A stretch of 64,000 bases of DNA from positions 1 through 64,000 of the forward strand of contig NZ_JAJVKW010000023.1 of the NCBI RefSeq assembly GCF_024198255.1, read 5' to 3'. The translations under genes and the position numbers were made by a program. Numbering within the stretch: the stretch's first letter is position 1; the number at the start of each line of letters is the position of its first letter. The DNA comes from Myxococcus guangdongensis. GTDB lineage: Bacteria; Myxococcota; Myxococcia; Myxococcales; Myxococcaceae. This document shows positions 1-64,000 of this stretch, piece by piece. The notes below the pieces were generated by a model. The model did not search any database, was not told where the DNA came from, and saw nothing but the letters and a program-made list of their open reading frames with translations.

Positions 1-58
1 TGGCACAGCGCTCGTCAGCGCAGACTCGCGGGCGCGGCACCTCCGCACACGGCGTCAC
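1..58 (-). CDS. 5' end of an unidentified prophage gene, cut by the window edge
   Basis: A GTG at 58 overlaps the TGA of the RusA-like gene (55-57) in the same 4-base GTGA arrangement used throughout this operon. The frame then stays open to the window edge and gives 19 residues with three cysteines. Too little is visible for a function. The call rests on the overlap pattern alone. Confidence 0.35.
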   Translation of the reverse strand, partial: MTPCAEVPRPRVCADERCA

Positions 59-597
59 GGCGCGCCTCCCCTCCGGTACGCGGGCGTCACGAGGTCCGCC
101 CAGGAGCGGGCCTTCCCCTCTGCCTTCGTCGTCTTCACGGTGGACGCCCTCTCCTTCCTGGGTGCGCGCGCGGGGCGCGTCCGAGGCGCCAGTGCCACAG
201 GAGGTGGCGGGGGCGCCACAGCCTCCTGTGCGCGGACGGCGGTGATGAGCTCGTCCTCGCCCCAGGACAGCTCCACCAGCACGGACGGCTCTCCCAGCGC
301 TTGTGCGTACAACCACCGCACCAGGGGTGAGGCATCGTCCAGCCGGAGCTGCCGGGCCACCTCGTCGCGCACGCTCTTCAGCGCGGCGGGGAGGTTGTCT
401 CCCCCGTCCAGGAGCTGCGACGCAACACGCGTGAGGCGCACCACCAGCAGCACGGGCCCTGTCCACCCGGGCCACAGCAGCTCGAGCGCCTGGCGCTGCC
501 CCTTCGCCCGCCGCGCGCGGGCCATGTGGTGCTCCCGGGTGTTGGTGGGGTTCTTCGTGCCCACCGGCAGCGTGAAGACGATACGCGAACAACTCAC
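55..597 (-). CDS. RusA-like Holliday junction endonuclease (prophage)
   Basis: This 180-residue protein most likely acts as a crossover-junction endodeoxyribonuclease that resolves branched phage DNA. The RusA layout is visible: an N-terminal beta strand ending in LPV (residues about 5-10), an Arg/His/Lys-rich stretch, a hydrophobic strand VLLVVRLTRVAS, then DGGDNLPAALKSVRDEVA followed by LDD. The spaced aspartates match the metal-binding positions of RusA. The last roughly 60 residues are a Pro/Ala/Arg/Lys-rich tail not usual for RusA. The GTG start at 597 is chosen because it overlaps the upstream TGA by four bases. Family assignment is by motif pattern only. Confidence 0.65.
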   Translation of the reverse strand: MSCSRIVFTLPVGTKNPTNTREHHMARARRAKGQRQALELLWPGWTGPVLLVVRLTRVASQLLDGGDNLPAALKSVRDEVARQLRLDDASPLVRWLYAQALGEPSVLVELSWGEDELITAVRAQEAVAPPPPPVALAPRTRPARAPRKERASTVKTTKAEGKARSWADLVTPAYRRGGAP

Positions 598-899
598 GCG
601 TCCCCACCCTTCGGCGCCCACTGGCGCTCCACCGCGGCGAACGTCTCGCCCACGCGCGCGTAGACGTCGTCCCACACGGCCTGGGCGATGACGGTGCCCT
701 CCGGAAGGACGCCGGACGACGCCTCGAGCCCGGCCACGGCCTTCGACATGGCCTGCGCGTTGGGATTTCCCAGGCGCTGCTGCTCGGTGACGTAGGCGCG
801 GGCCACGTGGGCGACGACGGCGCCGTTGCCCGCGTTGTACGGCCCGGCGGCGACGCACGGTTGGTGGGACGGCTTCCTGGTACGACGGCACCGGTTCAT
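594..899 (-). CDS. hypothetical prophage protein, 101 aa
   Basis: This is a small protein with a basic N-terminus containing two cysteines (residues about 4 and 15) and a helical Ala-rich remainder. I do not recognise a family. The ATG at 899 overlaps the TGA of the papain-like gene (ATGA), and its own stop overlaps the GTG of the RusA-like gene. A longer frame extends upstream, but its N-terminal sequence is low-complexity Arg/Ala/Gly and is antisense-like, so it was rejected. A replication or recombination accessory role would fit the neighbours but is not shown. Confidence 0.6.
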   Translation of the reverse strand: MNRCRRTRKPSHQPCVAAGPYNAGNGAVVAHVARAYVTEQQRLGNPNAQAMSKAVAGLEASSGVLPEGTVIAQAVWDDVYARVGETFAAVERQWAPKGGDA

Positions 900-1393
900 G
901 ACGAGAGGACCTCCAGCACGACGCGCACAGCCCACTTCCCGGACGCCCCACGGTGCCGCTCCAGCAGCTCCGCCAGCACCTGGACCTTCCACTCCTCCGA
1001 GGGCAACCACCCGCCCGCGCTCCCGGTGTTGCAGTCGTAGATGGACAGCGCCCCGCCGTCCCGGTGCAGGCCCACCCAGTGCGTGTGCCGGTACTGGGCG
1101 CGCTCCGGCGCGCTGTCCCACGAGCCCCGGAGCTGGAGGAAGGCTACCCCGTGGACGTCTCCGCGCGGCATGCCCTGCTGGACGCGGTGGTGCAGCCCCT
1201 GGGCGGCGAGTGCGGCCGCCATGCTGGTGGGCGTCGTCCAGGGCTTCGCGGGGAAGCCGGGGAAGCTGCCGCGCACCAGGCGCAGGGGCACGCCCAGCAC
1301 CGCGGCGAGGGCGGACGGCCCGCAGTTGGCCTTCCACGCACCGTTGGCCTCAAGGAGGTCCGGTGGTGCGTACAGCTCACGGCACGGCGTCAT
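896..1393 (-). CDS. papain-like/C39-like cysteine peptidase fold protein (prophage)
   Basis: This 165-residue protein carries a nucleophile-type motif, NCGPSALAAVLG (residues about 23-34), as in C39-like and papain-like cysteine peptidases. A later HTHWVGL segment (about 105-111) followed by YDCNT supplies the expected His and Asn/Asp. No signal peptide is visible, so it probably acts in the cytoplasm, perhaps as a peptidase or deamidase. It overlaps the upstream gene by 17 bases, which is longer than the 4-base overlaps common here. The fold is reasonably supported; the substrate is unknown. Confidence 0.55.
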   Translation of the reverse strand: MTPCRELYAPPDLLEANGAWKANCGPSALAAVLGVPLRLVRGSFPGFPAKPWTTPTSMAAALAAQGLHHRVQQGMPRGDVHGVAFLQLRGSWDSAPERAQYRHTHWVGLHRDGGALSIYDCNTGSAGGWLPSEEWKVQVLAELLERHRGASGKWAVRVVLEVLSS

Positions 1394-1709
1394 GAGGCGC
1401 CTCCTGGTAGAGCAACTCGGCGGCGGGGATGCCCTCCGCGCGCAGCTTCACGAGCGCGTCCTCCAGCCGGAGAAAGGTGTGGATGGCCCGGGTGGTGACG
1501 TCGTAGACGGCCACGGCGTCCTGGGAGCCCAGGCGGACGAGGTGCCAGCTCCTGGACTCGGACTGGCCCCACAGGCGCCGCGCGCGCCCACCCTCGATGT
1601 CATCCACCAGCCGGGCCAGGGCCCGCGAGGTGAGGGCCACCCGGAAGCGGATGGAGGCGTGCCGCTTCGCGCAGCGGGCCGCGCCCCGGGCATGCGCTTC
1701 AGTCGTCAT
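1377..1709 (-). CDS. hypothetical prophage protein, 110 aa, possibly DUF4258/BrnT-like
   Basis: The protein starts at the ATG that overlaps the SLOG gene stop (ATGA at 1706-1709). The core reads as an alpha/beta unit: a basic strand RHASIRFRVAL, a helix, then a strand pair ending AVAVYDVTTRAIHTFL. That ordering resembles small RelE/BrnT or DUF4258-type folds, but no catalytic residues can be fixed and no antitoxin partner is adjacent. The toxin-like idea is therefore weak and the gene is best treated as unknown. Confidence 0.5.
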   Translation of the reverse strand: MTTEAHARGAARCAKRHASIRFRVALTSRALARLVDDIEGGRARRLWGQSESRSWHLVRLGSQDAVAVYDVTTRAIHTFLRLEDALVKLRAEGIPAAELLYQEAPHDAVP

Positions 1710-2185
1710 GGGAAGCACTCCTCGGAGAGCAGCCTTCCATCGGGCGAGAGGAGCAGCACGCGCCCCTGCCAGCCCTCCGCACGACAGAGGCTAACCATGT
1801 GCCGCGTACCCCTTCCGAGTCCCGGGTCCGTGTGCGCGGCCACCCAACCCACGGTGAAACCGCGCCGCGCGTACCCGCGCAAGGCCTCCCGCATCAGCTC
1901 GTTCCTCGCGCGTCCGGCGCGCTTCTCCATGCCCTTCCAGTCCGCGCGAAAGCGGTCCACGGCCTCGCGGTGGAAGCGGGGCCACTCGACGGACGCCGCC
2001 ACTTCCCACAGCCAGTCCGCCCCAAACGCGTCGGGGGCGTCGTCGCGGCGTGGCTCCCCGGCCCCGTGCACGAGCTGCACGTCCGGCGAGCGGGCGAAGC
2101 GGCGGACGTAGCCGCGCAGCGCCGGCAGGTGCGCCAGCGTCAGGCCCGAGGCGCCACAGGCGAGGAGTGCGCGGCGGCACGTCAT
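1706..2185 (-). CDS. YspA/DUF2493-type SLOG-family protein (prophage)
   Basis: This is a 159-residue Rossmann-like protein of the SLOG superfamily, whose members bind nucleotide-derived ligands. The family pattern is visible: a strand ending in LVHGAGE (about 37-43), then GAD.LWE.AA, a Trp/Phe-rich stretch, a KRAGRARNELM helix (about 88-98, the R-N-x-x-M signature), and GRGTRHMVSLCRAEG, equivalent to the usual GT..M...A...G element. Such proteins are common in actinophage and proteobacterial prophage early regions with unproven roles. Start and stop both sit in ATGA overlaps. Confidence 0.65.
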   Translation of the reverse strand: MTCRRALLACGASGLTLAHLPALRGYVRRFARSPDVQLVHGAGEPRRDDAPDAFGADWLWEVAASVEWPRFHREAVDRFRADWKGMEKRAGRARNELMREALRGYARRGFTVGWVAAHTDPGLGRGTRHMVSLCRAEGWQGRVLLLSPDGRLLSEECFP

Positions 2186-2661
2186 GCCCGGCCCCCTGCC
2201 GCACACGAGCTTGGAAGCAGCGTGCTGGGGTACATGAGGCGTGCGGCGAGTCCCGGCGGCGTCCGCATCCGCTTGAGCGCCGCCCCTTCGCTGCACAGCA
2301 CCGGCGGGAGCTGGCCCGTCCGCCGCCACCACGGCACCGCGTCCATCGCGTAGCCGCGGCTCCGCTCGGCGCTGTCCCGCCTGCCGCCCAACCGCTCCAG
2401 CACGGACTCGCGCAGCCACCACCAGCGGCGGTACCGCACCTGCCACGGCACCTGGATGTCGTCGTGAAGCTGGGCCGCCAGCGCCCTCGCGCCACGTGGC
2501 TCCAGGAGCGCGGCGAGGTGGCCATTCTGACCAGACGCCCCCTCACCGAGCGCATCAGGGAGCATGTACTCAGGCACCAGGCATTCGAGCGCGACTGGGC
2601 CGGAGACGCGGGAGACCAGGTAGCGGACGCGCCACGGCGTGCGGACGTGCTCGATGCTCAC
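2182..2661 (-). CDS. hypothetical prophage protein, 159 aa
   Basis: The GTG start at 2661 overlaps the DnaC-like gene stop (GTGA). The protein is Trp- and Arg-rich in the middle (a YRRWWWLRESVLERLGG segment) with an acidic, hydrophobic N-terminal half. I recognise no domain. Its position directly after the helicase-loader-like gene suggests DNA replication or processing, which is inference from context only. Confidence 0.55.
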   Translation of the reverse strand: MSIEHVRTPWRVRYLVSRVSGPVALECLVPEYMLPDALGEGASGQNGHLAALLEPRGARALAAQLHDDIQVPWQVRYRRWWWLRESVLERLGGRRDSAERSRGYAMDAVPWWRRTGQLPPVLCSEGAALKRMRTPPGLAARLMYPSTLLPSSCAAGGRA

Positions 2662-3473
2662 GGCGTCCCCCCGCGGCGCAAGTCACGCGTGCCGCAGTCG
2701 TGCAGCAGATAGGTGCCCTGGCGGCACATGCGCGAGACGACGCGGGCCCCCACGTGCTCGGAGAAGTCGCTGCCGCCGCGCTCGGCGTCGCGCCGGACGG
2801 AGAGGTTGGTGGTGTAGGCCGTCACCAGCCCCGGCCTGTCCCGCCGGTCCACGAGCTCTTCCAGCAGCTCTCGGTGGCGCGGCCCCACCACATCCCCCGG
2901 CAGCCCGCCCAAGTCATCCAGCACCAGCACGCGCGCACGGTGGGCACGCTGGAGGAGGAGCCTGTCCTCCGTCTCGTAGTCGCTGACGCGCTTGAGCTGC
3001 GCCCAGCGGAGGAAGAGCCCCGCGGACGCATCCCACTCGTGCAGTCGCTGGCCCGTGCGCGTCTCGGCGCGGACAGCCGCGTGGAAGAGGTGACACGCAC
3101 CCGTCGTCTTCCCCACGCCAGTGCCCCCGGACAGCAGCAGGGTGCGCAGCCCCTCCCGGAGCAGCTGGCGCGCGGCGCGGACGGCGGGCGTCTCCAGCAC
3201 CTTGCCCCCAGCGAGGGCCGCCACAGCTTCAGCCGGCGCGCCGCACAGCTTCAGGTGCAGGGGCCACGCCTCCACCTGGGCGGCCTGGTGCCGTGCCCTC
3301 TCCGCCGCCTCGAAATGCTGGAGCTCCAGCTCCCGTTGCTTCCAGCCCGCCTCGAGCTGGCCCAGCCCGGGGACGGAGTGCTGCCGGGCCTGCGCCATGC
3401 CCCGGCGCAGCAGGTCCGCCAGTCGCTGGGGGCCCTGGCGCTGCACCGCGGGCATCTCGTTGTCTCGGCTCAT
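2658..3473 (-). CDS. DnaC/IstB-like AAA+ ATPase, probable phage helicase loader
   Basis: This 271-residue protein carries a P-loop, SGGTGVGKTTGA (residues about 114-125), and a Walker B element, RVLVLDDLGG (about 167-176), with a downstream Arg-rich region holding sensor-type residues. The N-terminal 100 residues are helical and charged, as in DnaC-type helicase loaders. It lies immediately downstream of the initiator that holds the iterons, the usual initiator/loader pairing of theta-type phage replication modules. ATG at 3473 overlaps the initiator stop. It may load the host DnaB onto the phage origin. Confidence 0.75.
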   Translation of the reverse strand: MSRDNEMPAVQRQGPQRLADLLRRGMAQARQHSVPGLGQLEAGWKQRELELQHFEAAERARHQAAQVEAWPLHLKLCGAPAEAVAALAGGKVLETPAVRAARQLLREGLRTLLLSGGTGVGKTTGACHLFHAAVRAETRTGQRLHEWDASAGLFLRWAQLKRVSDYETEDRLLLQRAHRARVLVLDDLGGLPGDVVGPRHRELLEELVDRRDRPGLVTAYTTNLSVRRDAERGGSDFSEHVGARVVSRMCRQGTYLLHDCGTRDLRRGGTP

Positions 3474-5188
3474 AGACTCTCCACCCGCCCTTCCTCGTAG
3501 TCGTTGTTGTTGAGGGGCCTGCCCGGCGCGCGCGCGGGCACGGCCCGCTCCTCAGGTGCGGCGTTGTCATTCCACTTCCGCGCCAAGTCGCCGAGGTGGT
3601 CGCAGCGCTGCTTGAAGCGCGCGCGCAGCCCGTTGCTCAGCCGGCGGAGAATCTCCGGGACGCCCCCGGCGCCAGCGAGGGAGAGCAGCGCCCGGGACGC
3701 GTCGTCGTCCGCGCGGCCTCGCCAGCGGTAGCTGTAGCCCTTCACTTCGCGAAAGACGCGCTCCACCCCGTCCGGCAGGGACTCAGCGGGCGGCTCCTGC
3801 TGGGGCGGCAACTCGAATGGGAGGGTGTCTCCCGGCTCGGACACCAAAGCCGGGGGCGCGGACGGCACTTCCTCCTCGTCCTCTCCCTCCGGGACCACGA
3901 AGCGCAGCCCGGCCAGGCCCTGGGCGGCCAGGAGCTCTTGCAGCACGACGCGGTAGTGCTCCTCTGCCCACCCGCGGGCGAACCTGTCCCTCACCTCGAC
4001 GACGAGGTGCCCGTCCTCCACCGTCACCGGGCGCGCGGACTGGAGCTGCTTCAGCGCCTCCACCATCCTCCGGGCCTTCAGCACGGCCAGGACGCGGCCC
4101 CACGCACGCACCGCCTCGGTGCCCTCGGGCACGTCCTCGAGGCACACGGAGACGCCGGGCTCCTCCTCGGGCGCGGGCACCGTCGGCAGCGGGTCCAGAC
4201 TCCATGCGCCGCTGAGGAGCTGCTCGGCCACCTCCGCGCCAGCGCGCGTCCGCCCCAGCACCCAGACGACGGTGGCGCGCATGCGGCTGTCCAGCTCGCC
4301 TCGGCACACCGGGGAGCGCGGGACGCGGGCGAACACGTCTTGCCACGCCGAGAGGGGGTGGCGCGCGAGGGCAGACAGCGCGTCCTCCAGCATCTGCACG
4401 GAGGTGCGCTCGCCCCAGCCGTAGAAGCCGTGCGGCGCCACCAGCGTGTTCCATGCCTCGCGCAGCGCCCGGACGTCTGGCGGGAGGCTCTCCGGCTTGC
4501 GGTGCTCGCGCAGCTCCAGCCCCATGTCACGCTGCGCCTGCGTGACACCGCGCCGCGCGCCCCTCCTCTTCCCGGCAGAGGGAGGGGGAGGAGGCCGTGA
4601 ATTGTCGGCTGTCACGCTGTCACGCTGGGCGTCACGCTGCCGTTGGAGCCGCTTCCTAAGCGTCGCAGGCTTCGGAAATTCTTCGGCTTTCCCCTCCCCC
4701 CCTCCCCCCTCCTTCTGCTGCGTCACGCTGACTGTCACGCTGCTGGAGGGGGTGTCACGCTGACTGTCACGCTGCGCCAGCGTGACGGGGTTGGAGCGCT
4801 GCGTGACAAGCGAGACGGCGGGCGTGGCGAGAGGCGCGGCAGCCAGGGGCTGTGCAGGGCGCGCGCCAGCCCACGGGGCCAGCAGTGCGATGGCCTGGCG
4901 CCAGCCGTGGTCGACGCCGGCCGCGTAGCTCTCCGCGCGCAGCCGGGACTCGCGCTCCACCAGCAGCTGCGCGCGCAGCTCCGCCACCTGCTGCTGGGCG
5001 CAGGGGCATGCCTCGGCGAAGAAGTCAGGCGGCAAGCCCGGGTCCTCGCCGCACGCGCGGGCGCCACTCCCCGGAGGGGGAATCACCTGCTGGGCCTGCG
5101 CCTCGGAGACGAGCTGGCCGCTCAACAGGCGCACCATGCCCGGCGGCACCTCGGACTCCGGCGGCGTGAGGGGGTTGCAGGCGGGCAT
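3470..5188 (-). CDS. phage replication initiator with DnaA_N-like domain and internal iterons
   Basis: This is a 572-residue protein. Residues about 135-222 are encoded by the iteron array and read as repeated QRD and SVT tripeptides within a low-complexity Gln/Pro/Gly linker. Residues about 358-432 match the DnaA N-terminal domain pattern: a Trp-Gly-Arg-Val-Leu helix, a hydrophobic LVVEVRDRFARGWAEEHY segment, then a strand LRFVV. In DnaA this domain contacts the helicase and other partners. The C-terminus is helical and basic. With the origin-like repeats inside its own gene and a loader-like ATPase downstream, it resembles the lambda O arrangement. ATG at 5188 follows the previous stop by two bases. 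The initiator role is inferred, not proven. Confidence 0.65.
   Translation of the reverse strand: MPACNPLTPPESEVPPGMVRLLSGQLVSEAQAQQVIPPPGSGARACGEDPGLPPDFFAEACPCAQQQVAELRAQLLVERESRLRAESYAAGVDHGWRQAIALLAPWAGARPAQPLAAAPLATPAVSLVTQRSNPVTLAQRDSQRDTPSSSVTVSVTQQKEGGGGEGKAEEFPKPATLRKRLQRQRDAQRDSVTADNSRPPPPPSAGKRRGARRGVTQAQRDMGLELREHRKPESLPPDVRALREAWNTLVAPHGFYGWGERTSVQMLEDALSALARHPLSAWQDVFARVPRSPVCRGELDSRMRATVVWVLGRTRAGAEVAEQLLSGAWSLDPLPTVPAPEEEPGVSVCLEDVPEGTEAVRAWGRVLAVLKARRMVEALKQLQSARPVTVEDGHLVVEVRDRFARGWAEEHYRVVLQELLAAQGLAGLRFVVPEGEDEEEVPSAPPALVSEPGDTLPFELPPQQEPPAESLPDGVERVFREVKGYSYRWRGRADDDASRALLSLAGAGGVPEILRRLSNGLRARFKQRCDHLGDLARKWNDNAAPEERAVPARAPGRPLNNNDYEEGRVESL
4526..4807. repeat. iteron array inside the initiator gene, candidate phage replication origin
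   Basis: The 9-mer GTCACGCTG occurs eight times in one orientation, at 4526, 4611, 4619, 4631, 4722, 4734, 4754 and 4766, and once perfectly inverted (CAGCGTGAC, 4778-4786). Near-copies CTGCGTGAC lie at 4538 and 4799. Several spacings are 12 or 20 bases. The last direct copy and the inverted copy form a perfect palindrome (4766-4786), and the first copy with its near-copy forms a similar one (4526-4546). Between the two clusters lies a polypyrimidine tract (about 4690-4715) that is G-rich on the coding strand. Dense, phased repeats in an initiator gene are the classic signature of an iteron origin. Confidence 0.7.
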
Positions 5189-5190
5189 GA

Positions 5191-5460
5191 CTACGGCACC
5201 TCAAGGTGAACGGGCACAGAAGGAAGAAGGGGCGACGGCGCGCAGCAGCACGCGGGGAGGACGGGCTGGTTGCGGCACCCGGCGCGGTACAGGGCGCCGT
5301 GCAGGCACGTGGGCCACTCGCCCGGGTGGGCAGCGCGGACGCGCTCGGTGGGGGCCGTGGGCGCATGCGGCGCCAAGGCGCCGAGCTCGGTGACGTCCTC
5401 GCCGAGTCGGGGCGCGCCGCACACCGTGCAGAGGGAGGCGCGGAGGAGGCACCGGCTCAT
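5191..5460 (-). CDS. small Cys-rich hypothetical prophage protein, 89 aa
   Basis: The frame starts at an ATG overlapping the adenine methylase stop (ATGA) and ends two bases before the initiator start, so the junctions support it as real. It has an N-terminal CTVCG pair, further Cys residues near 52, 61 and 70, and a Cys-Cys-Cys run, which could hold a zinc ion. No family is recognised and the composition is otherwise biased toward Pro and Ala. Confidence 0.5.
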   Translation of the reverse strand: MSRCLLRASLCTVCGAPRLGEDVTELGALAPHAPTAPTERVRAAHPGEWPTCLHGALYRAGCRNQPVLPACCCAPSPLLPSVPVHLEVP

Positions 5461-6697
5461 GCGGCACCTCCAAGAAGGACAGCCAGGGGGAGTCCACGGA
5501 GCGGCTCATCCGCGGGCGCAAGGCAGTGAGGGCTGAGCCAGATGCGCTCGCGCAGCGCGTTCTCGTGGTTGCCGCGCGCGGCCGCGTACCCACCCGGCGC
5601 CTTCCATGCGACGCAGCGCCAGCTCGCGGGCATCCCGTGCTCACCCTCGTAGCCGCACAGGGCGATGCGCAGCCGGGGGTTGTCCCCGTTGGCCAGGGCC
5701 CACTCACGCACCCGGTGGGCCACCTGCAGGTCTTCCTCCGCGTAGATGCTCGGGTCCCGGTCGGCCGCGTCCGAGTACGGCGGGTCCAGCAGCACGCCCG
5801 TCACGCCAATCCGCTCGGTGACGTTGGGTGAGAGGACTCGGCTCCAATCGCCACAGCAGACGCGCACGTGGCGCAGGCGCTCGGCCAGGGCCTGCATCCA
5901 CGCCAAGACGCCCCCGCGCTTCCCGCTCGCGAGGACGCCGCGCCCGGTGGCGCCGCTGTCTCCCTTCAACATGGGAATCTGCTGGGACAGGCCGTGCACA
6001 CCCTTCCCGCCGCGAGCGAGGCTCGGCCGCTTCGCCCACGTGGCCGACTCGGAGAGGCTCTGCACCCGGCGCGCGTGGACGCTGCTGCTGTTGAGGCTCG
6101 GGCGCTGGGCATGCTCGGACGTCGACGTCCCGCGCACGGAGAGTTGGTGGATGCCCCGTCCCGGCTTGTCGAGCATCGGCCGCTTCGAGTACTCGGACGT
6201 CGCGATGCCGCACGTCTTCTCGGCGCCGGACGAGGCCTGCTCCTCCCATGCGGGCTGCGAGCACCAGCCGCTGCCAATCCACTGGCAGATGCCCCACACC
6301 CACCAGCCGGCCACCTTCGCGTCGAAGAAGTCCGGGTCCTGGCGCATCCGCTGGCGGAAGTCCCCCTGGGCCACCAACCACCGGTGCCGGGCGTGCAGGT
6401 CCGCCTCGTTGACGGGCCAGTCCGCGTGCCGCGCCACCTCATCCGGCGCGGCGCGGAGCGCCCGCCAGAAGTTGGCCAGGTACGTGTCCAGGTCGTTCAC
6501 CGTCTCCACGCCGGGCGGCGTGGGACGCGCGAGCAGCACCGCGAGGCTGCCGGCGAACGGCTCCACGTAGTTGGCCACGTCGCCGAAGGCGCTCCACACC
6601 AGGTGGGCCGCGCGCGACTTCCCGCCGAACCAACCCCCCAGGGGAAAGGCGCACGCAGCACCCTTCCCCCAGTCACACCTCCAATCCCGCCGCTCAT
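5457..6697 (-). CDS. Dam-type (D12 class) adenine-N6 methyltransferase, apparent frameshift
   Basis: The protein has FGGKSRAA and EPFAGS (the SAM-binding region), VNDLDTYLANFWRAL, and the catalytic DPPY motif in LLDPPYSDA. These are the hallmarks of Dam-like adenine methylases, which in phages usually protect DNA from restriction. Three repeats of the form RPxLxxxGxGxH lie between them. The ATGA-coupled ATG at 6697 opens a frame that reads LRAPFPW and then runs into a G6 run (C6 at 6634-6639 on plus). Continuing in the -1 frame gives GGWFGGKS and the rest of the enzyme. Either one G is missing, the sequence has an error, or -1 slippage restores the enzyme. A frame open from an ATG at 6785 exists but lacks the expected N-terminus. 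Confidence 0.7.
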
Positions 6698-7275
6698 GGC
6701 GCCCTCTGTGCGCACAGTCGATGCGCGTGTGATGTTGAAATGCCGAACTCGGTGGAGATGTCCTTGAGTCGCGCGCCCGCGGCACGCCGCGCTCTCACCG
6801 CGAGGACCTGCTCCTCGGTGAGCAGCGCTCGCCCCACCCGCCACTCACCCGCGCGAGCCTTCTTGCTCCACGGACGCACGCGACCGTTCGCGTAGGAGTG
6901 CTGGATGTTCCCGGCCCCGGTGACGACCTCGAGGTTCGACGGGCGGTTGTTCCTCTTGTCGAGGTCCCGGTGGTTGATTTGCATGTCCGCCGGCACAGGC
7001 CCGACGAGAGACGCATAGACAAGCCTGTGGGCCATCACCTGCACGAGCCCCTGTCCGGGAACATGGAGCGTCACGCGCAAGTAGCCGTTGCCGCTCTTGT
7101 TCTCCGCGCGGCGCGGGGCAACGTCCTTCCACCCGGACCGGGTGCGAATGGCGCAACGCCACACCTGCCCGTCAGCGTCGATGCGGAGCACTCCTCCGTG
7201 AACGTGAGCGAGCGCATACGCCATCGCGTCGCCCGTCCACGGAAAGGGAGCTCGAAGTGGAGGGCACGGAGTCAT
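6694..7275 (-). CDS. HNH endonuclease with C-terminal helix-turn-helix (homing-type)
   Basis: This 193-residue protein has an HNH core in its middle: a MAHRLVY helix, then INHRDLDKRNNRPSNLEVV, with the conserved His and Asn residues, and a GNIQHSYANGR segment. The C-terminus reads LTEEQVLAVRARRAAGARL followed by a DISTEFGISTSHAHRL helix-turn-helix, as in free-standing homing endonucleases that bind their target with a NUMOD/HTH module. The N-terminus carries LRAPFPW, which recurs at the start of the downstream adenine methylase. The ATG at 7275 overlaps the helicase stop. It probably moves as a selfish element inside the operon. Confidence 0.75.
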   Translation of the reverse strand: MTPCPPLRAPFPWTGDAMAYALAHVHGGVLRIDADGQVWRCAIRTRSGWKDVAPRRAENKSGNGYLRVTLHVPGQGLVQVMAHRLVYASLVGPVPADMQINHRDLDKRNNRPSNLEVVTGAGNIQHSYANGRVRPWSKKARAGEWRVGRALLTEEQVLAVRARRAAGARLKDISTEFGISTSHAHRLCAQRAP

Positions 7276-8996
7276 GCCGCCCTCCGATTCTTGAGGAAGG
7301 ACTCGGCCAGACGCCGCACACGGTGCGCGTCCGTCTCCAGCTTCTCCATGAGGCTGGCCTGCGGGTCGCGGATGCCCTCCATCTGGTCCCGCTTGATGCC
7401 CAGCACGTCGGCCACCACAGGGTCCGAGCCGCTGTCGGAGACGAGGAAGTAGGCCATGACGGGGTCCACCTGCCCGTCGCGGTGGACGCGCCCACACGCC
7501 TGCTCGTGGACGCCCGGACTCCAGTCCAGCTCGCCGAACACCACCGTCCGGCAGGACTGCTGCAGCCCGTCCAGGCCCGCGCCCGCGCGCAGGGACATGA
7601 TGAGGATGGGCGTCTGCCCGGACTTGAAGCGCTGGGCCTCCGCCTCCTTCTGGGCCGGGGACTCCTGGCCCGTGAAAATGGCCGGGGAGAATTCGCGGAG
7701 TCGCTCCTGCCACAGCCGGTACACCTCGTGGTGCCAGCCGTAGAGCAGCACGCGCTCTCCGTTCTCCACCAGCATCCGGACGAAGTCCGCGACGAAGGGG
7801 GCCTTCGCGATGCCCGTGGCCTGCCGAAGGCGCCAGGAGAGCTCTCCGGAGGCATGCAGCCTGTCCTCGGGCTTCACCCCACCCTGCGCGAGGATGATGC
7901 GCGCCAGCTCCGCCGCCTTGTCCTCGACGGCGTCCAGCACCTTGGTGTCCGAGTCCACGGTGTGGAGGACACGCGTGAGGGCGGGCAACTCCCGGCCCAC
8001 GTCCGCGCGCGTCCGGCGCAACATGAGTCCCGTGTCCCGGAGGTACGTGCCGAAGGCCCGCGGGTCCTTGAAGGACAGCTTGTCCTCCACGCCCGTGCAC
8101 CACTCGCGGCTGAACTCCTCGCGCGTGCCCAGCACACCGGGCTTGAGCGCGTCGAGGACGTGAAACATCTCCCCGCCGTAGTTGTAGATGGGGGTGGCTG
8201 ACAGGCCGATGACGAAGCTCGCGCGCTCAGCGAGGTAGTGCGCGGCGCGGTACTTCTCCGAGTCGGGCCCTCGGCGCAACTCCTGGCACTCGTCAAAGAC
8301 GATGGTGCGCACGCCCGCGCTGACCAGCGTCTCCGCCCAGCCGGACAGCTTGTGGTAGTTGAGGACGAGGACGTCTGGCCACGGCAGCTTCCGCCCTCCC
8401 CGCCCCTGCGTGACTTCCTCAGGCGTCGCCTTCTTCGCGACGTGGACGCGCAGCCGGGGCAGGAAGCGCGCCAGCTCCCGTTGCCACTGGCGTGGCAGGT
8501 GCGTCAGCGTCACCACCACCGCGGGCAAGGTGCGCGTGTCCGTGAAGGCCGTCAGCGCGCTTGCTGTCTTTCCCAGACCCACGTCGTCCGCCAACAGCAG
8601 GTGCTGCATGCGCAGGAACATGTCCGCCGCGCGCCGCTGGTACTCGCGCGGAGGGACGTTCATCTGGAAGTCCGGAACCTGGTACTTCGCGGAGAGCAGC
8701 TCGGCGACGGCAGCCTCACGCCGCGCATGCTCCCGCGCCCCGTGCTTGAGGAGGGCCTGCGCGTCCTTGCCCACCACCTCCAGCGGGTAGCGCTGGATGA
8801 ACCACTCCAGCTCCCGCGCCGTCTCCTCCGTCGCCGCGAGCAGCACCTCGCCCACGTCGCCCTTGTTGGCCCTGTCGAAGACGCGCTTCAGCCGCAGTGA
8901 CACGTGCGGCTCGCACTGGACGACCCAGGCGGGCCTCTCACCGCCACGCGCGCCCAGCTTCCGACTCTCCAGACGCAGCGTTCCGAAGCACTTCAC
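7272..8996 (-). CDS. SNF2/DEAD-like superfamily 2 helicase (prophage)
   Basis: A 574-residue SF2 ATPase. A Walker A equivalent, DDVGLGKTASA, lies near residue 140. A DEAH-like box, FDECQEL, lies near 239, and SATPIYNYGG (motif III) follows. The second RecA-like half includes LIMSLRAGAGLDGLQ (motif V) and QACGRVHRDGQ (motif VI). The Q-R-G/H-R-x-G-Q pattern is typical of SNF2-type translocases. Such helicases occur in phage early regions and in restriction or defence modules. It lies between a nuclease-like gene and an HNH gene and near two methylases. GTG at 8996 overlaps the nuclease stop. Confidence 0.8.
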   Translation of the reverse strand: MKCFGTLRLESRKLGARGGERPAWVVQCEPHVSLRLKRVFDRANKGDVGEVLLAATEETARELEWFIQRYPLEVVGKDAQALLKHGAREHARREAAVAELLSAKYQVPDFQMNVPPREYQRRAADMFLRMQHLLLADDVGLGKTASALTAFTDTRTLPAVVVTLTHLPRQWQRELARFLPRLRVHVAKKATPEEVTQGRGGRKLPWPDVLVLNYHKLSGWAETLVSAGVRTIVFDECQELRRGPDSEKYRAAHYLAERASFVIGLSATPIYNYGGEMFHVLDALKPGVLGTREEFSREWCTGVEDKLSFKDPRAFGTYLRDTGLMLRRTRADVGRELPALTRVLHTVDSDTKVLDAVEDKAAELARIILAQGGVKPEDRLHASGELSWRLRQATGIAKAPFVADFVRMLVENGERVLLYGWHHEVYRLWQERLREFSPAIFTGQESPAQKEAEAQRFKSGQTPILIMSLRAGAGLDGLQQSCRTVVFGELDWSPGVHEQACGRVHRDGQVDPVMAYFLVSDSGSDPVVADVLGIKRDQMEGIRDPQASLMEKLETDAHRVRRLAESFLKNRRAA

Positions 8997-9364
8997 AGGA
9001 GACCTCCTCGCAGCACAGCGACACGGACGGGCTTGCCGCGCAGGTGCGCCGGCAGGCCGTCATGGTGAGAACGGGTGGTGACGAGCAGGAGGCCGTGGAC
9101 TTCCTCCCGCTCCGCGTAGTCCAGGAGCTGCCGGGTGACGGCGGAGATGCTTCCCTCCACCTTCACCTCGAGCCCCAGGTGGCCCAGCAGGAAGTCGATG
9201 CGGCCTGCCTCGCCCAGCATCACTTCGCGGTGGAACGACACTCCAGCGCCGGCGAGGACCTGCGCCAGCGCGGACTGCAGCTGAGCCTCTCCGGTGCAGC
9301 GGTAGCGGTGGGCCAGGACGAGCGAGCGCAGCTGGCCCAGCTCTTCGAGAAGGGGCGTGCTCAT
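8993..9364 (-). CDS. PD-(D/E)XK nuclease-like protein, 123 aa
   Basis: The core is a minimal PD-(D/E)XK fold: a helix EAQLQSALAQVL, a strand with a conserved Glu, then GRIDFLLGHLGLEVKVEG (about residues 57-74). This supplies the Asp and the Glu-x-Lys catalytic pair, and is followed by a helix and the strand GLLLVTTR. It matches small restriction-endonuclease-like nucleases found next to SNF2 helicases in phages. ATG at 9364 overlaps the cytosine methylase stop. Whether it acts alone or with the downstream helicase is unknown. Confidence 0.7.
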   Translation of the reverse strand: MSTPLLEELGQLRSLVLAHRYRCTGEAQLQSALAQVLAGAGVSFHREVMLGEAGRIDFLLGHLGLEVKVEGSISAVTRQLLDYAEREEVHGLLLVTTRSHHDGLPAHLRGKPVRVAVLRGGLL

Positions 9365-10899
9365 GCCGCCCTCCTGCGCACAACGGCGCCGCCGACATTC
9401 GCCCGGACAACAGCCGCCGCCGCGTCCGGGCACACGCTGTTGCCGATGAGGCGGACCTTGTCTGCCTTCGACGTGGCCGCGCTCAAGTCGTAGCCCTTGG
9501 CGTGGTCCCCGAACTGGGCACGGAGGAGTTCGCTCGGCTCCAGCATCCGGAGGCCGATGTCGACGAACTGATAGTCGACGGAGGCGACCGTCACCAGTCC
9601 GAGGCGGGCCTTGGTGGTGATGGTCCGGAGGGGCTCCGTCAGGCGCTGCCCTTCGCTGCCCTCCCCGTAGTACGCGGAGAGGAAGGCGCGGACCTCGTTC
9701 ACGTGGTTCGACGCAGCGGACTCGGGACGCTCGAACGCGACAGCCGCGAGGTGGTGGTGGTCCTGGGTGGTGATGGTGTCCAGGGGCCCGTCGGCGCGGA
9801 TGCCCGGCGACGCGTGTCCGCCGTAGCCCTTCGCGATGAAGGAAGCCGCGAGGCGGTGCTCACGAAGGAAGGCGCTCACCAGGGCGTGCTTGCGCCCCTG
9901 GGCCATGATGGTGCCCAGCGGCGCGTGCAGGTCCAGCGTCCGCGCGGCCTGCCCCTTCCGCTCTCCGTAGCCGACCTGGATGAGCGTGTGTGCAACCAGT
10001 GCATGGCGGGCCTTCGTCACGATGGTGGAGAGCGGCTCGTCCACAGGGCGCGCGGTGTCCCGCGTGCTCTGTTGATCGATGGTGAGGACGAACGGCGCGG
10101 GGTTCTCGAACACGTACTTGCGGATGCCCTGCGCGACGCGTCGGAGCGTGTTCGGCACGAGCGGCTTCCGGCGTCCGAAGATGCTCTGGACGGGGATGCT
10201 CCAGTCGATGCACTCCGCCGCAGTCCGAACCGGCAGAAGTCCAGGCCCGTGGGTCGGCGCAGGCCAGGAGACGGGGAGCCCGTCCCGGCGCGCCACGAGG
10301 AAGAGCCGCTTTCGCTTCGTCGGCGCCCCGTGCTCACTCGCCGTGATGAGTCGCCAGTCGACGCTGTACCCGAGCAGCCGCAACTCACCGACGAACCGCT
10401 GGAAGTCCTCGCCCGCGCGCTCGGGGATGGGCATGTCGATGAGCTGGTCCCCTTCCTCGAGGACCCGCCCGTCGGGCATGACGTGGCCCACCGTGTACAA
10501 CGGGCCCCAATCGACGAACTCCTCGACGTTCTCCAGGAAGATGAACTGCGGCGACACGTCGCGCGCGTAGTGCGTCACGACGAAGGCCAGCGAGCGGATG
10601 TCCTTGCGTCTGGGCTTGGCGCCCTTCGCCTTAGAGAAGTGGGTGCAGTCCGGGGAGGCCCACAGAATCCACACCCGCTTCCCGCGGCGCTGCGCGAGCG
10701 CGACCACCTGCCGTGGCGGCGTCTTCCACACGTTCTCGGGCCTGCAGATGGTGGTGGTGTGGTTGGCCTTGTAGACGGCCATCGCCACCGGGTCGTGGTT
10801 GAGGGCGATGTCCGGCTCCCGTCCGACGGCAGCGGCGATGCCGGTGCCCGCGCCACCGCCACCGGCGAACAGGTCGATGATGAGCCCCTGGTCCATCAT
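9361..10899 (-). CDS. C5-cytosine DNA methyltransferase (prophage)
   Basis: A 512-residue C5 methyltransferase. Motif I is IIDLFAGGGGAGTGI at the N-terminus. Motif IV is ASPDCTHFSKAKG near residue 82, with the catalytic Cys in an unusual SPDC rather than PPC context. Motif VI is LENVEEF, and motif X is LIGNSVCPDAA near the C-terminus. The target-recognition region holds four related segments of the form P-L-x-T-I near KARHALV, GRKHALV, DHHHLAA and KARLGLV, a repeat typical of this phage subfamily. ATG at 10899 overlaps the small membrane protein stop. It likely guards phage DNA from host restriction. Confidence 0.85.
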   Translation of the reverse strand: MMDQGLIIDLFAGGGGAGTGIAAAVGREPDIALNHDPVAMAVYKANHTTTICRPENVWKTPPRQVVALAQRRGKRVWILWASPDCTHFSKAKGAKPRRKDIRSLAFVVTHYARDVSPQFIFLENVEEFVDWGPLYTVGHVMPDGRVLEEGDQLIDMPIPERAGEDFQRFVGELRLLGYSVDWRLITASEHGAPTKRKRLFLVARRDGLPVSWPAPTHGPGLLPVRTAAECIDWSIPVQSIFGRRKPLVPNTLRRVAQGIRKYVFENPAPFVLTIDQQSTRDTARPVDEPLSTIVTKARHALVAHTLIQVGYGERKGQAARTLDLHAPLGTIMAQGRKHALVSAFLREHRLAASFIAKGYGGHASPGIRADGPLDTITTQDHHHLAAVAFERPESAASNHVNEVRAFLSAYYGEGSEGQRLTEPLRTITTKARLGLVTVASVDYQFVDIGLRMLEPSELLRAQFGDHAKGYDLSAATSKADKVRLIGNSVCPDAAAAVVRANVGGAVVRRRAA

Positions 10900-11081
10900 G
10901 GAGAGCTCCGGCGGAACGCGGCGACCACCAGGTAGGCGCCGCCGAGAAAGAGGACGAGGGCCACCAGCCCCCACCCTCCAGCCTCGACGTACGCGCAGGC
11001 GCGCCACTCGGCGTGGGCATGAGCAGCGGCAACGCCACACAGGGCCGCGGCAAGAATGGCGAGGACGAGACGGCGGCTCAC
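10896..11081 (-). CDS. small membrane protein, 61 aa
   Basis: The protein has two hydrophobic stretches: an N-terminal signal-like segment (LVLAILAAALCGVAAAHA) and a second helix (WGLVALVLFLGGAYLVVAAF) before a short basic tail. It is probably an inner-membrane protein with both segments spanning. Holin or superinfection-exclusion roles would be possible but nothing shows them. Two adjacent GTG codons occur at 11084 and 11081; the second gives the 4-base overlap and is preferred. Confidence 0.6.
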   Translation of the reverse strand: MSRRLVLAILAAALCGVAAAHAHAEWRACAYVEAGGWGLVALVLFLGGAYLVVAAFRRSSP

Positions 11082-11392
11082 CACCGGCCCTCCTTGAGGC
11101 GCGCCACCTTCTCGCGCTCTTCGCGGAGCCGCTCAGCCCATGCGGTGCGGACGGCATCACCGTGGATGACGGAGTGCTCTACGAAGCGGGCGCCGCGCAC
11201 CGTGGCCTTGACGCCGCAGTACGCGCACTCCATGGCGCACTCGGGGATTCCAGCCTGGCCCTGCTGGAGCGCCTCCTCGAGCGCCCCCAAGGACACCGGC
11301 ACCATGGCGGCGTTGCCGCACCCTCGGCACTGGGCGACGGGGCCCACGGGCGCGGCGGGGAAGCCATGGACAGAGGGCTTGCGCACGCTCAT
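11078..11392 (-). CDS. putative zinc-ribbon prophage protein, 104 aa
   Basis: Two pairs of cysteines, CRGCG (about 22-26) and CAMECAYCG (about 52-60), make a plausible zinc ribbon in the N-terminal two thirds. A charged helix rich in Arg and Glu forms the C-terminus. Zinc ribbons of this kind often bind nucleic acid or a protein partner. No specific family is recognised. ATG at 11392 overlaps the upstream stop. Confidence 0.55.
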   Translation of the reverse strand: MSVRKPSVHGFPAAPVGPVAQCRGCGNAAMVPVSLGALEEALQQGQAGIPECAMECAYCGVKATVRGARFVEHSVIHGDAVRTAWAERLREEREKVARLKEGRW

Positions 11393-11952
11393 GGCTGGGC
11401 GCCTCCGGGGTGGGCCTGCTGCTCGGCGGCCAGCTCAGCGCGGATGGCGACGGCCAGGGCCGGCATCACCTCGCGCGCGAAGCTCTGCACGTCGGGCGGG
11501 TAGTCGTAGCGAGCGAAGCCAGCGGCATCGGCGATGCTCGTCGCGTGGTACCACCGGCCGAACTGCTCAAGGTCGATGTCCAAGGCATCGCGAGGCACGC
11601 CCCCGGTGAAACAGTCGAGGGACTCGGCGAGCACCCGCCACTCCTTGGCGGCATCCTCCTTGGACAACGAGCGTTCACGCCGGCTGGTGAGGAGGTACTC
11701 GCGGATGCGCTTCAGCGTCCCCTCGCCGTCGTACCAGTCGCGGCTCTCAAGCTTCCCGCTCACGTAGTCAGGGGACAACGCCAGCCGGGCGACGAACTCC
11801 CGGAAGGGGCATCCCGGGCTGCTCCACCGGCAGGCGTAGTTGCCCCAGTCGCTCACGGTGGCGAAGAAGCCGTCCGAGCGGAGGATGACGTCCGCGAGCC
11901 ACGCACCCTTCTCGGTGCGCAGCCGGTACTGCCAGATGCTGGGCGCACTCAT
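11389..11952 (-). CDS. hypothetical prophage protein, 187 aa
   Basis: A mixed alpha/beta protein that begins with SIWQYRLRTEKGAWLADVIL, followed by a DWGNYACRW and SPGCPFREFVARL region. The second half is helical, with an RRERSLSKEDAAKEWRVL stretch. It reads as a genuine protein by composition and by its ATGA overlaps on both sides, but I recognise no domain or function. Confidence 0.6.
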   Translation of the reverse strand: MSAPSIWQYRLRTEKGAWLADVILRSDGFFATVSDWGNYACRWSSPGCPFREFVARLALSPDYVSGKLESRDWYDGEGTLKRIREYLLTSRRERSLSKEDAAKEWRVLAESLDCFTGGVPRDALDIDLEQFGRWYHATSIADAAGFARYDYPPDVQSFAREVMPALAVAIRAELAAEQQAHPGGAQP

Positions 11953-12308
11953 GACGCCCCCGCCTTCCCCATGTCGACGAACTGGGTGCGGCCGGCGTGG
12001 ATGCAGTGCAGGGTGGCCATGTCCCTGTTGCTCAGAGCGGACATCGGCGCGCGCAAATCGTCGATGCCCTTGGTCCAATCGAGCGGCAACGACAGGAGCG
12101 CCGCGACCAGGACGAGTGCGTGGGTGCCGTCAGTGAGCACCGGGGCCAGCCAACACCCGGACGCCTCATGGGTGATGGAGTAGTGGCCCTCCTCGCAGGC
12201 GATGGCCAAGCCAGCCCGGCGAAACACGCAGGGCCGTGTCACCGTGCCTTCAGGCATCGTGATGATGACGGGAGCGAGTCCCGACTCGAACTTGAGCCCG
12301 GTACTCAC
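11949..12308 (-). CDS. hypothetical prophage protein, 119 aa
   Basis: A predicted beta-rich N-terminal half (VIITMPEGTVTRPCVF, ACEEGHYSITHE) is followed by a hydrophobic segment, TDGTHALVLVAALLSLPLDW, and a helical C-terminus. The hydrophobic segment may be buried rather than a membrane span. No family is recognised. The GTG start at 12308 overlaps the stop of the XRE regulator gene. Confidence 0.55.
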   Translation of the reverse strand: MSTGLKFESGLAPVIITMPEGTVTRPCVFRRAGLAIACEEGHYSITHEASGCWLAPVLTDGTHALVLVAALLSLPLDWTKGIDDLRAPMSALSNRDMATLHCIHAGRTQFVDMGKAGAS

Positions 12309-12658
12309 GAGTCACCTCCAGCCGGGAACAGCACCCGGGCCACGGACTCGAGCTGGCCCACCTGCGAGGCGGAGAGCCCGCGGTACGTGATGAAGGAGCG
12401 CAGCCCAGCGCTCACGTCCCCCTCCTGCGGCGCGTCGCCCAGCGACACCAGCGTCGCCACCGACACGTCCAGCGCCGCGGACAGGGCCAACAGCGTCTGG
12501 AGGTGCGGCGCACGCTCGCCGCGCTCCAGCATGGACAGGTACGAGACGCTGATGTCGGCCCGCTCCGCGAGCTCCTCCTGCGTCAACTTGCGCTCGGTGC
12601 GCTGCTTCTGGATGTACTTGCCCACCTGCTTGACCAACGACTTCGTGTTCTCGTTCAC
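12305..12658 (-). CDS. XRE-family helix-turn-helix regulator (prophage)
   Basis: This 117-residue protein has a clear XRE/Cro-C1 domain in residues about 9-65: VGKYIQKQRTERKLTQEELA, then ADISVSYLSMLERGERAP and a LALSAALDVSVATLVSLG helix. The C-terminal 50 residues are short and Ser/Ala-rich, too small for a cleavable peptidase domain, so it is not a LexA/C1-type self-cleaving repressor. It may set the lysogenic state or autoregulate the operon, but no operator or divergent promoter is visible because the genes overlap on both sides. GTG at 12658 gives the GTGA overlap. Confidence 0.8.
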   Translation of the reverse strand: MNENTKSLVKQVGKYIQKQRTERKLTQEELAERADISVSYLSMLERGERAPHLQTLLALSAALDVSVATLVSLGDAPQEGDVSAGLRSFITYRGLSASQVGQLESVARVLFPAGGDS

Positions 12659-12909
12659 GGTGACCTCGGGGTAGTGCCGGCGCGCGCGCGGCTGCTGGCG
12701 CGGCGCACTGGAGGGAGGGACAGCGCTTCGGCGGGGGCGGCGCTCACCAGTCCGATGCCGGCGAGCGCCAGGAAGTCGACCGCGGCGAGGAGCCAGCAGG
12801 CGCCGGCCTCGCGCGGGTGGTACTGCTGGAGGCTCGCGCCCAGCCACACCAGGACACCGGCGGACGCCGCGAGCGCAACGCAGAGGGAGACGACGAGGAC
12901 GGGCTTCAT
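12655..12909 (-). CDS. small two-helix membrane protein, 84 aa
   Basis: Two strongly hydrophobic segments (about 4-28 and 38-60) are followed by a basic Arg/Ser-rich cytoplasmic tail. The first segment lacks a clear cleavage site, so both probably span the inner membrane. Function is unknown. The gene lies between two DNA-binding regulators and overlaps both by four bases. Confidence 0.55.
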   Translation of the reverse strand: MKPVLVVSLCVALAASAGVLVWLGASLQQYHPREAGACWLLAAVDFLALAGIGLVSAAPAEALSLPPVRRASSRARAGTTPRSP

Positions 12910-13247
12910 GGCGCGCCCTCGCTGACGTGGTTGTACTCGCCGAAGAGCGCCGTCTGCTCTCGCAGGCACCGGGCCCGTGCGGCACAGCCGTCCTCCGTCA
13001 CCCGGAGGCTCCGGTGTCGACGCTTCCTCAACGCGACGAGTCCCCGCGCGGCCAGGCGCCGCAGGACATCCGCCGCGCCGTTGGGGGACTTCCACCCGAA
13101 GCGCTCGCTCAGCTCGTGGACGCTGGGCGGCTCGCCGCGCGCGGCGATGAAGGCGCAGGTGTAGACAAGGACGGCGAGCTGGAGGCTCGTCGGCTGGCCA
13201 CGCGCGGAGCCGTGCTCAGGTGGCGGACGAAGGTTGCACGCCGTCAT
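12906..13247 (-). CDS. winged-helix DNA-binding protein, LexA-N-domain-like
   Basis: Residues about 22-85 form a winged-helix unit: a helix LAVLVYTCAFIAARG, PPSVHELSERFGWKSP, a recognition helix NGAADVLRRLAARGLV and a basic wing KRRHRSLRVTEDG. The PS-x-x-E-L-x-x-x-F-G-x-x-S arrangement is that of the LexA N-terminal domain. There is no peptidase domain, so it may compete for or modify a LexA-like operator rather than respond by autocleavage. It lies next to a sigma factor and an XRE protein, which makes this stretch a regulatory block. Confidence 0.7.
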   Translation of the reverse strand: MTACNLRPPPEHGSARGQPTSLQLAVLVYTCAFIAARGEPPSVHELSERFGWKSPNGAADVLRRLAARGLVALRKRRHRSLRVTEDGCAARARCLREQTALFGEYNHVSEGAP

Positions 13248-13873
13248 GCCACCCTCCGTTCCCACGCGGGCGTCATGGACGCGGCCCAACGGACGGAGGC
13301 CTTCTCCGCGATGTTGAGGAGTTGGTGTGCGCTCTGCCTCGACGCCCCCAGCTCCGCGCCGATTTCTTCGAGCGTGTCCCCCTTCAGGCGCAGCAGGTAC
13401 GCCCGCAGCGCCTTGACGCGCGTTGGCTCGCGCAGCCCGGGCCGGAAGTGCGGACACATCCGCTCGCCGAGGGTGGCGCCCAGGCGGTGAGCTTCGGCCA
13501 GTCGCTCCTGCGACGGCGCAACGGCAACGTCGAGCACGTCGTCGAGCGGCACGTACTTCCCAGCCACGGGCTTGCCGTCCTCGTCACGGACGGCGCCGAT
13601 GAGGGACAGCCAGCCTCGCGCCACGTCCCGGCGGATGTACCGCTTCGCGAAGGTGCGGTAGCTGGCACCACCCTCCGGGTGCCAGCGCTGGGCCGCAGCC
13701 ATCGCCCCCATCCACGCGTAGGTGGAGAGGTCATCCTCGAAGCCGCGCGCGGCCTCGTGGCGACGGACGTAGGAGTGGACGCACCACCAGACGACCTTCT
13801 CGGCCGTCAGCACCAGCTTCTGCTCCGCCTTGGTGAGCGGGCGCTGGGTGTACTTCGTGACAGGCTCACCCAC
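13244..13873 (-). CDS. sigma-70-like RNA polymerase sigma factor (prophage)
   Basis: This 209-residue protein follows a minimal sigma-70 layout. Region 2 spans about residues 18-78: VVWWCVHSYVRRHEAARGFEDD, an aromatic TYAWMGAMAAAQRW, then YRTFAKRYIRRDV, matching the core-binding and -10-reading segments. A C-terminal region-4 helix-turn-helix follows (LKGDTLEEIGAELGASRQSAHQLL). It could redirect host RNA polymerase to phage late genes. The GTG at 13873 overlaps the upstream stop by eight bases. An ATG at 13903 is also in frame but lies inside the upstream gene. Confidence 0.75.
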   Translation of the reverse strand: MGEPVTKYTQRPLTKAEQKLVLTAEKVVWWCVHSYVRRHEAARGFEDDLSTYAWMGAMAAAQRWHPEGGASYRTFAKRYIRRDVARGWLSLIGAVRDEDGKPVAGKYVPLDDVLDVAVAPSQERLAEAHRLGATLGERMCPHFRPGLREPTRVKALRAYLLRLKGDTLEEIGAELGASRQSAHQLLNIAEKASVRWAASMTPAWERRVA

Positions 13874-14339
13874 GGGCCACCTCCTCCACGCGAGCCCCAG
13901 CACAGAGAGCGGCGCGCTCCCGAGCCAGCCACGCCAGGCGCTCGCCGATTTGCAGTCCCGCCAGGGGCTCCACCAACGTCCACCCGACGGGCAGCCGGGA
14001 GCGCAGGGCGTCGACGTACGGCGCGCCCGCGAAGACCAGCAACTCGGCCTCCGGCACCTCGAAGCGCCACTCCAGCTCGTTCATCACCAACTCGCCCCAC
14101 GCCTCCCGCTGGCAGCGGGTGAGTCGCAGCAACGACAGCTCATAGGGCTCCATGCACACGTCGAGCGGGACGAGTCCGTGCTTGGCACTCAGCACCATGA
14201 CGTTCACGCCACAGCGAGCGGAGGCAACCTGGAGAGCCCCCCTGAAGAGGGAGCCCGTGTAGAGCTGGCACGCGGGCGCGGCGTGGGCCAGCTTCGCCTT
14301 GCCGCAGCCCACCAGTCCGATTCGCAGAGGCGCGCTCAC
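13866..14339 (-). CDS. DUF6884-like protein (prophage)
   Basis: A 157-residue protein beginning with IGLVGCGKAKL and followed by a YTGSLFRGAL helix, then VMVLSAKHGLVPLD and a PYELSL segment. This is the arrangement of the DUF6884 family, in which a small nucleotide- or base-binding alpha/beta domain is suspected but the activity is unproven. Conserved Cys, Lys and the SAKHGL motif suggest an active site. It is coupled by GTGA to the gene before and by eight bases to the sigma factor after. Confidence 0.6.
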   Translation of the reverse strand: MSAPLRIGLVGCGKAKLAHAAPACQLYTGSLFRGALQVASARCGVNVMVLSAKHGLVPLDVCMEPYELSLLRLTRCQREAWGELVMNELEWRFEVPEAELLVFAGAPYVDALRSRLPVGWTLVEPLAGLQIGERLAWLARERAALCAGARVEEVARG

Positions 14340-14551
14340 GGGAGCCTCCTCAACGGGCGCCTGCCCAGGCTGAAGCTGCGGGGCGTCCGCGCGCGGCGCA
14401 GCTCGTCCACCAGGGCGGCCCTGGCGTCGTCCATGGCCTCCCCGCGGGTGGCCGCGTGCGCCTCCACCTCGGCACTGGTGGCGCGTAGGGTGACGACGTG
14501 GCCCAGGGGGCCGCGCGCGGAGATGCTGGCGAAGTGGGCGGAGCAGCTCAT
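14336..14551 (-). CDS. hypothetical prophage protein, 71 aa
   Basis: A short protein with a beta-like start (GHVVTLRATSAEVEAH), a helix (MDDARAALVDELRRA) and a basic Arg-rich tail. Its start overlaps the PP2C stop (ATGA) and its stop overlaps the next gene. No family is recognised. Confidence 0.5.
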   Translation of the reverse strand: MSCSAHFASISARGPLGHVVTLRATSAEVEAHAATRGEAMDDARAALVDELRRARTPRSFSLGRRPLRRLP

Positions 14552-15231
14552 CGCGCACCTCCCACCGACACAACCAGGGCTGTGCAGTTGTCGCGGCTGC
14601 CGGCGTCCAGTGCGCGGCGCACCAGCTCCTCGGCCGCCCAGCGCGCGGCGAGAGTGGGGAGCTCGGCCAGCACCTCGCGGAGGGACTCGTGCTCGAGCGT
14701 GTCGGCCACCCCGTCCGTGACGAGGAGCCACACGTCTCCGGGCATGGACTCCAACACCTGGACGTCGGGCTCCGCTGAGCAGTCAGGGGACGTCGCGCCC
14801 AGGCAGCGGTTGAGGACGTGCCGCTCTTCCCGGTGGTCCTCGGTGAGTTGCTCCAAGGAGCAACCACGCAGCCGGTAAACCCGGGAGTCACCCACGTGGG
14901 CCACCACGGCCTGCGTGCCTGACAGCAGCAGCAGGGCCAGCGTCGTGCAGCCTCCGGTGCCCAGCACCACACGGTGGGCGGCCGACACCGCGTTGCGCGC
15001 GAGGGCGTCCAGCGAGGGCGCCGCCTCGGCCGTCGGCAGTTGGGCGAGCCCCACCACTGAGTCCACGGCGGCCTGGCTGGCCACGTCCCCGTTGGGGTGC
15101 CCGCCCAGGCCATCCGCTACCGCGAAGACGGACACCACCGGGCCCACCTCGTGCCCCAGGGCGTCTTCCTGGCTGGTGCGCAGCCCGCGCTCCGTGCATC
15201 CGGCCGCACCGAAAGAGAGGCGCTCAGCCAT
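14548..15231 (-). CDS. PP2C-family Ser/Thr protein phosphatase (prophage)
   Basis: This 227-residue protein is a complete PP2C catalytic domain: GLRTSQEDALG (N-terminal metal Asp), VADGLGGHPNGDVAS (the DGxxG metal motif), VAHVGDSRVYRL, LVTDGVADTL and the final SRDNCTALVV. These provide the usual metal-binding aspartates of stand-alone bacterial PP2C enzymes. In a prophage of a kinase-rich host it could strip phosphates from host Ser/Thr kinase targets or from a phage regulator. The ATG at 15231 overlaps the upstream stop by eight bases. Family assignment is firm; the target is unknown. Confidence 0.85.
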   Translation of the reverse strand: MAERLSFGAAGCTERGLRTSQEDALGHEVGPVVSVFAVADGLGGHPNGDVASQAAVDSVVGLAQLPTAEAAPSLDALARNAVSAAHRVVLGTGGCTTLALLLLSGTQAVVAHVGDSRVYRLRGCSLEQLTEDHREERHVLNRCLGATSPDCSAEPDVQVLESMPGDVWLLVTDGVADTLEHESLREVLAELPTLAARWAAEELVRRALDAGSRDNCTALVVSVGGAR

Positions 15232-15622
15232 GGCTGGCCTCCATGTCGGCCACGCCGCGCGCCTGGGCGTCCTCGATGCGCCGCTGCCCCTCGTTCCGGC
15301 AGGCCCCGACGAAGGCCGCGCAGTAGGAGGTGCTGGCGTCGGGGTTGTCCTTCCGCGCGCAGGCCAACTCGTCCGCCCCGGCCAGGACGTTGCTCATGTC
15401 CCGCCAGCACACGACACACCCATTCCGGGGGCGCTCACGCACCAGCTCCACCAGCACCATCAGCGTCCGCGAGCGCGCGAAGACGTCCCGCTGGCGCAGC
15501 GTCAGGTGGGTCCATGCCACCGCGCCGAACGCGCCAGCCGGAGGGGCAGCCACGATGCGGCGCGGGGGCTTCGTGGCGCGAGGCGCGCGCACGCCCCGCT
15601 TCAGGTCGACGGCGGCGCTCAT
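15224..15622 (-). CDS. hypothetical prophage protein with Cys-rich centre, 132 aa
   Basis: A basic N-terminus (many Arg/Lys/Pro) leads into a helix LTLRQRDVFARSRTLMVLVELV and a Cys-containing region (NGCVVCW, ELACARKDN, SYCAAFVGACRNEGQ). The five cysteines could bind a metal. I recognise no family. It lies between the small coiled protein and the PP2C gene in the coupled operon. Confidence 0.5.
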   Translation of the reverse strand: MSAAVDLKRGVRAPRATKPPRRIVAAPPAGAFGAVAWTHLTLRQRDVFARSRTLMVLVELVRERPRNGCVVCWRDMSNVLAGADELACARKDNPDASTSYCAAFVGACRNEGQRRIEDAQARGVADMEASHG

Positions 15623-15885
15623 TCCGCACCGCCGTTCTTGGACTCGGGGTCCGCAGGACTGGACGGTTGGGTGACAGCCGCGTTCGCCAGCGCCTCCACC
15701 TGCTGGGCAAAGCCCTGAAGCACCGCAGGCGGGACGGATCGCAGGTAGGACGCAGAGTCAACCTGCGCGCCAGCCATCAACGCGATGGCGGCGAGGTGAT
15801 CCTCAAGCCACCTGACGCGAGCGAGCAGGTCACTCAGTTGCGGTTCAGCACCGGGTCTGGCGAGACTCGACCTGACGGCGCTCAT
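15619..15885 (-). CDS. hypothetical prophage protein, 88 aa, predicted helical
   Basis: An amphipathic helix, QLSDLLARVRWLEDHLAAIALMAG, is followed by a second helix, PPAVLQGFAQQVEALANAAV. This looks like a small coiled-coil or helical-bundle protein. The ATG at 15885 overlaps the stop of the start-less frame upstream. It is the first complete gene next to the tRNA. Function is unknown. Confidence 0.5.
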   Translation of the reverse strand: MSAVRSSLARPGAEPQLSDLLARVRWLEDHLAAIALMAGAQVDSASYLRSVPPAVLQGFAQQVEALANAAVTQPSSPADPESKNGGAE

Positions 15886-16049
15886 TGCGCACCGCCCTTC
15901 GGCCGCGCAACGGCAAGCACCTCAAGCGCTGCAGCAGTGGCTTCGAGCGGCGTCTGGCCGGCGACCGACGTGCCAGGCGAGACCTCAACGGCCCAACCGT
16001 CAGGCGTCTCTTCAAACTGAAGCGAAAACCGAGCAGGAAGCCCAGCTCT
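15882..16049 (-). pseudogene. start-less HicB-like fragment at the tRNA-Arg junction
   Basis: The frame that ends at 15882 in an ATGA overlap reads a convincing small beta-alpha unit: ARFSLQFEETPDGWAVEV, then SPGTSVAGQTPLEATAAALEVL. This resembles the partial RNase-H-like fold of HicB antitoxins. No ATG, GTG or TTG lies upstream in frame before the hairpins and the tRNA, so it has no visible start. It may be the 3' part of a gene cut at the attachment site, whose 5' end would lie at the other end of the prophage. Loss by decay is the alternative. Confidence 0.4.
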
Positions 16050-16090
16050 AGGGCAACCGGAATTAGCTCGGAAAGGACTCTCGGCCAGCA

Positions 16091-16142
16091 GGCCCCGCCC
16101 TTGCGGGCGGGGCCCATTCCTCCAACAGTTTTCAGCTGTTGG
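16091..16142 (-). terminator. two hairpins just after the tRNA-Arg 3' end
   Basis: Reading on the minus strand after the tRNA there is first an inverted repeat with 7-bp arms (CCAACAG/CTGTTGG, 16122-16142). A perfect 10-bp stem follows (GGCCCCGCCC/GGGCGGGGCC, 16091-16114) with a 4-base loop. The second is a strong GC hairpin but has no T-run. They could end tRNA transcription or be part of the phage attachment region. Confidence 0.5.
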
Positions 16143-16147
16143 AGCAA

Positions 16148-16221
16148 CGCCCCAACCAGGACTCGAACCTGGGACCCCCGACTTAGAAGGTCGGTGCTCT
16201 ATCCAGCTGAGCTACTGGAGC
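16148..16221 (-). tRNA. tRNA-Arg (anticodon TCT)
   Basis: The minus strand folds as a 74-base tRNA: 7-bp acceptor stem (GCTCCAG with TTGGGGC, two wobble pairs), a D arm with AGCTCAGCTGGAT, an anticodon loop CTTCTAA giving TCT, and a T arm CCAGG-TTCGAGT-CCTGG. No CCA is encoded. Its 3' end faces the phage-like region, as expected for an integration target. Confidence 0.95.
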
Positions 16222-16259
16222 TCGCTGGCCGGAGGACTGCTTCCTTCGCTACTCAAAAA

Positions 16260-16333
<74 letters not shown>

Positions 16334-16403
16334 AAAAGTAGAGTCCGGCATTGTTGAACCATCGCGGACGGACGCGCAAGGCCCACGTGCCTGACCTCGC
16401 GAT

Positions 16404-17009
16404 TCACGGACGCGAGGCGAGCGAGAGCAGCTTCGGCTTCATCTTCCGGAAGGCCGCGCCCCGGTGGGAGATGGCGGACTTCTCCTCGGCGGTGAGCTCC
16501 GCGAGCGACCGGCCACTGTCCAGAAGCATGAAGACGGGGTCGTACCCGAAGCCGTGCTCACCGCGCGGCGCGTGGCCGATGCGCCCCTCGCACCGCCCCT
16601 CCTCCACGTGCGTGCGCCCATCCGGCCACGCCAGCGCCAGCGCGCAGCGGAACGAAGCGGTGCGCTTCTCGTCGGGCACTCCGCGCAGCTCCGAGAGCAG
16701 CTTCTCGTAGCGGTCCTTGTCGTCGCCGGGCGCGTAGCGGGCGGACAGCACCCCGGGCTGGCCGTCGAGCGCGTCCACGCACAGCCCCGAGTCGTCCGCG
16801 AGCGCCGGCAGGCCCGTGGCCCGCGCGTACGCCACCGCCTTCTTCACCGCGTTGGCCTCGAAGGTGTCGCCGTCCTCCTCGGGCTCCGGCACCGGCGGCA
16901 GGTCCGCGAGCGACACCACCTCCACCGAGTCCCCCACCAGCTGGCGCAGCTCGCGCAGCTTCCCCTTGTTGGTGGTGGCGAAGAGCAGCTTCGGGAGCGC
17001 CGCGCTCAT
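16404..17009 (-). CDS. rdgB: XTP/dITP diphosphatase (RdgB/HAM1 family)
   Basis: Hydrolyses non-canonical purine triphosphates (XTP, dITP, ITP) to monophosphates so they do not enter nucleic acids. At 201 residues it has the family length. Visible signatures are [13 protein letters not shown] at the N-terminus, [22 protein letters not shown] (about 71-92) with the catalytic Asp region, and GFGYDPVF followed by KSAISHRG near the C-terminus. Its ATG overlaps the rph stop (ATGA), the common rph-rdgB pairing. Confidence 0.95.
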
Positions 17010-17719
17010 TCGAGCGCCTTGGCCTGCGCGGCGACGAGCTGATGGATGGCGGCGAGCCCCCCGTCGAGCATCGCGTCCATCGTCTTGCGGTCGAAGAGCT
17101 GGTGTTCGGCGGTGCCCTGCACCTCCACCATGCGTCCATCTCCCGTGGCGACGATGTTGAGGTCCACGTCCGCCTTGGAGTCCTCCTCGTAGTCCAGGTC
17201 CACGCGCACCTCCCCGTTCACCACGCCCACGGACACCGCGGCCATGGGGGTGAGCTTGGGCTGCTTGGTGAGCGTGCCCTGCTTCTGCAGCGAGCGCAGC
17301 GCGAGCACCACCGCCACATAGGCGCCGGTAATCGACGCCGTGCGCGTGCCGCCGTCCGCCTGGAGCACGTCACAGTCCAGCGTCAGGGTGCGCGGCCCCA
17401 GCGTGGACAGGTCCACCGCCGCGCGCAGGGAGCGGCCGATGAGGCGCTGGATCTCCATGGTGCGGCCGGTCTGCTTGCCCTTGGCCGCCTCGCGGTGGTT
17501 TCGCGTGTGCGTGGCGCGCGGGAGCATGCCGTACTCGGCCGTCACCCAGCCGGTCCCCTTCCCCATCAGGTGCGGGGGCACGCGCTCCTCGGTGGAGCAG
17601 GTGATGAGCACCTTGGTGTTGCCGAACTCCACCTGCACGGAGCCCTCCGCGTAGCGGGACACTCCAGGCGTGAGGATGACGGGGCGAAGGTCCAGTGCAC
17701 CACGTTGGAAGGAACGCAC
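17006..17719 (-). CDS. rph: RNase PH
   Basis: A phosphorolytic 3'-5' exoribonuclease that trims tRNA precursors. The 237-residue length from the GTG at 17719 matches the family, and AGGAG lies six bases upstream of it; the longer open frame up to 17806 adds only a basic low-complexity extension. Signatures include [51 protein letters not shown], and [19 protein letters not shown] with the phosphate-binding and catalytic region. It is translationally coupled to rdgB and lies near two tRNA genes. Confidence 0.95.
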
Positions 17720-17806
17720 GGCGAGCTCCTGGGTAGGGAATGAGCGCGCCCCTTCTCTACCAGAGCCGCGCCGCTTGCGTGTCGTCCGAGTCGGCGCCTT
17801 GTCCAC

Positions 17807-18616
17807 TCAGGGCGTCTGCGAGCCCGCCACCTGGGCCGGCCGGGCGGCGTCCCTGCGGCGCGTGTCCTTCAGGAAGGCGAGCACGCCCTCGCTGATGGCC
17901 TCGGCCAGCTTCTCCTGGTAGTCCCCCCGCCCCAGCTTCAGGCCCTCCTCCGGATGGGAGATGTAGCCCACCTCCACGAGCACCGCCGGACACTCCACGC
18001 CGGAGAGCACGAAGAAGGGCGCCTGCTGCACGCCCCGGTCCGTCGCCCGCGTGCGCGACACCAGCCGGGGATGGATGGCGTAGGCCAGCCGGGACGAGTC
18101 CGAGTGCGCCTCCGTGCGCACCAGGTCATCGAGGATGAGCGCCAGCGTCGAGTCGCCGCGCGCCGCCCTCGACATGGGCGCCTCCGAGTTCTCCCGGTCC
18201 GCCACCGCGAGCGCCGCCTCACCCGACGCGCTGGCCGACAGGAAGTATGTCTCCACCCCCTCGGTGCGAGCCCGCATGCGGGGCGTGGGCATGGAGTTGG
18301 CGTGGATGGAGATGAAGAGGTCCGCGCCGTGGTCGTTCGTCATCTCCACGCGCTCGGTGAGGCTCACCAGCGCGTCGCGCTCGCGCGTCAGGTACACCTC
18401 GCCGCCAGCGGCCTCCAGCTTCGAGCGCAGGCGGTGGGCAATCTGCAGCGCCACCTCCTTCTCGCGCAGCGCGCCGGGGCCCTTGGCGCCTTCCTTCAGG
18501 CCGCCATGGCCCGGGTCGATGACGATGCGCGCGGGGCGCTCGCCGGCTCCCGCCGTGACGGGAACCCAGCAGAGGCACGCGAGGAGGAACAGCAGGGAGC
18601 GGGAGGACGACGTCAT
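17807..18616 (-). CDS. N-acetylmuramoyl-L-alanine amidase (Amidase_3), secreted
   Basis: Cleaves the amide bond between MurNAc and the stem peptide of peptidoglycan, probably in cell separation or wall remodelling. The 269-residue protein has a Sec signal peptide (LLFLLACLCWVPVTAGA) and the zinc amidase motifs: IVIDPGHGG with the first His, an EKEVALQIA Glu, SIHAN with the second His, and VLVEVGYISHPEEG with the catalytic Glu. No AMIN or SPOR domain is present, so it is shorter than AmiC. selD lies upstream with a 61-base gap. Confidence 0.9.
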   Translation of the reverse strand: MTSSSRSLLFLLACLCWVPVTAGAGERPARIVIDPGHGGLKEGAKGPGALREKEVALQIAHRLRSKLEAAGGEVYLTRERDALVSLTERVEMTNDHGADLFISIHANSMPTPRMRARTEGVETYFLSASASGEAALAVADRENSEAPMSRAARGDSTLALILDDLVRTEAHSDSSRLAYAIHPRLVSRTRATDRGVQQAPFFVLSGVECPAVLVEVGYISHPEEGLKLGRGDYQEKLAEAISEGVLAFLKDTRRRDAARPAQVAGSQTP

Positions 18617-18677
18617 GCCGGAGCGGGATGCTAGCGGAGCCCCACCCCGGGCGCGAAATCCCCGCCCCGTGCCCGGT

Positions 18678-19736
18678 TCAGCCGATGACGTCGATGCCCG
18701 GACGGCCCGCCCGGACCTCGCCCAGGAGCGCCGCGTCCACCCCGGCCTTGTCCAGGGCCTTGAGCGCCTTGACCGCGTCCTTCGCGGGCACGCTGGCCAA
18801 CAGGCCGCCGTTGGTCTGCGCGTCCGCGAGCACCCACTGGATGGCCTCGGGGAGCCCCTTGGGGAAGCGGACCTTCTTCCGCACGTGCTCCAGGTTCGAC
18901 TTCGTCCCGCCCGGCACCACACCCTCCTCGGCCAGCGAGGGCACCTCGGCGATGAGCGGCACGCGCTCCAGGTCCACCGCCGCGCGCGTCTTCGCGGCCG
19001 TCATCATCTCCAACAGGTGGCCCAACAGGCCGTAGCCCGTCACGTCCGTCAGGGCGTTCACCTTGAACTTCCCGGAGGCGAAGACCTCGCCCGCGGCGCG
19101 GTTGAGCGTGGTCATCACGCCGATGACGTTCTTCTGCAGCTGCTTGGAGGCCACGCCCCGCTTGATGGCGGTGGTGGCGATGCCCGTGCCCAGCGGCTTG
19201 GTGAGCAGCAGCACGTCCCCCGGCTTCGAGCCCGCGTTGGTGAGCACCTTCTTGGGGTGCACCACGCCGGTGACGGCCAGGCCGTACTTCGGCTCGGGGT
19301 CTCGGATGCTGTGGCCGCCGAGGATGGGGATGCCCGCCTCCTCCACCTTGGACTGCCCGCCCTCGAGGATGCGCGCCAGCACGGACTTGGGAAGGCTGTC
19401 CGGGAAGCCCACGAGGTTGAGCGCGAACAGCGGCTTCGCCCCCATGGCCCAGATGTCCGACATCGCGTTCGCCGCGGCGATGGCGCCGAACTGGAACGGG
19501 TCGTCCACCACGGGCGGGAAGAAGTCCACCGTCTCCACCACGGCGAGGCCGGGCGCGAGGCGGTAGACGGCCGCGTCGTCATTCGTGTTGAAGCCCACCA
19601 GCGCCTGCGGGGGCCGGGAGGACTTGAGCCCTCCCAGCAGTTGGGCCAGGTCCCCGGCTCGCAGCTTCGCCGCGCAACCCGCGCAGTGACTCAGCTCGGT
19701 GAGGCGCAGGCGCTTCACCGACTTCGCGTCCGCCAC
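18678..19736 (-). CDS. selD: selenide, water dikinase (selenophosphate synthetase)
   Basis: Makes selenophosphate from selenide and ATP for selenocysteine or 2-selenouridine synthesis. The 352-residue length and the order of elements fit SelD: SHCAGCAAK with the catalytic position as Cys, not Sec, an N-terminal Asp-rich FNTNDDAAVY, VDFFPPVVDDPFQFGAIAAANA, ILGGHSIRDPEPKYGLAVTG, and VTGYGLLGHLLEM. No in-frame TGA is used. The presence of selD implies that the organism makes Sec or selenouridine, but selA, selB and selC are not in this window. Confidence 0.95.
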   Translation of the reverse strand: MADAKSVKRLRLTELSHCAGCAAKLRAGDLAQLLGGLKSSRPPQALVGFNTNDDAAVYRLAPGLAVVETVDFFPPVVDDPFQFGAIAAANAMSDIWAMGAKPLFALNLVGFPDSLPKSVLARILEGGQSKVEEAGIPILGGHSIRDPEPKYGLAVTGVVHPKKVLTNAGSKPGDVLLLTKPLGTGIATTAIKRGVASKQLQKNVIGVMTTLNRAAGEVFASGKFKVNALTDVTGYGLLGHLLEMMTAAKTRAAVDLERVPLIAEVPSLAEEGVVPGGTKSNLEHVRKKVRFPKGLPEAIQWVLADAQTNGGLLASVPAKDAVKALKALDKAGVDAALLGEVRAGRPGIDVIG

Positions 19737-19756
19737 GGCGACATCCCTTCCGATGG

Positions 19757-19785
19757 AGCCCGCCCTCCCAGGAGGAGAGCGGGCT
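19757..19785 (-). terminator. hairpin after the FHA-DUF4388 gene / before selD
   Basis: Inverted repeat AGCCCGC/GCGGGCT (19757-19763 and 19779-19785), loop 15 bases with a secondary CCTCC/GGAGG pairing, in the 60-base gap between the FHA gene stop and the selD start. It has no T-run. It would separate the two transcription units. Confidence 0.5.
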
Positions 19786-19796
19786 TCGTGTGCGAC

Positions 19797-20738
19797 CTAG
19801 ATGATGCGGACGTACTCGCGCTTGAGCAGGTGCACCAGGCCCTCGGCGGTGACGACGTCATCCGCGTCCGCCCGGTCCAGCACCCCGGCCAGCGTGCCCT
19901 GGTTGAGCACGAGCTGGAGCACGTCCAATAGCTCCGGCGTCAGCTCCTTGAGCGGCGGCACCAGCGGCACCGACAGCTGGAGCATGGCCTCCGGAGGCGG
20001 CAGGCTCGGCTGCAGCCGCTTGAGCTCGTCGAGCTGACGGAGCGCGTCCATCAGCAGCGCCTCGGTGGACGAGTCCAGCTCCACCATGAACTCCTGGCTG
20101 TCCGCCGGCCGCAGCTCGAAGTCACCCGACTCCCAGGTGATGATGCGGTTGAAGCTCTTCTGCGGCCCCAGGTTGTGGTTCTCGTTGATGACCGCGTAGT
20201 ACACGCGGCCCTGGCGCAGGTAGATCTTCCCCTCTTGGGTGCTGTTGACCACCAGCACGCCGTTCTTCTTGGAGGTGTGGAAGAGCTGGAGCAGGTCCGG
20301 CAGGGGGATTTCCTCAATCTTCCCCGTCATGGAGCTGCCCTTGGTGGTGGTCCGCGCGGCCTGGGCGGCGGCGGCCTCCTCCAGCTTCAGCTTGGCCGTG
20401 CTCTCGTCCACGTTGGCGCCGTCGGCGCCCTGGTGCACGAGCTTGAGGATGGAGGTACCGATGAGGATGCGGTCCCCCTCCTTGAGCCCCGACTGCTTCA
20501 CCTTCTCGCCGTTGACGAAGGTGCCGTTGGTGGAGCCCAGGTCCTCGATGGTGATCTTCCCATTGGAGAAGCTGATCTTCGCGTGCTTGCGCGAGACCAT
20601 GTCCTCCACGAGCACCATGTCCAGCTCGCTGGAGCGGCCGATGACGATCTGCTTCTCCGCCTTCAGGGGGAACTCTCCGCCCTGGTACTTCCCGGAGATG
20701 AACTTCAGGGCATAGGTCTTCGAGATATCCATGGTCAT
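19797..20738 (-). CDS. FHA domain plus DUF4388 (PatA-N-like) protein
   Basis: The 313-residue protein combines a phosphothreonine-binding FHA domain (about residues 25-100: IVIGRSSELDMVLVEDMVSRKHAKI, DLGSTNGTFVNGE) with a DUF4388 domain (about 135-235: MTGKIEEIPLPDLLQLFHTSKKNGVL, then GKIYLRQGRVYYA). DUF4388 is common in deltaproteobacterial signalling and motility proteins. The C-terminus is helical. It likely reads out Ser/Thr kinase activity. The ATG at 20738 overlaps the TPR gene stop by one base (TGATG); an alternative in-frame ATG is at 20732. It is the last gene of the recX-bamD-TPR run. Confidence 0.85.
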   Translation of the reverse strand: MTMDISKTYALKFISGKYQGGEFPLKAEKQIVIGRSSELDMVLVEDMVSRKHAKISFSNGKITIEDLGSTNGTFVNGEKVKQSGLKEGDRILIGTSILKLVHQGADGANVDESTAKLKLEEAAAAQAARTTTKGSSMTGKIEEIPLPDLLQLFHTSKKNGVLVVNSTQEGKIYLRQGRVYYAVINENHNLGPQKSFNRIITWESGDFELRPADSQEFMVELDSSTEALLMDALRQLDELKRLQPSLPPPEAMLQLSVPLVPPLKELTPELLDVLQLVLNQGTLAGVLDRADADDVVTAEGLVHLLKREYVRII

Positions 20739-21460
20739 CAACCCGCCTGCTCCACCTTGCCGGGGTCCTTCACCAGGTTGAGGTACATCTGCGCGCTCTT
20801 GTTGTCAGGGCTGCGCGCCAGCACGTCCTCCCACACCTGCACCGCCTCCGCCCTGCGTCCCGCGGAGTACAGCGCCACCCCGTACTGAATACGGCCGGGG
20901 ATGTAGGACGGGTTCTGCGCGATGACCTGTTCGTACTCGGCGATGGCCGCCGCGTTGTCACCCGCGTCGCGCAGGGCATTGCCCAGCTTGAGGCGGATGT
21001 CCACGAACTGCGGACACAGGCCCAGCGCGCGGCGGTACTCCTCGATGGCGCGCTGCCATGCGCCGCTCGAGGCGAACACGTCGCCAATCTCGCCGTACAT
21101 GTTGGCGATCTTCTTCTCGACGTAGGGGTCCAGCTCCCCGGGGCCCGTCTTCTGCCGGGACAAGGCGGCCTGGTAGACCTCCTTCGCCTCGGCGTACTTG
21201 CCCATGTCGTTGTAGATGACCGCGAGATTGAGCGCCGCTTCGGTGTACGCCGGATTCAGGTTCAGCGCGGACTCGAACGCCCGCTGGGCCCGGGCGAACT
21301 GGCCCTGGTCGTGGTAGATGATGCCGAGCATGTTGAACACGTCCGCGAACGTCGGATTCTGCTCGACGATCTTCGCGAGGTACTGCTCGGCCTGGGCGTA
21401 CTGCTTCTTCTCGAAGTAGCCGCGCCCGAGGGTCAGTAGCTGCTTGAGGGGCTCTTCCAT
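20738..21460 (-). CDS. TPR-repeat protein, 240 aa
   Basis: Consists almost entirely of tetratricopeptide repeats, for example GRGYFEKKQYAQAEQYLAKI, FNMLGIIYHDQGQFARAQRA and LNLAVIYNDMGKYAEAKEVY. No signal peptide or membrane segment is visible, so it is a cytoplasmic scaffold. It overlaps the FHA-DUF4388 gene, which suggests that the two proteins act together. Confidence 0.85.
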   Translation of the reverse strand: MEEPLKQLLTLGRGYFEKKQYAQAEQYLAKIVEQNPTFADVFNMLGIIYHDQGQFARAQRAFESALNLNPAYTEAALNLAVIYNDMGKYAEAKEVYQAALSRQKTGPGELDPYVEKKIANMYGEIGDVFASSGAWQRAIEEYRRALGLCPQFVDIRLKLGNALRDAGDNAAAIAEYEQVIAQNPSYIPGRIQYGVALYSAGRRAEAVQVWEDVLARSPDNKSAQMYLNLVKDPGKVEQAG

Positions 21461-21502
21461 GACTCCGGCCCGTCCTCGGGCCCTGCCTCCGACGCGGCTA
21501 GC

Positions 21503-22207
21503 CTACATGAGCCCGGGCGAAAACAAGAATTCATCACCGTGAAGCGTGAGCGACAGCGACCGTTGGCCCCGGGTGTCCACCGGCCTCGACGGGAGGGAGC
21601 CCTGCAACCGCCAGTGCTCCGTCACGACTGCTTGCTCCCGCTCCAACCGGATGTACCACGCCTCCGCCCGATACAAGCGCTCTCGCAACATCTTCAGTTC
21701 ATCCCACTCCGCGCCCCCCACTCCGGGATTCCCCGGAACAGAAAGCCGAGCCAGGGCTTCCGCGTCCGCGGCCTCCAGCGCGCGGCGCCGGGCCTCCAGC
21801 GCGGAGACCACGGCCACCAGTCGGGGGGAGGTGTTCTTCTCGGGCACCCAATCGCCCTGACGTCGCACGAAGGGCACCCTCTCCACGCCCGCGGTGCCCA
21901 CGCGGGTGGGGCCCAGGGTGCCGTTGAAGTCGAGCGTGGCGTGGGCCTCGGCGCGCTGACCGCCGGGCTCCAGCGTCACGGTGATGCGGGCGAAGTGGAG
22001 CTCCTGAGAGACCAGGGGCGCGTCCGCGAGGGGGATGGGCAGGGAAAACCCATAGGCCTCGGTGTGCTTCAGGGCGGTGATGATCTCCGCCTCGGGGCCC
22101 GCGGCGAAGCCCAGGAGCCGGGGCACGAGCACCGCGCAGGCGGCGAGCACCGCCAGTCCGGCGATGACCAGTCCACCCAGCCGGCTCCACTCCTCGGTGG
22201 ACCTCAC
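21503..22207 (-). CDS. membrane-anchored hypothetical protein, 234 aa
   Basis: An N-terminal transmembrane helix (LGGLVIAGLAVLAACAVLVPRLL) anchors a largely beta and helical periplasmic domain with no family I recognise. A charged helix near residues 125-165 is rich in Ala, Glu and Arg. The GTG at 22207 has GGAGG four bases upstream and lies 16 bases after the bamD stop, so it is probably co-transcribed with bamD. An envelope role is inferred from context. Confidence 0.7.
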   Translation of the reverse strand: MRSTEEWSRLGGLVIAGLAVLAACAVLVPRLLGFAAGPEAEIITALKHTEAYGFSLPIPLADAPLVSQELHFARITVTLEPGGQRAEAHATLDFNGTLGPTRVGTAGVERVPFVRRQGDWVPEKNTSPRLVAVVSALEARRRALEAADAEALARLSVPGNPGVGGAEWDELKMLRERLYRAEAWYIRLEREQAVVTEHWRLQGSLPSRPVDTRGQRSLSLTLHGDEFLFSPGLM

Positions 22208-22230
22208 GTGACCTCCGGGGACCTCACGTG
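22199..22230. repeat. 12-bp direct repeat spanning the bamD stop and the next start
   Basis: GGACCTCACGTG occurs at 22199-22210 and again at 22219-22230. The right copy contains the bamD stop codon and the left copy contains the GTG start of the following gene. A short tandem duplication may have created this start. Confidence 0.6.
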
Positions 22231-23000
22231 CCCAGCATGCGCTGGGCCTTCTGGGCGGCGGGCGTCCCCGGCAGGCGGCGCAGCACCTGGCGCAGCGTCT
22301 CTTCGGCGCGCTTGGGGTCGTTGAGCTTCACGTAGGCCTCGTGCAGGTCGAAGAGGGCCTCCTCCTCGTACTGCGTGCCGGGGTACTTCGTGAGCAGCGA
22401 CTCCAGGCGCTGGGCCACGGCCTTCCAGCGCTCGCGCTTCGTGTAGAAGCGGGCCACGTACAGCTCGTGCTCGGCCAGGCGCTTGCGCGCGTCGTCCGCG
22501 TGCCGCTTGGCCTCGGGGACGTACTGCGAATCCGGGTACTGGCGGAGGAACTCCTCCATGGTGGAGAGCGCGGCGCGAATCTCGCCCTGGTCCTTCTCCT
22601 TCGAAGGAGGCAGCGCGAAGAAGTCGGACGGGAAGTCCTCCACGTGGGTGAGCGCCGAGCGGTAGGCGGCGTAGTCCACCTTGGCGTGCGTGGGGTGGAG
22701 CTTGATGAAGGCCTGGTACTGGTCCCGGGCCTCGGCGAAGGCCTCGCGGGCGAAGTCCAGGTCCGCCAGGCGCAGCTCCGCCTCGCGGGCGGCTTCCTGG
22801 TACGGGTACTTCACCCGGACGTACTCGAAGTACTTCTGGGCCTTGAAGAAGTCCTTGTTCTCCAGCGCCTCGCTGCCGAGCCGGAGGTTCTCCTCCGCGT
22901 CGGCGGCGTAGTCGGGGTCTCCACCCTGGGAGCCGGAGAGGGTGGAGCAACCCGAGGCGAACAAGAGGACGACGGTCAGGAAGGCGACGACGGAACGCAT
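22224..23000 (-). CDS. bamD: BamD-like outer-membrane assembly lipoprotein
   Basis: The 258-residue protein has a lipoprotein signal ending in LFASGC and then TPR-type helices typical of BamD/YfiO: LRLGSEALENKDFFKAQKYFEYV, KYPYQEAAREAELRLADLDF, YQAFIKLHPTHAKVDYAAYRS with a following proline-rich loop, and YPDSQYVPEAKRHADDAR. BamD is the essential partner of BamA in folding outer-membrane proteins. Start: ATG at 23000; a GTG at 23009 is also possible. It follows recX by 10 bases. Confidence 0.9.
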   Translation of the reverse strand: MRSVVAFLTVVLLFASGCSTLSGSQGGDPDYAADAEENLRLGSEALENKDFFKAQKYFEYVRVKYPYQEAAREAELRLADLDFAREAFAEARDQYQAFIKLHPTHAKVDYAAYRSALTHVEDFPSDFFALPPSKEKDQGEIRAALSTMEEFLRQYPDSQYVPEAKRHADDARKRLAEHELYVARFYTKRERWKAVAQRLESLLTKYPGTQYEEEALFDLHEAYVKLNDPKRAEETLRQVLRRLPGTPAAQKAQRMLGT

Positions 23001-23010
23001 CGGCGGCACG

Positions 23011-23514
23011 CTATTCGTCCGGCCCCGAGGGGTCCAGTGAAGGTTCGCCGAGCAGTTGCTGGATGACGTCCTCGGAGAATCCCCGCCCGGACAACAGCCG
23101 CGCGGCGCGGGCCCACGTCTTCTCGTCGAGCGGCCGGGCCATCAGCCCCCGCTTCTCCAGGACGGCGCGCGCGGCGGCCGTGGCGTCGAAGTCCACCGCG
23201 CCCGTGGCGGACTCCAGCGCGCCCTGGGCCGCGTCCTCGGACAGGCCGTGGGTCTGCAGCTTCTGGAGGACGGAGGCGGGGCCCTTGCCCGAGCGCAGGA
23301 GGGAGGCGGCGCGCTCCTGGGCGAAGCGGGTGTCGTCCAGGTAGCCCCAGCCCTCGAGGCGGGCGAGCGCGGCCTCGCGGACAGAGGGGGCGAAGCCCCT
23401 CTTCTCCAGGGCCTGGAGCAGTTCCTGGCGCGTGCGGGCGCGGATGCCCAGGAGCTTGAGCCCCACATCCGTGGCGCGCTGGACGGCCTCGGGGCCTTCT
23501 TCCTCCGGGAGCAT
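23011..23514 (-). CDS. recX: RecX-like regulator of RecA
   Basis: The 167-residue protein has RecX three-helix repeats: LLGIRARTRQELLQALEKRGF, a REAALARLEGWGYLDDTRFAQE motif (the signature WGYLDD.RFA), and LLRSGKGPASVLQKLQTHG. RecX binds RecA filaments and limits their activity. The ATG at 23514 is preferred because a longer start at 23550 would overlap the divergent gene at 23549. recA is not in this window. Confidence 0.9.
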   Translation of the reverse strand: MLPEEEGPEAVQRATDVGLKLLGIRARTRQELLQALEKRGFAPSVREAALARLEGWGYLDDTRFAQERAASLLRSGKGPASVLQKLQTHGLSEDAAQGALESATGAVDFDATAAARAVLEKRGLMARPLDEKTWARAARLLSGRGFSEDVIQQLLGEPSLDPSGPDE

Positions 23515-23548
23515 GGCGGGATACGTAGCATGTGGTAACAGGCGCGGC

Positions 23549-24286
23549 ATGCACCCAGTCCTCGCCCGCTACCTCACCGCTGATGTCGCGAAGGAGACGC
23601 TCCGCAAGCAGCAGGCGGGTGGCGCCCTCGACCCGGAGGAACAGTTCTTCGCCGAGGCCGCCAAGGCGCACCCGCGCCAGGCCGCCATCCTGATGGACGT
23701 GGGTGGCCGCGTCCTGTCCTCGGACGCCCAGGCGGCGCTGGTGCTGCTGGCGGCGCACGCGTCGGCGCGGGCGATTCAGGAGGACTCGGAGCTGACCGAG
23801 GCCGCCCGGAAGGCGCGTGAGGCGCTGACCGAGGAGGGCGCGAGCGAGGAGGAGACGGACGCGTTCATCGCCTCCATCCTCCTGGAGGAGGCGTTCGGCT
23901 ACGAGCAGGACGTGGACAGCTTCGACCGCGAATACGTGAAGGAGTCGCTGGGCGAGGTGCCCGCGCTGGCGGCGCTGACGAAGGAGGCGGTGGACGCGCT
24001 GTTCGTCGGGTTCGTGAAGGCCTCGAAGGACGACGCCGAGCGCAAGGTGCGCGAGGTCATGGCGAGGGCGCTGTTCGACATCGCCTGGGCGGAGGGGCCG
24101 GCGCCCATCAACCCCGAGCACATCGAGGCGCTGCTGGACGCGCAGGTGGCCGACAAGCCCGAGGAGGAGCAGGAGGAGAAGGTGCACGCCACTGCCCATC
24201 TGCTCCAGGCTCTTGCGAAGGAGGGCCTCATGGGCCCGCTGCGCCTGTCGCGCCTGCGGGCCATGCTGGGCGAGGAAGACGCGTAG
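23549..24286 (+). CDS. acidic helical hypothetical protein, 245 aa
   Basis: A soluble, strongly acidic all-helical protein with runs such as EEGASEEETDAF and KPEEEQEEKVHA, plus AALVLLAAHASARAIQED. No domain is recognised and no signal peptide is present. It is transcribed divergently from recX with almost no intergenic space (the two possible start regions overlap). Composition and length support a real gene. Confidence 0.75.
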   Translation: MHPVLARYLTADVAKETLRKQQAGGALDPEEQFFAEAAKAHPRQAAILMDVGGRVLSSDAQAALVLLAAHASARAIQEDSELTEAARKAREALTEEGASEEETDAFIASILLEEAFGYEQDVDSFDREYVKESLGEVPALAALTKEAVDALFVGFVKASKDDAERKVREVMARALFDIAWAEGPAPINPEHIEALLDAQVADKPEEEQEEKVHATAHLLQALAKEGLMGPLRLSRLRAMLGEEDA

Positions 24287-24682
24287 CCACCGTGTGACAC
24301 GGCGGCGGGAGTCGAAGCCCGCCGCTCGGAGTGGATGACGACGGCGGGTCGCGCGGACCGGATTGAAGGGAGGACGACTCCCCTTCCCTGCCACGAACCC
24401 GAGCGGTGGACGAGGCCCGCTGAGCGAACGCGCCACCTCTCACAGGTCTCGTCTCGCAGGTGGACGACCGCGGAGCTGTTTCGCCTCACGGGGACCTGTC
24501 GACACGGGAGGCAGAGTTCCGAGGCAGGGGCGTTCGAGGCGCCCTGCCCTCACGGCGCAGCATCACTTCGGGGAGAGCACCGAGGCCGGAGCATTCGCGG
24601 CCTCGCGGCGACTCAGCGACCTCAAGCGGAGCACCGAGGTCGGGCCGCAAACAGCGGCCTCGACTCACGGTGCCCCAGCAAC
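24287..24682. other. convergent intergenic region with hairpins, no gene seen
   Basis: Between the stop at 24286 and the pilT stop at 24683 I see no convincing frame. Hairpins are present: an 8-bp stem GCGGCGGG/CCCGCCGC at 24302-24325, well placed to end the plus-strand gene, and GGCAGGGGCG/CGCCCTGCC at 24523-24548 with one bulge. The phrase GAGCACCGAGG occurs twice. Neither hairpin is followed by a T-run. Confidence 0.6.
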
Positions 24683-26065
24683 TCAGAAGCGTTCGATCTG
24701 GAAGTCGTCATCCCCCCCCGCCGCCGGAGCAGGCGCGGGGGCTGGGGCGGGAGGACGGGCCGCAGGTGGAGGCGCGGCGGGGCGCATGGCCTGAGCGGGC
24801 GCGGGCGGACGCGCGACGTTCGGCGCCGGGGGCGTCGCGGGACGCGCGACCTGGACCGGAGCCGGCGTGGGCGGCGCGGCGGGAGGCGGCGCCGCACCCA
24901 CGGGCGCGCCCTTCTGCGCGAAGGCGGCCGAGCCCGGAATCGGACGGGCCTCACCCGGCTTCGCGTCGAAGCTGTCCCACTTGGAGTCGGACGTGCCGCT
25001 GATGCCAGAGAAGCGCAGCGCGAAGTCGTCCGGGTTGGACGCCTGACGGTGGGCCTCGTCGTAGGTGACAAGTCCCTGGCGCACCAGGCTCATCAGCGAC
25101 TGGTCGAAGGTCTGCATCCCGTACGAGTCCGTACCCTGCGCAATCGCGTCGTGGATCTCCTTCGTGCGGTCCTTGTCCTCGATGAGCTCGCGCACGCGCG
25201 CGGTGACGCGCAGCACCTCCACCGCGGCCACGCGGCCCTTGCCGTCCGCGCGCGGCACCAGTCGCTGGCTGACCACGCCCTTGAGCACCGAGGCCAGCTG
25301 GATGCGCACCTGCTTCTGCTGGTGCGGAGGGAAGGCGGAGACGATGCGGTTCACCGTCTCCGTCGCGTCCAGCGTGTGCAGCGTGGACATGACCAGGTGG
25401 CCCGTCTCCGCCGCGTGCAGCGCCGTCTCGATGGTCTCGTGGTCTCGCATCTCGCCCACGAGGATGACGTCGGGGTCCTGCCGCAGCGCGCTCTTGAGCG
25501 CCTGCGCGAAGCTCATCGTGTCCACGCCCACCTCGCGCTGGTTCACGATGGAGCGCTTGTCGCGAATGAGGAACTCGATGGGGTCCTCAATCGTCATGAT
25601 GTGGCTGGTCTCGTTGGAGTTGATGTGGTCGATCATCGCCGCCAACGTGGTCGACTTGCCGGAGCCCGTCGTGCCCGTCACCAGGATGAGACCGCGCTCC
25701 TCGCCACAAATCTTCGCCAGCACCTGCGGCAACAGCAGGTCCTGCATCGTCATCACCTTGAACGGGATGACTCGCAGCACCGCGCCCACGGTGCCGCGCT
25801 GCTGGAAGACGTTCACTCGGAAGCGGCCCAGGCCCGGGACTCCGTAGGCCAGGTCCACCTCGTTGCTCGACTTGAACTTCTCCTTCTGGAACTCGTTCAT
25901 GATGCCGAACGCCATCCGCGCCACTTCCTCGGGCGGAAGGCGACGGCCGTCCTTCAACGGCACCAATGAGCCATCCACCCGGAACATGGGCGGCAGACCG
26001 GCCTTGAGATGAATGTCGGAGGCACCGCCGCGCAGGGCGATCTGGAGGATCTCATTGAGTTCCAT
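24683..26065 (-). CDS. pilT: PilT-like twitching motility ATPase with Pro/Ala-rich tail
   Basis: A hexameric secretion ATPase of the type IV pilus retraction family. Visible: Walker A VTGTTGSGKSTT (about 129-140), the Asp box TIEDPIEF, Walker B QDPDVILVGEMRD, and the His box ETGHLVMSTLHT. At 460 residues it is about 100 longer than PilT (about 345) because of a C-terminal Pro/Ala-rich tail from residue about 370 that ends in acidic GGDDDFQIERF. No other pil genes are nearby, so it is probably one of several PilT paralogues. The ATG at 26065 starts at the conserved N-terminus. Confidence 0.9.
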   Translation of the reverse strand: MELNEILQIALRGGASDIHLKAGLPPMFRVDGSLVPLKDGRRLPPEEVARMAFGIMNEFQKEKFKSSNEVDLAYGVPGLGRFRVNVFQQRGTVGAVLRVIPFKVMTMQDLLLPQVLAKICGEERGLILVTGTTGSGKSTTLAAMIDHINSNETSHIMTIEDPIEFLIRDKRSIVNQREVGVDTMSFAQALKSALRQDPDVILVGEMRDHETIETALHAAETGHLVMSTLHTLDATETVNRIVSAFPPHQQKQVRIQLASVLKGVVSQRLVPRADGKGRVAAVEVLRVTARVRELIEDKDRTKEIHDAIAQGTDSYGMQTFDQSLMSLVRQGLVTYDEAHRQASNPDDFALRFSGISGTSDSKWDSFDAKPGEARPIPGSAAFAQKGAPVGAAPPPAAPPTPAPVQVARPATPPAPNVARPPAPAQAMRPAAPPPAARPPAPAPAPAPAAGGDDDFQIERF

Positions 26066-26137
26066 GGGCGTCGCGAATGGTAGCAGACGCTCCCGCGCCC
26101 GCGCGACACACCATGGAGTGAGTCCCCGAAAACACCA

Positions 26138-26169
26138 CGGCGGAGACCCTCGTGAGAGAGCCTCCGCCG
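26138..26169 (-). terminator. hairpin after rpsI
   Basis: Arms CGGCGGAG (26138-26145) and CTCCGCCG (26162-26169) form an 8-bp stem with a 16-base loop, about 30 bases downstream of the rpsI stop. It has no T-run but is well placed to end the rplM-rpsI transcript before pilT. Confidence 0.5.
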
Positions 26170-26198
26170 CGGAGACAGCGAGCAACCAACCGGTGAGG

Positions 26199-26600
26199 TT
26201 AGCGCTTGGAGAACTGGAACCGGCGACGCGCGCCCGGCTGACCGTACTTCTTGCGCTCGACCGCGCGAGCATCACGCGTGAGGAAGCCGGCCTTCTTCAG
26301 CGCCGGACGGAACTCCGGGTTGAAGGCGCACAGGGCGCGGGCGATGCCGTGACGGATGGCGCCGGCCTGGCCGGAGAGACCGCCGCCGCGAACGTTCACG
26401 GTGACGTCGAGCTTCCCCTTCTGCTCGAGGATCTCGAGGGGCTGATTGAGCACCATCTTCGAGGTCTCGCGACCGAAGTAGTCGTTGATCTCACGACCGT
26501 TGATGGTGACCTGACCCGTGCCGGGACGCAGCCAGACGCGAGCGGTGGCCTCCTTGCGGCGGCCGGTGGCGTAGAAACCGAGCTCTTGGTGGATGGGCAT
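26199..26600 (-). CDS. rpsI: 30S ribosomal protein S9 (uS9)
   Basis: The 133-residue protein shows the S9 pattern: a short N-terminal extension, [38 protein letters not shown], and the conserved C-terminus [17 protein letters not shown] whose last Lys-Arg reaches the ribosomal P site. It lies 14 bases downstream of rplM, the universal gene order. Confidence 0.98.
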
Positions 26601-26614
26601 GGACGTTGTCTCCC

Positions 26615-27061
26615 TTACGCCTCAACCGAGTACGCAGCCGGCTTCTGGGCGGCGTGGGGGTGGGTATCACCCGCGTAGACCTTCAGCTTCGTCATCATCT
26701 GCCGACCCAGCGCGTTGCGGGGCAGCATGCGGCGAACCGCGTTGATGACGATGTCCTCGGGGTGGCGCTGGCGGAGCTTCTCCAGGTTGGTGATCTTCAG
26801 GGCACCGGGGAAACCCGCGCGCGGGTGCCGGTAGTACATCTTGTCCTTCTCCTTCGTCCCCGTCACCTTCACCTTGTCGGCGTTGATGACGATGACGTGG
26901 TCGCCCGTGTCGATGGACGGCGTGTAGATGGCCTTGTGCTTGCCCTTGAGCAAGGTGGCAATCTGGCTCGCCGCGCGGCCCAGCACCTTGTCGGACACGT
27001 CGATGACGTGCCACTGGCGCTTGATGTCCCCAGCCTTCGCGCTGTAGGTCTTCTGCGACAT
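26615..27061 (-). CDS. rplM: 50S ribosomal protein L13 (uL13)
   Basis: The 148-residue protein has the L13 signatures [52 protein letters not shown] and [16 protein letters not shown]. Start at ATG 27061; an ATG nine bases upstream in frame is less likely. The roughly 180-bp gap upstream (27062-27242) should hold the operon promoter, but I could not fix its -35 and -10 boxes. Confidence 0.98.
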
Positions 27062-27242
27062 TTCGTGCACTCCAAACTTCTCGCGGTCGCCAGGTGCATG
27101 CCGGGGACCGCATCTCGTGCGGAACCAACCACAGGTCCTCCACGAAACATCCGAAGAGGCCCGGAAAGGCCGAACCTCCTAGCGGTCATGGAGGATCAAG
27201 TCAAGGTTGGCGGAGCCCTCGGAGCCACGGAAGGCCCTTTAC

Positions 27243-29318
27243 CTACCCCACCCTACCTCCAGGCGGCGCGCCTCCACCTCCCACGGCGCCCGGCGGGGGC
27301 TTCTTGAAGCGCTCCTTGAGGTTGGCGAAGAAGTTCTTCTCCTCCGTCGTCGGCGGCCCCTGACGCGGCGCATCAGGCGTCACCAGCTCGATGACGTCCT
27401 CGGGCAGGTCCTCCAGGAAGCGGGACGGCGTCCGGGGGACCTCCTTGCCACGCTTCACGCGGGTGACGGCGCGGGTGAGGTAGAGCAGCTCCTTGGCGCG
27501 GGTGATGCCCACGTAGCAGAGCCGGCGCTCCTCCTCGAGGTTCTGCGCCTCGCCCTGCATGCCGCCGTGGGGCATCAGGTCCTCCTCCATCCCGATGAAG
27601 AAGACGAGCCGGTACTCCAGGCCCTTGGAGGAGTGGATGGTCATCAGGGTGACGCGGCGATTGCTGCCCGGGACGTCCTCGTCGTCCTCCTGCTTGTTGT
27701 CCAGGCTCAGCCGGTTCAGGTAGGTGAGCAGACTGGCCTTGGGGCCCTCGCGCTTCTCGAAGCGCTCCAAGGAGTCGATGACACCGTCCACGCCCTTGAG
27801 CTTCTTGTCCGCGCTGGTGGCGCTGGTGGCGTGCGCGCGCGTGGCGTCCCGGAAGCCAATCTCCTCCAAGAGCTTGCGCGTGGCCACGGCCAGCTGCCCC
27901 GCCTCGTAAGCCGCGCGGTAGCGCTCGATGAGGTCCACGAACTCGTGCACCTTGGCGCCCGCGCCCGGGGGCAGGTCGTCGTACTCGGACGCCTTGCGCA
28001 TCACCGTCCACAGCGTGACGCCCTCCGCGCGCGAGTGCGCGTGCAGCCGCTCCACCGTCACGTCGCCGATGCCGCGCGACGGGACGTTGATGATGCGCAT
28101 GAGCGAGATTTCGTCCAGCCGGTTCACGATGACCTTGAAGTACGCGATGACGTCCTTCACCTCGCGCCGGTCGAAGAACTCGCTGCCGCCCACCACCTCG
28201 TAGGCGATGTTCTTCTCGCGCAGCATCTCCTCGATGGGGTGCGACTGGCCGTTGGTCCGGTAGAGCACCGCGATGTCGTCCGCGGGGACGCCCAGGGAGA
28301 TGTGCTTCTGGATTTCGTGCGCGACGAAGCGGGCCTCCTCCTCGTCATTGGGGCACGCCACCACCTTCACCCGGGGGCCTCCCTTGCGGTCGGTCCACAT
28401 CTGCTTGGCCTTGCGCTCGGGGTTCTTCGCGATGACGGCGTTGGCCGCGTCCAGCACCATCTGAACGGAGCGGTAGTTCTGCTCCAGGCGCACCTCCTTC
28501 CCTCCTGGGAAGAAGTGGTCGAAGTGGAGGATGTTGCGCACCTCCGCGCCGCGCCACGAGTAGATGCACTGGTCGTCGTCCCCCACCGCGCAGACGTTCT
28601 TGGACTGCCCCGCCATCAGCTTGAGCAGCTCCAGCTGTGCGAGGTTCGTGTCCTGGAACTCGTCCACCAGCAGGTAGCGGAAGCGGTGCGTGTACTTGAG
28701 GTACAGGTCCGAGTGCTCACGGAGCAGCCGCGTGGGGAGGATGAGCAGGTCGTCGAAGTCCACCGAGCCCTGCGCCTTCAGCGCGAGCTGGTAGTCCGGG
28801 TAGACCATGTGGGTGATGAGGTCGTAGTCGTCGCCGCTGCCCTCGGGCTTGGTCTCGGGCGCCTGGCCGGAGTTCTTCGCCTTGGAGATGAGCCCCAGCA
28901 CCTTGCGCGCGTCGAAGGCGCGGTCGTCGATGCGGTGATCCCTCATGGCGCGGCGGATGATGGCCAGCTGGTCGCCCATGTCCGCGATGGCGAACTTCTT
29001 GGGCCAACCCAGCCGGTGGATGTCCTCGCGGAGCATCTCCGCGCCAAAGGCGTGGAAGGTGCACACGAGCACGCCCTGGGCGCGGGGCCCGGCCATGTGG
29101 ACCAGGCGCTCCTTCATCTCCGAGGCCGCCTTGTTGGTGAAGGTGACGGCCAGGATGTTGCGAGCCAGGATGTGGTCTGGCCGCTCGTTGAGCAGGTGGA
29201 CGATGCGGTGGGTGATGACGCGGGTCTTCCCGCTCCCAGCACCCGCGAGGACCAGCAAGGGACCCTGGAGGGTGACCACGGCCTCGCGCTGAGGAGGATT
29301 GAGCTTCGAGAGGTCCAT
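27243..29318 (-). CDS. UvrD/Rep/PcrA-family 3'-5' DNA helicase
   Basis: This 691-residue SF1A helicase has all the motifs: LNPPQREAV (Q motif), LVLAGAGSGKTRVITHRI (Walker A), AVTFTNKAASEMKERL (Ia), LLVDEFQDTN (II), VGDDDQCIYSWRGA (III), EQNYRS (IV), TIHSSKGLEY (V) and CYVGITRAKE (VI). The length and 2B region fit Rep/PcrA. The C-terminus ends in a Pro/Gly-rich tail. It acts in replication restart and repair. ATG at 29318 begins at the conserved MDLSKLNPPQ start. Confidence 0.92.
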   Translation of the reverse strand: MDLSKLNPPQREAVVTLQGPLLVLAGAGSGKTRVITHRIVHLLNERPDHILARNILAVTFTNKAASEMKERLVHMAGPRAQGVLVCTFHAFGAEMLREDIHRLGWPKKFAIADMGDQLAIIRRAMRDHRIDDRAFDARKVLGLISKAKNSGQAPETKPEGSGDDYDLITHMVYPDYQLALKAQGSVDFDDLLILPTRLLREHSDLYLKYTHRFRYLLVDEFQDTNLAQLELLKLMAGQSKNVCAVGDDDQCIYSWRGAEVRNILHFDHFFPGGKEVRLEQNYRSVQMVLDAANAVIAKNPERKAKQMWTDRKGGPRVKVVACPNDEEEARFVAHEIQKHISLGVPADDIAVLYRTNGQSHPIEEMLREKNIAYEVVGGSEFFDRREVKDVIAYFKVIVNRLDEISLMRIINVPSRGIGDVTVERLHAHSRAEGVTLWTVMRKASEYDDLPPGAGAKVHEFVDLIERYRAAYEAGQLAVATRKLLEEIGFRDATRAHATSATSADKKLKGVDGVIDSLERFEKREGPKASLLTYLNRLSLDNKQEDDEDVPGSNRRVTLMTIHSSKGLEYRLVFFIGMEEDLMPHGGMQGEAQNLEEERRLCYVGITRAKELLYLTRAVTRVKRGKEVPRTPSRFLEDLPEDVIELVTPDAPRQGPPTTEEKNFFANLKERFKKPPPGAVGGGGAPPGGRVG

Positions 29319-29352
29319 TGCGCGCGGGGCGGGGATACCTTTTGATTCGGCC

Positions 29353-29916
29353 GTGCGCGACAACTTTCTCCCAAGCCTCGCCCTCCTCCTGCTCGCGCTC
29401 GCCCCGGGTGTCGGGTGTACCAAAGCGGAGGGCACCTCCGAGGACGTGACGGCCACCATCCCCGCCGCCAGTGCGCCCTGCGTGTACTTCAAGACGCTGG
29501 CACCGTTCCTGCCGGAGGAGCTGGAGGGCTTCACCGTCGCGCGCACCCAGGGCTCCACCGGCAAGTACGGTGAGGTGTCCGTGTCGGAGGCGGAGCGGCT
29601 GTTCACGCGAGGTGAGGGCCGAGAGGTGAAGGTGCGCATCGTGGACACCACGATGGGGCAGAAGATTGGTCAGGCCATCCGGGACGCGGCCGAGCGGGCC
29701 AAGGACCGACCCGCGAGCGACCCCGCGGCGCCCATCCACTGGAAGGACGCGGTGGGCTTCGTGAGGTACGACGCGGAGGAGGCGCTGGCGGAGGCGAACC
29801 TGTTGGTGGGAGATCGCTTCGTGGTGGCCGTCACCAGCCGGGGCTTTCCGGGCACGGTGGAGGTGCGGCGGGTGGCGCGAGGAATCGACCTGGCCGGGCT
29901 GGCCCGGCTTCAGTGA
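29353..29916 (+). CDS. putative lipoprotein, 187 aa
   Basis: A GTG at 29353 begins a lipoprotein signal (LPSLALLLLALAPGVGC). The mature part, about 165 residues, starts with an acidic Thr/Ser linker and then has alternating strands and helices, with MGQKIGQAIRDAAERAKD and FVVAVTSRGFPGTVEV. No family is recognised. It is divergent from the helicase gene and is coupled to the next gene by a GTGA overlap. Confidence 0.75.
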   Translation: MRDNFLPSLALLLLALAPGVGCTKAEGTSEDVTATIPAASAPCVYFKTLAPFLPEELEGFTVARTQGSTGKYGEVSVSEAERLFTRGEGREVKVRIVDTTMGQKIGQAIRDAAERAKDRPASDPAAPIHWKDAVGFVRYDAEEALAEANLLVGDRFVVAVTSRGFPGTVEVRRVARGIDLAGLARLQ

Positions 29917-30443
29917 AGTCCGACAATGGGCAAGGAGTGTCCCGGGTGGTGAAGGCGAAAGGTACGCGGACCGACGCAGGAGAGCTGCTCGCCGAGGAGA
30001 AGGCGGCGCGGGAGGTCGTGGCCTCGCTCGGCAAGAGGGAGTTTTTGGACCAGCTCCAGAAGCTCACCAAGAGCTACGCGTCGGACCCGGGCAACCCCGG
30101 CTCCTACGCGTGCGAGGGCTGTCAGCGCTGCGCCAACTGCATGTTCTGCAAGGACTGCGACAGCTGCTTCCAATGCACGCACTGCACCCGGTGCGAGCTG
30201 TGCAACAACTGCTCGCACTGCGTGGAGTGCAAGAGCTGCCATGCGTGCGCCTACTGCCTGCAGAGCGAGAACTGCACCACCAGCGCCTACCTGGTGATGT
30301 GCCGCAACCTGCAGGACTGCAACTACTGCTTCGGCTGCGTGGGCCTGGCGAAGAAGGACTTCCACATCCTCAACGTCCCCTTCCCCCGGACCGAGTACTT
30401 CAAGGTCGTGGGCAAGCTGCGCAAGGAGCTGGGGCTGTCGTAG
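29913..30443 (+). CDS. 22-cysteine repeat protein (C-x-x periodic)
   Basis: The 176-residue protein has a helical N-terminal part (about 1-60) and then a run, residues about 66-142, in which a cysteine occurs at nearly every third position, for example CEGCQRCANCMFCKDC. There are 22 Cys in total. Such a period is compatible with a compact three-sided beta-helix or multiple metal sites. The C-terminus is free of Cys (a DFHILNVPFPRTEYFKVV segment). No signal peptide is visible. The GTG at 29913 overlaps the lipoprotein stop; an internal GTG near 29946 cannot be excluded. Function unknown. Confidence 0.75.
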   Translation: MKSDNGQGVSRVVKAKGTRTDAGELLAEEKAAREVVASLGKREFLDQLQKLTKSYASDPGNPGSYACEGCQRCANCMFCKDCDSCFQCTHCTRCELCNNCSHCVECKSCHACAYCLQSENCTTSAYLVMCRNLQDCNYCFGCVGLAKKDFHILNVPFPRTEYFKVVGKLRKELGLS

Positions 30444-30452
30444 TGCCCCTCG

Positions 30453-30474
30453 CGCGGGTCCGGCCCGGCCCGCG
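30453..30474. terminator. bidirectional terminator hairpin candidate
   Basis: Arms CGCGGG (30453-30458) and CCCGCG (30469-30474), loop 10 bases, occupy nearly the whole 31-base gap between two convergent genes. It could serve both strands. Confidence 0.45.
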
Positions 30475-31662
30475 TCAGAGCGCCCGGACGTAGAGCGCCT
30501 TGAGGTACTCCGTCTCCGGCAGGCCCGCGAGCACGGGGTGGTCCAGGCCCGCGCCCCGGCGCTCCAGAATCTGCACCGGGCGCTTCGCGTCCGCGGCGGC
30601 GCCCAGCAGCATCTCCTCGAAGCCCGCGCGGTCCAGCTTGCCCGAGCACGAGCAGGTGACGAGCACGCCGTCCGGCTTCAGGCAGCGCAGCGCGCGCAGG
30701 TTCAGCTCGTGGTACGCGCGCAGGGCGGTCTCCAGCCCCTCGCGGCGCTTGGCGAGGCCCGGCGGGTCCAACACGATGAAGTCGAAGCGGCGGCTCTGCG
30801 AGTCGAAGCGCTTGAGCACGTCGAAGGCGTTCGCGTGCTCCACGGTGACGTTCGTCCGGCCGTTGGCGCGGGCGTTGTCGCCGATGCGCGCCGCGGCCTT
30901 CTCGTCCTGCTCCACCGCGATGACGGACGTGCAGTTGCGGGCCAGCGAGAGCGCGAAGCCGCCGTGGTAGCTGAAGAGGTCCAGCGCCTCGCCACGCGCC
31001 AGCTCGCCAGCGCGCAGGTGGTTGTCCACCTGGTCCAGGAACGCGCCCGTCTTCATGTCGCCCAGCAGGTCCACGTCGAAGCGGTTGTCGCCCTCGTGGT
31101 ACGTGAAGCGCGACTCGCCCTGGCCGTGCAGGAAGCGCGTCTCGCGCGGCAGGCCCTCGAAGTCGCGGCCGGAAGCGTCGTCGCGGCACACCACGTGGGT
31201 GGCGCCGGTGAGCTCCACCAGCATCTTCGCCAAGGACTCCTTGCGCGCGTCCATGCCCTCGGAGAGCGTCTGGAGGGTGAGGCCCTTGCCGTAGCGGTCC
31301 ACGAAGAGGCCGGGCAGCAGGTCCGCCTCGCCGTGCACCAGCCGCAGGCCATCACGCCTGGCCAGCGAGGACCTGCGGGCAATCGCGGCCTCCAGGCGCT
31401 TGCGGAAGAAGGCGTCGTTCACCTGCAGCTCGCGCGGGGGCGTGCGCGTCAGGAGGCGCAGCGCCAGCGGGGAGCGCCGGGCGTAGAGGGCCTGGCCGAT
31501 GGGGTTGCCCTGGGAGTCGACCACGAGCACCACCGCGCCGGGGCCCGTCACGTCGGGCGGGGCGGCCAGCTCGGTGCGGTACAGCCAGGGGTTGCCCGCG
31601 CGCAGGGACTTCGCGCCCTTGGGGCTCGTGCGTGCAACGGGAAGCGTTACGGGGATGGCCAT
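30475..31662 (-). CDS. rlmI: RlmI-like 23S rRNA cytosine-C5 methyltransferase
   Basis: The 395-residue protein fits class I rRNA large-subunit methyltransferases. It has an N-terminal PUA-type domain (GAKSLRAGNPWLYRTEL, VDSQGNPIGQALYA), a central DFEGLPRETRFLHG region and a SAM-binding Rossmann domain (ALDLFSYHGGFALSLAR, VIAVEQDEKA). The DPPGLAKRR motif and VTCSCSG with the catalytic Cys follow. RlmI methylates C1962 of E. coli 23S rRNA. Start: ATG 31662; a GTG at 31671 would overlap the upstream stop. Confidence 0.85.
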   Translation of the reverse strand: MAIPVTLPVARTSPKGAKSLRAGNPWLYRTELAAPPDVTGPGAVVLVVDSQGNPIGQALYARRSPLALRLLTRTPPRELQVNDAFFRKRLEAAIARRSSLARRDGLRLVHGEADLLPGLFVDRYGKGLTLQTLSEGMDARKESLAKMLVELTGATHVVCRDDASGRDFEGLPRETRFLHGQGESRFTYHEGDNRFDVDLLGDMKTGAFLDQVDNHLRAGELARGEALDLFSYHGGFALSLARNCTSVIAVEQDEKAAARIGDNARANGRTNVTVEHANAFDVLKRFDSQSRRFDFIVLDPPGLAKRREGLETALRAYHELNLRALRCLKPDGVLVTCSCSGKLDRAGFEEMLLGAAADAKRPVQILERRGAGLDHPVLAGLPETEYLKALYVRAL

Positions 31663-31667
31663 TCGCG

Positions 31668-32885
31668 TCACTCCAGGCCGCGCGCGGCCAGTTCTTCATC
31701 GTCCTCGCCGCGCAGATGCCCGATTTCGTGGAGCAATGTCACGCGAATCTGTTCGCGGAGCTCCGCCGGCGTGCGCACGGCCCGGGCCAGGTTGCGCCGG
31801 TACAGCACCACCGAGCGGCACGGCGACTCCAACCCATCACACGGCGCGCCCAGGGGCGGACCCCGGAACAGGCCCAGAATCGTGGGGGACAGGGGCGGCT
31901 GGTTGGCCAGGAGGTCCACCTCGGCGGGCAGCTCCTCCGCGGTGACGGGGATGCCCTCCAGGTCATTGCGCATGTCCGAGGGAAGCGCGGAGACGGCGCG
32001 GGCCACGTCCACGCGGAAGGTGTCCTCGGAGGGCAAGGGCGGCGAGGGGAAGTCCTCGGGCGAGAGGGCGCGCGCCTTGTCGAAGTGCACCTGCGCCTGC
32101 TTCCACTTCCCTTCCCGCTCCAGCAACAGGCCCAGGTGCTGGTGCGCGTGCGCTGCGCGCTCCGCGTCGTCGACGAGCCCCTGGAAGGCGCGCTTCGCCT
32201 CGGAGAAGCGGCACAGCTCGAAGAGGGCCAGGGCCCGCTCGTAGAGCGCCTCACGGCTGCCGGGCTCTCGGGCGAGGACGATGGCGGCTCGGGCGAGGGC
32301 CTCCTCCGCCTGGCCCAGGTCGTTGAAGGCCATGGCCGACACCAGCGCCAGGTGCGGAATGAGCTCTGGGGGCGTGCCGGGCTGGGACAGGCCGCGCTCG
32401 GCGTAGAGCGTGCCCAGTTCGTCGCGCTCGCGCGTGGAGGTCATCTGCACCGCGTACAGGTGGGCCGCGCCGAGCAACGCGTCCGCGTCTCCCGGGTCGA
32501 TGGCGAGCGCCCGGGCGAAGGCGAGCTGCGCGTCCGACTCGCGCCCCAGGGCGGCCAGCGCGACACCGCGTTCGGCGTGGGCGGAGGCCAGGTCCGGCTC
32601 CAGGGCCGCCGCCTGCGCCGCGCAGGACAAGGCCTCCTCGAAGCGCCCCGCGTCGTAGTAGCCGCGCGCCGCGTCGAGCGGAGAGCCGCCACGGGCCTGA
32701 CACACCGCGAGCGGCTGCACCGGCCGCGCGGCTTCACCGGGCTCGTCCGAGGGTGCGACACTGGCCGACGAGGCCTTCGCCGCCGACACCTCGGGCGGTC
32801 CGGCGTCTCCCGTCTCCGGGGCCGAGGCGTTCCGCTTGCAGGCGGTGAGGAGGAGACAGAGGGCGAGCAGACCGCGCCGCGACAT
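31668..32885 (-). CDS. TPR lipoprotein with C-terminal zincin-like metallopeptidase domain
   Basis: The 405-residue protein begins with a lipoprotein signal ([11 protein letters not shown]) and an Ala/Ser/Asp linker. About seven TPR-like helices follow ([17 protein letters not shown] and so on). The last roughly 110 residues resemble the small zincin family PF06262: [20 protein letters not shown], then [20 protein letters not shown], with the HExxH-type HEIGH motif. The family is usually a stand-alone cytoplasmic domain, so its fusion to a lipoprotein TPR is unusual. It may act on partners at the outer membrane. It overlaps the rlmI GTG option. Confidence 0.8.
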
Positions 32886-32992
32886 GGGCCGTCACGCTAC
32901 GGCATCACCCCAGGGGCCGGGAAGCAGGGACGTGCAAGCTCGCTCGGGGGGCGGCGGCGCGGCACGCCTCGGGTGCACTAGGGTGGCGCCCC

Positions 32993-33580
32993 ATGAGACC
33001 CTTGATTCTGGCCTCCACTTCCAGTGCCCGCCGCTCGCTGATGGATGGTCTCGCCCTGCCCTATCGCGCCGTGAGCCCGGGCGTCGACGAGACGGTGGCG
33101 GCACCTCTCTCCGCCCGCGAGGCCGTCCGGGAGCTGGCGGCTCGCAAGGCGCGCGCCGTCCACGCACGACATCCCGACGCCTGGGTGCTCGGCGCTGACC
33201 AGTTGGTCGAGGTGGACGGCCTGACACTCACCAAGCCCATCGACCGCGACGCGGCGAGAGGCCAGCTCCAGAAGCTCCTGGGCCACACCCACGACATCCA
33301 CACCGGCGTGTGCCTGGTGGGCCCAGGCGGGTCCATCGACGAAGCCGTGGAGACCGCGCGCCTCACGTTCCACGACGTCACGACCGATGAGTTGGAGCGC
33401 TACCTGGACCTGAACGAGTGGGAGGGATGCTGCGGCAGCTACCGCGTGGAGGGGGCGGGACAGGCGCTGCTGGCGCGGCTCGACGGCGACCGCTCCAACG
33501 TACAGGGCCTGCCCATGGTGACGGTGGTGCGGCTGCTCCGACAGGCGGGCTTCACCTTCTTCGAGCACCACCAGCGCTGA
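32993..33580 (+). CDS. maf: Maf/YceF-type nucleotide pyrophosphatase
   Basis: The 195-residue protein has the Maf signatures [41 protein letters not shown] and [12 protein letters not shown], and a C-terminal [22 protein letters not shown] that looks more like YceF (7-methyl-GTP) than YhdE. Maf proteins hydrolyse non-canonical or methylated nucleoside triphosphates. Which subtype applies is uncertain. Confidence 0.9.
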
Positions 33581-33582
33581 CG

Positions 33583-34545
33583 TCACCCGACGGTGGACAG
33601 CTCCGCGAGAATCTCCTGGTACGCGGCGCGAGCCTTGTCGGCCTGGTCCGCCTTGAAGCTGGCCGCCGCCACCACCGGATGCCCGCCGCCACCGTACCGC
33701 CCCGCGATGGCGGACAGGTCATGCTGGCGCAGCTCCGGCTTCCACGGGTTGGAGCCAAGCGACACCTTCGCGCGCGACGTCCCCCGCCCCACCCACAGCG
33801 TGTAGCGCGCGTCCGGATAGAGCGCATACGCGATGAACTTGTTGAGGCTGTCCACGCCCTCGTCCACGAGGTCGAAGAAGACGACGCCGCGCTCGTAGCG
33901 GGCCCGCGAGCGCACCAGCTCGATGTTCGCCTGGTGTCGCGCGAGCAGCGGCGCCAGCGGCCCCGCGATGAGGGGCGCGGCGGCGATGTCCGCGAGCGAC
34001 TCCGACTGCATGCGGCGGATGACCTCGGGGATGAGCGCCGGGTCCTTGTTCGCCTCCAACACCGTCATGATGCGCAGCGCGGGCTCCTCCAGCGCCACCG
34101 CCATCTGGGGCGAAGGGAACTGGGCGCCGTCGATGAGCTCCGCCCAATGGATGAGGTCCGAGAGCGCGGACGCGTCCCATCCGAACCGCTCGCGCGCCAC
34201 GTCCGCCAGGTACTTCGTGCAACTCTTGCGGTGCGCGTCGTGGAATTTGCGCCCGCTCGAGTCCGCGCGGAAGTGCGCCTCGTCCCCCGGCTGCTGGAAC
34301 GCGGAGGCATGGTGGTCGAACCACCACGTCAGCCGCGCGTCCTGGCTGTAGCGGAAGTCGACGATGACGTTCTCCTCGCCCGTGAAGACCGCCGGGTCGA
34401 TGCCCTCCGCGCCCGGCTTGTGGTTCAGCCCCTGATAGCGGAAGGCCGCGTCCGCGCGGACACGCTCCCGATAGAAGCGGGTGAACACCGCGGCGCTCGC
34501 GGCGCCGTCGAAGCAGTTGTCGTGGAACAGGACCTGGACGTTCAT
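33583..34545 (-). CDS. DHH-family phosphohydrolase
   Basis: The 320-residue protein has LFHDNCFDGAASAAVF at the N-terminus, VIVDFRYS, WFDHHASAF (the DHH motif), and the C-terminal DHHA1-like GRYGGGGHPVVAAASF. This is the pattern of DHH/DHHA1 nanoRNase or exopolyphosphatase-type enzymes that use two metal ions. The substrate is unknown. The zinc-ribbon membrane gene stops 13 bases upstream, so the two may be co-transcribed. It is convergent with maf. Confidence 0.85.
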   Translation of the reverse strand: MNVQVLFHDNCFDGAASAAVFTRFYRERVRADAAFRYQGLNHKPGAEGIDPAVFTGEENVIVDFRYSQDARLTWWFDHHASAFQQPGDEAHFRADSSGRKFHDAHRKSCTKYLADVARERFGWDASALSDLIHWAELIDGAQFPSPQMAVALEEPALRIMTVLEANKDPALIPEVIRRMQSESLADIAAAPLIAGPLAPLLARHQANIELVRSRARYERGVVFFDLVDEGVDSLNKFIAYALYPDARYTLWVGRGTSRAKVSLGSNPWKPELRQHDLSAIAGRYGGGGHPVVAAASFKADQADKARAAYQEILAELSTVG

Positions 34546-34558
34546 GGCGGGCGCCCGT

Positions 34559-35635
34559 TTACTGCAACGCGAGCCCCTCGCCCACCGCGGTGAAGGACTC
34601 CTGCCCTCCCGTGTCGCCTGGCCGTGCGTCACCTGACCCGGCGGCCACCACCGCGAGCCCCACCAGTCGACCATCCGGCAACAGCCCGCAGCCCAGCGTG
34701 CCCCGCGCGCCCGCGGACGTGCTCAGCGTGTACAGCTTCGAGCGCGCCCCCAACGCCGCGGGCGACGTCGTGCGCGCCTCCTCGCCCGTGCCCACCGCGC
34801 TCAGCAGCCCCTGGCAGCCCGCCTCCAGCTTCACGCCCGTGGAGCGCTCCACCCAGAGGAAACCGTAGCGCCCGCGCGCCAGGTCACCGAAGCCCACGCC
34901 ACTGCCATGCAACGTCGCCGCGGGCAGCGCCAGGTGCGTGGCGAGCTGCTCCCGCGTCAGCCGCTCCCAGCCCACCGGCAGCTCCAGCCGATACCCCAGC
35001 TCGCTGCCCACCAGGAGCTGCCGCACGCCCCCGCCGCCCAACGAAGCCCCCGTGCCCGGCAGCGCCAGCAACACGGCCGAGGTCAGCGCCGTGGCCAGCC
35101 CCAACCCCAGGCCCGCATAGCGCCGCGAAGGGCCGGGCTCACCCACCACCAGGAACAAGGCCACCAGCCCCAGCGCGAAGTAGGCCACGTGCACGGGGGC
35201 CGTCGGCGCTCCACGCGCGAGCCACGCCGTGGCGAGGAGCTGCACCGCCAGGCCCATCTGAGCGATGCCCTTCACCGGCCCCCGGTTGAGCACCAGCACC
35301 AACGCGAGCACCAGGTCCAACGCCACCAGCCCGTACGTCCACGACGGGTCCTGCAGCGAGCCCAACACCCCACCGGCGCGCAGGAACCACGCGGCCGCGC
35401 CCGCCCCCAGCACCGCCGCCACCGGGCCCGGATGCGCGGAGACGGCGCTCGTCACCAGGTCGCCGCCAAAGACGGTCGCCTCGTCGTCCACCGGGTCCGC
35501 CAGCCGGTCCAGCCGCGTGCGGCCGACCTTCTTGTAGGACTGGAGATGGTCGAAGGGCTCGCCACATGCGGGACAGGCCGCGGCGCCCCGGGGAATGGGG
35601 CTGTGACCACAGCTGGGGCAGAGGGTCTGAGGCAT
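34559..35635 (-). CDS. zinc-ribbon multi-pass membrane protein
   Basis: An N-terminal zinc ribbon (CPSCGHSPIPRGAAACPACG, residues about 6-25) is followed by about 60 soluble residues, then five or so hydrophobic segments. After that comes a periplasmic or cytoplasmic C-terminal domain of about 140 residues (starting SELGYRLELPVGWERLTREQ) with a Cys pair near the end. Function is not recognised; the layout is common in myxobacterial membrane proteins. It begins at ATG 35635 after a 406-base gap. Confidence 0.75.
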   Translation of the reverse strand: MPQTLCPSCGHSPIPRGAAACPACGEPFDHLQSYKKVGRTRLDRLADPVDDEATVFGGDLVTSAVSAHPGPVAAVLGAGAAAWFLRAGGVLGSLQDPSWTYGLVALDLVLALVLVLNRGPVKGIAQMGLAVQLLATAWLARGAPTAPVHVAYFALGLVALFLVVGEPGPSRRYAGLGLGLATALTSAVLLALPGTGASLGGGGVRQLLVGSELGYRLELPVGWERLTREQLATHLALPAATLHGSGVGFGDLARGRYGFLWVERSTGVKLEAGCQGLLSAVGTGEEARTTSPAALGARSKLYTLSTSAGARGTLGCGLLPDGRLVGLAVVAAGSGDARPGDTGGQESFTAVGEGLALQ

Positions 35636-36041
35636 GGTGCGCGTATACCGCACCGAACACTCCGCCCACGAGGGCGCGACGCCCATGTCAGCCCACACCC
35701 CCAACTGCCAATTTTTTGACCAAATCAGGGGGGCGCTGGCGACACCTGGGTCATTCAAGACTGAGCGCACTCGCCGTGTTCGCAGCTTGTAGTGAACTCT
35801 CGATTCTTGAACGAAACGTCGAGATTGCGGGGTTGGATGAACGAATTAACTCGACAGAACGAGGAACCCCTCCGGGGTTGCGGTGCTCTGCGTCGGGTGC
35901 CGAACCAGGAACCCCGCTCCGTGACAGGGAAAACCCTTAGTACGCGTTACCCGTCAGGTGAGCGTCCGGCTGGCACCTCGTCTGCATATGTCAGACCCCA
36001 GGTGTACTCACCCGCGCAGCAACGCGTGGTGGGAGGAGCAC
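35636..36041. other. divergent intergenic region
   Basis: This 406-base gap separates the minus-strand zinc-ribbon gene from the plus-strand small basic gene. It is locally AT-rich around 35708-35735 (with a run of six T) and 35790-35850, unusual for this genome, and holds a -24/-12-like promoter at 35971-35986 (listed separately). Open frames here have poor composition and I see no gene. Confidence 0.6.
35971..35986 (+). promoter_or_regulatory. candidate sigma-54 (-24/-12) promoter
   Basis: TGGCAC-N5-CTGCA at 35971-35986 matches the sigma-54 consensus TGGCAC-N5-TTGCA at all but one position and keeps GG-N10-GC. The transcript would start near 35997, about 45 bases before the ATG of the small basic gene at 36042. 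Confidence 0.5.
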
Positions 36042-36284
36042 ATGGCCAAGACGACGACACGCAAGAGCGTCACGGTGCGCCGACAAGGGCGGCGGGTGAT
36101 GCCAGCACTGCGGCGGACGGCTCAGCGGGCCCGGGTGGCCGCCGAGAAGGCCCACCTCACCGTGGGGGAAGTCATCGCCGCTGCCTTCGACACGGCGGGC
36201 GGTGAGCTCGGTGAGGCGCTGGCGGTGATGACGTCACCGCAGATGACGCGGGCCCTGGGGCGCCGCATCGTCGTGGTGGGCTGA
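36042..36284 (+). CDS. small basic protein, 80 aa, unknown
   Basis: GGAGGAG lies seven bases before the ATG at 36042. The N-terminal half is strongly basic (KSVTVRRQGRRVMPALRRTAQRARV) and the C-terminal half is helical and hydrophobic (TVGEVIAAAFDTAGGELGEALAVM). It could bind nucleic acid. No family is recognised. The gene is followed by a hairpin and preceded by a sigma-54-like promoter. Confidence 0.75.
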   Translation: MAKTTTRKSVTVRRQGRRVMPALRRTAQRARVAAEKAHLTVGEVIAAAFDTAGGELGEALAVMTSPQMTRALGRRIVVVG

Positions 36285-36304
36285 AACCCTCCGCTTTTTT
36301 CAGC
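36280..36304 (+). terminator. terminator hairpin at the end of the small basic gene
   Basis: GCTGAAA (36280-36286) pairs with TTTCAGC (36298-36304) with an 11-base loop that contains part of a T6 run. The left arm overlaps the stop codon of the gene. Confidence 0.5.
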
Positions 36305-36364
36305 GTAGGAACTACCGGTCGCCCGCACCGTGGCTCGTGAGCCTCGGCACCAGGGTTCCCAGCT

Positions 36365-36619
36365 TCACTCCCCGGCCATGAGCACGCCGGTGGTGTAGTG
36401 CTGTCGGGTGGGCTCACCCGCCAGCGCGCGAGCGAAGTCCTCGGCCTTGTTGGGGTGCACCAGGAAGGTGCCCGCGCGCGTCTGGAGGCGCACAGGCGCC
36501 ATGTCCGGGTGCGGGTCCGCGGACACGTTGCCACCGCCGCCCGCGTCCACCGGCGAGGCCGGGAGCGTGGCGCAGCCGGCGAACAACCACACTCCCAACG
36601 TCACGAGAAGCAGCTTCAT
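36365..36619 (-). CDS. small lipoprotein, 84 aa
   Basis: Lipoprotein signal LLVTLGVWLFAGC followed by a short Gly/Asn-rich linker and a mature part with MAPVRLQTRAGTFLVHPNKAEDFARALAGE, which could form a small strand-helix unit. Function unknown. ATG at 36619. Confidence 0.7.
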   Translation of the reverse strand: MKLLLVTLGVWLFAGCATLPASPVDAGGGGNVSADPHPDMAPVRLQTRAGTFLVHPNKAEDFARALAGEPTRQHYTTGVLMAGE

Positions 36620-36790
36620 CCGCGTCCTCCGGGACAGAGGCCACCAGGCCCGTCAGCCGGGCCCCTCTATTCCCGTGGCCCCCGGACAGGCAAGGCCCGC
36701 TGCGTCGCACGCGGAGGACGACAGGCCCGGACCGTGGACCTGTCCACGGAACGCTCGAGCGGACACGTCGGTGGTCGCGGTCACCCAGAC

Positions 36791-36986
36791 GAGGAGGGTT
36801 CAAGCCACTCCCCGCCGGGGCGTCACGACTCGCCGAGGTCCAGCGAGGCCGCCAGCGAGGAGGGTTCGGCCACTCCCCGCCGGGGCGTCACGACTCGCGG
36901 AGGTTCAGCGAGGCTGCCAGCGAGGAGGGGTCGGCCACTCCTCGCCGGGGCGTCACGACTCGCGGAGGTTCAGCGAGGCTGCCAGC
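36791..36986. repeat. three tandem copies of a 65-66 bp repeat
   Basis: Units begin at 36791 (66 bp), 36857 (65 bp) and 36922 (65 bp), each starting GAGGAGG and containing CCGGGGCGTCACGACTCGC and ending GCCAGC. They differ by about three to eight bases between copies. A partial fourth start follows at 36987. The third unit contains the stop codon of the beta-propeller lipoprotein (36970-36972). Confidence 0.85.
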
Positions 36987-38481
36987 GAGGACGGTGGTCG
37001 TCGCTGTCGCCCGTCTGCAGCGTGAAGCCCGCCCTCGGGTGGATGATGGCGGCGCCCTCCTGCGCGCCCGTGGCCGGGTCGATGCGCTGCACGTGCAGCT
37101 CCCCCGCCTTGATGAACGCGATGAAGCGGCCATCCGGCGAGAACGACGGCAGCGTGCCGTCATCCACCAGCCGCACCTCGGTGCCCGTGGCGGAGCCGTC
37201 CTGCGGGTTGATGGCGCGCAGGAAGATGACGTTGCCCGAGCGGTTCTGGCACGGGGACACCGCGCCGCCGCACAGCACCGCTCCGCCCGTCGTGGGCCGG
37301 AAGTAGTACGCACGCACATACGCGGCCCAGGTGCCATCCGGCGACCAGATGGGGCTCGCGATGAACGAGTCCACGGTGCCGTCGGTGGACGCCTCGGTGG
37401 ACACGTCCGCGACGAGCTGGGGCGCGCCGCCGCCCGTCACGTTGATGTTGTAGAGCCGGACCAGCGGCGTGGGCGTGGTGTCGCCATCGAAGGTCACCAG
37501 CTCGTTGTTCGGGTTGGCCAGGAACAGGAGCTGGTCATTCACGCGGTTGTAGTGCGCCTGCTCCGCCGTCGTCCCGGCGTTGGCCAGCGGCGTCGGCGCG
37601 GTGCCCGCGCCACTGGAGGTGAACAGGCCCTCGCCGTTCACGTTGTAGACGAACGTCGTCCCGTCACGCGACCAGTCCGGGAACGCGCCCGTCGTCGTCG
37701 CCTGCGTCACGCCCCCGGCGCCCCCCGGCGTCACCACCGAGATGCCGGAGCGCTGGCTGCCGTTCTGCCGCACCCACGCGATGGCCGTGCCCGGCTCCCA
37801 CTCCATGGAGCGGAAGGCCTCCGTGTTGCCCGTGCCGCCGTCGGCGACGACCACGGCCTGTCCCTCCACGAGCGGAACCTCGCGCACGGTGAGGTCTCCA
37901 GCGCGCTTCTCCGTCGAGGTGTCCACCGCGCCCTGCGCGAACGAGAGGTGCGTACCGCCCGGACCCCAGCGCGGATAGCGGCTGTCCGTGCCCGCCGCGC
38001 TCAGCGACGTCACGCCCGGCGTGTCGTAGCGCATCACCAGCGCCGCGGAGACGCCGGCATCGTCCCGGCCCGTCACCGCGACGTGCATCGCCTGGCACGT
38101 GAGCGGCGCGCCCTCGCAGCGAAGCCCCGGACCGCAGTCCGCGGACGCCGTGCAGGCATCCCCCTTCGCGCCGGTGCCCTGACCGCCCCCATCGGGCGTG
38201 CCCGCGTCGTCACCCGTGCCCGCGTCGATGTCCCCCCCGTCCGGCACGCCCGCGTCGGGAACACCCGCGTCCTCGTCTCCGCCGCCCGCGTCCGGCTCGG
38301 GGGTCGGCGTCTGGATGGGGCGCTGCTCGCACTTGTTGTCGCCGGTGCAGACCCACTCCTGTCCCTCGGCGGGCTGTCCCTTGTCACTGCGACAGTCGAA
38401 CTGGTCCACACATTCGTCAGCACACCCCGTCGACAGAACCCACAGCGCGCAGCACAGCGCGCCGACGATTCGCTTGTCCAT
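36970..38481 (-). CDS. lipoprotein with PD40/TolB-like beta-propeller repeats
   Basis: The 503-residue protein has a lipoprotein signal (CALWVLSTGC), a Cys-containing region with CVDQFDCRS and CTGDNKC, and a low-complexity Asp/Gly/Ala/Pro linker (about 60-105) typical of myxobacterial cell-surface proteins. It then has WD40-like PD40 repeats: DSRYPRWGPGGTHLSFA, FPDWSRDGTTFVYN, SPIWSPDGTWAAYV, LPSFSPDGRFIAFI. It is probably a periplasmic or surface sensing protein. The stop lies in a tandem repeat. Confidence 0.8.
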   Translation of the reverse strand: MDKRIVGALCCALWVLSTGCADECVDQFDCRSDKGQPAEGQEWVCTGDNKCEQRPIQTPTPEPDAGGGDEDAGVPDAGVPDGGDIDAGTGDDAGTPDGGGQGTGAKGDACTASADCGPGLRCEGAPLTCQAMHVAVTGRDDAGVSAALVMRYDTPGVTSLSAAGTDSRYPRWGPGGTHLSFAQGAVDTSTEKRAGDLTVREVPLVEGQAVVVADGGTGNTEAFRSMEWEPGTAIAWVRQNGSQRSGISVVTPGGAGGVTQATTTGAFPDWSRDGTTFVYNVNGEGLFTSSGAGTAPTPLANAGTTAEQAHYNRVNDQLLFLANPNNELVTFDGDTTPTPLVRLYNINVTGGGAPQLVADVSTEASTDGTVDSFIASPIWSPDGTWAAYVRAYYFRPTTGGAVLCGGAVSPCQNRSGNVIFLRAINPQDGSATGTEVRLVDDGTLPSFSPDGRFIAFIKAGELHVQRIDPATGAQEGAAIIHPRAGFTLQTGDSDDHRPRWQPR

Positions 38482-38601
38482 TCATCCCCTCCAATCGAGT
38501 GAAGGGCGTATAGCCTCGCGTCCGAGGGACGGAATGGTTCGCGAGGGCGGGTTGCAGTGAGCATGTTCCTGAATGAACGGCGATTCACTCCAGCGTGATG
38601 A

Positions 38602-39399
38602 ATGATCGACACCCATTGCCATCTCGATGCGACGCGATTCGATGAGGACAGGACGCTCGTTCTGGAGCGCGCCTGGGCCGCGGGGCTGCAAGGCATCCTC
38701 GTCCCCGGCGTCGGCACCCACGACTGGGAGCCCCTGCTGCAGATGTCACGCGCGGAGCCGCGCCTCCAGGTGGGCCTGGGCATCCATCCCCAGCTGCTGC
38801 CGGACATGACGCCCGAGGAGGACGACGCGGCGCTGGAGCTGCTCGACGCGCTCCTGTCCAAGGGTGGCGCCATCGCGGTGGGCGAGTGCGGACTCGACGG
38901 TCCGTCCCTGCCCGGCGCGCCGCTCGAGCGACAGCTGTCCGTGCTGCGGCGGCACCTGGCGCTCGCGCGCAAGTACCAGCTGCCGGTGTTGATGCACTGT
39001 CACCGGCTCCACCCGGCCCTCATCGAGCTCTTCAAGCAAGAGCCACTGCCCGAGGCGGGCGTGCTCATGCACAGCTACAGCGGCGGCGTGGAGCTGGCGC
39101 GCTTCTATCTCCAGAAGGGCTGCCACTTCTCCTTCGCGGGCCCGGTGACGTGGGCCGAGGCGCGCAAGCCCCTGGACGCGCTGCGCGCCATCCCCCTGGA
39201 CCGGCTGATGGCGGAGACGGACGCGCCGGACCAGGCGCCCACCCCTCACCGGGGCGGACGCTCCGAGCCGGCCTACCTGCCCCACATCCTGGAGGGGATG
39301 GCCCGCGTGCGGGGAGAGCCCCTCGACGAGGTCGCCCAGCGGACGACCGAGAATGCCCGGCACCTGTTCCGGGAAGGTTTTCCCCCCGCTTCGCGGTAG
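38602..39399 (+). CDS. TatD-family metal-dependent hydrolase
   Basis: The 265-residue protein has the TatD motifs: DTHCHLD at the N-terminus, AVGECGLDG with the metal-binding Glu, VLMHCHR with His, HSYSGG, and MAETDAPDQAP with the catalytic Asp. TatD enzymes are metal-dependent phosphohydrolases with 3'-5' exonuclease activity on DNA. It is followed after 28 bases by the tcdA gene and is divergent from the lipoprotein gene. Confidence 0.92.
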   Translation: MIDTHCHLDATRFDEDRTLVLERAWAAGLQGILVPGVGTHDWEPLLQMSRAEPRLQVGLGIHPQLLPDMTPEEDDAALELLDALLSKGGAIAVGECGLDGPSLPGAPLERQLSVLRRHLALARKYQLPVLMHCHRLHPALIELFKQEPLPEAGVLMHSYSGGVELARFYLQKGCHFSFAGPVTWAEARKPLDALRAIPLDRLMAETDAPDQAPTPHRGGRSEPAYLPHILEGMARVRGEPLDEVAQRTTENARHLFREGFPPASR

Positions 39400-39427
39400 G
39401 CGAGCGGTCGCGTTATAGAGGACCCCC

Positions 39428-40321
39428 ATGAACCCGCAGCCCCCACCGCCCACCCCTCCCCAGCCAGAGACCCCGCCCGCCACGACGGCCACGCCGAACG
39501 CGGCCACAGGCTCGCTCGCCCGGCCGTTCAAGCTGTCGCGCCGCTTCGACCGCACCGGACGCCTGTTGGGGGACAACGCCATGGAGCGGCTCGCCAACGC
39601 GCGCGTGGTGGTGTTCGGCCTGGGCGGCGTGGGCAGCTACGCGGCCGAGGGCCTTGTGCGCAGCGGCATCGGCCACCTGACGCTGGTGGACCACGACGAC
39701 GTCTGCGTCACCAACACCAACCGCCAGCTCCACGCGACGGTGAAGGGCGTGGGCAAGTCGAAGGCGGAGCTGATGGCGCAGCGCTGCCGCGAAATCAACC
39801 CGGAGGCCCGGGTGGAGGCGGTGCGCGAGTTCTACCGCGAAGAGGTCGCCGAGCAGATGCTGCCCGCCGGCACGTACGACTTCGTGGTGGACGCCATCGA
39901 CAACGTGAAGGCGAAGCTGCACCTGCTGCACCGGTGCGTGTCGCTGGGCATCCCCGTGGTCAGCTCCATGGGCGCCGCCGCGCGACTGGACCCGACGGCC
40001 ATCCGCGTGGAGGACCTGTCCGAGACGCACATGGACCCGTTCGCCAAGGACATCCGCAAGCTGCTCAAGCGCAAGTACGGCGTGGAGACCGAGCGGCACA
40101 CCGGAATCACCGCCGTCTACTCCATCGAGGCGCGCCGCATGCCGGTGGCCCTCAACTACGACGACGCGACGGACGGGTTCCTGTGTGTCTGCCCGCAGGA
40201 CAACGAGTTCCACACGTGTGACCACCGCACGCAAATCGACGGCAGCGTGTCCTTCGTCACCTCGTGCTTCGGGATGAACGCCGCCGGCGTCGTGGTGCGA
40301 AGGCTCGCCTCCACGCGCTGA
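39428..40321 (+). CDS. tcdA: tRNA threonylcarbamoyladenosine dehydratase
   Basis: The 297-residue E1-like enzyme fits TcdA (CsdL), which converts t6A to its cyclic form ct6A at A37 of ANN-reading tRNAs. The signature RFDRTGRLLGDNAMERL leads into the nucleotide-binding VFGLGGVGSYAAEGLVRSG, LVDHDDVCVTNTNRQ, DAIDNVKAKLHLL, and a C-terminal region GFLCVCPQDNEFHTCDH. The N-terminal 30 residues are a Pro/Thr-rich extension. Confidence 0.88.
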   Translation: MNPQPPPPTPPQPETPPATTATPNAATGSLARPFKLSRRFDRTGRLLGDNAMERLANARVVVFGLGGVGSYAAEGLVRSGIGHLTLVDHDDVCVTNTNRQLHATVKGVGKSKAELMAQRCREINPEARVEAVREFYREEVAEQMLPAGTYDFVVDAIDNVKAKLHLLHRCVSLGIPVVSSMGAAARLDPTAIRVEDLSETHMDPFAKDIRKLLKRKYGVETERHTGITAVYSIEARRMPVALNYDDATDGFLCVCPQDNEFHTCDHRTQIDGSVSFVTSCFGMNAAGVVVRRLASTR

Positions 40322-40325
40322 GGGC

Positions 40326-41312
40326 TCAGGCCACCTGCTGAGGCTGCAACGCTCTCGCCTGCTGCTCGGCGAGCGCCTCGGCCTCACGCCCGCAGGGCCT
40401 GCGGAACACGCAGCGCATGCAGGGGGTCAGCGTCTCCGAGCGGGGGAACGCGTCCGCGTCCAGCGGCGTGTTCATGACCGGGTCCTTCAGGAGCGCGCGC
40501 ATCTTCGCCACGCTCGTCTCGAAGTGCCGGTGGAAGGAGTCCATGGCGCCCAGGTCCACCTGGACGTCCTGCTCCTTGCCCTCGTTGAGGTACACGAGCG
40601 ACGCGCGCACCTTCTCCACCGGGAAGCGGTAGCGCTGCGACACGTACAGCGCGTAGCCGAGCACCTGCTCGTCATAGCCGTCGCGCGACTTGCCCGTCTT
40701 CCAGTCCACCACGACGGGCGCGCCGTCCTGGTCGACGAAGGCGAAGTCGGGGATGGCGAAGACCTTGAGGCCGCCGAGCGTGAAGTGGGCGAAGTCGAAG
40801 CCCGCGTCCACCTCCAGCCACTGCTCGGGCTTGAGGCTCTTGGCGAGCAGCGGCCAGCGCGAGTTGAAGAACCACGCGAGCGCCACGCGCACCGTCTCCC
40901 AGTTCTGCTTCCAGGCTTCGTCGGGGAGGACCTCGGCGTACTCGTGCTCCACGAGGCCGGTGAACTGCTTGCGGTACTTCTGCGTCCAGTACGCCTTGCC
41001 GCGCGAGTGGCGGTAGTCGTCCTGCATCAGCTTGCGCGCGCGAGCCTCCACCACGGCGGGGTCCACCACGCGGCCCGCGCGCCAGTCCAGCAGCACGTCC
41101 TTGATGCTCTCGTGCACGACGCTGCCCGCCCAACTGAAGCGGTTGGCCAGCTTCTTGAGCACGTACAGCTCCCGCACGTCCTTCGGCGCGTCCGACTCCC
41201 AACCGCCCCAGGAGCGGTAGTAGTAGAAGTAGTAGGAGCGCAGGCACTCGGAGAACTTCTCGTGACGGCTCTTGGACCAGGAGAAGTCGTTGTGGAGGGG
41301 TGGGCGCCGCAT
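40326..41312 (-). CDS. PD-(D/E)XK nuclease with Fe-S-type cysteines (Cas4/AddB-like)
   Basis: The 328-residue protein has the RecB-nuclease pattern: SWSKSRHEKFSECLRSYYFY with the first Cys, IPDFAFVDQDGAPVVVDWKTGK (Asp and Asp-x-Lys catalytic residues), a YDEQVLGYALYV QxxxY motif, and a C-terminal CMRCVFRRPC. One N-terminal and three C-terminal cysteines are the arrangement that holds a 4Fe-4S cluster in Cas4 and AddB. No cas genes are near. The role is probably DNA repair. It is convergent with tcdA (four bases apart). Confidence 0.8.
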   Translation of the reverse strand: MRRPPLHNDFSWSKSRHEKFSECLRSYYFYYYRSWGGWESDAPKDVRELYVLKKLANRFSWAGSVVHESIKDVLLDWRAGRVVDPAVVEARARKLMQDDYRHSRGKAYWTQKYRKQFTGLVEHEYAEVLPDEAWKQNWETVRVALAWFFNSRWPLLAKSLKPEQWLEVDAGFDFAHFTLGGLKVFAIPDFAFVDQDGAPVVVDWKTGKSRDGYDEQVLGYALYVSQRYRFPVEKVRASLVYLNEGKEQDVQVDLGAMDSFHRHFETSVAKMRALLKDPVMNTPLDADAFPRSETLTPCMRCVFRRPCGREAEALAEQQARALQPQQVA

Positions 41313-41436
41313 CGAGGCGGCGCATCCTAGGCGTTCGCTCGCTCCGCCAGAAGGGGAACAGGCAGGGAAACGAGCCCGGGGGGTGGGTTGAATGACAGTC
41401 CGGGTGAGGAACCCTGGGAGTATGGTCCGCGCCACC

Positions 41437-42246
41437 ATGAAGAGCCGACCCCTGACGGAGCGAGTCGTCCTGATCACAGGCGCTTCCAGCGGCATCGGCC
41501 GCGCGGCGGCCCGGACCTACGCGGAGGCAGGAGCCCATGTGGTGCTCGCCGCCCGACGGCTGGAGCGGCTGGAGGACGCGGCCCGTGAAGTGGAGTCACT
41601 GGGGGTCCGGGCACTGGCGGTGCGGTGCGACGTGACCCGCGGCGAGGACGTGGAGCGACTCATGGCCCAAGTCCGCGCGGAGTTCGGTGGGCTGGACGTG
41701 TTGGTGAACAACGCGGGCCAGGGACTGTATGGGCCACTGGAGGCCATCAGCGAGGACCAGCTGCGGCAGGTGTTCGAGCTGAACGTGTTCGCGCTGTGGC
41801 GGGTGACGCGGGCGGCGCTGCCGCTGCTACGCGGGCGGCGCGGAGCGCACGTGGTGAACGTCAGCTCGGTGCTGGGGCATCGAGGGCTGCCGCTGCTGGG
41901 CGGGTACTGCGCGTCGAAGGCGGCGGTGAACGCGATGACGGAGTCCTTGCGCACGGAGCTCGCCGTCGAGGGAATCGGCGTGCGGCTGGTGTCGCCGGGC
42001 CTCACCGAGAGCGAGTTCCGGGAGCACCGGCTGAGTGCCCAGGGCTGGGCGCAGGACGCGATTCCGCTGAAGGCCATGTCGTCAGAGGAAGTGGCGCGGG
42101 CCATGGTGAAGGCGAGCGTGCGCGGACGACGCGACACCATCCTCACCCTCCCCGGCCGCGTCATGGTACTGGCCAACCGGCTCGCGCCCGGGTTGTTCGA
42201 CCGGGTCGCCCACCGCATGGCCAACCCGGTGAAGAAGGACGCATGA
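41437..42246 (+). CDS. short-chain dehydrogenase/reductase
   Basis: The 269-residue SDR has the cofactor-binding motif VVLITGASSGIGRAAA, NNAGQG, a Ser region (VVNVSSVLGH) and the catalytic YCASKAA (Tyr-x-x-x-Lys). The cofactor and substrate are not determined by sequence; the RRLERL after the second strand suggests NADP. The ATG at 41437 is preferred over 41422. It ends in an ATGA overlap with mutY. Confidence 0.9.
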   Translation: MKSRPLTERVVLITGASSGIGRAAARTYAEAGAHVVLAARRLERLEDAAREVESLGVRALAVRCDVTRGEDVERLMAQVRAEFGGLDVLVNNAGQGLYGPLEAISEDQLRQVFELNVFALWRVTRAALPLLRGRRGAHVVNVSSVLGHRGLPLLGGYCASKAAVNAMTESLRTELAVEGIGVRLVSPGLTESEFREHRLSAQGWAQDAIPLKAMSSEEVARAMVKASVRGRRDTILTLPGRVMVLANRLAPGLFDRVAHRMANPVKKDA

Positions 42247-43841
42247 GCCCCCGCAGTCGCCCCGCGAAGCCCGCTGTCTCGTCGGACACGCCGCCTGTCT
42301 TCCGCGAACAGGACGCCGAGGCAGCTTCAGGAGAGAAATCGGAGACTGGCGACGTGACCCGACCTCGCCGTGGACGCCCACCACGCGGAGGCAAGGCCGG
42401 GCCCCTGCCCTCGCGCGATGAGCCGACGCTCGCGGCTGCGAAAGCACAGAAGGCGTCCACTGGCTCGCTGTTCGAGTCCTCCTCGTCACGAGGAGAAGTG
42501 GGAAGGGGCACGCAGAGCGCCACGCCGCGCGAGGGAGTTGCCGAGGATGCGGCAAGCACGCCCTCGACACCGTCGAAGGCACGACGCGGACGGCCTCCGC
42601 GCACCGAGGCGACATCGACCCGAGCCCTCACGGCGACACCGAGCGCCGCGCCGCGCGAGGGAGTCCCCGGTGATGTGGAAGGCTCCCGCTCGACACCACC
42701 GAAGGCGCGTCGAGGACGCCCGCCCCGCACTGCGGCCACTTCGACCCGCGTCCCCGCGGTGGCACCCAGCGCCGCGCACCTGGCCAGCATTCGCGCGCCG
42801 CTGCTCGCCTGGTACGACCGCAACAAGCGCGACCTGCCGTGGCGCCGAACGAAGGACCCGTACGCCATCTGGCTGAGCGAGGTCATGCTCCAGCAGACAC
42901 AGGTCTCCACCGTCATCCCCTACTGGGAGCGGTTCCTGAAGCGCTTCCCCACCGCGCTCGCGCTCGCCTCGGCGCCACTCGATGACGTGCTCGCTGGATG
43001 GAAGGGCCTGGGCTACTACACGCGCGCTCGCAACCTGCACCGCGCCGCACAGGACATCGTCTCGCGCTTCGGCGGCGCCCTGCCCTCCACCGCGGAGCAG
43101 CTGCTCTCACTGCCCGGCTTCGGCCGCTACACCGCGGGCGCCGTGGCCTCCATCGCCTTCGGTGAAGCAGCCCCGCTCGTCGACGGCAACGTCGCCCGCG
43201 TGCTCTCCCGACTCTTCGAGGTCGAGGGCCTGCCCGGAGACCGCGAGCGCGAGGCCACGCTGTGGGAGCTCGCGGGCCTGCTCGTGAAGGGCGAGCGCCC
43301 CGGCGACTTCAACCAGTCCCTCATGGAGCACGGCGCCACCACGTGCCGCCCGGAGAACCCACTCTGCCTGCTGTGCCCCGTGCTCGCGGGCTGCGTCGCC
43401 TTCAAGAAGGGCCGCGTCGCCGAGCTGCCTCCCGCCAAGGTGCGCGCCACGCCGAAGAAGCTGACGCTGGCCCTGGCCGTGTGGGCCCATGCGGACACGC
43501 TGCTGTTCGCCCGCCGCGCGGACTCGGGCCTCTTCGGTGGGCTGTGGGAGCTCCCCGCCGCCGAGGTGGACGAGGACGCCACCGGCGAGGAGACCACGCT
43601 GCGCCTCACCGCCGCGCTCGGCACCGGCGTGAGGCTGGAGTCCCTCATCGGCACCGTGAAGCGGCAGCTCACCCACCGCGACCTCACGCTGCGCCTGTAC
43701 CGTGTGTCCGGCCCCAAGCGCCCCACCCACTCCGCCGCCTTCCAGGAGCTGCGCTGGTGCACGCCCGCGGAGGCCGCGGCGCTCGGCATGAGCACGGCGA
43801 TGCAGCGCGCCCTGGACGCCGTGGTGGGCACGCAAGCGTAG
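42243..43841 (+). CDS. mutY: A/G-specific adenine glycosylase with N-terminal AT-hook extension
   Basis: MutY removes adenine mispaired with 8-oxoG. From residue about 183 on this is a complete enzyme: LAWYDRNKRDLPWR, LSEVMLQQTQV with the catalytic Glu, LPGFGRYTAGAVASIAFGEA (HhH), VDGNVARVLSR with the catalytic Asp, and a C-x6-C-x2-C-x5-C 4Fe-4S set. A NUDIX-like C-terminal domain follows. Uniquely, about 175 residues precede it: low-complexity with three RRGRPPR AT-hook cores (near 41-48, 113-120 and 155-162) and a roughly 40-residue internal duplication. Typical MutY is about 350-400 residues. Confidence 0.92.
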   Translation: MSPRSRPAKPAVSSDTPPVFREQDAEAASGEKSETGDVTRPRRGRPPRGGKAGPLPSRDEPTLAAAKAQKASTGSLFESSSSRGEVGRGTQSATPREGVAEDAASTPSTPSKARRGRPPRTEATSTRALTATPSAAPREGVPGDVEGSRSTPPKARRGRPPRTAATSTRVPAVAPSAAHLASIRAPLLAWYDRNKRDLPWRRTKDPYAIWLSEVMLQQTQVSTVIPYWERFLKRFPTALALASAPLDDVLAGWKGLGYYTRARNLHRAAQDIVSRFGGALPSTAEQLLSLPGFGRYTAGAVASIAFGEAAPLVDGNVARVLSRLFEVEGLPGDREREATLWELAGLLVKGERPGDFNQSLMEHGATTCRPENPLCLLCPVLAGCVAFKKGRVAELPPAKVRATPKKLTLALAVWAHADTLLFARRADSGLFGGLWELPAAEVDEDATGEETTLRLTAALGTGVRLESLIGTVKRQLTHRDLTLRLYRVSGPKRPTHSAAFQELRWCTPAEAAALGMSTAMQRALDAVVGTQA

Positions 43842-44004
43842 GGCCGCCACCTCCTCGGGTCGCCGCGCCGCTCGCCCCAGCTGTCCGCCCGTCGACACGC
43901 CCCGGGACGTCGTGTTGCTTCGACAACCCCCGCCAGGTCGGGTCGCTTTCGCGCGTCTCGCACGCGACTCAAGCTTCGCGCGCCCTTTCACCGGAGGCGG
44001 CCCG

Positions 44005-44223
44005 ATGGCTCGAAACAACGCACCCAAGTCGACCCCGCACACGAAATCCCAGCACGCGGAACACATGCATGAGCCGCAGGGCCCTCACGCGCGCTCCGAC
44101 ATCTCTCACGAGCAGATTGCCCGGCGCGCCTACGAAATCTACATGGGCCGCGGAGGCAGGCCCGGCAACCACGAGCAGGACTGGCAACAAGCCGAGCGCG
44201 AGCTGAAGCTCGGCCGTCATTAG
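44005..44223 (+). CDS. DUF2934 small protein, 72 aa
   Basis: GGAGG lies eight bases before the ATG at 44005. The C-terminal half reads ISHEQIARRAYEIYMGRGGRPGNHEQDWQQAERELK, matching the DUF2934 pattern (I..RAY.I....G...G....DW..AE.EL). The N-terminus is His/Pro/Lys-rich. Function of the family is unknown. Confidence 0.8.
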   Translation: MARNNAPKSTPHTKSQHAEHMHEPQGPHARSDISHEQIARRAYEIYMGRGGRPGNHEQDWQQAERELKLGRH

Positions 44224-44273
44224 CTGCCCGCCGCATGGGCCCGTGTCCACCCCGGGCCCATGCGCGCAGCGAA

Positions 44274-45365
44274 TCAGTGGGGCGGCGGCGAGTGCAGCAC
44301 GGGGCGTTCGGCCTCGAGCGCGCCTCGCAACCTGCGCTGCGCCACCTTCAGCTCCGAGAGGATGCGCTCCGCGTCCTGCACCGAGCGCATCGCCAAGCCG
44401 CACGCCGGCGTCAGCAGCACCGTGGACACGGCCCGGGGGAACGAGAAGCCCCTCGGCAGCGCGGCCTTCAACGAGGCCTCCACCGAATCCGCCAGCTCCG
44501 TCACCTCGTACGTCGACGCGAGGTCCGTGGGGATGATGCCCAGGCTCAGCGTCGCGCCAGAGTGCAGGTAGCGCTCCAGCGCGTCCTTCTCCTCCAGCAT
44601 CGCGTCGAGCGACAGCCGCACGTCCAGCGACAACAGGTCCGCCTGAGCATCCAGCAGCGCGCTCCAGTCCGTGTTGCCACAGCAGTGCAGGCCCACCAGC
44701 GCGCCCTCCCGCTGGAGCGCGACAATCAGGAGCCGCAGCTCCTGCACCGCCAACAGGTGCCGCGGATTGACGCGCTGGAACGCATACAGGCCCGGCTCGT
44801 CGAGGAAGAACAGCGGCGTGGTGCCCGCGCGCCGCAGCGCCTTCACCATGGCCAGGGAGCGCGCCAGCACCAGTCGATAGATGGCCTGGTCCAGCCCCGG
44901 CACCTCCAGCGCGGACAGGCCCGAGTCCGTCCTCGCCACCGAGCGCACCGTGAAGGGGCCGGCGAGCTGCGCCTTCGCGAAGGCCAGCTTGCGGTGCTCC
45001 ACCTCCCACAGGAACGGCCGCCACGCGCGGCACGCCTCGGGCGAAGGCTCGTACGCCTCCAGCGCCCCGGCGGCGAGCGCGGACTCCAGCTTCGCCTCGA
45101 ACTCCGCGCGCCCCGCCTCCCAGGCCTGGAGGTCCACCGTGCACAGGCCCTCGTCGTCGAACCGCAGCCCGGGCAACCCCTCCAGCGCCGCGGGAATCAT
45201 CAGCTCGGAGGGCTTTCCCACCGGCAGCTGCGGCAGGAAGGGGATGTCCATCGACAAGGCGACCTGGAGCCCCAGCTCCACCTGCGTGTGGGGCAGGCTC
45301 CCGATGCCCGTGGTCGCACAGGCGGGCAGCAACTGGACGGCTCGACGGATGTTCGGCGCGCTCAT
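44274..45365 (-). CDS. core-MetE-like / cobalamin-independent methionine synthase-like protein
   Basis: The 363-residue protein is one barrel related to the C-terminal catalytic half of MetE and to UROD: TTGIGSLPHTQVELGL at the N-terminus, TPLFFLDEPGL in the middle, GLHCCGNTDW with a zinc-type His-x-Cys, and LTPACGLAMRS with the last zinc Cys. It lacks the N-terminal MetE domain. Small MetE-like proteins of this kind can use methylcobalamin rather than folate as methyl donor. It lies directly downstream of metH, so a methionine-cycle role is likely, but the donor is not shown. Confidence 0.75.
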   Translation of the reverse strand: MSAPNIRRAVQLLPACATTGIGSLPHTQVELGLQVALSMDIPFLPQLPVGKPSELMIPAALEGLPGLRFDDEGLCTVDLQAWEAGRAEFEAKLESALAAGALEAYEPSPEACRAWRPFLWEVEHRKLAFAKAQLAGPFTVRSVARTDSGLSALEVPGLDQAIYRLVLARSLAMVKALRRAGTTPLFFLDEPGLYAFQRVNPRHLLAVQELRLLIVALQREGALVGLHCCGNTDWSALLDAQADLLSLDVRLSLDAMLEEKDALERYLHSGATLSLGIIPTDLASTYEVTELADSVEASLKAALPRGFSFPRAVSTVLLTPACGLAMRSVQDAERILSELKVAQRRLRGALEAERPVLHSPPPH

Positions 45366-45430
45366 AGGCGCGGGAGTCTAACCGCTCCCCTTCGCCACGG
45401 CGCGCCTCGATGGCCCCGGGCGGGTCCCGA

Positions 45431-45452
45431 GGGCCCCCTACCCCAGGGGCCC
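45431..45452 (-). terminator. hairpin between metH and the MetE-like gene
   Basis: GGGCCCC (45431-45437) and GGGGCCC (45446-45452) form a 7-bp stem, loop eight, in the 98-base gap downstream of the metH stop. It may limit readthrough into the MetE-like gene. Confidence 0.5.
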
Positions 45453-45463
45453 CCGCGTCCGAA

Positions 45464-48400
45464 TCAGGACACCGAGAAGTACGAGGCCTGGGGGTGGTGG
45501 AAGACGATGGCGGAGACCGAGGCCTCGGGCTCCATCATGCAGCCGTCGGTGAGCTGCACCCCAATCTCCTCCGGACGCAGCGCCTCGAAGAGCTTCGACT
45601 GGTCCTCCAGCCGGGGGCACGCGGGGTAGCCGAACGAGTAGCGCTTGCCCGCGTACTCCGCCCGGAAGCGCTCCAGCATCGTCATGTCCGGCTTGTCCGG
45701 CGTGCCCCACATGCTGCGCAGCTGCGTGTGCAAGAGCTCCGCGTAGCCCTCCGCCGTCTCCAGCGCGAGCGCCTGCACCGCGTGCATCTTCAGGAACTCG
45801 CCCTTGGCCTTGAGGCCCTCGGCCAGCTCGCGGATGCCCGAGCCCGCCGTCACCACGAACATGGCCACGTTGTCGGTGGGCACGCCGCGCTCCAGCGGCC
45901 GCAGGTAGTCGGCCAGGCACAGGCCCCCATCGCGGTCCTGCCGGGGGAAGTCGAAGCTCGCCGCCTCGCGGCCCGTCTTCCCGTCGAACAGCACCACGCG
46001 GTTGCCGTCGCTGCCCGCCTTGTAGAACTGGAACACCGCGCGCGCCTGCATGAGCCCGCCGCGCAGCATGCCCTTGAGCTCCTCCACCGCCTCCTTCAGG
46101 GCCAGCGCCTTGCGCCCCTCCTCCGTCTTCGCCAGCTCCGCCTCGGCCGGCGTCCCCAGCGCGCGCGACGACGTGCGCAGGCCCAGGTGGCGCCCGTACA
46201 GCATCACCGGGTTGATGAACTTCCAGATGTGGTCCAGCGGCGTGTTCGTCAGCACGTGCCGCTCGAAGTCCGGCGCGGATGGCACCGTGTCCAGCACGCG
46301 AATCTCCGCGCTGCGCCCCCGCGCCACCACCGCCTCCACGCGCGGACGCTCCTTGACCTCCTGGGCCAGCTTCACGCGGCGCTCGGCCAGCTCACCGCGC
46401 AGCTTCGCGTGTGACGACGGGTCGACGATCTGCTTGGCCAGGTCCAGGCCGTTCATCGCGTCCTGCGCGTAGGCCACCGTGCCGCCGCCGTACGCCGGCG
46501 CGATGTTGCGGTCCACGAAGTTGCGGCTGAGCGCGGCGCCGCCCACCAGGATGGGCACCTCCACGCCCGCGCGCTTGAGGTCCTCCGCCGTGGCCACCAT
46601 CTGGTGCGCGCTCTTCACCAGCAGCCCCGACAGGCCGAGGATGTCCGGCTGGTGCTCGCGCACCGCCTGCACCAGTTGCTCGGGCGGCACCTTGATGCCC
46701 AGATTGACGACGTGGAAGCCGTTGTTGGCGAGGATGATCTCCACCAGGTTCTTCCCGATGTCGTGGACGTCCCCCTTCACCGTGGCCAGGACGATCTTCC
46801 CGCGCATGGCCGCCTTGGAGGAGCTCATGTGCGGCTCCAGGAAGCCCACCGCGGCCTTCATCGACTCGGCGCTCTGGAGCACCTCGGCGACAATCAGCTC
46901 GTTGGCGCCGAAGAGCCGGCCCACCTCGTCCATGCCCTTCATCAGGGGGCCGTTGATGATGTCCAGCGGCGCGTACTTCGTGAGCGCCTCCTCCAGGTCC
47001 GCGAAGAGGCCGTCGCGCGAGCCCTCGATGATGTAGCGCTGCAGCCGCTCCTCCAGGGGCAGCGTGCTCACCGCCACCTTGACGGCCTTGCGCTCACGGA
47101 AGTGCGCGGCGAAGGGCGTCACCGGATCCGCGCCCCGGTTGTAGAGCAGGTCCTCCGCCAGCGTGCGCTCCTCCTCGGGCAGGGACGCGTAGCGCTCCAG
47201 CTTCTCCGAGTTGACCAGCGCCATGTCCAGGCCCGCCTGGACGCAGTGGTACAGGAAGACGGAGTTGAGCACCTCGCGGCCCGCGGTGGGCAGGCCGAAG
47301 GACACGTTGGAGATGCCCAGCACCGTGCGGCACTGCGGGAAGCGCTGCTTGATGAGGCGCACGCCCTCCACCGTCTCCACGCCGCTGCCCGTGTACTGCG
47401 CGTCGCCGGAGGCGCACGGGAAGACGAGCGGGTCGAAGTAGAGGTCCTCGGCGCGCATGCCGTACTTCTTCGTGAGCAGCTCGAACGAGCGCTCCGCCAC
47501 GGCGAGCTTGCGCTCACGCGTCACGGCCATGCCCACCTCGTCGATGCAGCCCACCACCAGCGCCGCGCCGAAGCGCCGGGCCAGGGGCACCACCTTCTCG
47601 AAGCGCTCCTCGCCGTCCTCCAGGTTGACGGAGTTGATGATGGCCTTGCCCTGGCTGTACGTCAGCGCCATCTCCAGGACGCGCTCGTCCGTGGAGTCGA
47701 TCATCAAGGGCACGCGCACCTTCTTGACGACCACCTCCAGGAACTGGCGCATGTCCTCCAGCTCGTCGCGGTCCGGGTTGGCCAGGCAGATGTCGATGAC
47801 CTGCGCGCCCCGCTTCACCTGCGCGCGAGCAATCTCCGACGCGTCCTCCAACTGCCCCGCGACGATGAGCTCCTTGAACTTCTTGCTGCCAATGACGTTG
47901 GTGCGCTCGCCGACGATGACCGGGCGCACGTCGTCCGTCACATCCAGGTAGTCCACGCCCGACAGCGTCGAGCGGGGCTTGGGCACGTTCGTGCGGGGCT
48001 TGAGCCCCTTCACCGCCTGGGACACCGCGCGGATGTGCGCCTCCGTGGTGCCGCAACAGCCGCCCACCACGTTGAGCCAGCCCTGCTCACAGAAGCGTGT
48101 GAGCGAGCGCGCAATCATGTCCGGCGTCTCCAGGTAGTGGCCGTTCTCGTCCGGAAGGCCCGCGTTGGGCACGCACGACACCGGGAACGGGCTCAGCTCC
48201 GACAAGGAGCGCAGGTGGTCCGTCATGAAGTCCGGACCCGTGGCGCAGTTGAGGCCCAGGTAGAGCAGCTCCCAGTGCTCCAGCGACGCCGCCAGGCTCT
48301 CCACGCTCTGCCCCGCGAGCATGGTGCCCATGGGCTCAATCGTGCCCGACACCGCCACCGGCAACGCGTAGCCCAGCTTCTGGAACGCGCGGTCGATGCC

Positions 48401-48979
48401 CAGGAGCGCCGCCTTGATGTTGCGCGTGTCCTGGCACGTCTCCACCAGCAGGTAGTCGGAGCCGCCCAGCGCGAGCCCCTCCGCCTGCACGGCGAAGTTG
48501 TCCACCAGCTCCTCGAAGGTGATGCCGCCCGTGACGCTGATGGCCTTGGTGGTGGGGCCCACCGAGCCCGCCACCCAGCGGATGCGGCCGTCCTTCGCCT
48601 CGGCGGCCTCGGCGGCCTCGCGGGCGAGCCTTGCGGAGGCCTGGTTGATTTCGAGCGCCTTGTGCCCCAGGCCGAACTCGTTGAGCACCAGCGGCGTGCC
48701 GCCGAAGCTGTCCGTCTCCGTCACGTCCGCGCCCGCGGCGAAGTAGCGCGCGTGGATGTCCCGGATGAGCTCCGGCCGGGTGAGGACCAGGTTCTCGTTG
48801 CAGCCCTCGAACTCGGCGCCGCCGAAGTCCGCGGCCTTGAGGTCATGCTGTTGCAACAGCGTCCCCATGGCGCCATCCAGCACCAGCACGCGCTCACGCA
48901 TGGCGGAGCGCAGGGCCTCCACGCGGCGGCCATGCTCTCCAGGAGGGGGAGGAAGGGCGGTGGGCGTCGGGCTCGTCAT
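45464..48979 (-). CDS. metH: cobalamin-dependent methionine synthase
   Basis: The 1171-residue enzyme transfers the methyl group of 5-methyltetrahydrofolate to homocysteine via methylcobalamin. All four modules are present: an Hcy barrel with VLDGAMGTLLQQHDL, DSFGG and the zinc GGCCGTT (about 306), a pterin-binding barrel beginning near VIVGERTNVIGSKKF, a B12 domain with DVHDIGKNLVEIIL, and a C-terminal reactivation domain with YSFGYPACPRLEDQSKLF. The length is close to E. coli MetH (1227). Its ATG overlaps the stop of the SahR-like regulator, so the two are one operon. Confidence 0.97.
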   Translation of the reverse strand: MTSPTPTALPPPPGEHGRRVEALRSAMRERVLVLDGAMGTLLQQHDLKAADFGGAEFEGCNENLVLTRPELIRDIHARYFAAGADVTETDSFGGTPLVLNEFGLGHKALEINQASARLAREAAEAAEAKDGRIRWVAGSVGPTTKAISVTGGITFEELVDNFAVQAEGLALGGSDYLLVETCQDTRNIKAALLGIDRAFQKLGYALPVAVSGTIEPMGTMLAGQSVESLAASLEHWELLYLGLNCATGPDFMTDHLRSLSELSPFPVSCVPNAGLPDENGHYLETPDMIARSLTRFCEQGWLNVVGGCCGTTEAHIRAVSQAVKGLKPRTNVPKPRSTLSGVDYLDVTDDVRPVIVGERTNVIGSKKFKELIVAGQLEDASEIARAQVKRGAQVIDICLANPDRDELEDMRQFLEVVVKKVRVPLMIDSTDERVLEMALTYSQGKAIINSVNLEDGEERFEKVVPLARRFGAALVVGCIDEVGMAVTRERKLAVAERSFELLTKKYGMRAEDLYFDPLVFPCASGDAQYTGSGVETVEGVRLIKQRFPQCRTVLGISNVSFGLPTAGREVLNSVFLYHCVQAGLDMALVNSEKLERYASLPEEERTLAEDLLYNRGADPVTPFAAHFRERKAVKVAVSTLPLEERLQRYIIEGSRDGLFADLEEALTKYAPLDIINGPLMKGMDEVGRLFGANELIVAEVLQSAESMKAAVGFLEPHMSSSKAAMRGKIVLATVKGDVHDIGKNLVEIILANNGFHVVNLGIKVPPEQLVQAVREHQPDILGLSGLLVKSAHQMVATAEDLKRAGVEVPILVGGAALSRNFVDRNIAPAYGGGTVAYAQDAMNGLDLAKQIVDPSSHAKLRGELAERRVKLAQEVKERPRVEAVVARGRSAEIRVLDTVPSAPDFERHVLTNTPLDHIWKFINPVMLYGRHLGLRTSSRALGTPAEAELAKTEEGRKALALKEAVEELKGMLRGGLMQARAVFQFYKAGSDGNRVVLFDGKTGREAASFDFPRQDRDGGLCLADYLRPLERGVPTDNVAMFVVTAGSGIRELAEGLKAKGEFLKMHAVQALALETAEGYAELLHTQLRSMWGTPDKPDMTMLERFRAEYAGKRYSFGYPACPRLEDQSKLFEALRPEEIGVQLTDGCMMEPEASVSAIVFHHPQASYFSVS

Positions 48980-49872
48980 GATGGCTTCACTCCTGTCAGC
49001 AGAAAGACTCGAAAGGGGCTGGCGCCGTCGCGGGCGTGCGACTCGCGGGACAGCTGCGCGAACCCGTGCTCTCGCAAGCGGGCCTCGAGCTGTGAGGGCT
49101 CGAAGCCCAGGTGGCGGTGGCCCAGCCGGTCCACCACCCAGCGCTCGTCATGCGGCATCAACTCCAGCACCACCAGCCGGCCGCCCGGCTTGAGCAGGCG
49201 CGCGGCCTCGGCCAGCACCGCCGCCGGCTCCTCCACGTGGTGCAGGCTCTGTGAAATCACCACCAGGTCCAGCTGGCCCGATTCCAACGACAGCCGGTGC
49301 AGGTCTTCGCAGAGGAAGCTCACGTTGGTGAGGCCCCCGCCGGCCGCGCGCTCCCGCGCCTGCTCCAGCGCGACGGCGTTCTGGTCAATGGCCCACACGT
49401 GCCGCGCCCACCGGCCCAGCGCCACGCTCAACACGCCCGTCCCACAACCGAAGTCCGCGACGTCCAGCGGCGGCAGCAGCGACGCCAGCGCGCCCGCCCA
49501 CAGGAACCACGACTGCCCCGGCTCCAGGAGCCGCTCGTTGAGGGCCTGACGGTCCTCGCGGGCACGCAAGAGGTCCTTGAGCCGCGCCGAGTCCCCCGCC
49601 GCGTCCTCCGCCTCGCGCGCCAGCCGGATGAGCGGCCAGCGGGAGTCCTCCCCGCCCAGCGCCAGCGAGTAGTAGCTGAAGCCCGCCTGCCGCTCCTCGC
49701 GGATGAGCCCCAGCCCCTTGAGCTTGCCCAGGTGATGGGACACCGAGGACTGCGCCACCCCGACGAGCGACACGAGCTCCGTCACGTTCAGCGGCGCCTC
49801 CGACACCAGTCGGAGGATGCGCAGCCGCGTCGGGTCGCCGAGCGCCCGGAAGGATTGGGACAGAGCTTCCAT
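48976..49872 (-). CDS. SahR-like regulator: ArsR DNA-binding domain fused to SAM-methyltransferase domain
   Basis: The 298-residue protein has an ArsR winged helix at residues about 1-75 (FRALGDPTRLRILRLVSEAPLNVTELVSLVGVAQSSVSHHLGKLKGLGLI). A class I methyltransferase domain follows (VADFGCGTGVLSVALGRWA, VWAIDQNAVALE, SLHHVEEPAAVLAEAARLLKPGG). This fusion is the architecture of SahR, which represses methionine-cycle genes and responds to S-adenosylhomocysteine. It is the first gene of the metH operon and has a palindrome 7-25 bases upstream of its start, fitting autoregulation. Confidence 0.85.
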   Translation of the reverse strand: MEALSQSFRALGDPTRLRILRLVSEAPLNVTELVSLVGVAQSSVSHHLGKLKGLGLIREERQAGFSYYSLALGGEDSRWPLIRLAREAEDAAGDSARLKDLLRAREDRQALNERLLEPGQSWFLWAGALASLLPPLDVADFGCGTGVLSVALGRWARHVWAIDQNAVALEQARERAAGGGLTNVSFLCEDLHRLSLESGQLDLVVISQSLHHVEEPAAVLAEAARLLKPGGRLVVLELMPHDERWVVDRLGHRHLGFEPSQLEARLREHGFAQLSRESHARDGASPFRVFLLTGVKPS

Positions 49873-49879
49873 ATCGCCG

Positions 49880-49897
49880 CATCAACATACGTCGATG
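49880..49897. promoter_or_regulatory. candidate SahR-like operator
   Basis: CATCAACATACGTCGATG is an imperfect 18-base palindrome (arms CATCAAC/GTCGATG, one mismatch) immediately upstream of the sahR-metH start at 49872 and between it and the divergent patatin gene. It is also AT-richer than its surroundings. ArsR-family regulators bind such palindromes. Confidence 0.5.
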
Positions 49898-49965
49898 CCG
49901 GGCTGGAGACCAGCGGACTTTCGACGCACCGCGTGCTTCCCGGCGGACAGTGGTAGATGTGGGAC

Positions 49966-50844
49966 ATGGCATCTCCCAACCTGCAGCAGTTGCTCGAGGG
50001 CAAGCGGTTCGGCCTGGTCCTCTCGGCGGGCTACTTCGGCTTCTACGGGCACGCTGGCTTCCTCAAGGGGCTGGCGAGCACGGGGCTCAAGCCCTCGGCC
50101 TACGCGGGCACGTCCGCGGGCGGCATGGTGGCGGCGTACGCGGCGGCGGGGATGCCGGTGCACGCGATTGAGGAGCTGGTGCTGCGCCAGACGCGCGCGA
50201 ACTTCTGGGATCCGGACCCGATTGGCGCCGTGCTGAACGCGGACGCCGCGGGCCATGGGCTCACGGGCCTGCTCAAGGGCGAGCGCTTCCGGCGCCTGTT
50301 GGAGGACACGCTGGGCGCGCCGACGTTCGAGGACCTGCCGCACCCGCTGTTGCTGGTGGGCGCGAACCTCACGCTGGGCACGCACGACGTCTTCACCACG
50401 GGGGAGCTGGCGCCGCGCGTCCACGCCACCTGTGCATATCCCGGCCTGTTCCGCGCGGTGCCGCTGGATGGGAACCTGTACTGGGACGGAGGCCTGGTGG
50501 ACAAGGCGCCCGCGCTGTCCCTGCATGACAGCGCCGCTGGGAAGGATTTGGACGCCATCCTCGTGCACTTCCTGCCGAGCAAGACGCGCAAGGTGGTGGG
50601 CGGCCCCATGGCGTACGCGCAGGGACTGGCGGCGGGCTCGGCGGCGCTGCGGAGGGACCACTTCCGACTCCAGCTCACCGTGCTGGAGGGGCGCGGCATC
50701 CCCGTCTACGTCGTCGTGTCCAACCTGCCGCCCGTGACGCCCACGACGATGGAGCGCGGGTTCGATGCGCTGGACCAGGCGCGCCTCGCCGCGGCGGTGG
50801 CCCTGTCCCGTCCGCCCGTGCCCTTCGCGCAGGCGCAGTGGTGA
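49966..50844 (+). CDS. patatin-like phospholipase
   Basis: The 292-residue protein has the patatin serine-hydrolase set: FGLVLSAGYFGFYGHAGFLKGL (the G-x-G-x-x-G-x-x-H-A-G-x-L oxyanion region, with the first Gly residues changed), GTSAGGMVAAYAA with the nucleophile Ser in GxSxG, and WDGGLVDKAP with the catalytic Asp in DGG. Acyl hydrolase activity on lipids is likely. ATG at 49966 is preferred; one at 49957 is also in frame. It lies next to, and divergent from, the methionine operon but is not obviously related to it. Confidence 0.85.
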   Translation: MASPNLQQLLEGKRFGLVLSAGYFGFYGHAGFLKGLASTGLKPSAYAGTSAGGMVAAYAAAGMPVHAIEELVLRQTRANFWDPDPIGAVLNADAAGHGLTGLLKGERFRRLLEDTLGAPTFEDLPHPLLLVGANLTLGTHDVFTTGELAPRVHATCAYPGLFRAVPLDGNLYWDGGLVDKAPALSLHDSAAGKDLDAILVHFLPSKTRKVVGGPMAYAQGLAAGSAALRRDHFRLQLTVLEGRGIPVYVVVSNLPPVTPTTMERGFDALDQARLAAAVALSRPPVPFAQAQW

Positions 50845-50865
50845 GCTGAGGCTCGGGACGGCGCG

Positions 50866-52248
50866 TCACTTCTCGCCGGGCTCCCCTTCCTCTTCGCGCT
50901 CGGACGTCGGAAGGTCCCAGCGCTCCAGCAGCCTCCGCAACGTCGTGCGGTGCATCCCGAGCTCCCGCGCCGCCGCGCTCACGTTGCCGGAGTGCTTTCG
51001 CAGCGCGTCCTCGACCCGGGCGCGCTCCTCTCCCTCCAGGGTCCTCGCCTTCGCCGAGAGTTCGCGCCCAGCGGGGCTCGCCTCGCCTCCCGCGTCACCG
51101 AAGGCCGTCCCCGCGCCCGTGCCCAGGTGCGAAGAGGAGACACGTCGCGAGCCCTCCGCCAACGCCTTCTGGACGGCGACGCGGACTTCGACGAGCAGCT
51201 CACGCACGTTGCCCGGCCAGGGCCTGAGCAGACACGCCTCCAGCAACGAGACGTGGGTTCCCATACCAGGCTCGACACGGTCGACCTGTTCCTGGAGGAG
51301 CAACGCGAGCTCCTCGGGGCGCTCGCGCAACGGAGGGAGCACCACTTCCGGTCTGCCGATGCGGAAGTACAGGTCCTCGCGCAGGCGGCCTTTCGCGACG
51401 AGCGCGCGCAGCGACTGATGGCTCGCGGAGCAGACCCGCACGTCGACCTTGGCGGGCTTCGCGGCGCCGAGCGCGAGCACCTCTCCTGTCTCGAGCACGC
51501 GCAGCAGCTTCGCCTGGACCGAGAGGTCCAACTCCACCACCTCGTCGAGGAACAAGGTGCCCCCGTCCGCGCTCTGCAGATAGCCCTGCGCATCCGCCTC
51601 CGCGCCCGAGTACGCGCCGCGCCTTGCGCCGAACAAGAGTCGCTCGGCGAGCGCCTGGGGAATGGCCGCGCAGTTGACCGCGATGAAAGGGCCCGTGCTC
51701 CTGGGGCCCTGCGCGTGGAAGGCCCGCGCGACGCCCTCCTTGCCCGTGCCGCTCTCACCATGGATGTGCAGTGAAGTGCCGAGCCGCGCGGCTCGCGCCA
51801 CCTCGTCCAACACCGCGCGGAAGGAAGGGCCGCGCAGGAAGCCGTCGAGGCGCTCGACGCCGAGCCGCTCGAGGGGACCGACGTCCGCGCTGGGGACGAG
51901 CAGCGAGGTGCCCATGCGGATGACCCGCCGCGCCTCTCGGGGCGCGCCGACGGGGAGCCGCTCTCCGTCCACGAACGTTCCGTTCTGACTGCCCAGGTCG
52001 GTCACCCAGAAGCGCTGACCATCGAAGCGGATGCGCGCGTGCCTGCGGGACATCCTCGGGTCCTCGGCCTCGCCCAACGGGGGCGTGCCCCGTCCGACCT
52101 CCAGGCTCTCGCCTCGCAGCGGTAACGCCACCGCCATGGCGACTCCCGCGCCGTACACCCCCACCAGCCCCGGCGTCCGCACGCGCGCGGAGTCCCCTTC
52201 CTCCAGGGAACCCTCGCTCGGTCCGAGCGTCGACACGTCCCGCGCCAT
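50866..52248 (-). CDS. FHA-domain sigma-54-dependent transcription activator (bEBP)
   Basis: The 460-residue protein has an N-terminal FHA domain (about 45-105: LEVGRGTPP, DPRMSRRHARIRFDG, DLGSQNGTFVDGE). A sigma-54 AAA+ domain follows (about 135-350) with Walker A HGESGTGKEGVARAFHA, a GAYSGA loop in place of GAFTGA, Walker B GGTLFLDEV and WPGNVRELL. A Fis-type helix-turn-helix ends the protein (KHSGNVSAAARELGMHRTTLRRLLERW). FHA domains read phosphothreonine, so a Ser/Thr kinase probably controls it. It is divergent from an ADYC lipoprotein that has a -24/-12-like promoter. Confidence 0.9.
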   Translation of the reverse strand: MARDVSTLGPSEGSLEEGDSARVRTPGLVGVYGAGVAMAVALPLRGESLEVGRGTPPLGEAEDPRMSRRHARIRFDGQRFWVTDLGSQNGTFVDGERLPVGAPREARRVIRMGTSLLVPSADVGPLERLGVERLDGFLRGPSFRAVLDEVARAARLGTSLHIHGESGTGKEGVARAFHAQGPRSTGPFIAVNCAAIPQALAERLLFGARRGAYSGAEADAQGYLQSADGGTLFLDEVVELDLSVQAKLLRVLETGEVLALGAAKPAKVDVRVCSASHQSLRALVAKGRLREDLYFRIGRPEVVLPPLRERPEELALLLQEQVDRVEPGMGTHVSLLEACLLRPWPGNVRELLVEVRVAVQKALAEGSRRVSSSHLGTGAGTAFGDAGGEASPAGRELSAKARTLEGEERARVEDALRKHSGNVSAAARELGMHRTTLRRLLERWDLPTSEREEEGEPGEK

Positions 52249-52362
52249 GCCTTCATTCCTCTTCCAGGGCGCACCTCGTTGGCACAGCCCTTCGTGCCAG
52301 GGAGGCTAGCGCAAGTGTGTCAGCGCTGCTGATGGCACCGTGCTACCGGCCACGAGCATCCC

Positions 52363-52378
52363 TGGCACGAAGCTGGCT
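52363..52378 (+). promoter_or_regulatory. candidate sigma-54 promoter of the ADYC lipoprotein gene
   Basis: TGGCACGAAGCTGGCT at 52363-52378 matches the -24/-12 consensus (YTGGCACG-N4-TTGCW) except for one base in the -12 element, and keeps GG-N10-GC. It lies 48 bases before the ATG at 52427 and beside a divergent sigma-54 activator. Confidence 0.6.
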
Positions 52379-52426
52379 ATGAAGTCACCGAGGACGGCCC
52401 ACCTGGCGCTGTCCTCGCCACCATCC

Positions 52427-53710
52427 ATGAGGGGGAAGTCATCCGTGAAGGCATTCGTGCGAGTCCGTCCTGGCGTGTCACCGAAGCGGCCCCTGTGGGC
52501 CGTGGGGCTCCGCTGCGCGCTCCTGCTCCTGCTGGCGAGCGGCGCCAGTGGCTGCTGCAAGTACTTCGGGCTCTCGTGCCCATCGAAGGGCCCGAGCAAG
52601 GACGACACCCTGCCCCACAAGGACTGCGCGCGGGAGAACTGCGAGACGCCTCCGTACGAGGGACGGCTCATCTCCGATGACTGCCCCTCTGGCCAGTGCG
52701 ACCCGGAGAGCCCCAACGGCCTGGGCATCTACAACCTCGAGGGCCACAGCCACTGTCTGGCCATCTCCACCAAGGACCGGTACTGCCCGGAGACGTTCCT
52801 GAACACCGCGGATGGCATCGCGCTGCGGCTGCGCGACGCGAACGTGGGCGCGCAGGTCATCATGGCCGACGTCGTCGACGCCCGACTGCTCGACGAGTCG
52901 ATGAGCGCCTCCGAGCCGGTGAGGGTGCTCGAGATTCAGGGTGGGAAGGGACAGCTCCGCTTCAAGGGCGTCCACGTGGGCCGTTCCACGGAGTCCTTCG
53001 CCATCGAGGGCGGCGAGCTACCCAGGCTCATCCTCGCGTTGAGCGTGAAGGACCCGAACGAGGAGCCTCGCCGCTACCAGGTGCGGTTCCGTCCCCTGGC
53101 CAGCGCCTCGATGCCGCGCGGCGCGGTGCCCAAGTACGTGATGGAGTACCAGGAGGGCGAATGGAGGCCGAGCATGTCCTGGGTCAATCCCTGCTCGGGC
53201 GTAACGGATGTGCCGGCGCGGCCCGATGCCTCGATGGCCGTGCTGCCTGACTTCGCCGTCGACAGCGTCACCGCGGGCGTCAGCCACCAGCCGAGGTCCG
53301 TCACCCTCGCCTGTGACAAGGGCGCCATCGCCACCTGCCTGGACTGGGGCTACACGCCCTGGGACAAGCAGGGACGACTCGACGAGAGCCGCGCGTACCT
53401 CTACGCCTCCTGTCTCCAGGCGAAGCGCGCCGCGTACTTCGTCCGGTTCAACAACCTCAAGAGCTACACCGCCAACAACACGCTCATCCGCAGGCGCGAC
53501 GAGTTCGCGGTCGGCCTGGAGCAGAGCAGCGACCTGGAGACCCTGCCCCGCCTGGAGGCGCTGTGGAGCCCGCGTGGCGCGGAGTGCATCCTCCCGGAGA
53601 ACTTCCGTCGCCCCGAGCTCGTCGACCCCAGGTGGGTCAGCCTGCTGCCCCGCTGCGAGCCCGTCCACTGGACGCAATGGGGCAAGCTCGCCACCGCGCC
53701 CGCGCGCTGA
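52427..53710 (+). CDS. ADYC-domain lipoprotein
   Basis: The 427-residue protein starts with a long N-terminus, then a lipoprotein signal (LRCALLLLLASGASGC). It is Cys-rich in the first third and has the ADYC-type centre LACDKGAIATCLDWGYTPW near residue 295. ADYC-domain proteins are common in myxobacteria and unproven in function; several are surface-associated. Start could be ATG 52427 or GTG 52445. It is probably controlled by the adjacent FHA sigma-54 activator. Confidence 0.75.
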   Translation: MRGKSSVKAFVRVRPGVSPKRPLWAVGLRCALLLLLASGASGCCKYFGLSCPSKGPSKDDTLPHKDCARENCETPPYEGRLISDDCPSGQCDPESPNGLGIYNLEGHSHCLAISTKDRYCPETFLNTADGIALRLRDANVGAQVIMADVVDARLLDESMSASEPVRVLEIQGGKGQLRFKGVHVGRSTESFAIEGGELPRLILALSVKDPNEEPRRYQVRFRPLASASMPRGAVPKYVMEYQEGEWRPSMSWVNPCSGVTDVPARPDASMAVLPDFAVDSVTAGVSHQPRSVTLACDKGAIATCLDWGYTPWDKQGRLDESRAYLYASCLQAKRAAYFVRFNNLKSYTANNTLIRRRDEFAVGLEQSSDLETLPRLEALWSPRGAECILPENFRRPELVDPRWVSLLPRCEPVHWTQWGKLATAPAR

Positions 53711-53765
53711 CCTGGGCCCGTGCACGACGCCGTCGGGCACGTCCAGCGCGCGCAACGGCGACGGC

Positions 53766-56700
53766 TCAGCGTCCCGCCTGATGAGGTCCGCGCTCGGACG
53801 TGAGCACCCCCAGCTCCCGCAGCGGTCGGGCGTACTCCTCGCGGAGGAAGACATCGAGCGCCAAGGCCCGCTCCAACGACGCGCGGGCCTGCGCTCTCAG
53901 CGGTTCGCGATCCGCCGAGGGCGCCCCCTGTGAGCGCGCGAGCAGGAGCGCTCCTCGAACCGCATGAGCAGCCGCGAGCCGGGGATTGAGCCCGAGGGCG
54001 AGGTCGGCCTGCGCCAGCCCCTCGGTGAGGAGCGATGACGTCTGTGCCTCCGACGCCATCCACCAGCTCGCGCGCGCCAGCTCCAGGTGGGCTTCGTCGT
54101 AGGGATAGAGCTTCACGGCCCGCCGGGCCTCATCGAGCGCCTCGCTCACCCATCGCCGCGCCGAGTGTCCGCGCCGGCGCTCCCACGAGGCCCGAGTCAG
54201 CGACAACCGCGCTCCCAGGACACGGCAGTCCGCGCACGAGGCGTCTCCCGGGTACGGCACGGCGAGCGCCCGGCGCGCGGCCTCCAGTGATGCGCTGGGG
54301 TCCGAGCCCGAGCGCACCGCATGCTCCGCCGCTAGCAGGTGCACCGACGCTCCCAGGAAGTGTGTCCTCCCCGCCGTGGGGTTGAGCTCCAGCGAGCGCG
54401 CGACATGCTCCAGCGCCGCCGAGAGCAATGTCCCCGGCTCGCCGCCCGTGCGCGACACATGGCGCGCCTGCGTCAGCTCCGCCAGCCCCAGCTGCGTGAG
54501 CACCGGCGCATACCGCGCATCCAGCGCGAGCGCCCGTGCCCCAGCGGAGCGCGCCTGCTCGACATCCGCCGAGGGGTCCCTCCCGAGCGAGAGTTCATAC
54601 TGCGCCAACGAGTTGTGAACCTCCGTGAGGTTGGCGTGCGCGAAGAGGTACTTCGGGTCCACGCGCGCGGCGTCGCGGAGGTGACGCGCGGCCTCGGCGA
54701 ACGCGGCGCTCGGGTCCTGGCCATGTTCTCGCAACCACGTCCCCCGCCACCGGTGCACGAGCGCCAGGTCATTGAGCGCCCACGGGTAGCGGGGTTGCAG
54801 TCGCAATGCCTTCTCGAACCACGCGACGGCCTCGTCGTAGGCGGGACGCGGGTCCTTCCCCTCGCGCGCATCCTGGAGCCCCCGCATGAAGTGGCTGTAG
54901 CCCAGCGTGTCGTGGGCCTGGACGTTCGCGGGGTCCAACGCCACGGCCCGCGCGGCGGTGGAGGTCCAGTCGGACAGCACGGCCTTCGGGTCCGTGTCGC
55001 GCTCCTGGAAGTTCACCAGGCGGTACCAGTTCATCAGCACCCAGGCCCGCTTCGTGTGCACCGAGGAGCGTCCGGGCGCGGCCTTCACGGCCCGCTCGCT
55101 CGCGGCCAGCGCCTGCTCCAACGAGGCCCGACGCGAACGCCCCTGGCGCTTGTCCAGCTCCGACTGTTGCAGCCAGACCTCGGCCAGCGCCTCGTATCCA
55201 CGGGCATCACTGCGTCCCAGGTCCGTCGCGGCCTCGTAGCGCCGGGCGGCCTCTTGCAGTCCCGTGCGCGCCACATCGTAGGCCCCGCGTTCCAGCTCGC
55301 GCATCGCCCGAGCCAGTGTCACCTCGCCCGCGAGCAACCGCGTCTCCAGGCTCCACGGTGACTCATCGACCGCATGCACCACCGTGTCCGCCGCCGCATC
55401 GAGCGAGCCCCGGTAGTACGCGATGAGCCCCTCCAGATACGCCCCCGACTCGACCTCCCGACTGCGCTCCAGCGACTGCAACGCCGGCACCAGATAGCGC
55501 GCCTCGAGCGAACGCTGACGCTCCGCCACCCACGCCGCGTCGCCACTGCGTCGAGCCGCCTCGAGCTCCTGGTGGTACAGCCCACCGAGGACCCGCCCCA
55601 ACGCATGATGCAGCTCGGGTGATTCGAGCCCCTTGGCCCGCGCGGCCTCCAGTGCCTCGCGCGCGGGCTCCAGCTCGTTCATCGCCAGGTGCCCCACTCC
55701 CAGCGCCTGCAGCACGAGCACCTCACCCGAGCTCCCAAGCTCATGAGGCAGCGAGGCGATGTGGCGCATGTACTCACGGACCAGCGCCTCCTCCTTCCCC
55801 GTGTCATGCAGCGGAGCCAGGTGCGCGGCGCGAAGAATCCACTCGAGGTCCTTCACCTGCTGCCCGAGTTGCTGCGCGAGCAAAGCACGTGCTCCAGAGC
55901 GTTGCTCGACGGCCCGCGCCTCCAGCCACGAATGCACCCCGAGCACCGACAGGACCGCGATGCACACGAGGGACACCGCGCTGACGGTGACGAGCGCGCG
56001 CTGCGTCCTCCAGCGTCGCGCCAGCCTCGCCCACACGCCCGGTCGTCGTCCGAGGATGGGCTCGCCATCGAGGAAGCGCCCCAGGTCCTCCGCCAGCGCA
56101 CGCGCCGAGCCATACCGCGCCGCGGGCTCCTTGCTCAGGCACTTGAGGAGCACGGTCTCCAGGTCCACGGGCAGGCCCGGCACGAGCTCTCGGGGCGCGC
56201 GGACCTCCTCGTGGAGCACGTGGTGCAAAACGCTCGCGGCGGACACGCCATGAAACGGCGCGACACCGCAGAGCGCCTCGTAGAGCGTCGCGCCCAGACC
56301 ATAGACATCCGAGCGCCGGTCCAGCGCCCTGACATCCCCCCGCGCCTGCTCCGGCGACATGTACGAAGGCGTCCCCAGCACCGCTCCGGACTGCGTGAGC
56401 CCGCGCTCCAGTCCCGTCTCCTGCGCCAGGCCGAAGTCCATCACCACCGGGAACCAGCGCCCCTCGTCACTCCGCTGCACCAGGATGTTGGAGGGCTTGA
56501 GGTCGCGGTGGATGACGCCCAGTCGATGCGCCTCGTGGATGGCCAGGGCCACGTCCCGAAGCACCTGGACCTTGTCCTCCAACGACATGTCCACGGCCAC
56601 CACATCCAACCTGCGCCCGGAGACCAACTGCATCGCGATGAAGTCGCGGCCCGCGACCTGCCCCACCTCGTACACCTTGCAGACGTTGGGATGGTCGATG

Positions 56701-56978
56701 CGAGCCTGTGCCCGGGCCTCCTGGACCAATCGCATCGCGCGCGCGGGCGAGGTCCCCTTCACGAACTTGAGCGCCACATCGCGGCCCAGGCGCGCATCCC
56801 TCGCGCGGTAGACCACGCCCATCCCACCCTGGCCGAGCAGCGTCAGGTCCGCGAAGCGCTCCCACGCACCGGGCAGCCCCGCGTCCTCCCAGGGCTCCTC
56901 CGGAGCGACGCTGTCTTCCTGGGTGGAGAGCCCCCTGGGCACGCCGGCCCCGTCCCGGCGGTCATCCGCGTCCGACAT
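53766..56978 (-). CDS. Ser/Thr protein kinase with transmembrane helix and TPR sensor domain
   Basis: The 1070-residue protein has a Hanks-type kinase domain in residues about 40-320: LLGQGGMGVVYRARD, VALKFVKG, HRDLKPSNILV, MDFGLAQE and the activation segment GTPSYMSPEQARGD. One transmembrane helix follows (about 348-370, LVTVSAVSLVCIAVLSVL). The remaining 700 residues are TPR-like helical repeats, presumably outside or at the membrane. It is one of many eukaryote-like kinases of myxobacteria. An FHA activator is encoded 1.5 kb away and could be a target. ATG at 56978. Confidence 0.9.
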   Translation of the reverse strand: MSDADDRRDGAGVPRGLSTQEDSVAPEEPWEDAGLPGAWERFADLTLLGQGGMGVVYRARDARLGRDVALKFVKGTSPARAMRLVQEARAQARIDHPNVCKVYEVGQVAGRDFIAMQLVSGRRLDVVAVDMSLEDKVQVLRDVALAIHEAHRLGVIHRDLKPSNILVQRSDEGRWFPVVMDFGLAQETGLERGLTQSGAVLGTPSYMSPEQARGDVRALDRRSDVYGLGATLYEALCGVAPFHGVSAASVLHHVLHEEVRAPRELVPGLPVDLETVLLKCLSKEPAARYGSARALAEDLGRFLDGEPILGRRPGVWARLARRWRTQRALVTVSAVSLVCIAVLSVLGVHSWLEARAVEQRSGARALLAQQLGQQVKDLEWILRAAHLAPLHDTGKEEALVREYMRHIASLPHELGSSGEVLVLQALGVGHLAMNELEPAREALEAARAKGLESPELHHALGRVLGGLYHQELEAARRSGDAAWVAERQRSLEARYLVPALQSLERSREVESGAYLEGLIAYYRGSLDAAADTVVHAVDESPWSLETRLLAGEVTLARAMRELERGAYDVARTGLQEAARRYEAATDLGRSDARGYEALAEVWLQQSELDKRQGRSRRASLEQALAASERAVKAAPGRSSVHTKRAWVLMNWYRLVNFQERDTDPKAVLSDWTSTAARAVALDPANVQAHDTLGYSHFMRGLQDAREGKDPRPAYDEAVAWFEKALRLQPRYPWALNDLALVHRWRGTWLREHGQDPSAAFAEAARHLRDAARVDPKYLFAHANLTEVHNSLAQYELSLGRDPSADVEQARSAGARALALDARYAPVLTQLGLAELTQARHVSRTGGEPGTLLSAALEHVARSLELNPTAGRTHFLGASVHLLAAEHAVRSGSDPSASLEAARRALAVPYPGDASCADCRVLGARLSLTRASWERRRGHSARRWVSEALDEARRAVKLYPYDEAHLELARASWWMASEAQTSSLLTEGLAQADLALGLNPRLAAAHAVRGALLLARSQGAPSADREPLRAQARASLERALALDVFLREEYARPLRELGVLTSERGPHQAGR

Positions 56979-57223
56979 GCCCTCGACTCTAGCGCGCCAG
57001 GTCCTCCACGGTGAGCCCTGGCACGAAGCCCACGTGCCACCCGTGCCAACCCTGCGTGTCACCGCGCGACGAATCGAGGCCCACCACCGAGCAGCCTCCT
57101 CGGAGAAGCGCGTGCGCTCACGCGGGCACGAGCGGTGCACAAGGCCCCCACGCGACACGCCGAGCAGTTCGCGTGTCACCGCACCCCGAGCGGTGCGTCC
57201 CACCGATATCCGAAAGGCACCCC

Positions 57224-57823
57224 GTGAAGACTCACGTCACCGTCGCTTCCCTCTCCCTCATGTTCGGCCTCGTCGGCTGCGGCCCGGAGCTGGAGGTGGA
57301 CTCCACGCAGGCCCCCACCACGCAGGAGCCCACCAGCACGCCCGCGGCCGAGGAGCTCGACTCCACGACGCAGGCGCTCAACCCCGGCTGCAGGGACCCG
57401 CAGGTCTACTGGCCCTTCGGCGTCATCAACTCCAACGGGACGGTCAACAACGGCTGGGCCGGCAACCTCATCCAGAGCTCGGAAGACCGCGTGTTCTTCA
57501 CGTACGGCGGCGCGGGGACGGCCCCGTCCAACGTCGTGCGCATCACCCTCACGGCCGCCGCGAACATCACCTGGTGGAAGGGCATCGAGGTCTTCCGCCC
57601 GGACGGCTCGCGCCACCCCAGCGTGCTCGAGACGCACAACACCGGCCGCGGTCCCTACACGATGGACATCGTCGTCAACAACACCGACTCGCCGAACCTG
57701 TGGGCCATCAAGTTCCTCAAGGGCAAGCTGTTCGGCATCCACACCGGCATGTACTGCCTGGAGGACCTGTCGGCCTGGCGCGGCCGCAACCTGTACTTCA
57801 CGTGGACCTATGACGCGTCCTGA
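57224..57823 (+). CDS. secreted/lipoprotein, 199 aa
   Basis: GTG at 57224 begins a lipoprotein signal (VASLSLMFGLVGC), followed by a Thr/Pro-rich linker and a beta-rich mature domain (NPGCRDPQVYWPFGVINSNG, GNLIQSSEDRVFFTYG, WWKGIEVFRPDGS, NLYFTWTYD) with three cysteines. The domain is not recognised; many Asn and aromatic residues resemble carbohydrate-binding or surface beta-sandwich proteins. It is divergent from the kinase gene. Confidence 0.7.
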   Translation: MKTHVTVASLSLMFGLVGCGPELEVDSTQAPTTQEPTSTPAAEELDSTTQALNPGCRDPQVYWPFGVINSNGTVNNGWAGNLIQSSEDRVFFTYGGAGTAPSNVVRITLTAAANITWWKGIEVFRPDGSRHPSVLETHNTGRGPYTMDIVVNNTDSPNLWAIKFLKGKLFGIHTGMYCLEDLSAWRGRNLYFTWTYDAS

Positions 57824-57847
57824 GCAGACCTGACGGACTGGGTACCG

Positions 57848-57879
57848 GGTCGGGCTCCTCCACGCGAAGGGGCCCGACC
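57848..57879. terminator. hairpin between convergent genes
   Basis: GGTCGGGC (57848-57855) pairs with GCCCGACC (57872-57879) with a 16-base loop, in the 79-base gap between the lipoprotein and CoA-binding genes, which face each other. It could work for both strands. Confidence 0.55.
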
Positions 57880-57902
57880 GCGCGGCCTTGCTCGATGACG
57901 CC

Positions 57903-58346
57903 TCAGCGTCCGCCGTAGCGGCGGTGGTCCACCATCAGGCAGCGGTCCTGCACCACCTGGATGCCCGCTTCCGCGAGCTTCTGCGCCGCCGCGTCGTTGC
58001 GGATGCCGGACTGGAACCACACCGCCTTCGGCTTCTTGGCGATGAGGTCGTCCACGTGCGCGTCGATGTCCTGGGGCCTGCGGAACACATCCACCAGGTC
58101 CACCTCACCGGGCACGTCCGTGAGCTTGCGGAACACGGGCTTGCCGAGGATGTGCGTCACGTCCGGGTAGTAGACGGGCACGGGCACCACCTCCACGCCC
58201 GCGCGAGCCAGGTAGTCCGGCACATAGAAGGCCGGCTGCCCCGACTGCTGCTCCGTCTTGATGCCCAGCACCGCCACGCGCCTGGCGCTCTTCACCACGC
58301 GCTCCACTCCCGCTTCGTCCTCGACGAGGTTGTCTCTCCAGCTCAT
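57903..58346 (-). CDS. CoA-binding domain protein (YccU-like)
   Basis: The 147-residue Rossmann-fold protein shows the YccU/CoA_binding pattern: SARRVAVLGIKTEQQSGQPAFYVPDYLARAGVEVVPV, LVDVFRRPQDIDAHVDDLIAKKPKAVWFQSG, and AGIQVVQDRCLMVDHRRY. CoA binding is a family property; the reaction is unknown. Its ATG overlaps the upstream lipoprotein stop (ATGA). Confidence 0.88.
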   Translation of the reverse strand: MSWRDNLVEDEAGVERVVKSARRVAVLGIKTEQQSGQPAFYVPDYLARAGVEVVPVPVYYPDVTHILGKPVFRKLTDVPGEVDLVDVFRRPQDIDAHVDDLIAKKPKAVWFQSGIRNDAAAQKLAEAGIQVVQDRCLMVDHRRYGGR

Positions 58347-59242
58347 GGCGTCTCCTCCTGAAGGGCCTGCGCTCGCGACTGCATCGTCACCGTCCACGCC
58401 GCCGGGCCCACGCGGGCCTTCACCGTGAGCTCGCGGCTCACCGGCACGAAGCGCCCGTAGGCCACCACCTGCTCGCCCTCGCACGTCACGCCCGCCGTCA
58501 GCTCCGGGCGCCCCGCCGCCACCCACGCGTCCGTCAGCTCCTGCGGCGCGTCCTCCGGCACCGAGTCCAGGCACTTGAGGCTCAGCACCACCGCGTCACC
58601 GTACTCCGTGTCCCGCGTCCCCTGCAGCGTGCGCTCCAGCACATACGCCACCTGCGTGTCGCCCATCGGCAGCGTGTCCACCGCCCACGTGCGTTGACCC
58701 TCCGACAGATGACGCTGGAACAGGCCACCGAACTTCGCCTCCCACTCGCGCCGCGTGCGCGCCTCCAGGGCCTCCGGCGCGAGGAAGCGCTCCAGCGCCT
58801 TCGCGTCCACGCCCGTGGGAACCGACTGCCGCAGCGCCTCGGTCGCGGACTCCGGCGACACCAGCTTCACGAACGCGCCGTCCGCCGCCAGCTGCAACCG
58901 GAGCGCGAAGCGCAGCAGCACGTCATCCACCCAGCCCTCCACCGCCACGCCCGCGCGCGTGCGCTGCGCCCGCGTCACGGACTGGGTGAGGAGCCAGCCG
59001 CCCTCGGAGGTGGCGAAGCGGGACTCGGTGGTCAACTCCGCCTCCTCGCGCACCACCTGCCCGTCCTGCTCCACCGCGCGGCGGGCCTGCTGGGATTCGG
59101 TGAGCACGCGCCCCACGGCCGGCTGGAAGCTCAGGCGCACCCGAGGCGTCACCGAGGGGATGGGCACCCTCAAGGGCGGCGGCTTCCGACAACCGGACGA
59201 GAGCAACAGCACGAGACAGCTCAGCAGGAGACCTGGACGCAT
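58343..59242 (-). CDS. lipoprotein, 299 aa
   Basis: A lipoprotein signal (LLLSCLVLLLSSGC) is followed by an all-beta N-terminal region and helical middle. Two cysteines near the end (LKCLD, VTCEGE) could pair. I recognise no domain. It is coupled to the CoA-binding gene by an ATGA overlap, although the two products are in different compartments. Confidence 0.7.
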   Translation of the reverse strand: MRPGLLLSCLVLLLSSGCRKPPPLRVPIPSVTPRVRLSFQPAVGRVLTESQQARRAVEQDGQVVREEAELTTESRFATSEGGWLLTQSVTRAQRTRAGVAVEGWVDDVLLRFALRLQLAADGAFVKLVSPESATEALRQSVPTGVDAKALERFLAPEALEARTRREWEAKFGGLFQRHLSEGQRTWAVDTLPMGDTQVAYVLERTLQGTRDTEYGDAVVLSLKCLDSVPEDAPQELTDAWVAAGRPELTAGVTCEGEQVVAYGRFVPVSRELTVKARVGPAAWTVTMQSRAQALQEETP

Positions 59243-59307
59243 GCGCCCGCGAACGCTGGCAGAAACGGCCAGCGCCCGCGAGCGCTTCTTCCCAGGGAAG
59301 TCGCCCC

Positions 59308-59625
59308 TCAGGGGTGACGCGAGCTGCCGTCGGGCGCGTTCTCCACCAGGTCCCGACCGATGTTGCGCCGGTCCCTGTTCGCGCCGTCGTCGTCGGGCAG
59401 TCCCCCCTGGGAGAACCGCCGGGCGGCCTCCGCCAGGTCGCGCATCACGTCCTCGCGCGACGCATACTCCGTGCGCGGCAGGCACTTGAGGACGTTGATG
59501 ATGTCGACGGGGGCCTCGCCGTCCTCGGCCGCCTCGACCAGGTCATCCCTCGTCGTGGGGTAGTCCACCGAGTCCAGGTGGGGGGTGATGGAGAGCCCGG
59601 GGTCTTCCGCGGTTCCGAATGCCAT
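59308..59625 (-). CDS. DUF2795 protein, 105 aa
   Basis: A DUF2795 unit lies in residues about 16-70: VDYPTTRDDLVEAAEDGEAP, then VLKCLPRTEYASREDVMRDL. DUF2795 proteins are small helical proteins of unknown function. The C-terminus is Asp/Asn/Arg-rich and disordered. ATG at 59625; longer frames upstream have non-protein-like composition. Confidence 0.75.
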   Translation of the reverse strand: MAFGTAEDPGLSITPHLDSVDYPTTRDDLVEAAEDGEAPVDIINVLKCLPRTEYASREDVMRDLAEAARRFSQGGLPDDDGANRDRRNIGRDLVENAPDGSSRHP

Positions 59626-59823
59626 CTGCCGCTCTGCCTTTCTGCCCGGCCAAGCCCAGTCCGGACGTGAGTCACTTGAGTCCCAGGAACCTGGGGACGA
59701 AACCCACGCCGGACCACCCGGCCGTCCCCCTCCCCTCCCCTGGGCAGCCAGGGGGTCAGCCGCCCCGGCTGCTCCCGAGGTAGAGTCCCGCCGCCGTCCT
59801 GTCTCCGCCCGGAGCCCCACCCC

Positions 59824-61401
59824 ATGCCCGCCGCCTCCCTGCTGCTCGCCTGGCTCACCTTCGCCAGTCCGCCTCCCCAGGCGCCCGCCGCCCCACCCAA
59901 GAGCGTCTACGCGCTCGAGGACGACGCCTTCGTCGCCCAGGCCCAGGAGGACCTGCGACAGCTGGAGCGCTACGCCCAGGGCCTCAGGCGGCTGTCGGAA
60001 GAGGTGAAGGCGTCACGCGCGCTGTACCTGCAGAAGCAGAGCGAGCCGTACACGCCGGACCAGAAGCAGCGCCTGCTCACCACGTGGGCCGCCTTCTTCG
60101 ACTACTTCGTCTCCACCGAGGTCATCCGTCAGCGCTACTGGGACTTCGTGAAGGTGCCGTCGCTCACCCAGCCGAAGAAGCACGCCTGGGGCTTCCTGCT
60201 CACCCACGGCGCGCTCACCACGGAGCTGGCCCACGGCCTGACGTACGCGGAGCTCACCGGAGGCCGCAAGCAGCTGGAGGTGCTCCTGGACGAGCCCGCC
60301 CCCGAGTACGGCCTGCCCGCGCGCGCCTTCGCCCGCTTCAAGGAGAAGGTCATCCACGTGGGCACCACCACCCAGCTGCTCACGGGTGACGGCTACAAGC
60401 AGCAGCTGCGGCCCCTGTTGGTGAAGGCCGGCGCGCTGGATGCGCCGCGCGTCCCGTGGGTGATGCAGGAGATGAAGCTCAACAGCGAGGTGGCCAAGGG
60501 ACTGCTCATCAAGCGCGGCCCCGTGCTCTTCGCCAAGGCCGCCACGGACCTCACCCAGGACAGCGCCCAGCGCGCCTTCTTCCCCGTGCAGCGCGCGGTG
60601 GCCGAGTGGATGGGCGACACGCGCGTGCACCGCTCCGGCCAGCCGCTCATCTCCCGCGAGCAGGTGCAGGCCCTGCTGGGCCGCATGGAGCCCGGCGACA
60701 TCCTGGTGGCCCGTCAGAACTGGTACCTCTCCAACATCGGCCTGCCGGGCTTCTGGCCGCACGCGGAGCTGTACGTGGGCACCGGAAAGGAGCTGGCCGC
60801 CTACTTCGACGAGGACGCGGACGTGAAGGCCTGGCTCGCGACGCTCGAGGGCAAGCCGCGGAGCTTCACGGGGCACCTGGCCACGGCCTTCCCCGCGAAG
60901 TGGGCCGCGTACAACCAGACCGACACGCAGGGGGAAGCGCTGCGCATCATCGAGTCCATCAGCGAGGGCGTCAGCTTCACCGGCCCCGAGCACGGCATGC
61001 GCGTGGACTACCTGGGCGTGATGCGCCCCCGGCTGACGCGCGTGGACAAGGCGCGCGCCATCCTGCGGGCCTTCGGCTACCAGGGCCGTCCCTACGACTT
61101 CGACTTCGACTTCTTCTCCGACCAGACGCTGGTGTGCACGGAGCTGGTGTGGAAGTCCTACGCGCCCTCGAAGGAGCTGCGGGGGCTCGCCATCCCCCTG
61201 GTCGACGTCGTCGGCCGGCGCACGCTGCCCGCCAACGAGCTGGTCCGCCTGTTCGACACCGAGTTCGGCCGGGAGGACCGCCAGCTGGACTTCGTCGCCT
61301 TCCTGGACGGCCGGGAGGGCGAGGGGCTCGCGAAAGAGGCGGACGCGGCGGCTTTCCGTTACAGCTACCGCCGCGCCAAGTGGGACATCGCCCAGGAGTA
61401 G
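59824..61401 (+). CDS. YiiX/permuted papain-like cysteine hydrolase, secreted
   Basis: The 525-residue protein has a short signal (LLLAWLTFASP) and a helical N-terminal half (about 30-270). A C-terminal permuted NlpC/P60-type domain follows: MEPGDILVARQNWYLSNIG, FWPHAELYVG with the catalytic His, and TLVCTELVWKSY with the catalytic Cys. This is the YiiX/YebB family, whose members can be amidases or transferases on lipids or peptides. It is followed by a small gene after seven bases. Confidence 0.8.
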   Translation: MPAASLLLAWLTFASPPPQAPAAPPKSVYALEDDAFVAQAQEDLRQLERYAQGLRRLSEEVKASRALYLQKQSEPYTPDQKQRLLTTWAAFFDYFVSTEVIRQRYWDFVKVPSLTQPKKHAWGFLLTHGALTTELAHGLTYAELTGGRKQLEVLLDEPAPEYGLPARAFARFKEKVIHVGTTTQLLTGDGYKQQLRPLLVKAGALDAPRVPWVMQEMKLNSEVAKGLLIKRGPVLFAKAATDLTQDSAQRAFFPVQRAVAEWMGDTRVHRSGQPLISREQVQALLGRMEPGDILVARQNWYLSNIGLPGFWPHAELYVGTGKELAAYFDEDADVKAWLATLEGKPRSFTGHLATAFPAKWAAYNQTDTQGEALRIIESISEGVSFTGPEHGMRVDYLGVMRPRLTRVDKARAILRAFGYQGRPYDFDFDFFSDQTLVCTELVWKSYAPSKELRGLAIPLVDVVGRRTLPANELVRLFDTEFGREDRQLDFVAFLDGREGEGLAKEADAAAFRYSYRRAKWDIAQE

Positions 61402-61408
61402 ACACGCA

Positions 61409-61684
61409 ATGACGGAAGACGTGGCCCAGGACATGCTGGAGCTGTCCGCCCAGCTCTTCGAGCGGATGATTTCCCAACAACAGGCGAAGGTGTTGCGGCT
61501 GGCCCGCGAGGCCGTCCCCAACATGACCCCCGAGGAGCTCCGCAATCCCCACGACTTCCCCCAACTCAAGGAACACCCGACTTTCGAGTTCGAGGATGGA
61601 ATCCTGGCGGGATTGATTTCGGCCCAGATGGGGCTGCGCGCCGAAATCAAGGGGAGGCTGCCCTATGCGCCGCCCACCTTCTGA
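61409..61684 (+). CDS. small hypothetical protein, 91 aa
   Basis: Starts seven bases after the YiiX-like gene. A helical N-terminal half (DMLELSAQLFERMISQQQAKVLRLAREA) leads into NMTPEELRNPHDFPQLKEHPTFEFEDG. It looks like a real cytoplasmic protein; no family is recognised. Confidence 0.7.
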   Translation: MTEDVAQDMLELSAQLFERMISQQQAKVLRLAREAVPNMTPEELRNPHDFPQLKEHPTFEFEDGILAGLISAQMGLRAEIKGRLPYAPPTF

Positions 61685-61744
61685 CGCTCGGCCGCCTGCC
61701 TTTGCTGTCGGGCTCGTCGTGGGTTAGTGGTTGCCGCCGTGAGC

Positions 61745-62593
61745 ATGACCACAGGATTCAGCCCGCCGCTGGCCCGGGAACGGTTGGTGTCGGCGCTGGC
61801 CGCGGAGCCTCCCCGCCTGGACCTGGCGGCGCTGGCGATTGCCACACTGGACAGGCCGGGGCTGGACGCGCCGGCGTGTCTGCACATGTTGGACGTGCTC
61901 GCCTGCCGGGTGCAGGTGGAGGCGGAGCGGCTCAACGACAAGGGCGAGGCGCTGGCCCCGCTCCGGGCGCTGCGTCACGTGCTGTCGGACATCGAGGGCT
62001 TCCGGGGCAACGAGGAGAACTACCACTCGCCGGAGAACAGCTTCCTGGACCAGGTGTTGGAGCGGAAGCTGGGCCTGCCGATAACGCTGTCGGTGGTGTA
62101 CCTGGAGGTCGCGCGCCGGGCGGGAATCCCGCTGTACGGGGTGCCCTTCCCCGGCCACTTCCTGGTGGCGCACGACGCGGGGGACCACAAGCTGGTGATG
62201 GACCCGTTCCACCAGGGGGACATCCTCACGGAGCACGGCTGCGAGGAGCTGCTCAAGCGCGTGGCCCCGCAGCTCAAGTTCGACCGGGCCATGCTGGCGC
62301 CCGCGCCGGTGGAGCTGATTGCGTACCGGATGTTGTCCAACCTCCGGCGCGTGTACCTGGGCCGTGAGGACCGTGAGCGCGGGCTGGCGGTGGTGGACCT
62401 GTTGTTGCTGCTGGCGCCGGACCATCCCGGAGAGCTGCGCACGCGCGCGGCGCTGCTGGCGAACCTGGGCGCGTACCGGGCGGCGCTGCGCGACGTGGAG
62501 CGCTGCCTGGAGCTGTCCCCCGAGGCGCCGGACCGTGAGCGGCTGGAGCTGACGGCCCAGGAGCTGCGCGAGCGCGCGGCCCTGCTCAACTGA
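61745..62593 (+). CDS. SirB1-family transglutaminase-like/TPR protein
   Basis: The 282-residue protein has the SirB1 N-terminal transglutaminase-like fold: LSDIEGFRGNEENYHSPENSFLDQVL, LGLPITLSVVYLEVARRAG, YGVPFPGHFLVAH and DPFHQGDILTEHGC. A TPR-like C-terminus follows (DLLLLLAPDHPGELRTRAALLANLG). The catalytic Cys of true transglutaminases is not retained at the expected place, as is usual in SirB1, so enzymatic activity is doubtful. ATG at 61745. Confidence 0.85.
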   Translation: MTTGFSPPLARERLVSALAAEPPRLDLAALAIATLDRPGLDAPACLHMLDVLACRVQVEAERLNDKGEALAPLRALRHVLSDIEGFRGNEENYHSPENSFLDQVLERKLGLPITLSVVYLEVARRAGIPLYGVPFPGHFLVAHDAGDHKLVMDPFHQGDILTEHGCEELLKRVAPQLKFDRAMLAPAPVELIAYRMLSNLRRVYLGREDRERGLAVVDLLLLLAPDHPGELRTRAALLANLGAYRAALRDVERCLELSPEAPDRERLELTAQELRERAALLN

Positions 62594-62639
62594 TTGCCGT
62601 GGGGCCCGCTGGTGTGGTGGGGCCCGGAAACGAGTGCCC

Positions 62640-63200
62640 ATGTCCCGGACGGTGAAGCCCTGGCTGCGACTGCGCCTGGGCTTGGAGCATGACTACCAGG
62701 TGCTGACGGTGCGCGAGGACAAGTGGGCGGACCCTCGCACGAACCTGGAGCACCCTCGGGTGCGGGTGGACTGCGCGGACTGGGTGAACGTCATCGCGGT
62801 GACGCCGGCCGACGAGCTGGTGCTGGTGCGGCAGTTCCGCTTCGGCACGGGCGCGGACACGCTGGAGGTACCCGGCGGCATGGTGGACGAGGGCGAGGAC
62901 CCCGCGGTCGCCGCGGCGCGCGAGCTGGAGGAGGAGACGGGGTACGTGGCGGGCCGTGTGCTTCCGCTCGGCTGGGTGCACCCGAATCCCGCGCTGCAGG
63001 ACAACCGGTGCTTCAGCTTCCTGGCGCTGGACTGCGTGAAGGCACATGCGGGGCAGCAGGACGAAGGCGAGGACATCGCCGTGGAGCTGCACCCGCGCGC
63101 GGACGCGCCCAGGCTCATCCTGGAGGGGCGCATCACCCACTCGCTGGTGGTGGGGGCGTTCTTCCTGGAGCGGCTCCGCGCGGAGGCGAAGACTCCGTAG
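62640..63200 (+). CDS. NUDIX hydrolase
   Basis: The 186-residue protein has the complete NUDIX box GG-M-V-D-E-G-E-D-P-A-V-A-A-A-R-E-L-E-E-E-T-G in residues about 80-102, preceded by VLVRQFRFGTGADTLEVPGG, which is the ADP-ribose/ADP-sugar pyrophosphatase type arrangement. It hydrolyses a nucleoside diphosphate linked to another group. ATG at 62640. It follows the SirB1-like gene by 46 bases. Confidence 0.9.
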   Translation: MSRTVKPWLRLRLGLEHDYQVLTVREDKWADPRTNLEHPRVRVDCADWVNVIAVTPADELVLVRQFRFGTGADTLEVPGGMVDEGEDPAVAAARELEEETGYVAGRVLPLGWVHPNPALQDNRCFSFLALDCVKAHAGQQDEGEDIAVELHPRADAPRLILEGRITHSLVVGAFFLERLRAEAKTP

Positions 63201-63203
63201 GGC

Positions 63204-63446
63204 TCAGGGACGCTGGCAGCCGCAGCCGCAGGCGTCGAAGAAGGGCGTCTCTCCGGGGGCGCAGACGAAGAGCATGTGGCGGCAGTCCGTCGGGTCCTTG
63301 GAGATGGAGCGCCGGTCCGCGCCCGCACCGCAGCGCGCGTGGGACTCCTCGGCGACCAGTGTCGGAGGAGCCTCCGAAGCCCCCTCACCCGCGCTGCAGC
63401 CCCCGCCGAGCAGGGCCACGAGCAGGACCAGGGTGGAGCGGATCAT
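63204..63446 (-). CDS. small Cys-rich lipoprotein, 80 aa
   Basis: Lipoprotein signal LVLLVALLGGGC is followed by a short linker and a mature part with six further cysteines, ending FFDACGCGCQRP. The Cys pairs probably form disulfides outside the cytoplasm. Function unknown. It faces the NUDIX gene and is only three bases from its stop. Confidence 0.65.
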   Translation of the reverse strand: MIRSTLVLLVALLGGGCSAGEGASEAPPTLVAEESHARCGAGADRRSISKDPTDCRHMLFVCAPGETPFFDACGCGCQRP

Positions 63447-63901
63447 CCTGTCGTCGAGCACCGTTCCGACCTCCTCCCTGGCCGACGACGCCCCGCCGGG
63501 CGTGCATGGCCCACCCAACATGGGAGCCCCCTCCGACAAGGGGGAGCCCCGAAGGGCACCGGCTCAGGGTGCGACGTGTGGAGGGACACAGTCGCGACGT
63601 CGCGCTGCGGACAGTGTCTGGCCCGCACGGGGCCGTGGGCGAATGACGCGGGTGGACGAAGCCGGGCGAGAGTGAGCGCGTGGCGAGGCGGGTGGCCACG
63701 CGTGTGCGGCTCAGATGTGGCGACGCCGCGAACGCCACCGGCGCATTCGCGCCCCCGTGCCCGATGCGCCGCGAGGGTCGAGGGGCTGGTGAGTCCTCGC
63801 GGGCGCCGCGCGGAGGTGGCTTCCTTCTCGTTACGAGAACGCAGGACGCGCCGGCCGTCTTCGCCGGCTCGCGCCCCCCGCGGGGAAGCGACCGCGAGCG
63901 C
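63447..63901. other. intergenic region with a palindrome, no gene seen
   Basis: This 455-base stretch has no credible frame. It has a perfect palindrome TTCTCGT-T-ACGAGAA at 63825-63839 that could be an operator. Just after it, 63840-63880, is a degenerate copy of sequence inside the gene that ends at 63902 (shared GCGCGTCCT.. and CCGGCTCGCG blocks). Confidence 0.5.
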
Positions 63902-64000
63902 CTACCGGACAGAACGCTTTCGAGCGGTGCGCGAGGACGCGGCGGCCTTCTTCACCGGCTCGCGCTCCCACGTCCCCGAGCGGCCACCCGACTTGGACTC
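63902..64000 (-). CDS. 3' end of a basic Lys/Ala/Arg-rich protein, cut by the window edge
   Basis: The last 32 residues before a TAG at 63902 are SGGRSGTWEREPVKKAAASS then a run of Arg and Lys, an AKAARKR-like tail as in histone H1-like or DNA-binding proteins. The frame is open to the window edge. A degenerate copy of its tail motif lies beyond the stop. The identity of the protein is unknown. Confidence 0.5.
   Translation of the reverse strand, partial: ESKSGGRSGTWEREPVKKAAASSRTARKRSVR

Follow-up and report, generated by a model that had tools for sequence, protein, structure and literature searches.

A GTCACGC iteron array within a chimeric initiator gene as a probable lambda-like replication origin of a Myxococcus prophage

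In bacteriophage lambda, the helicase-delivery gene P comes after the initiator gene O. In the origins of lambda, P27 and 933W, the initiator gene has iterons and an AT-rich stretch midway along its length, and in lambda-type origins extra iterons add residues to the initiator, according to the published account (PMC7466680). The present analysis concerns a window of 64,000 nucleotides at the start of a contig of Myxococcus guangdongensis. Like the three phage origins, it has an initiator gene with iterons and an AT-rich tract in its central part. A further likeness is that the window and a second copy of the prophage (L041) differ here by 12 bp, corresponding to 4 amino acids of the initiator, and a helicase-delivery gene adjoins the initiator at this locus as well. 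The features are collected in Table 1.

Table 1. Position and basis of the features at the predicted origin (window coordinates; a dot marks features without strand)
Feature	Position	Strand	Basis or remark
Phage replication initiator, 572 aa, chimeric, contains predicted origin	3470..5188	-	ORF, relatives, folds
Long coiled-coil-type helix, residues 62-107	4868..5005	-	AlphaFold
Arg-rich helix, residues 174-190	4619..4669	-	AlphaFold, pLDDT about 65
Helical domain, residues 227-333	4190..4510	-	Conserved; weak fold likeness to phage initiators
DnaA domain I-like fold, residues 355-433	3890..4126	-	Profile, Pfam, fold
C-terminal domain, residues 457-572	3473..3820	-	phrog_8130; possible loader contact
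Iteron array	4526..4807	.	8 perfect direct 9-mers, 1 perfect inverted, 2 one-mismatch inverted
Coding-5' iteron cluster, 6 cores	4722..4807	.	Includes 9-3-9 inverted repeat 4766-4786
Middle iteron cluster, 3 cores	4611..4639	.	Steps 8 and 12
Coding-3' inverted iteron pair, 2 cores	4526..4546	.	Inverted pair
AT-richest 40 bp of gene, candidate DNA unwinding element	4653..4692	.	47% AT
Purine tract of coding strand, longest purine run of gene	4687..4719	-	
Pyrimidine tract of coding strand, longest pyrimidine run of gene	4574..4594	-	
DnaC-like helicase loader, 271 aa, Walker A GGTGVGKT	2658..3473	-	Directly downstream of initiator

The array places 11 GTCACGC cores in 282 bases of the minus-strand initiator ORF. 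Perfect direct copies of the 9-mer GTCACGCTG start at 4526, 4611, 4619, 4631, 4722, 4734, 4754 and 4766; the perfect inverted copy occupies 4778-4786, and the inverted copies with one mismatch (GTCACGCAG) occupy 4538-4546 and 4799-4807. From start to start the steps are 12, 73, 8, 12, 91, 12, 20, 12, 12 and 21 bases, with a single base shared by the copies at 4611 and 4619. A preliminary description of this DNA had reported the same eight direct, one inverted and two near-inverted copies, all of which could be located by position, and the 12- and 20-base spacings it gave are both among the measured steps. Its perfect 21-base palindrome at the right end has to be amended to a 9-3-9 inverted repeat (4766-4786), in which the 9-base arms are perfect and the 3-base spacer is not palindromic. 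The left-end pair (4526-4546), described as a near copy of the right-end pair, is indeed a 95% copy of it, and the polypyrimidine tract said to separate the clusters was found at 4687-4719, purine-rich on the coding strand and conserved.

The exceptional feature is the clustering of the iterons, the count over the whole window not being strongly raised: allowing one mismatch, GTCACGCTG occurs 47 times in the 64 kb against 35.9 expected, and 5 of 100 shuffles reach 47. Nowhere else in the window does a 9-mer reach five copies within 400 bp; the array has 9. Across the 11.2-Mb genome (53 contigs), the exact 12-bp-spaced pair is confined to the window array and a prophage on contig C11, with 7 exact matches and two one-mismatch matches more, on C11; the reversed-control pattern has no match in the same genome. 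No DnaA-box-like site occurs in or near the array, the 64 kb holding 7 (with one mismatch) against 8.5 expected, and Rfam gave no match in 2500-7000. Folded as single-stranded DNA, the array outperforms 200 of 200 shuffles (z -4.7).

The layout was compared in 17 genes of the initiator family, window included. The gene of L043 is cut off at its contig end, and L051 entered the core count with a longer upstream frame and alignment A1 with an arbitrary later start; since the family rows are kin, two pairs being near-identical, the layout counts are not independent. An array with 5-13 cores is present in 15 of the 17 genes, and the GTCACGC core is absent from the two most distant relatives, L053 and L061. 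In the corresponding linker of these two, GTCCCC-type repeats adjoin a basic segment. The inter-cluster gap measures 91 nt in 9 of the 15 genes, 81 nt in two, 93-94 nt in three and 118 nt in one, and two genes added after this set, L067 and L071, have gaps of 103 and 81 nt. In all 15 genes compared for AT content, the array contains the AT-richest 40 bp; in the window, this segment stands at the 99.6th percentile of the first 35 kb, its AT content being modest in absolute terms. Read along the coding strand, every one of 17 genes has its longest purine run ahead of its longest pyrimidine run, and in 16 of the 17 both runs fall in the array. Compared with codon permutations, the pyrimidine run is unusual in all 17 genes (at most 6 of 200), and the purine run is unusual in 11 (at most 8 of 200) and ordinary in six, where at least 17 of 200 permutations match it. 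Five aligned genes, the window's among them, have the same G-rich core in the purine tract, down to 56% protein identity. The purine and pyrimidine tracts of the window could pair with each other as single strands.

The arrangement was also sought as DNA, free of any protein. Two 12-bp pairs at a distance of 70-95 bases occur at 8 places in 5 of 195 genomes of the phylum, all inside family initiator genes by their coordinates, and the reversed control has no match in the 195 genomes. A looser GTGAC pair pattern matches in 8 of the 195 genomes, mostly in tandem repeats as judged by eye, and its control matches too; one of the places is the L048 gene. In IMG/VR, the paired-pattern scan gave 11 stretches: five of this family (L063, L066, L067, L070, L071), one that looks like another initiator (L065, whose best PHROG is primosomal, at E 0.065 only) and five repeats. 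In genome contigs, it gave 20 stretches, three of this family (L073, L074, L076), three resembling initiators of other kinds that bear an Arg-rich segment (L075, L088 and L086, the last truncated by its contig end), one ambiguous (L089) and 13 tandem or other repeats by eye. A search for related loci found none in genome contigs and two in viral contigs; INPHARED gave no match for the window protein, L088 or L075, and viral scans with the L088 and L075 proteins gave no match.

The prophage on contig C11 encodes an initiator 95% identical to that of the window, with one core more. This second copy (L041, G000:C11:1-18000) is 93-97% identical in blocks to window positions 1-15666, and the assembly probably broke in the prophage because the window contig and C11 both start within the element. 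Adjacent tRNA-Arg and tRNA-Pro genes were seen at 16148-16334, in the prophage-like region, and adenine-N6 and cytosine-C5 DNA methyltransferase genes (5457-6785, 9361-11160) near the replication module.

The AlphaFold model of the initiator (mean pLDDT 62.7, pTM 0.27) has, in order, a long helix (62-107), disordered residues, an isolated helix (174-190), a helical domain (227-333), a domain around 355-433 and C-terminal helices. Helix 62-107 possibly serves oligomerisation. The isolated helix is Arg-rich, with R178, R183 and R185 invariant in 17 of 17 family rows; it is encoded in the 91-nt inter-cluster gap, its coding sequence extending over the first two of the middle-cluster cores. Residues 227-333, the best conserved part of the family, have weak matches among BFVD phage replication initiators (best E 1.4e-3); a PDB search restricted to residues 212-345 had no match exceeding Z 3.1, which is no proof of a new fold. 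The topology of residues 355-433 is alpha-alpha-beta-beta-alpha-beta, with a profile match to PDB 4tps (3e-5) and fold matches to 4tps (Z 11.9) and 2e0g (Z 8.9), followed by the DciA DUF721 domain (Z 8.1) and ribosomal proteins (Z 7.8). Residues of about 340-450 also match ORFs of ~470 aa in most family genomes, which are presumably the host DnaA. Under the mapping made here, the family-profile positions of W363, which is invariant, and of F403, which is not, align with a Trp and a Phe of E. coli DnaA; in E. coli domain I, this Trp and Phe serve dimerisation and DnaB binding, as reported in PMC5448010.

The DnaA_N-like domain of the preliminary description has E 0.0043 in the window protein, under the Pfam cut-off for that protein alone, and is upheld by the agreement of profile, fold and family Pfam matches (DnaA domain I in 10 of 17 members, best 5.9e-8). 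Its remark that no AAA+ domain is visible also stands: a Pfam scan of the window protein (E<=1) and of the 17 family rows (E<=0.01) recovered neither AAA+ domain III nor domain IV, so that, despite its domain I, the initiator is not DnaA. It does not look like O either, as had been said; no O-named PHROG family is among the matches of the window protein or of the 17 rows, under filters that lose weak matches. The DnaC-like loader described next to the initiator was recovered with phrog_50 (2.8e-19).

A DnaC-like loader, 62-95% identical, comes after the initiator in the window, L041, L009 and L067. It also comes after the initiators of L058 and L060, which have nothing but the C-terminal domain in common with these, and L054 has a weak loader match (28%). 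Among further carriers of the C-terminal domain, L042, L010, L043, L055, L056, L057 and L059 have no match to this loader; in L043, a different Walker-A ATPase lies downstream of the initiator. Twelve of the 17 family proteins end in a DnaA domain I-like domain, and for these 12 a regular expression applied to one strand found no Walker-A ORF of at least 110 aa in the next 2.6 kb. By eye, the initiators of L042 and L010 have a second DnaA domain I-like stretch at the C terminus. Coupling to the loader may be a task of the C-terminal domain, whereas DnaB may be recruited by the DnaA-like domain unaided. A helicase-recruiting role of domain I is reported for E. coli and none for B. subtilis (PMC5448010).

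The repeats, their constraint as DNA, the conserved layout, the domains and the loader neighbourhood are established computationally. Based on these sequence data, it is highly likely that the array is the theta origin of a prophage, placed lambda-like inside its own initiator gene, because the array is conserved as DNA (described below), sits in an initiator gene and is accompanied by an AT-rich, purine-asymmetric segment, a loader and a DnaA domain I fold. The lambda-ori-like layout proposed in the preliminary description gains support from the conserved array, the AT-rich segment, the purine and pyrimidine tracts and the neighbouring loader; the GC-skew check was uninformative and lends the origin no support. 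We infer that the array acts as follows. Initiator molecules would bind the GTCACGC iterons, and an initiator complex would assemble across the three clusters. The AT-rich, purine-asymmetric segment between the clusters would open, and host DnaB would be delivered via the adjacent DnaC-like loader, the DnaA domain I-like domain or both, the loader perhaps being held by the C-terminal domain of the initiator.

The least certain step is the reading of the iterons, for which the Arg-rich helix would be the best candidate. There is nearly an even chance that the array is an origin whose iterons are read not by this helix but by residues 227-333 or the N-terminal part. The high conservation of residues 227-333 counts for such a folded reader, and lambda O binds its iterons with an N-terminal domain; against it, the core recurs in initiator-like genes of several PHROGs that apparently share the Arg-rich segment alone. 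Because GCGTGAC loci with other initiators carry a similar Arg-rich segment, a short helix is suggested as the reader. We therefore put forward, tentatively, that an Arg-rich linker helix of about 15 residues, rather than a folded domain, could read the GTGAC-type iterons around it and form with them a portable origin cassette. Helix and iterons would then be joined to unrelated initiator bodies in Myxococcota and in contigs titled Actinomycetes, Selenomonadales and Thermoguttaceae, which would allow the iterons of an origin to be predicted from the short protein segment, and the linker motifs GGRPRK and ARWxK may pair with other iterons. In L048:7299-8552, a tandem unit in the initiator was seen to repeat the Arg-rich segment together with an iteron pair.

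The recurrence of the core was followed in a DNA-only scan of IMG/VR for three GCGTGAC cores at short distances, with the reversed core as control, which gave at least 120 test loci and at least 120 control loci. Among the 120 listed test loci, about 20 are other initiator-like genes with an Arg-rich segment, and no such initiator was recognised among the 120 listed control loci, both by eye. Among the loci listed, a loose Arg-rich motif lies beside the match in 25 of 120 test loci (17 initiators and 8 not, by eye) and 6 of 120 control loci (none initiator-like by eye); a strict aromatic motif does so in 11 and 6 of 120, mostly not initiators. A profile HMM of the Arg-rich segment was trained on 22 hand-picked segments, and its scores on the training loci are circular because it was built from them. 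At 7 bits or more it found 19 ORFs in 119 listed test loci, 15 of them training members and four from outside (L192, L125, L157, L215), which are initiator-like by eye, and 4 ORFs in 120 listed control loci, none recognised as an initiator. Nine such initiators were compared with PHROGs; eight match replication initiation, primosomal or DnaD-like families, several in number, and one matches none.

An iteron-blind panel consisted of 19 DUF1376 phage initiators from the best 60 of 108 records similar to L147, the similarity lying mostly over the N-terminal part. GTGAC is not generally enriched in these 19 (0-4 copies), fewer than 5% of shuffles reaching the count only in BA3 (0/200) and psageK9 (9/200), so the core tracks the Arg-rich segment more than the N-terminal domain. 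These comparisons suggest an association between core and Arg-rich segment, in an exploratory sample. Among the DUF1376 loci L340-L358, repeats such as AAGCTAA, AACCCA, GCAATGC and CGTGCAC were seen in the initiator genes near GGRPRK, ARWxK or other basic segments. Codon permutation of 18 DUF1376 genes (19 fetched, L343 excluded) did not once in 100 reach the count of the commonest 6-mer in psageK9, IME-Ap7, BA3 and P19250A, reached it in 1-2 of 100 in three genes and in at least 5 of 100 in 11. AACCA-type repeats recur in several linker motif classes, and the data support only in part the view that every class possesses an iteron of its own. For ten initiators of the GTGAC type, no more than 1 of 100 permutations reached the observed count in seven cases; in the other three, 8, 23 and 39 of 100 did.

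It is improbable that the array is instead an operator through which the initiator or another phage protein controls transcription. Iterons often double as autoregulatory sites, and inverted pairs stand at both ends of the array; but the array lies several hundred bases into the gene, not at its start, and 11 sites with an AT-rich segment, purine and pyrimidine tracts and an adjacent loader suit an origin better. Very improbable is a centromere (parS-like) or a packaging or recombination site, for which clustered sites are used elsewhere. No cognate ParA or ParB gene lies near the array among 10 ORFs of the first 11 kb, the window beginning at the contig start, and the sole ParA-superfamily match is a weak CbiA/ParA P-loop of the loader (E 0.04); the only terminase-like gene, itself weak (E 3e-4; 10 ORFs scanned), is ~20 kb away. 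The Myxococcus plasmid pMF1 gives a precedent for iteron-like par sites, but its par motif, AGATGTCT, is unlike GTCACGC (PMC3235114).

As to constraint on the array as DNA, the cores of the window cover all three codon phases, the direct copies using two and the inverted copies the third. When codons were permuted and the protein kept, the mean fell to 1.6-3.3 cores against 8-13 observed (10 genes), and none of 1000 permuted genes reached the observed count in any of the 10. Between the window and L042, four-fold sites are identical at 31 of 35 positions in the array and 96 of 174 outside it (p=1e-4); identity is higher inside the array in 9 of 9 comparisons with the window, with p<0.05 in five and an excess that is not significant in four. 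These three lines, together with the 10-nt difference between the 91- and 81-nt gaps, which is not a multiple of 3, largely contradict the scarcely credible reading in which the repeats arise only because the protein has a repetitive linker (QRD/SVT/VTQ) and have no role as DNA, even though the array encodes a linker predicted by AlphaFold to be disordered and low-complexity linkers expand easily.

Beyond what the single sequence shows, the array is shared by a conserved family, encodes an Arg-rich helix and has a core that recurs in initiator-like genes of other phages. If the origin reading is true, it would provide a Myxococcus phage origin and a helicase-recruiting initiator that uses DnaA domain I without the DnaA motor. 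It also raises a testable general question, namely what sets the DNA word that a phage initiator reads. If the linker helix decides, many phages without annotation could have their origins located and iterons predicted from sequence; swapping the segment between initiators on laboratory plasmids would be a way to check the rule.

Among the matches listed from open-access PMC text, there was no account of this array, of GTGAC phage iterons with an Arg-rich linker or of a bZIP-like phage initiator. TGAC is part of bZIP half-sites, and NRERARAYRLRQ of L048 resembles, by eye, the basic region of eukaryotic bZIP proteins, but alignment A1 shows no conservation of the Asn typical of bZIP. Pfam gave no bZIP match for the window protein (E<=1) or the 17 rows (0.01). 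Other phage initiators (DUF1376 type, primosomal and initiation PHROGs) differ from the window family in their N-terminal parts, and several share GCGTGAC iterons and an ER[KQ]R-type linker segment with it; DnaA_N was not found in L088 and L065, the two such initiators searched. Chromosomal DnaA has the same domain I fold, which in the window initiator lies near the C-terminal side. Compared with lambda ori, the window has 11 short cores of 7-9 bp in three clusters around an AT-rich segment, with purine and pyrimidine tracts; its initiator is not recognised as O-like, and its loader is a DnaC-type ATPase.
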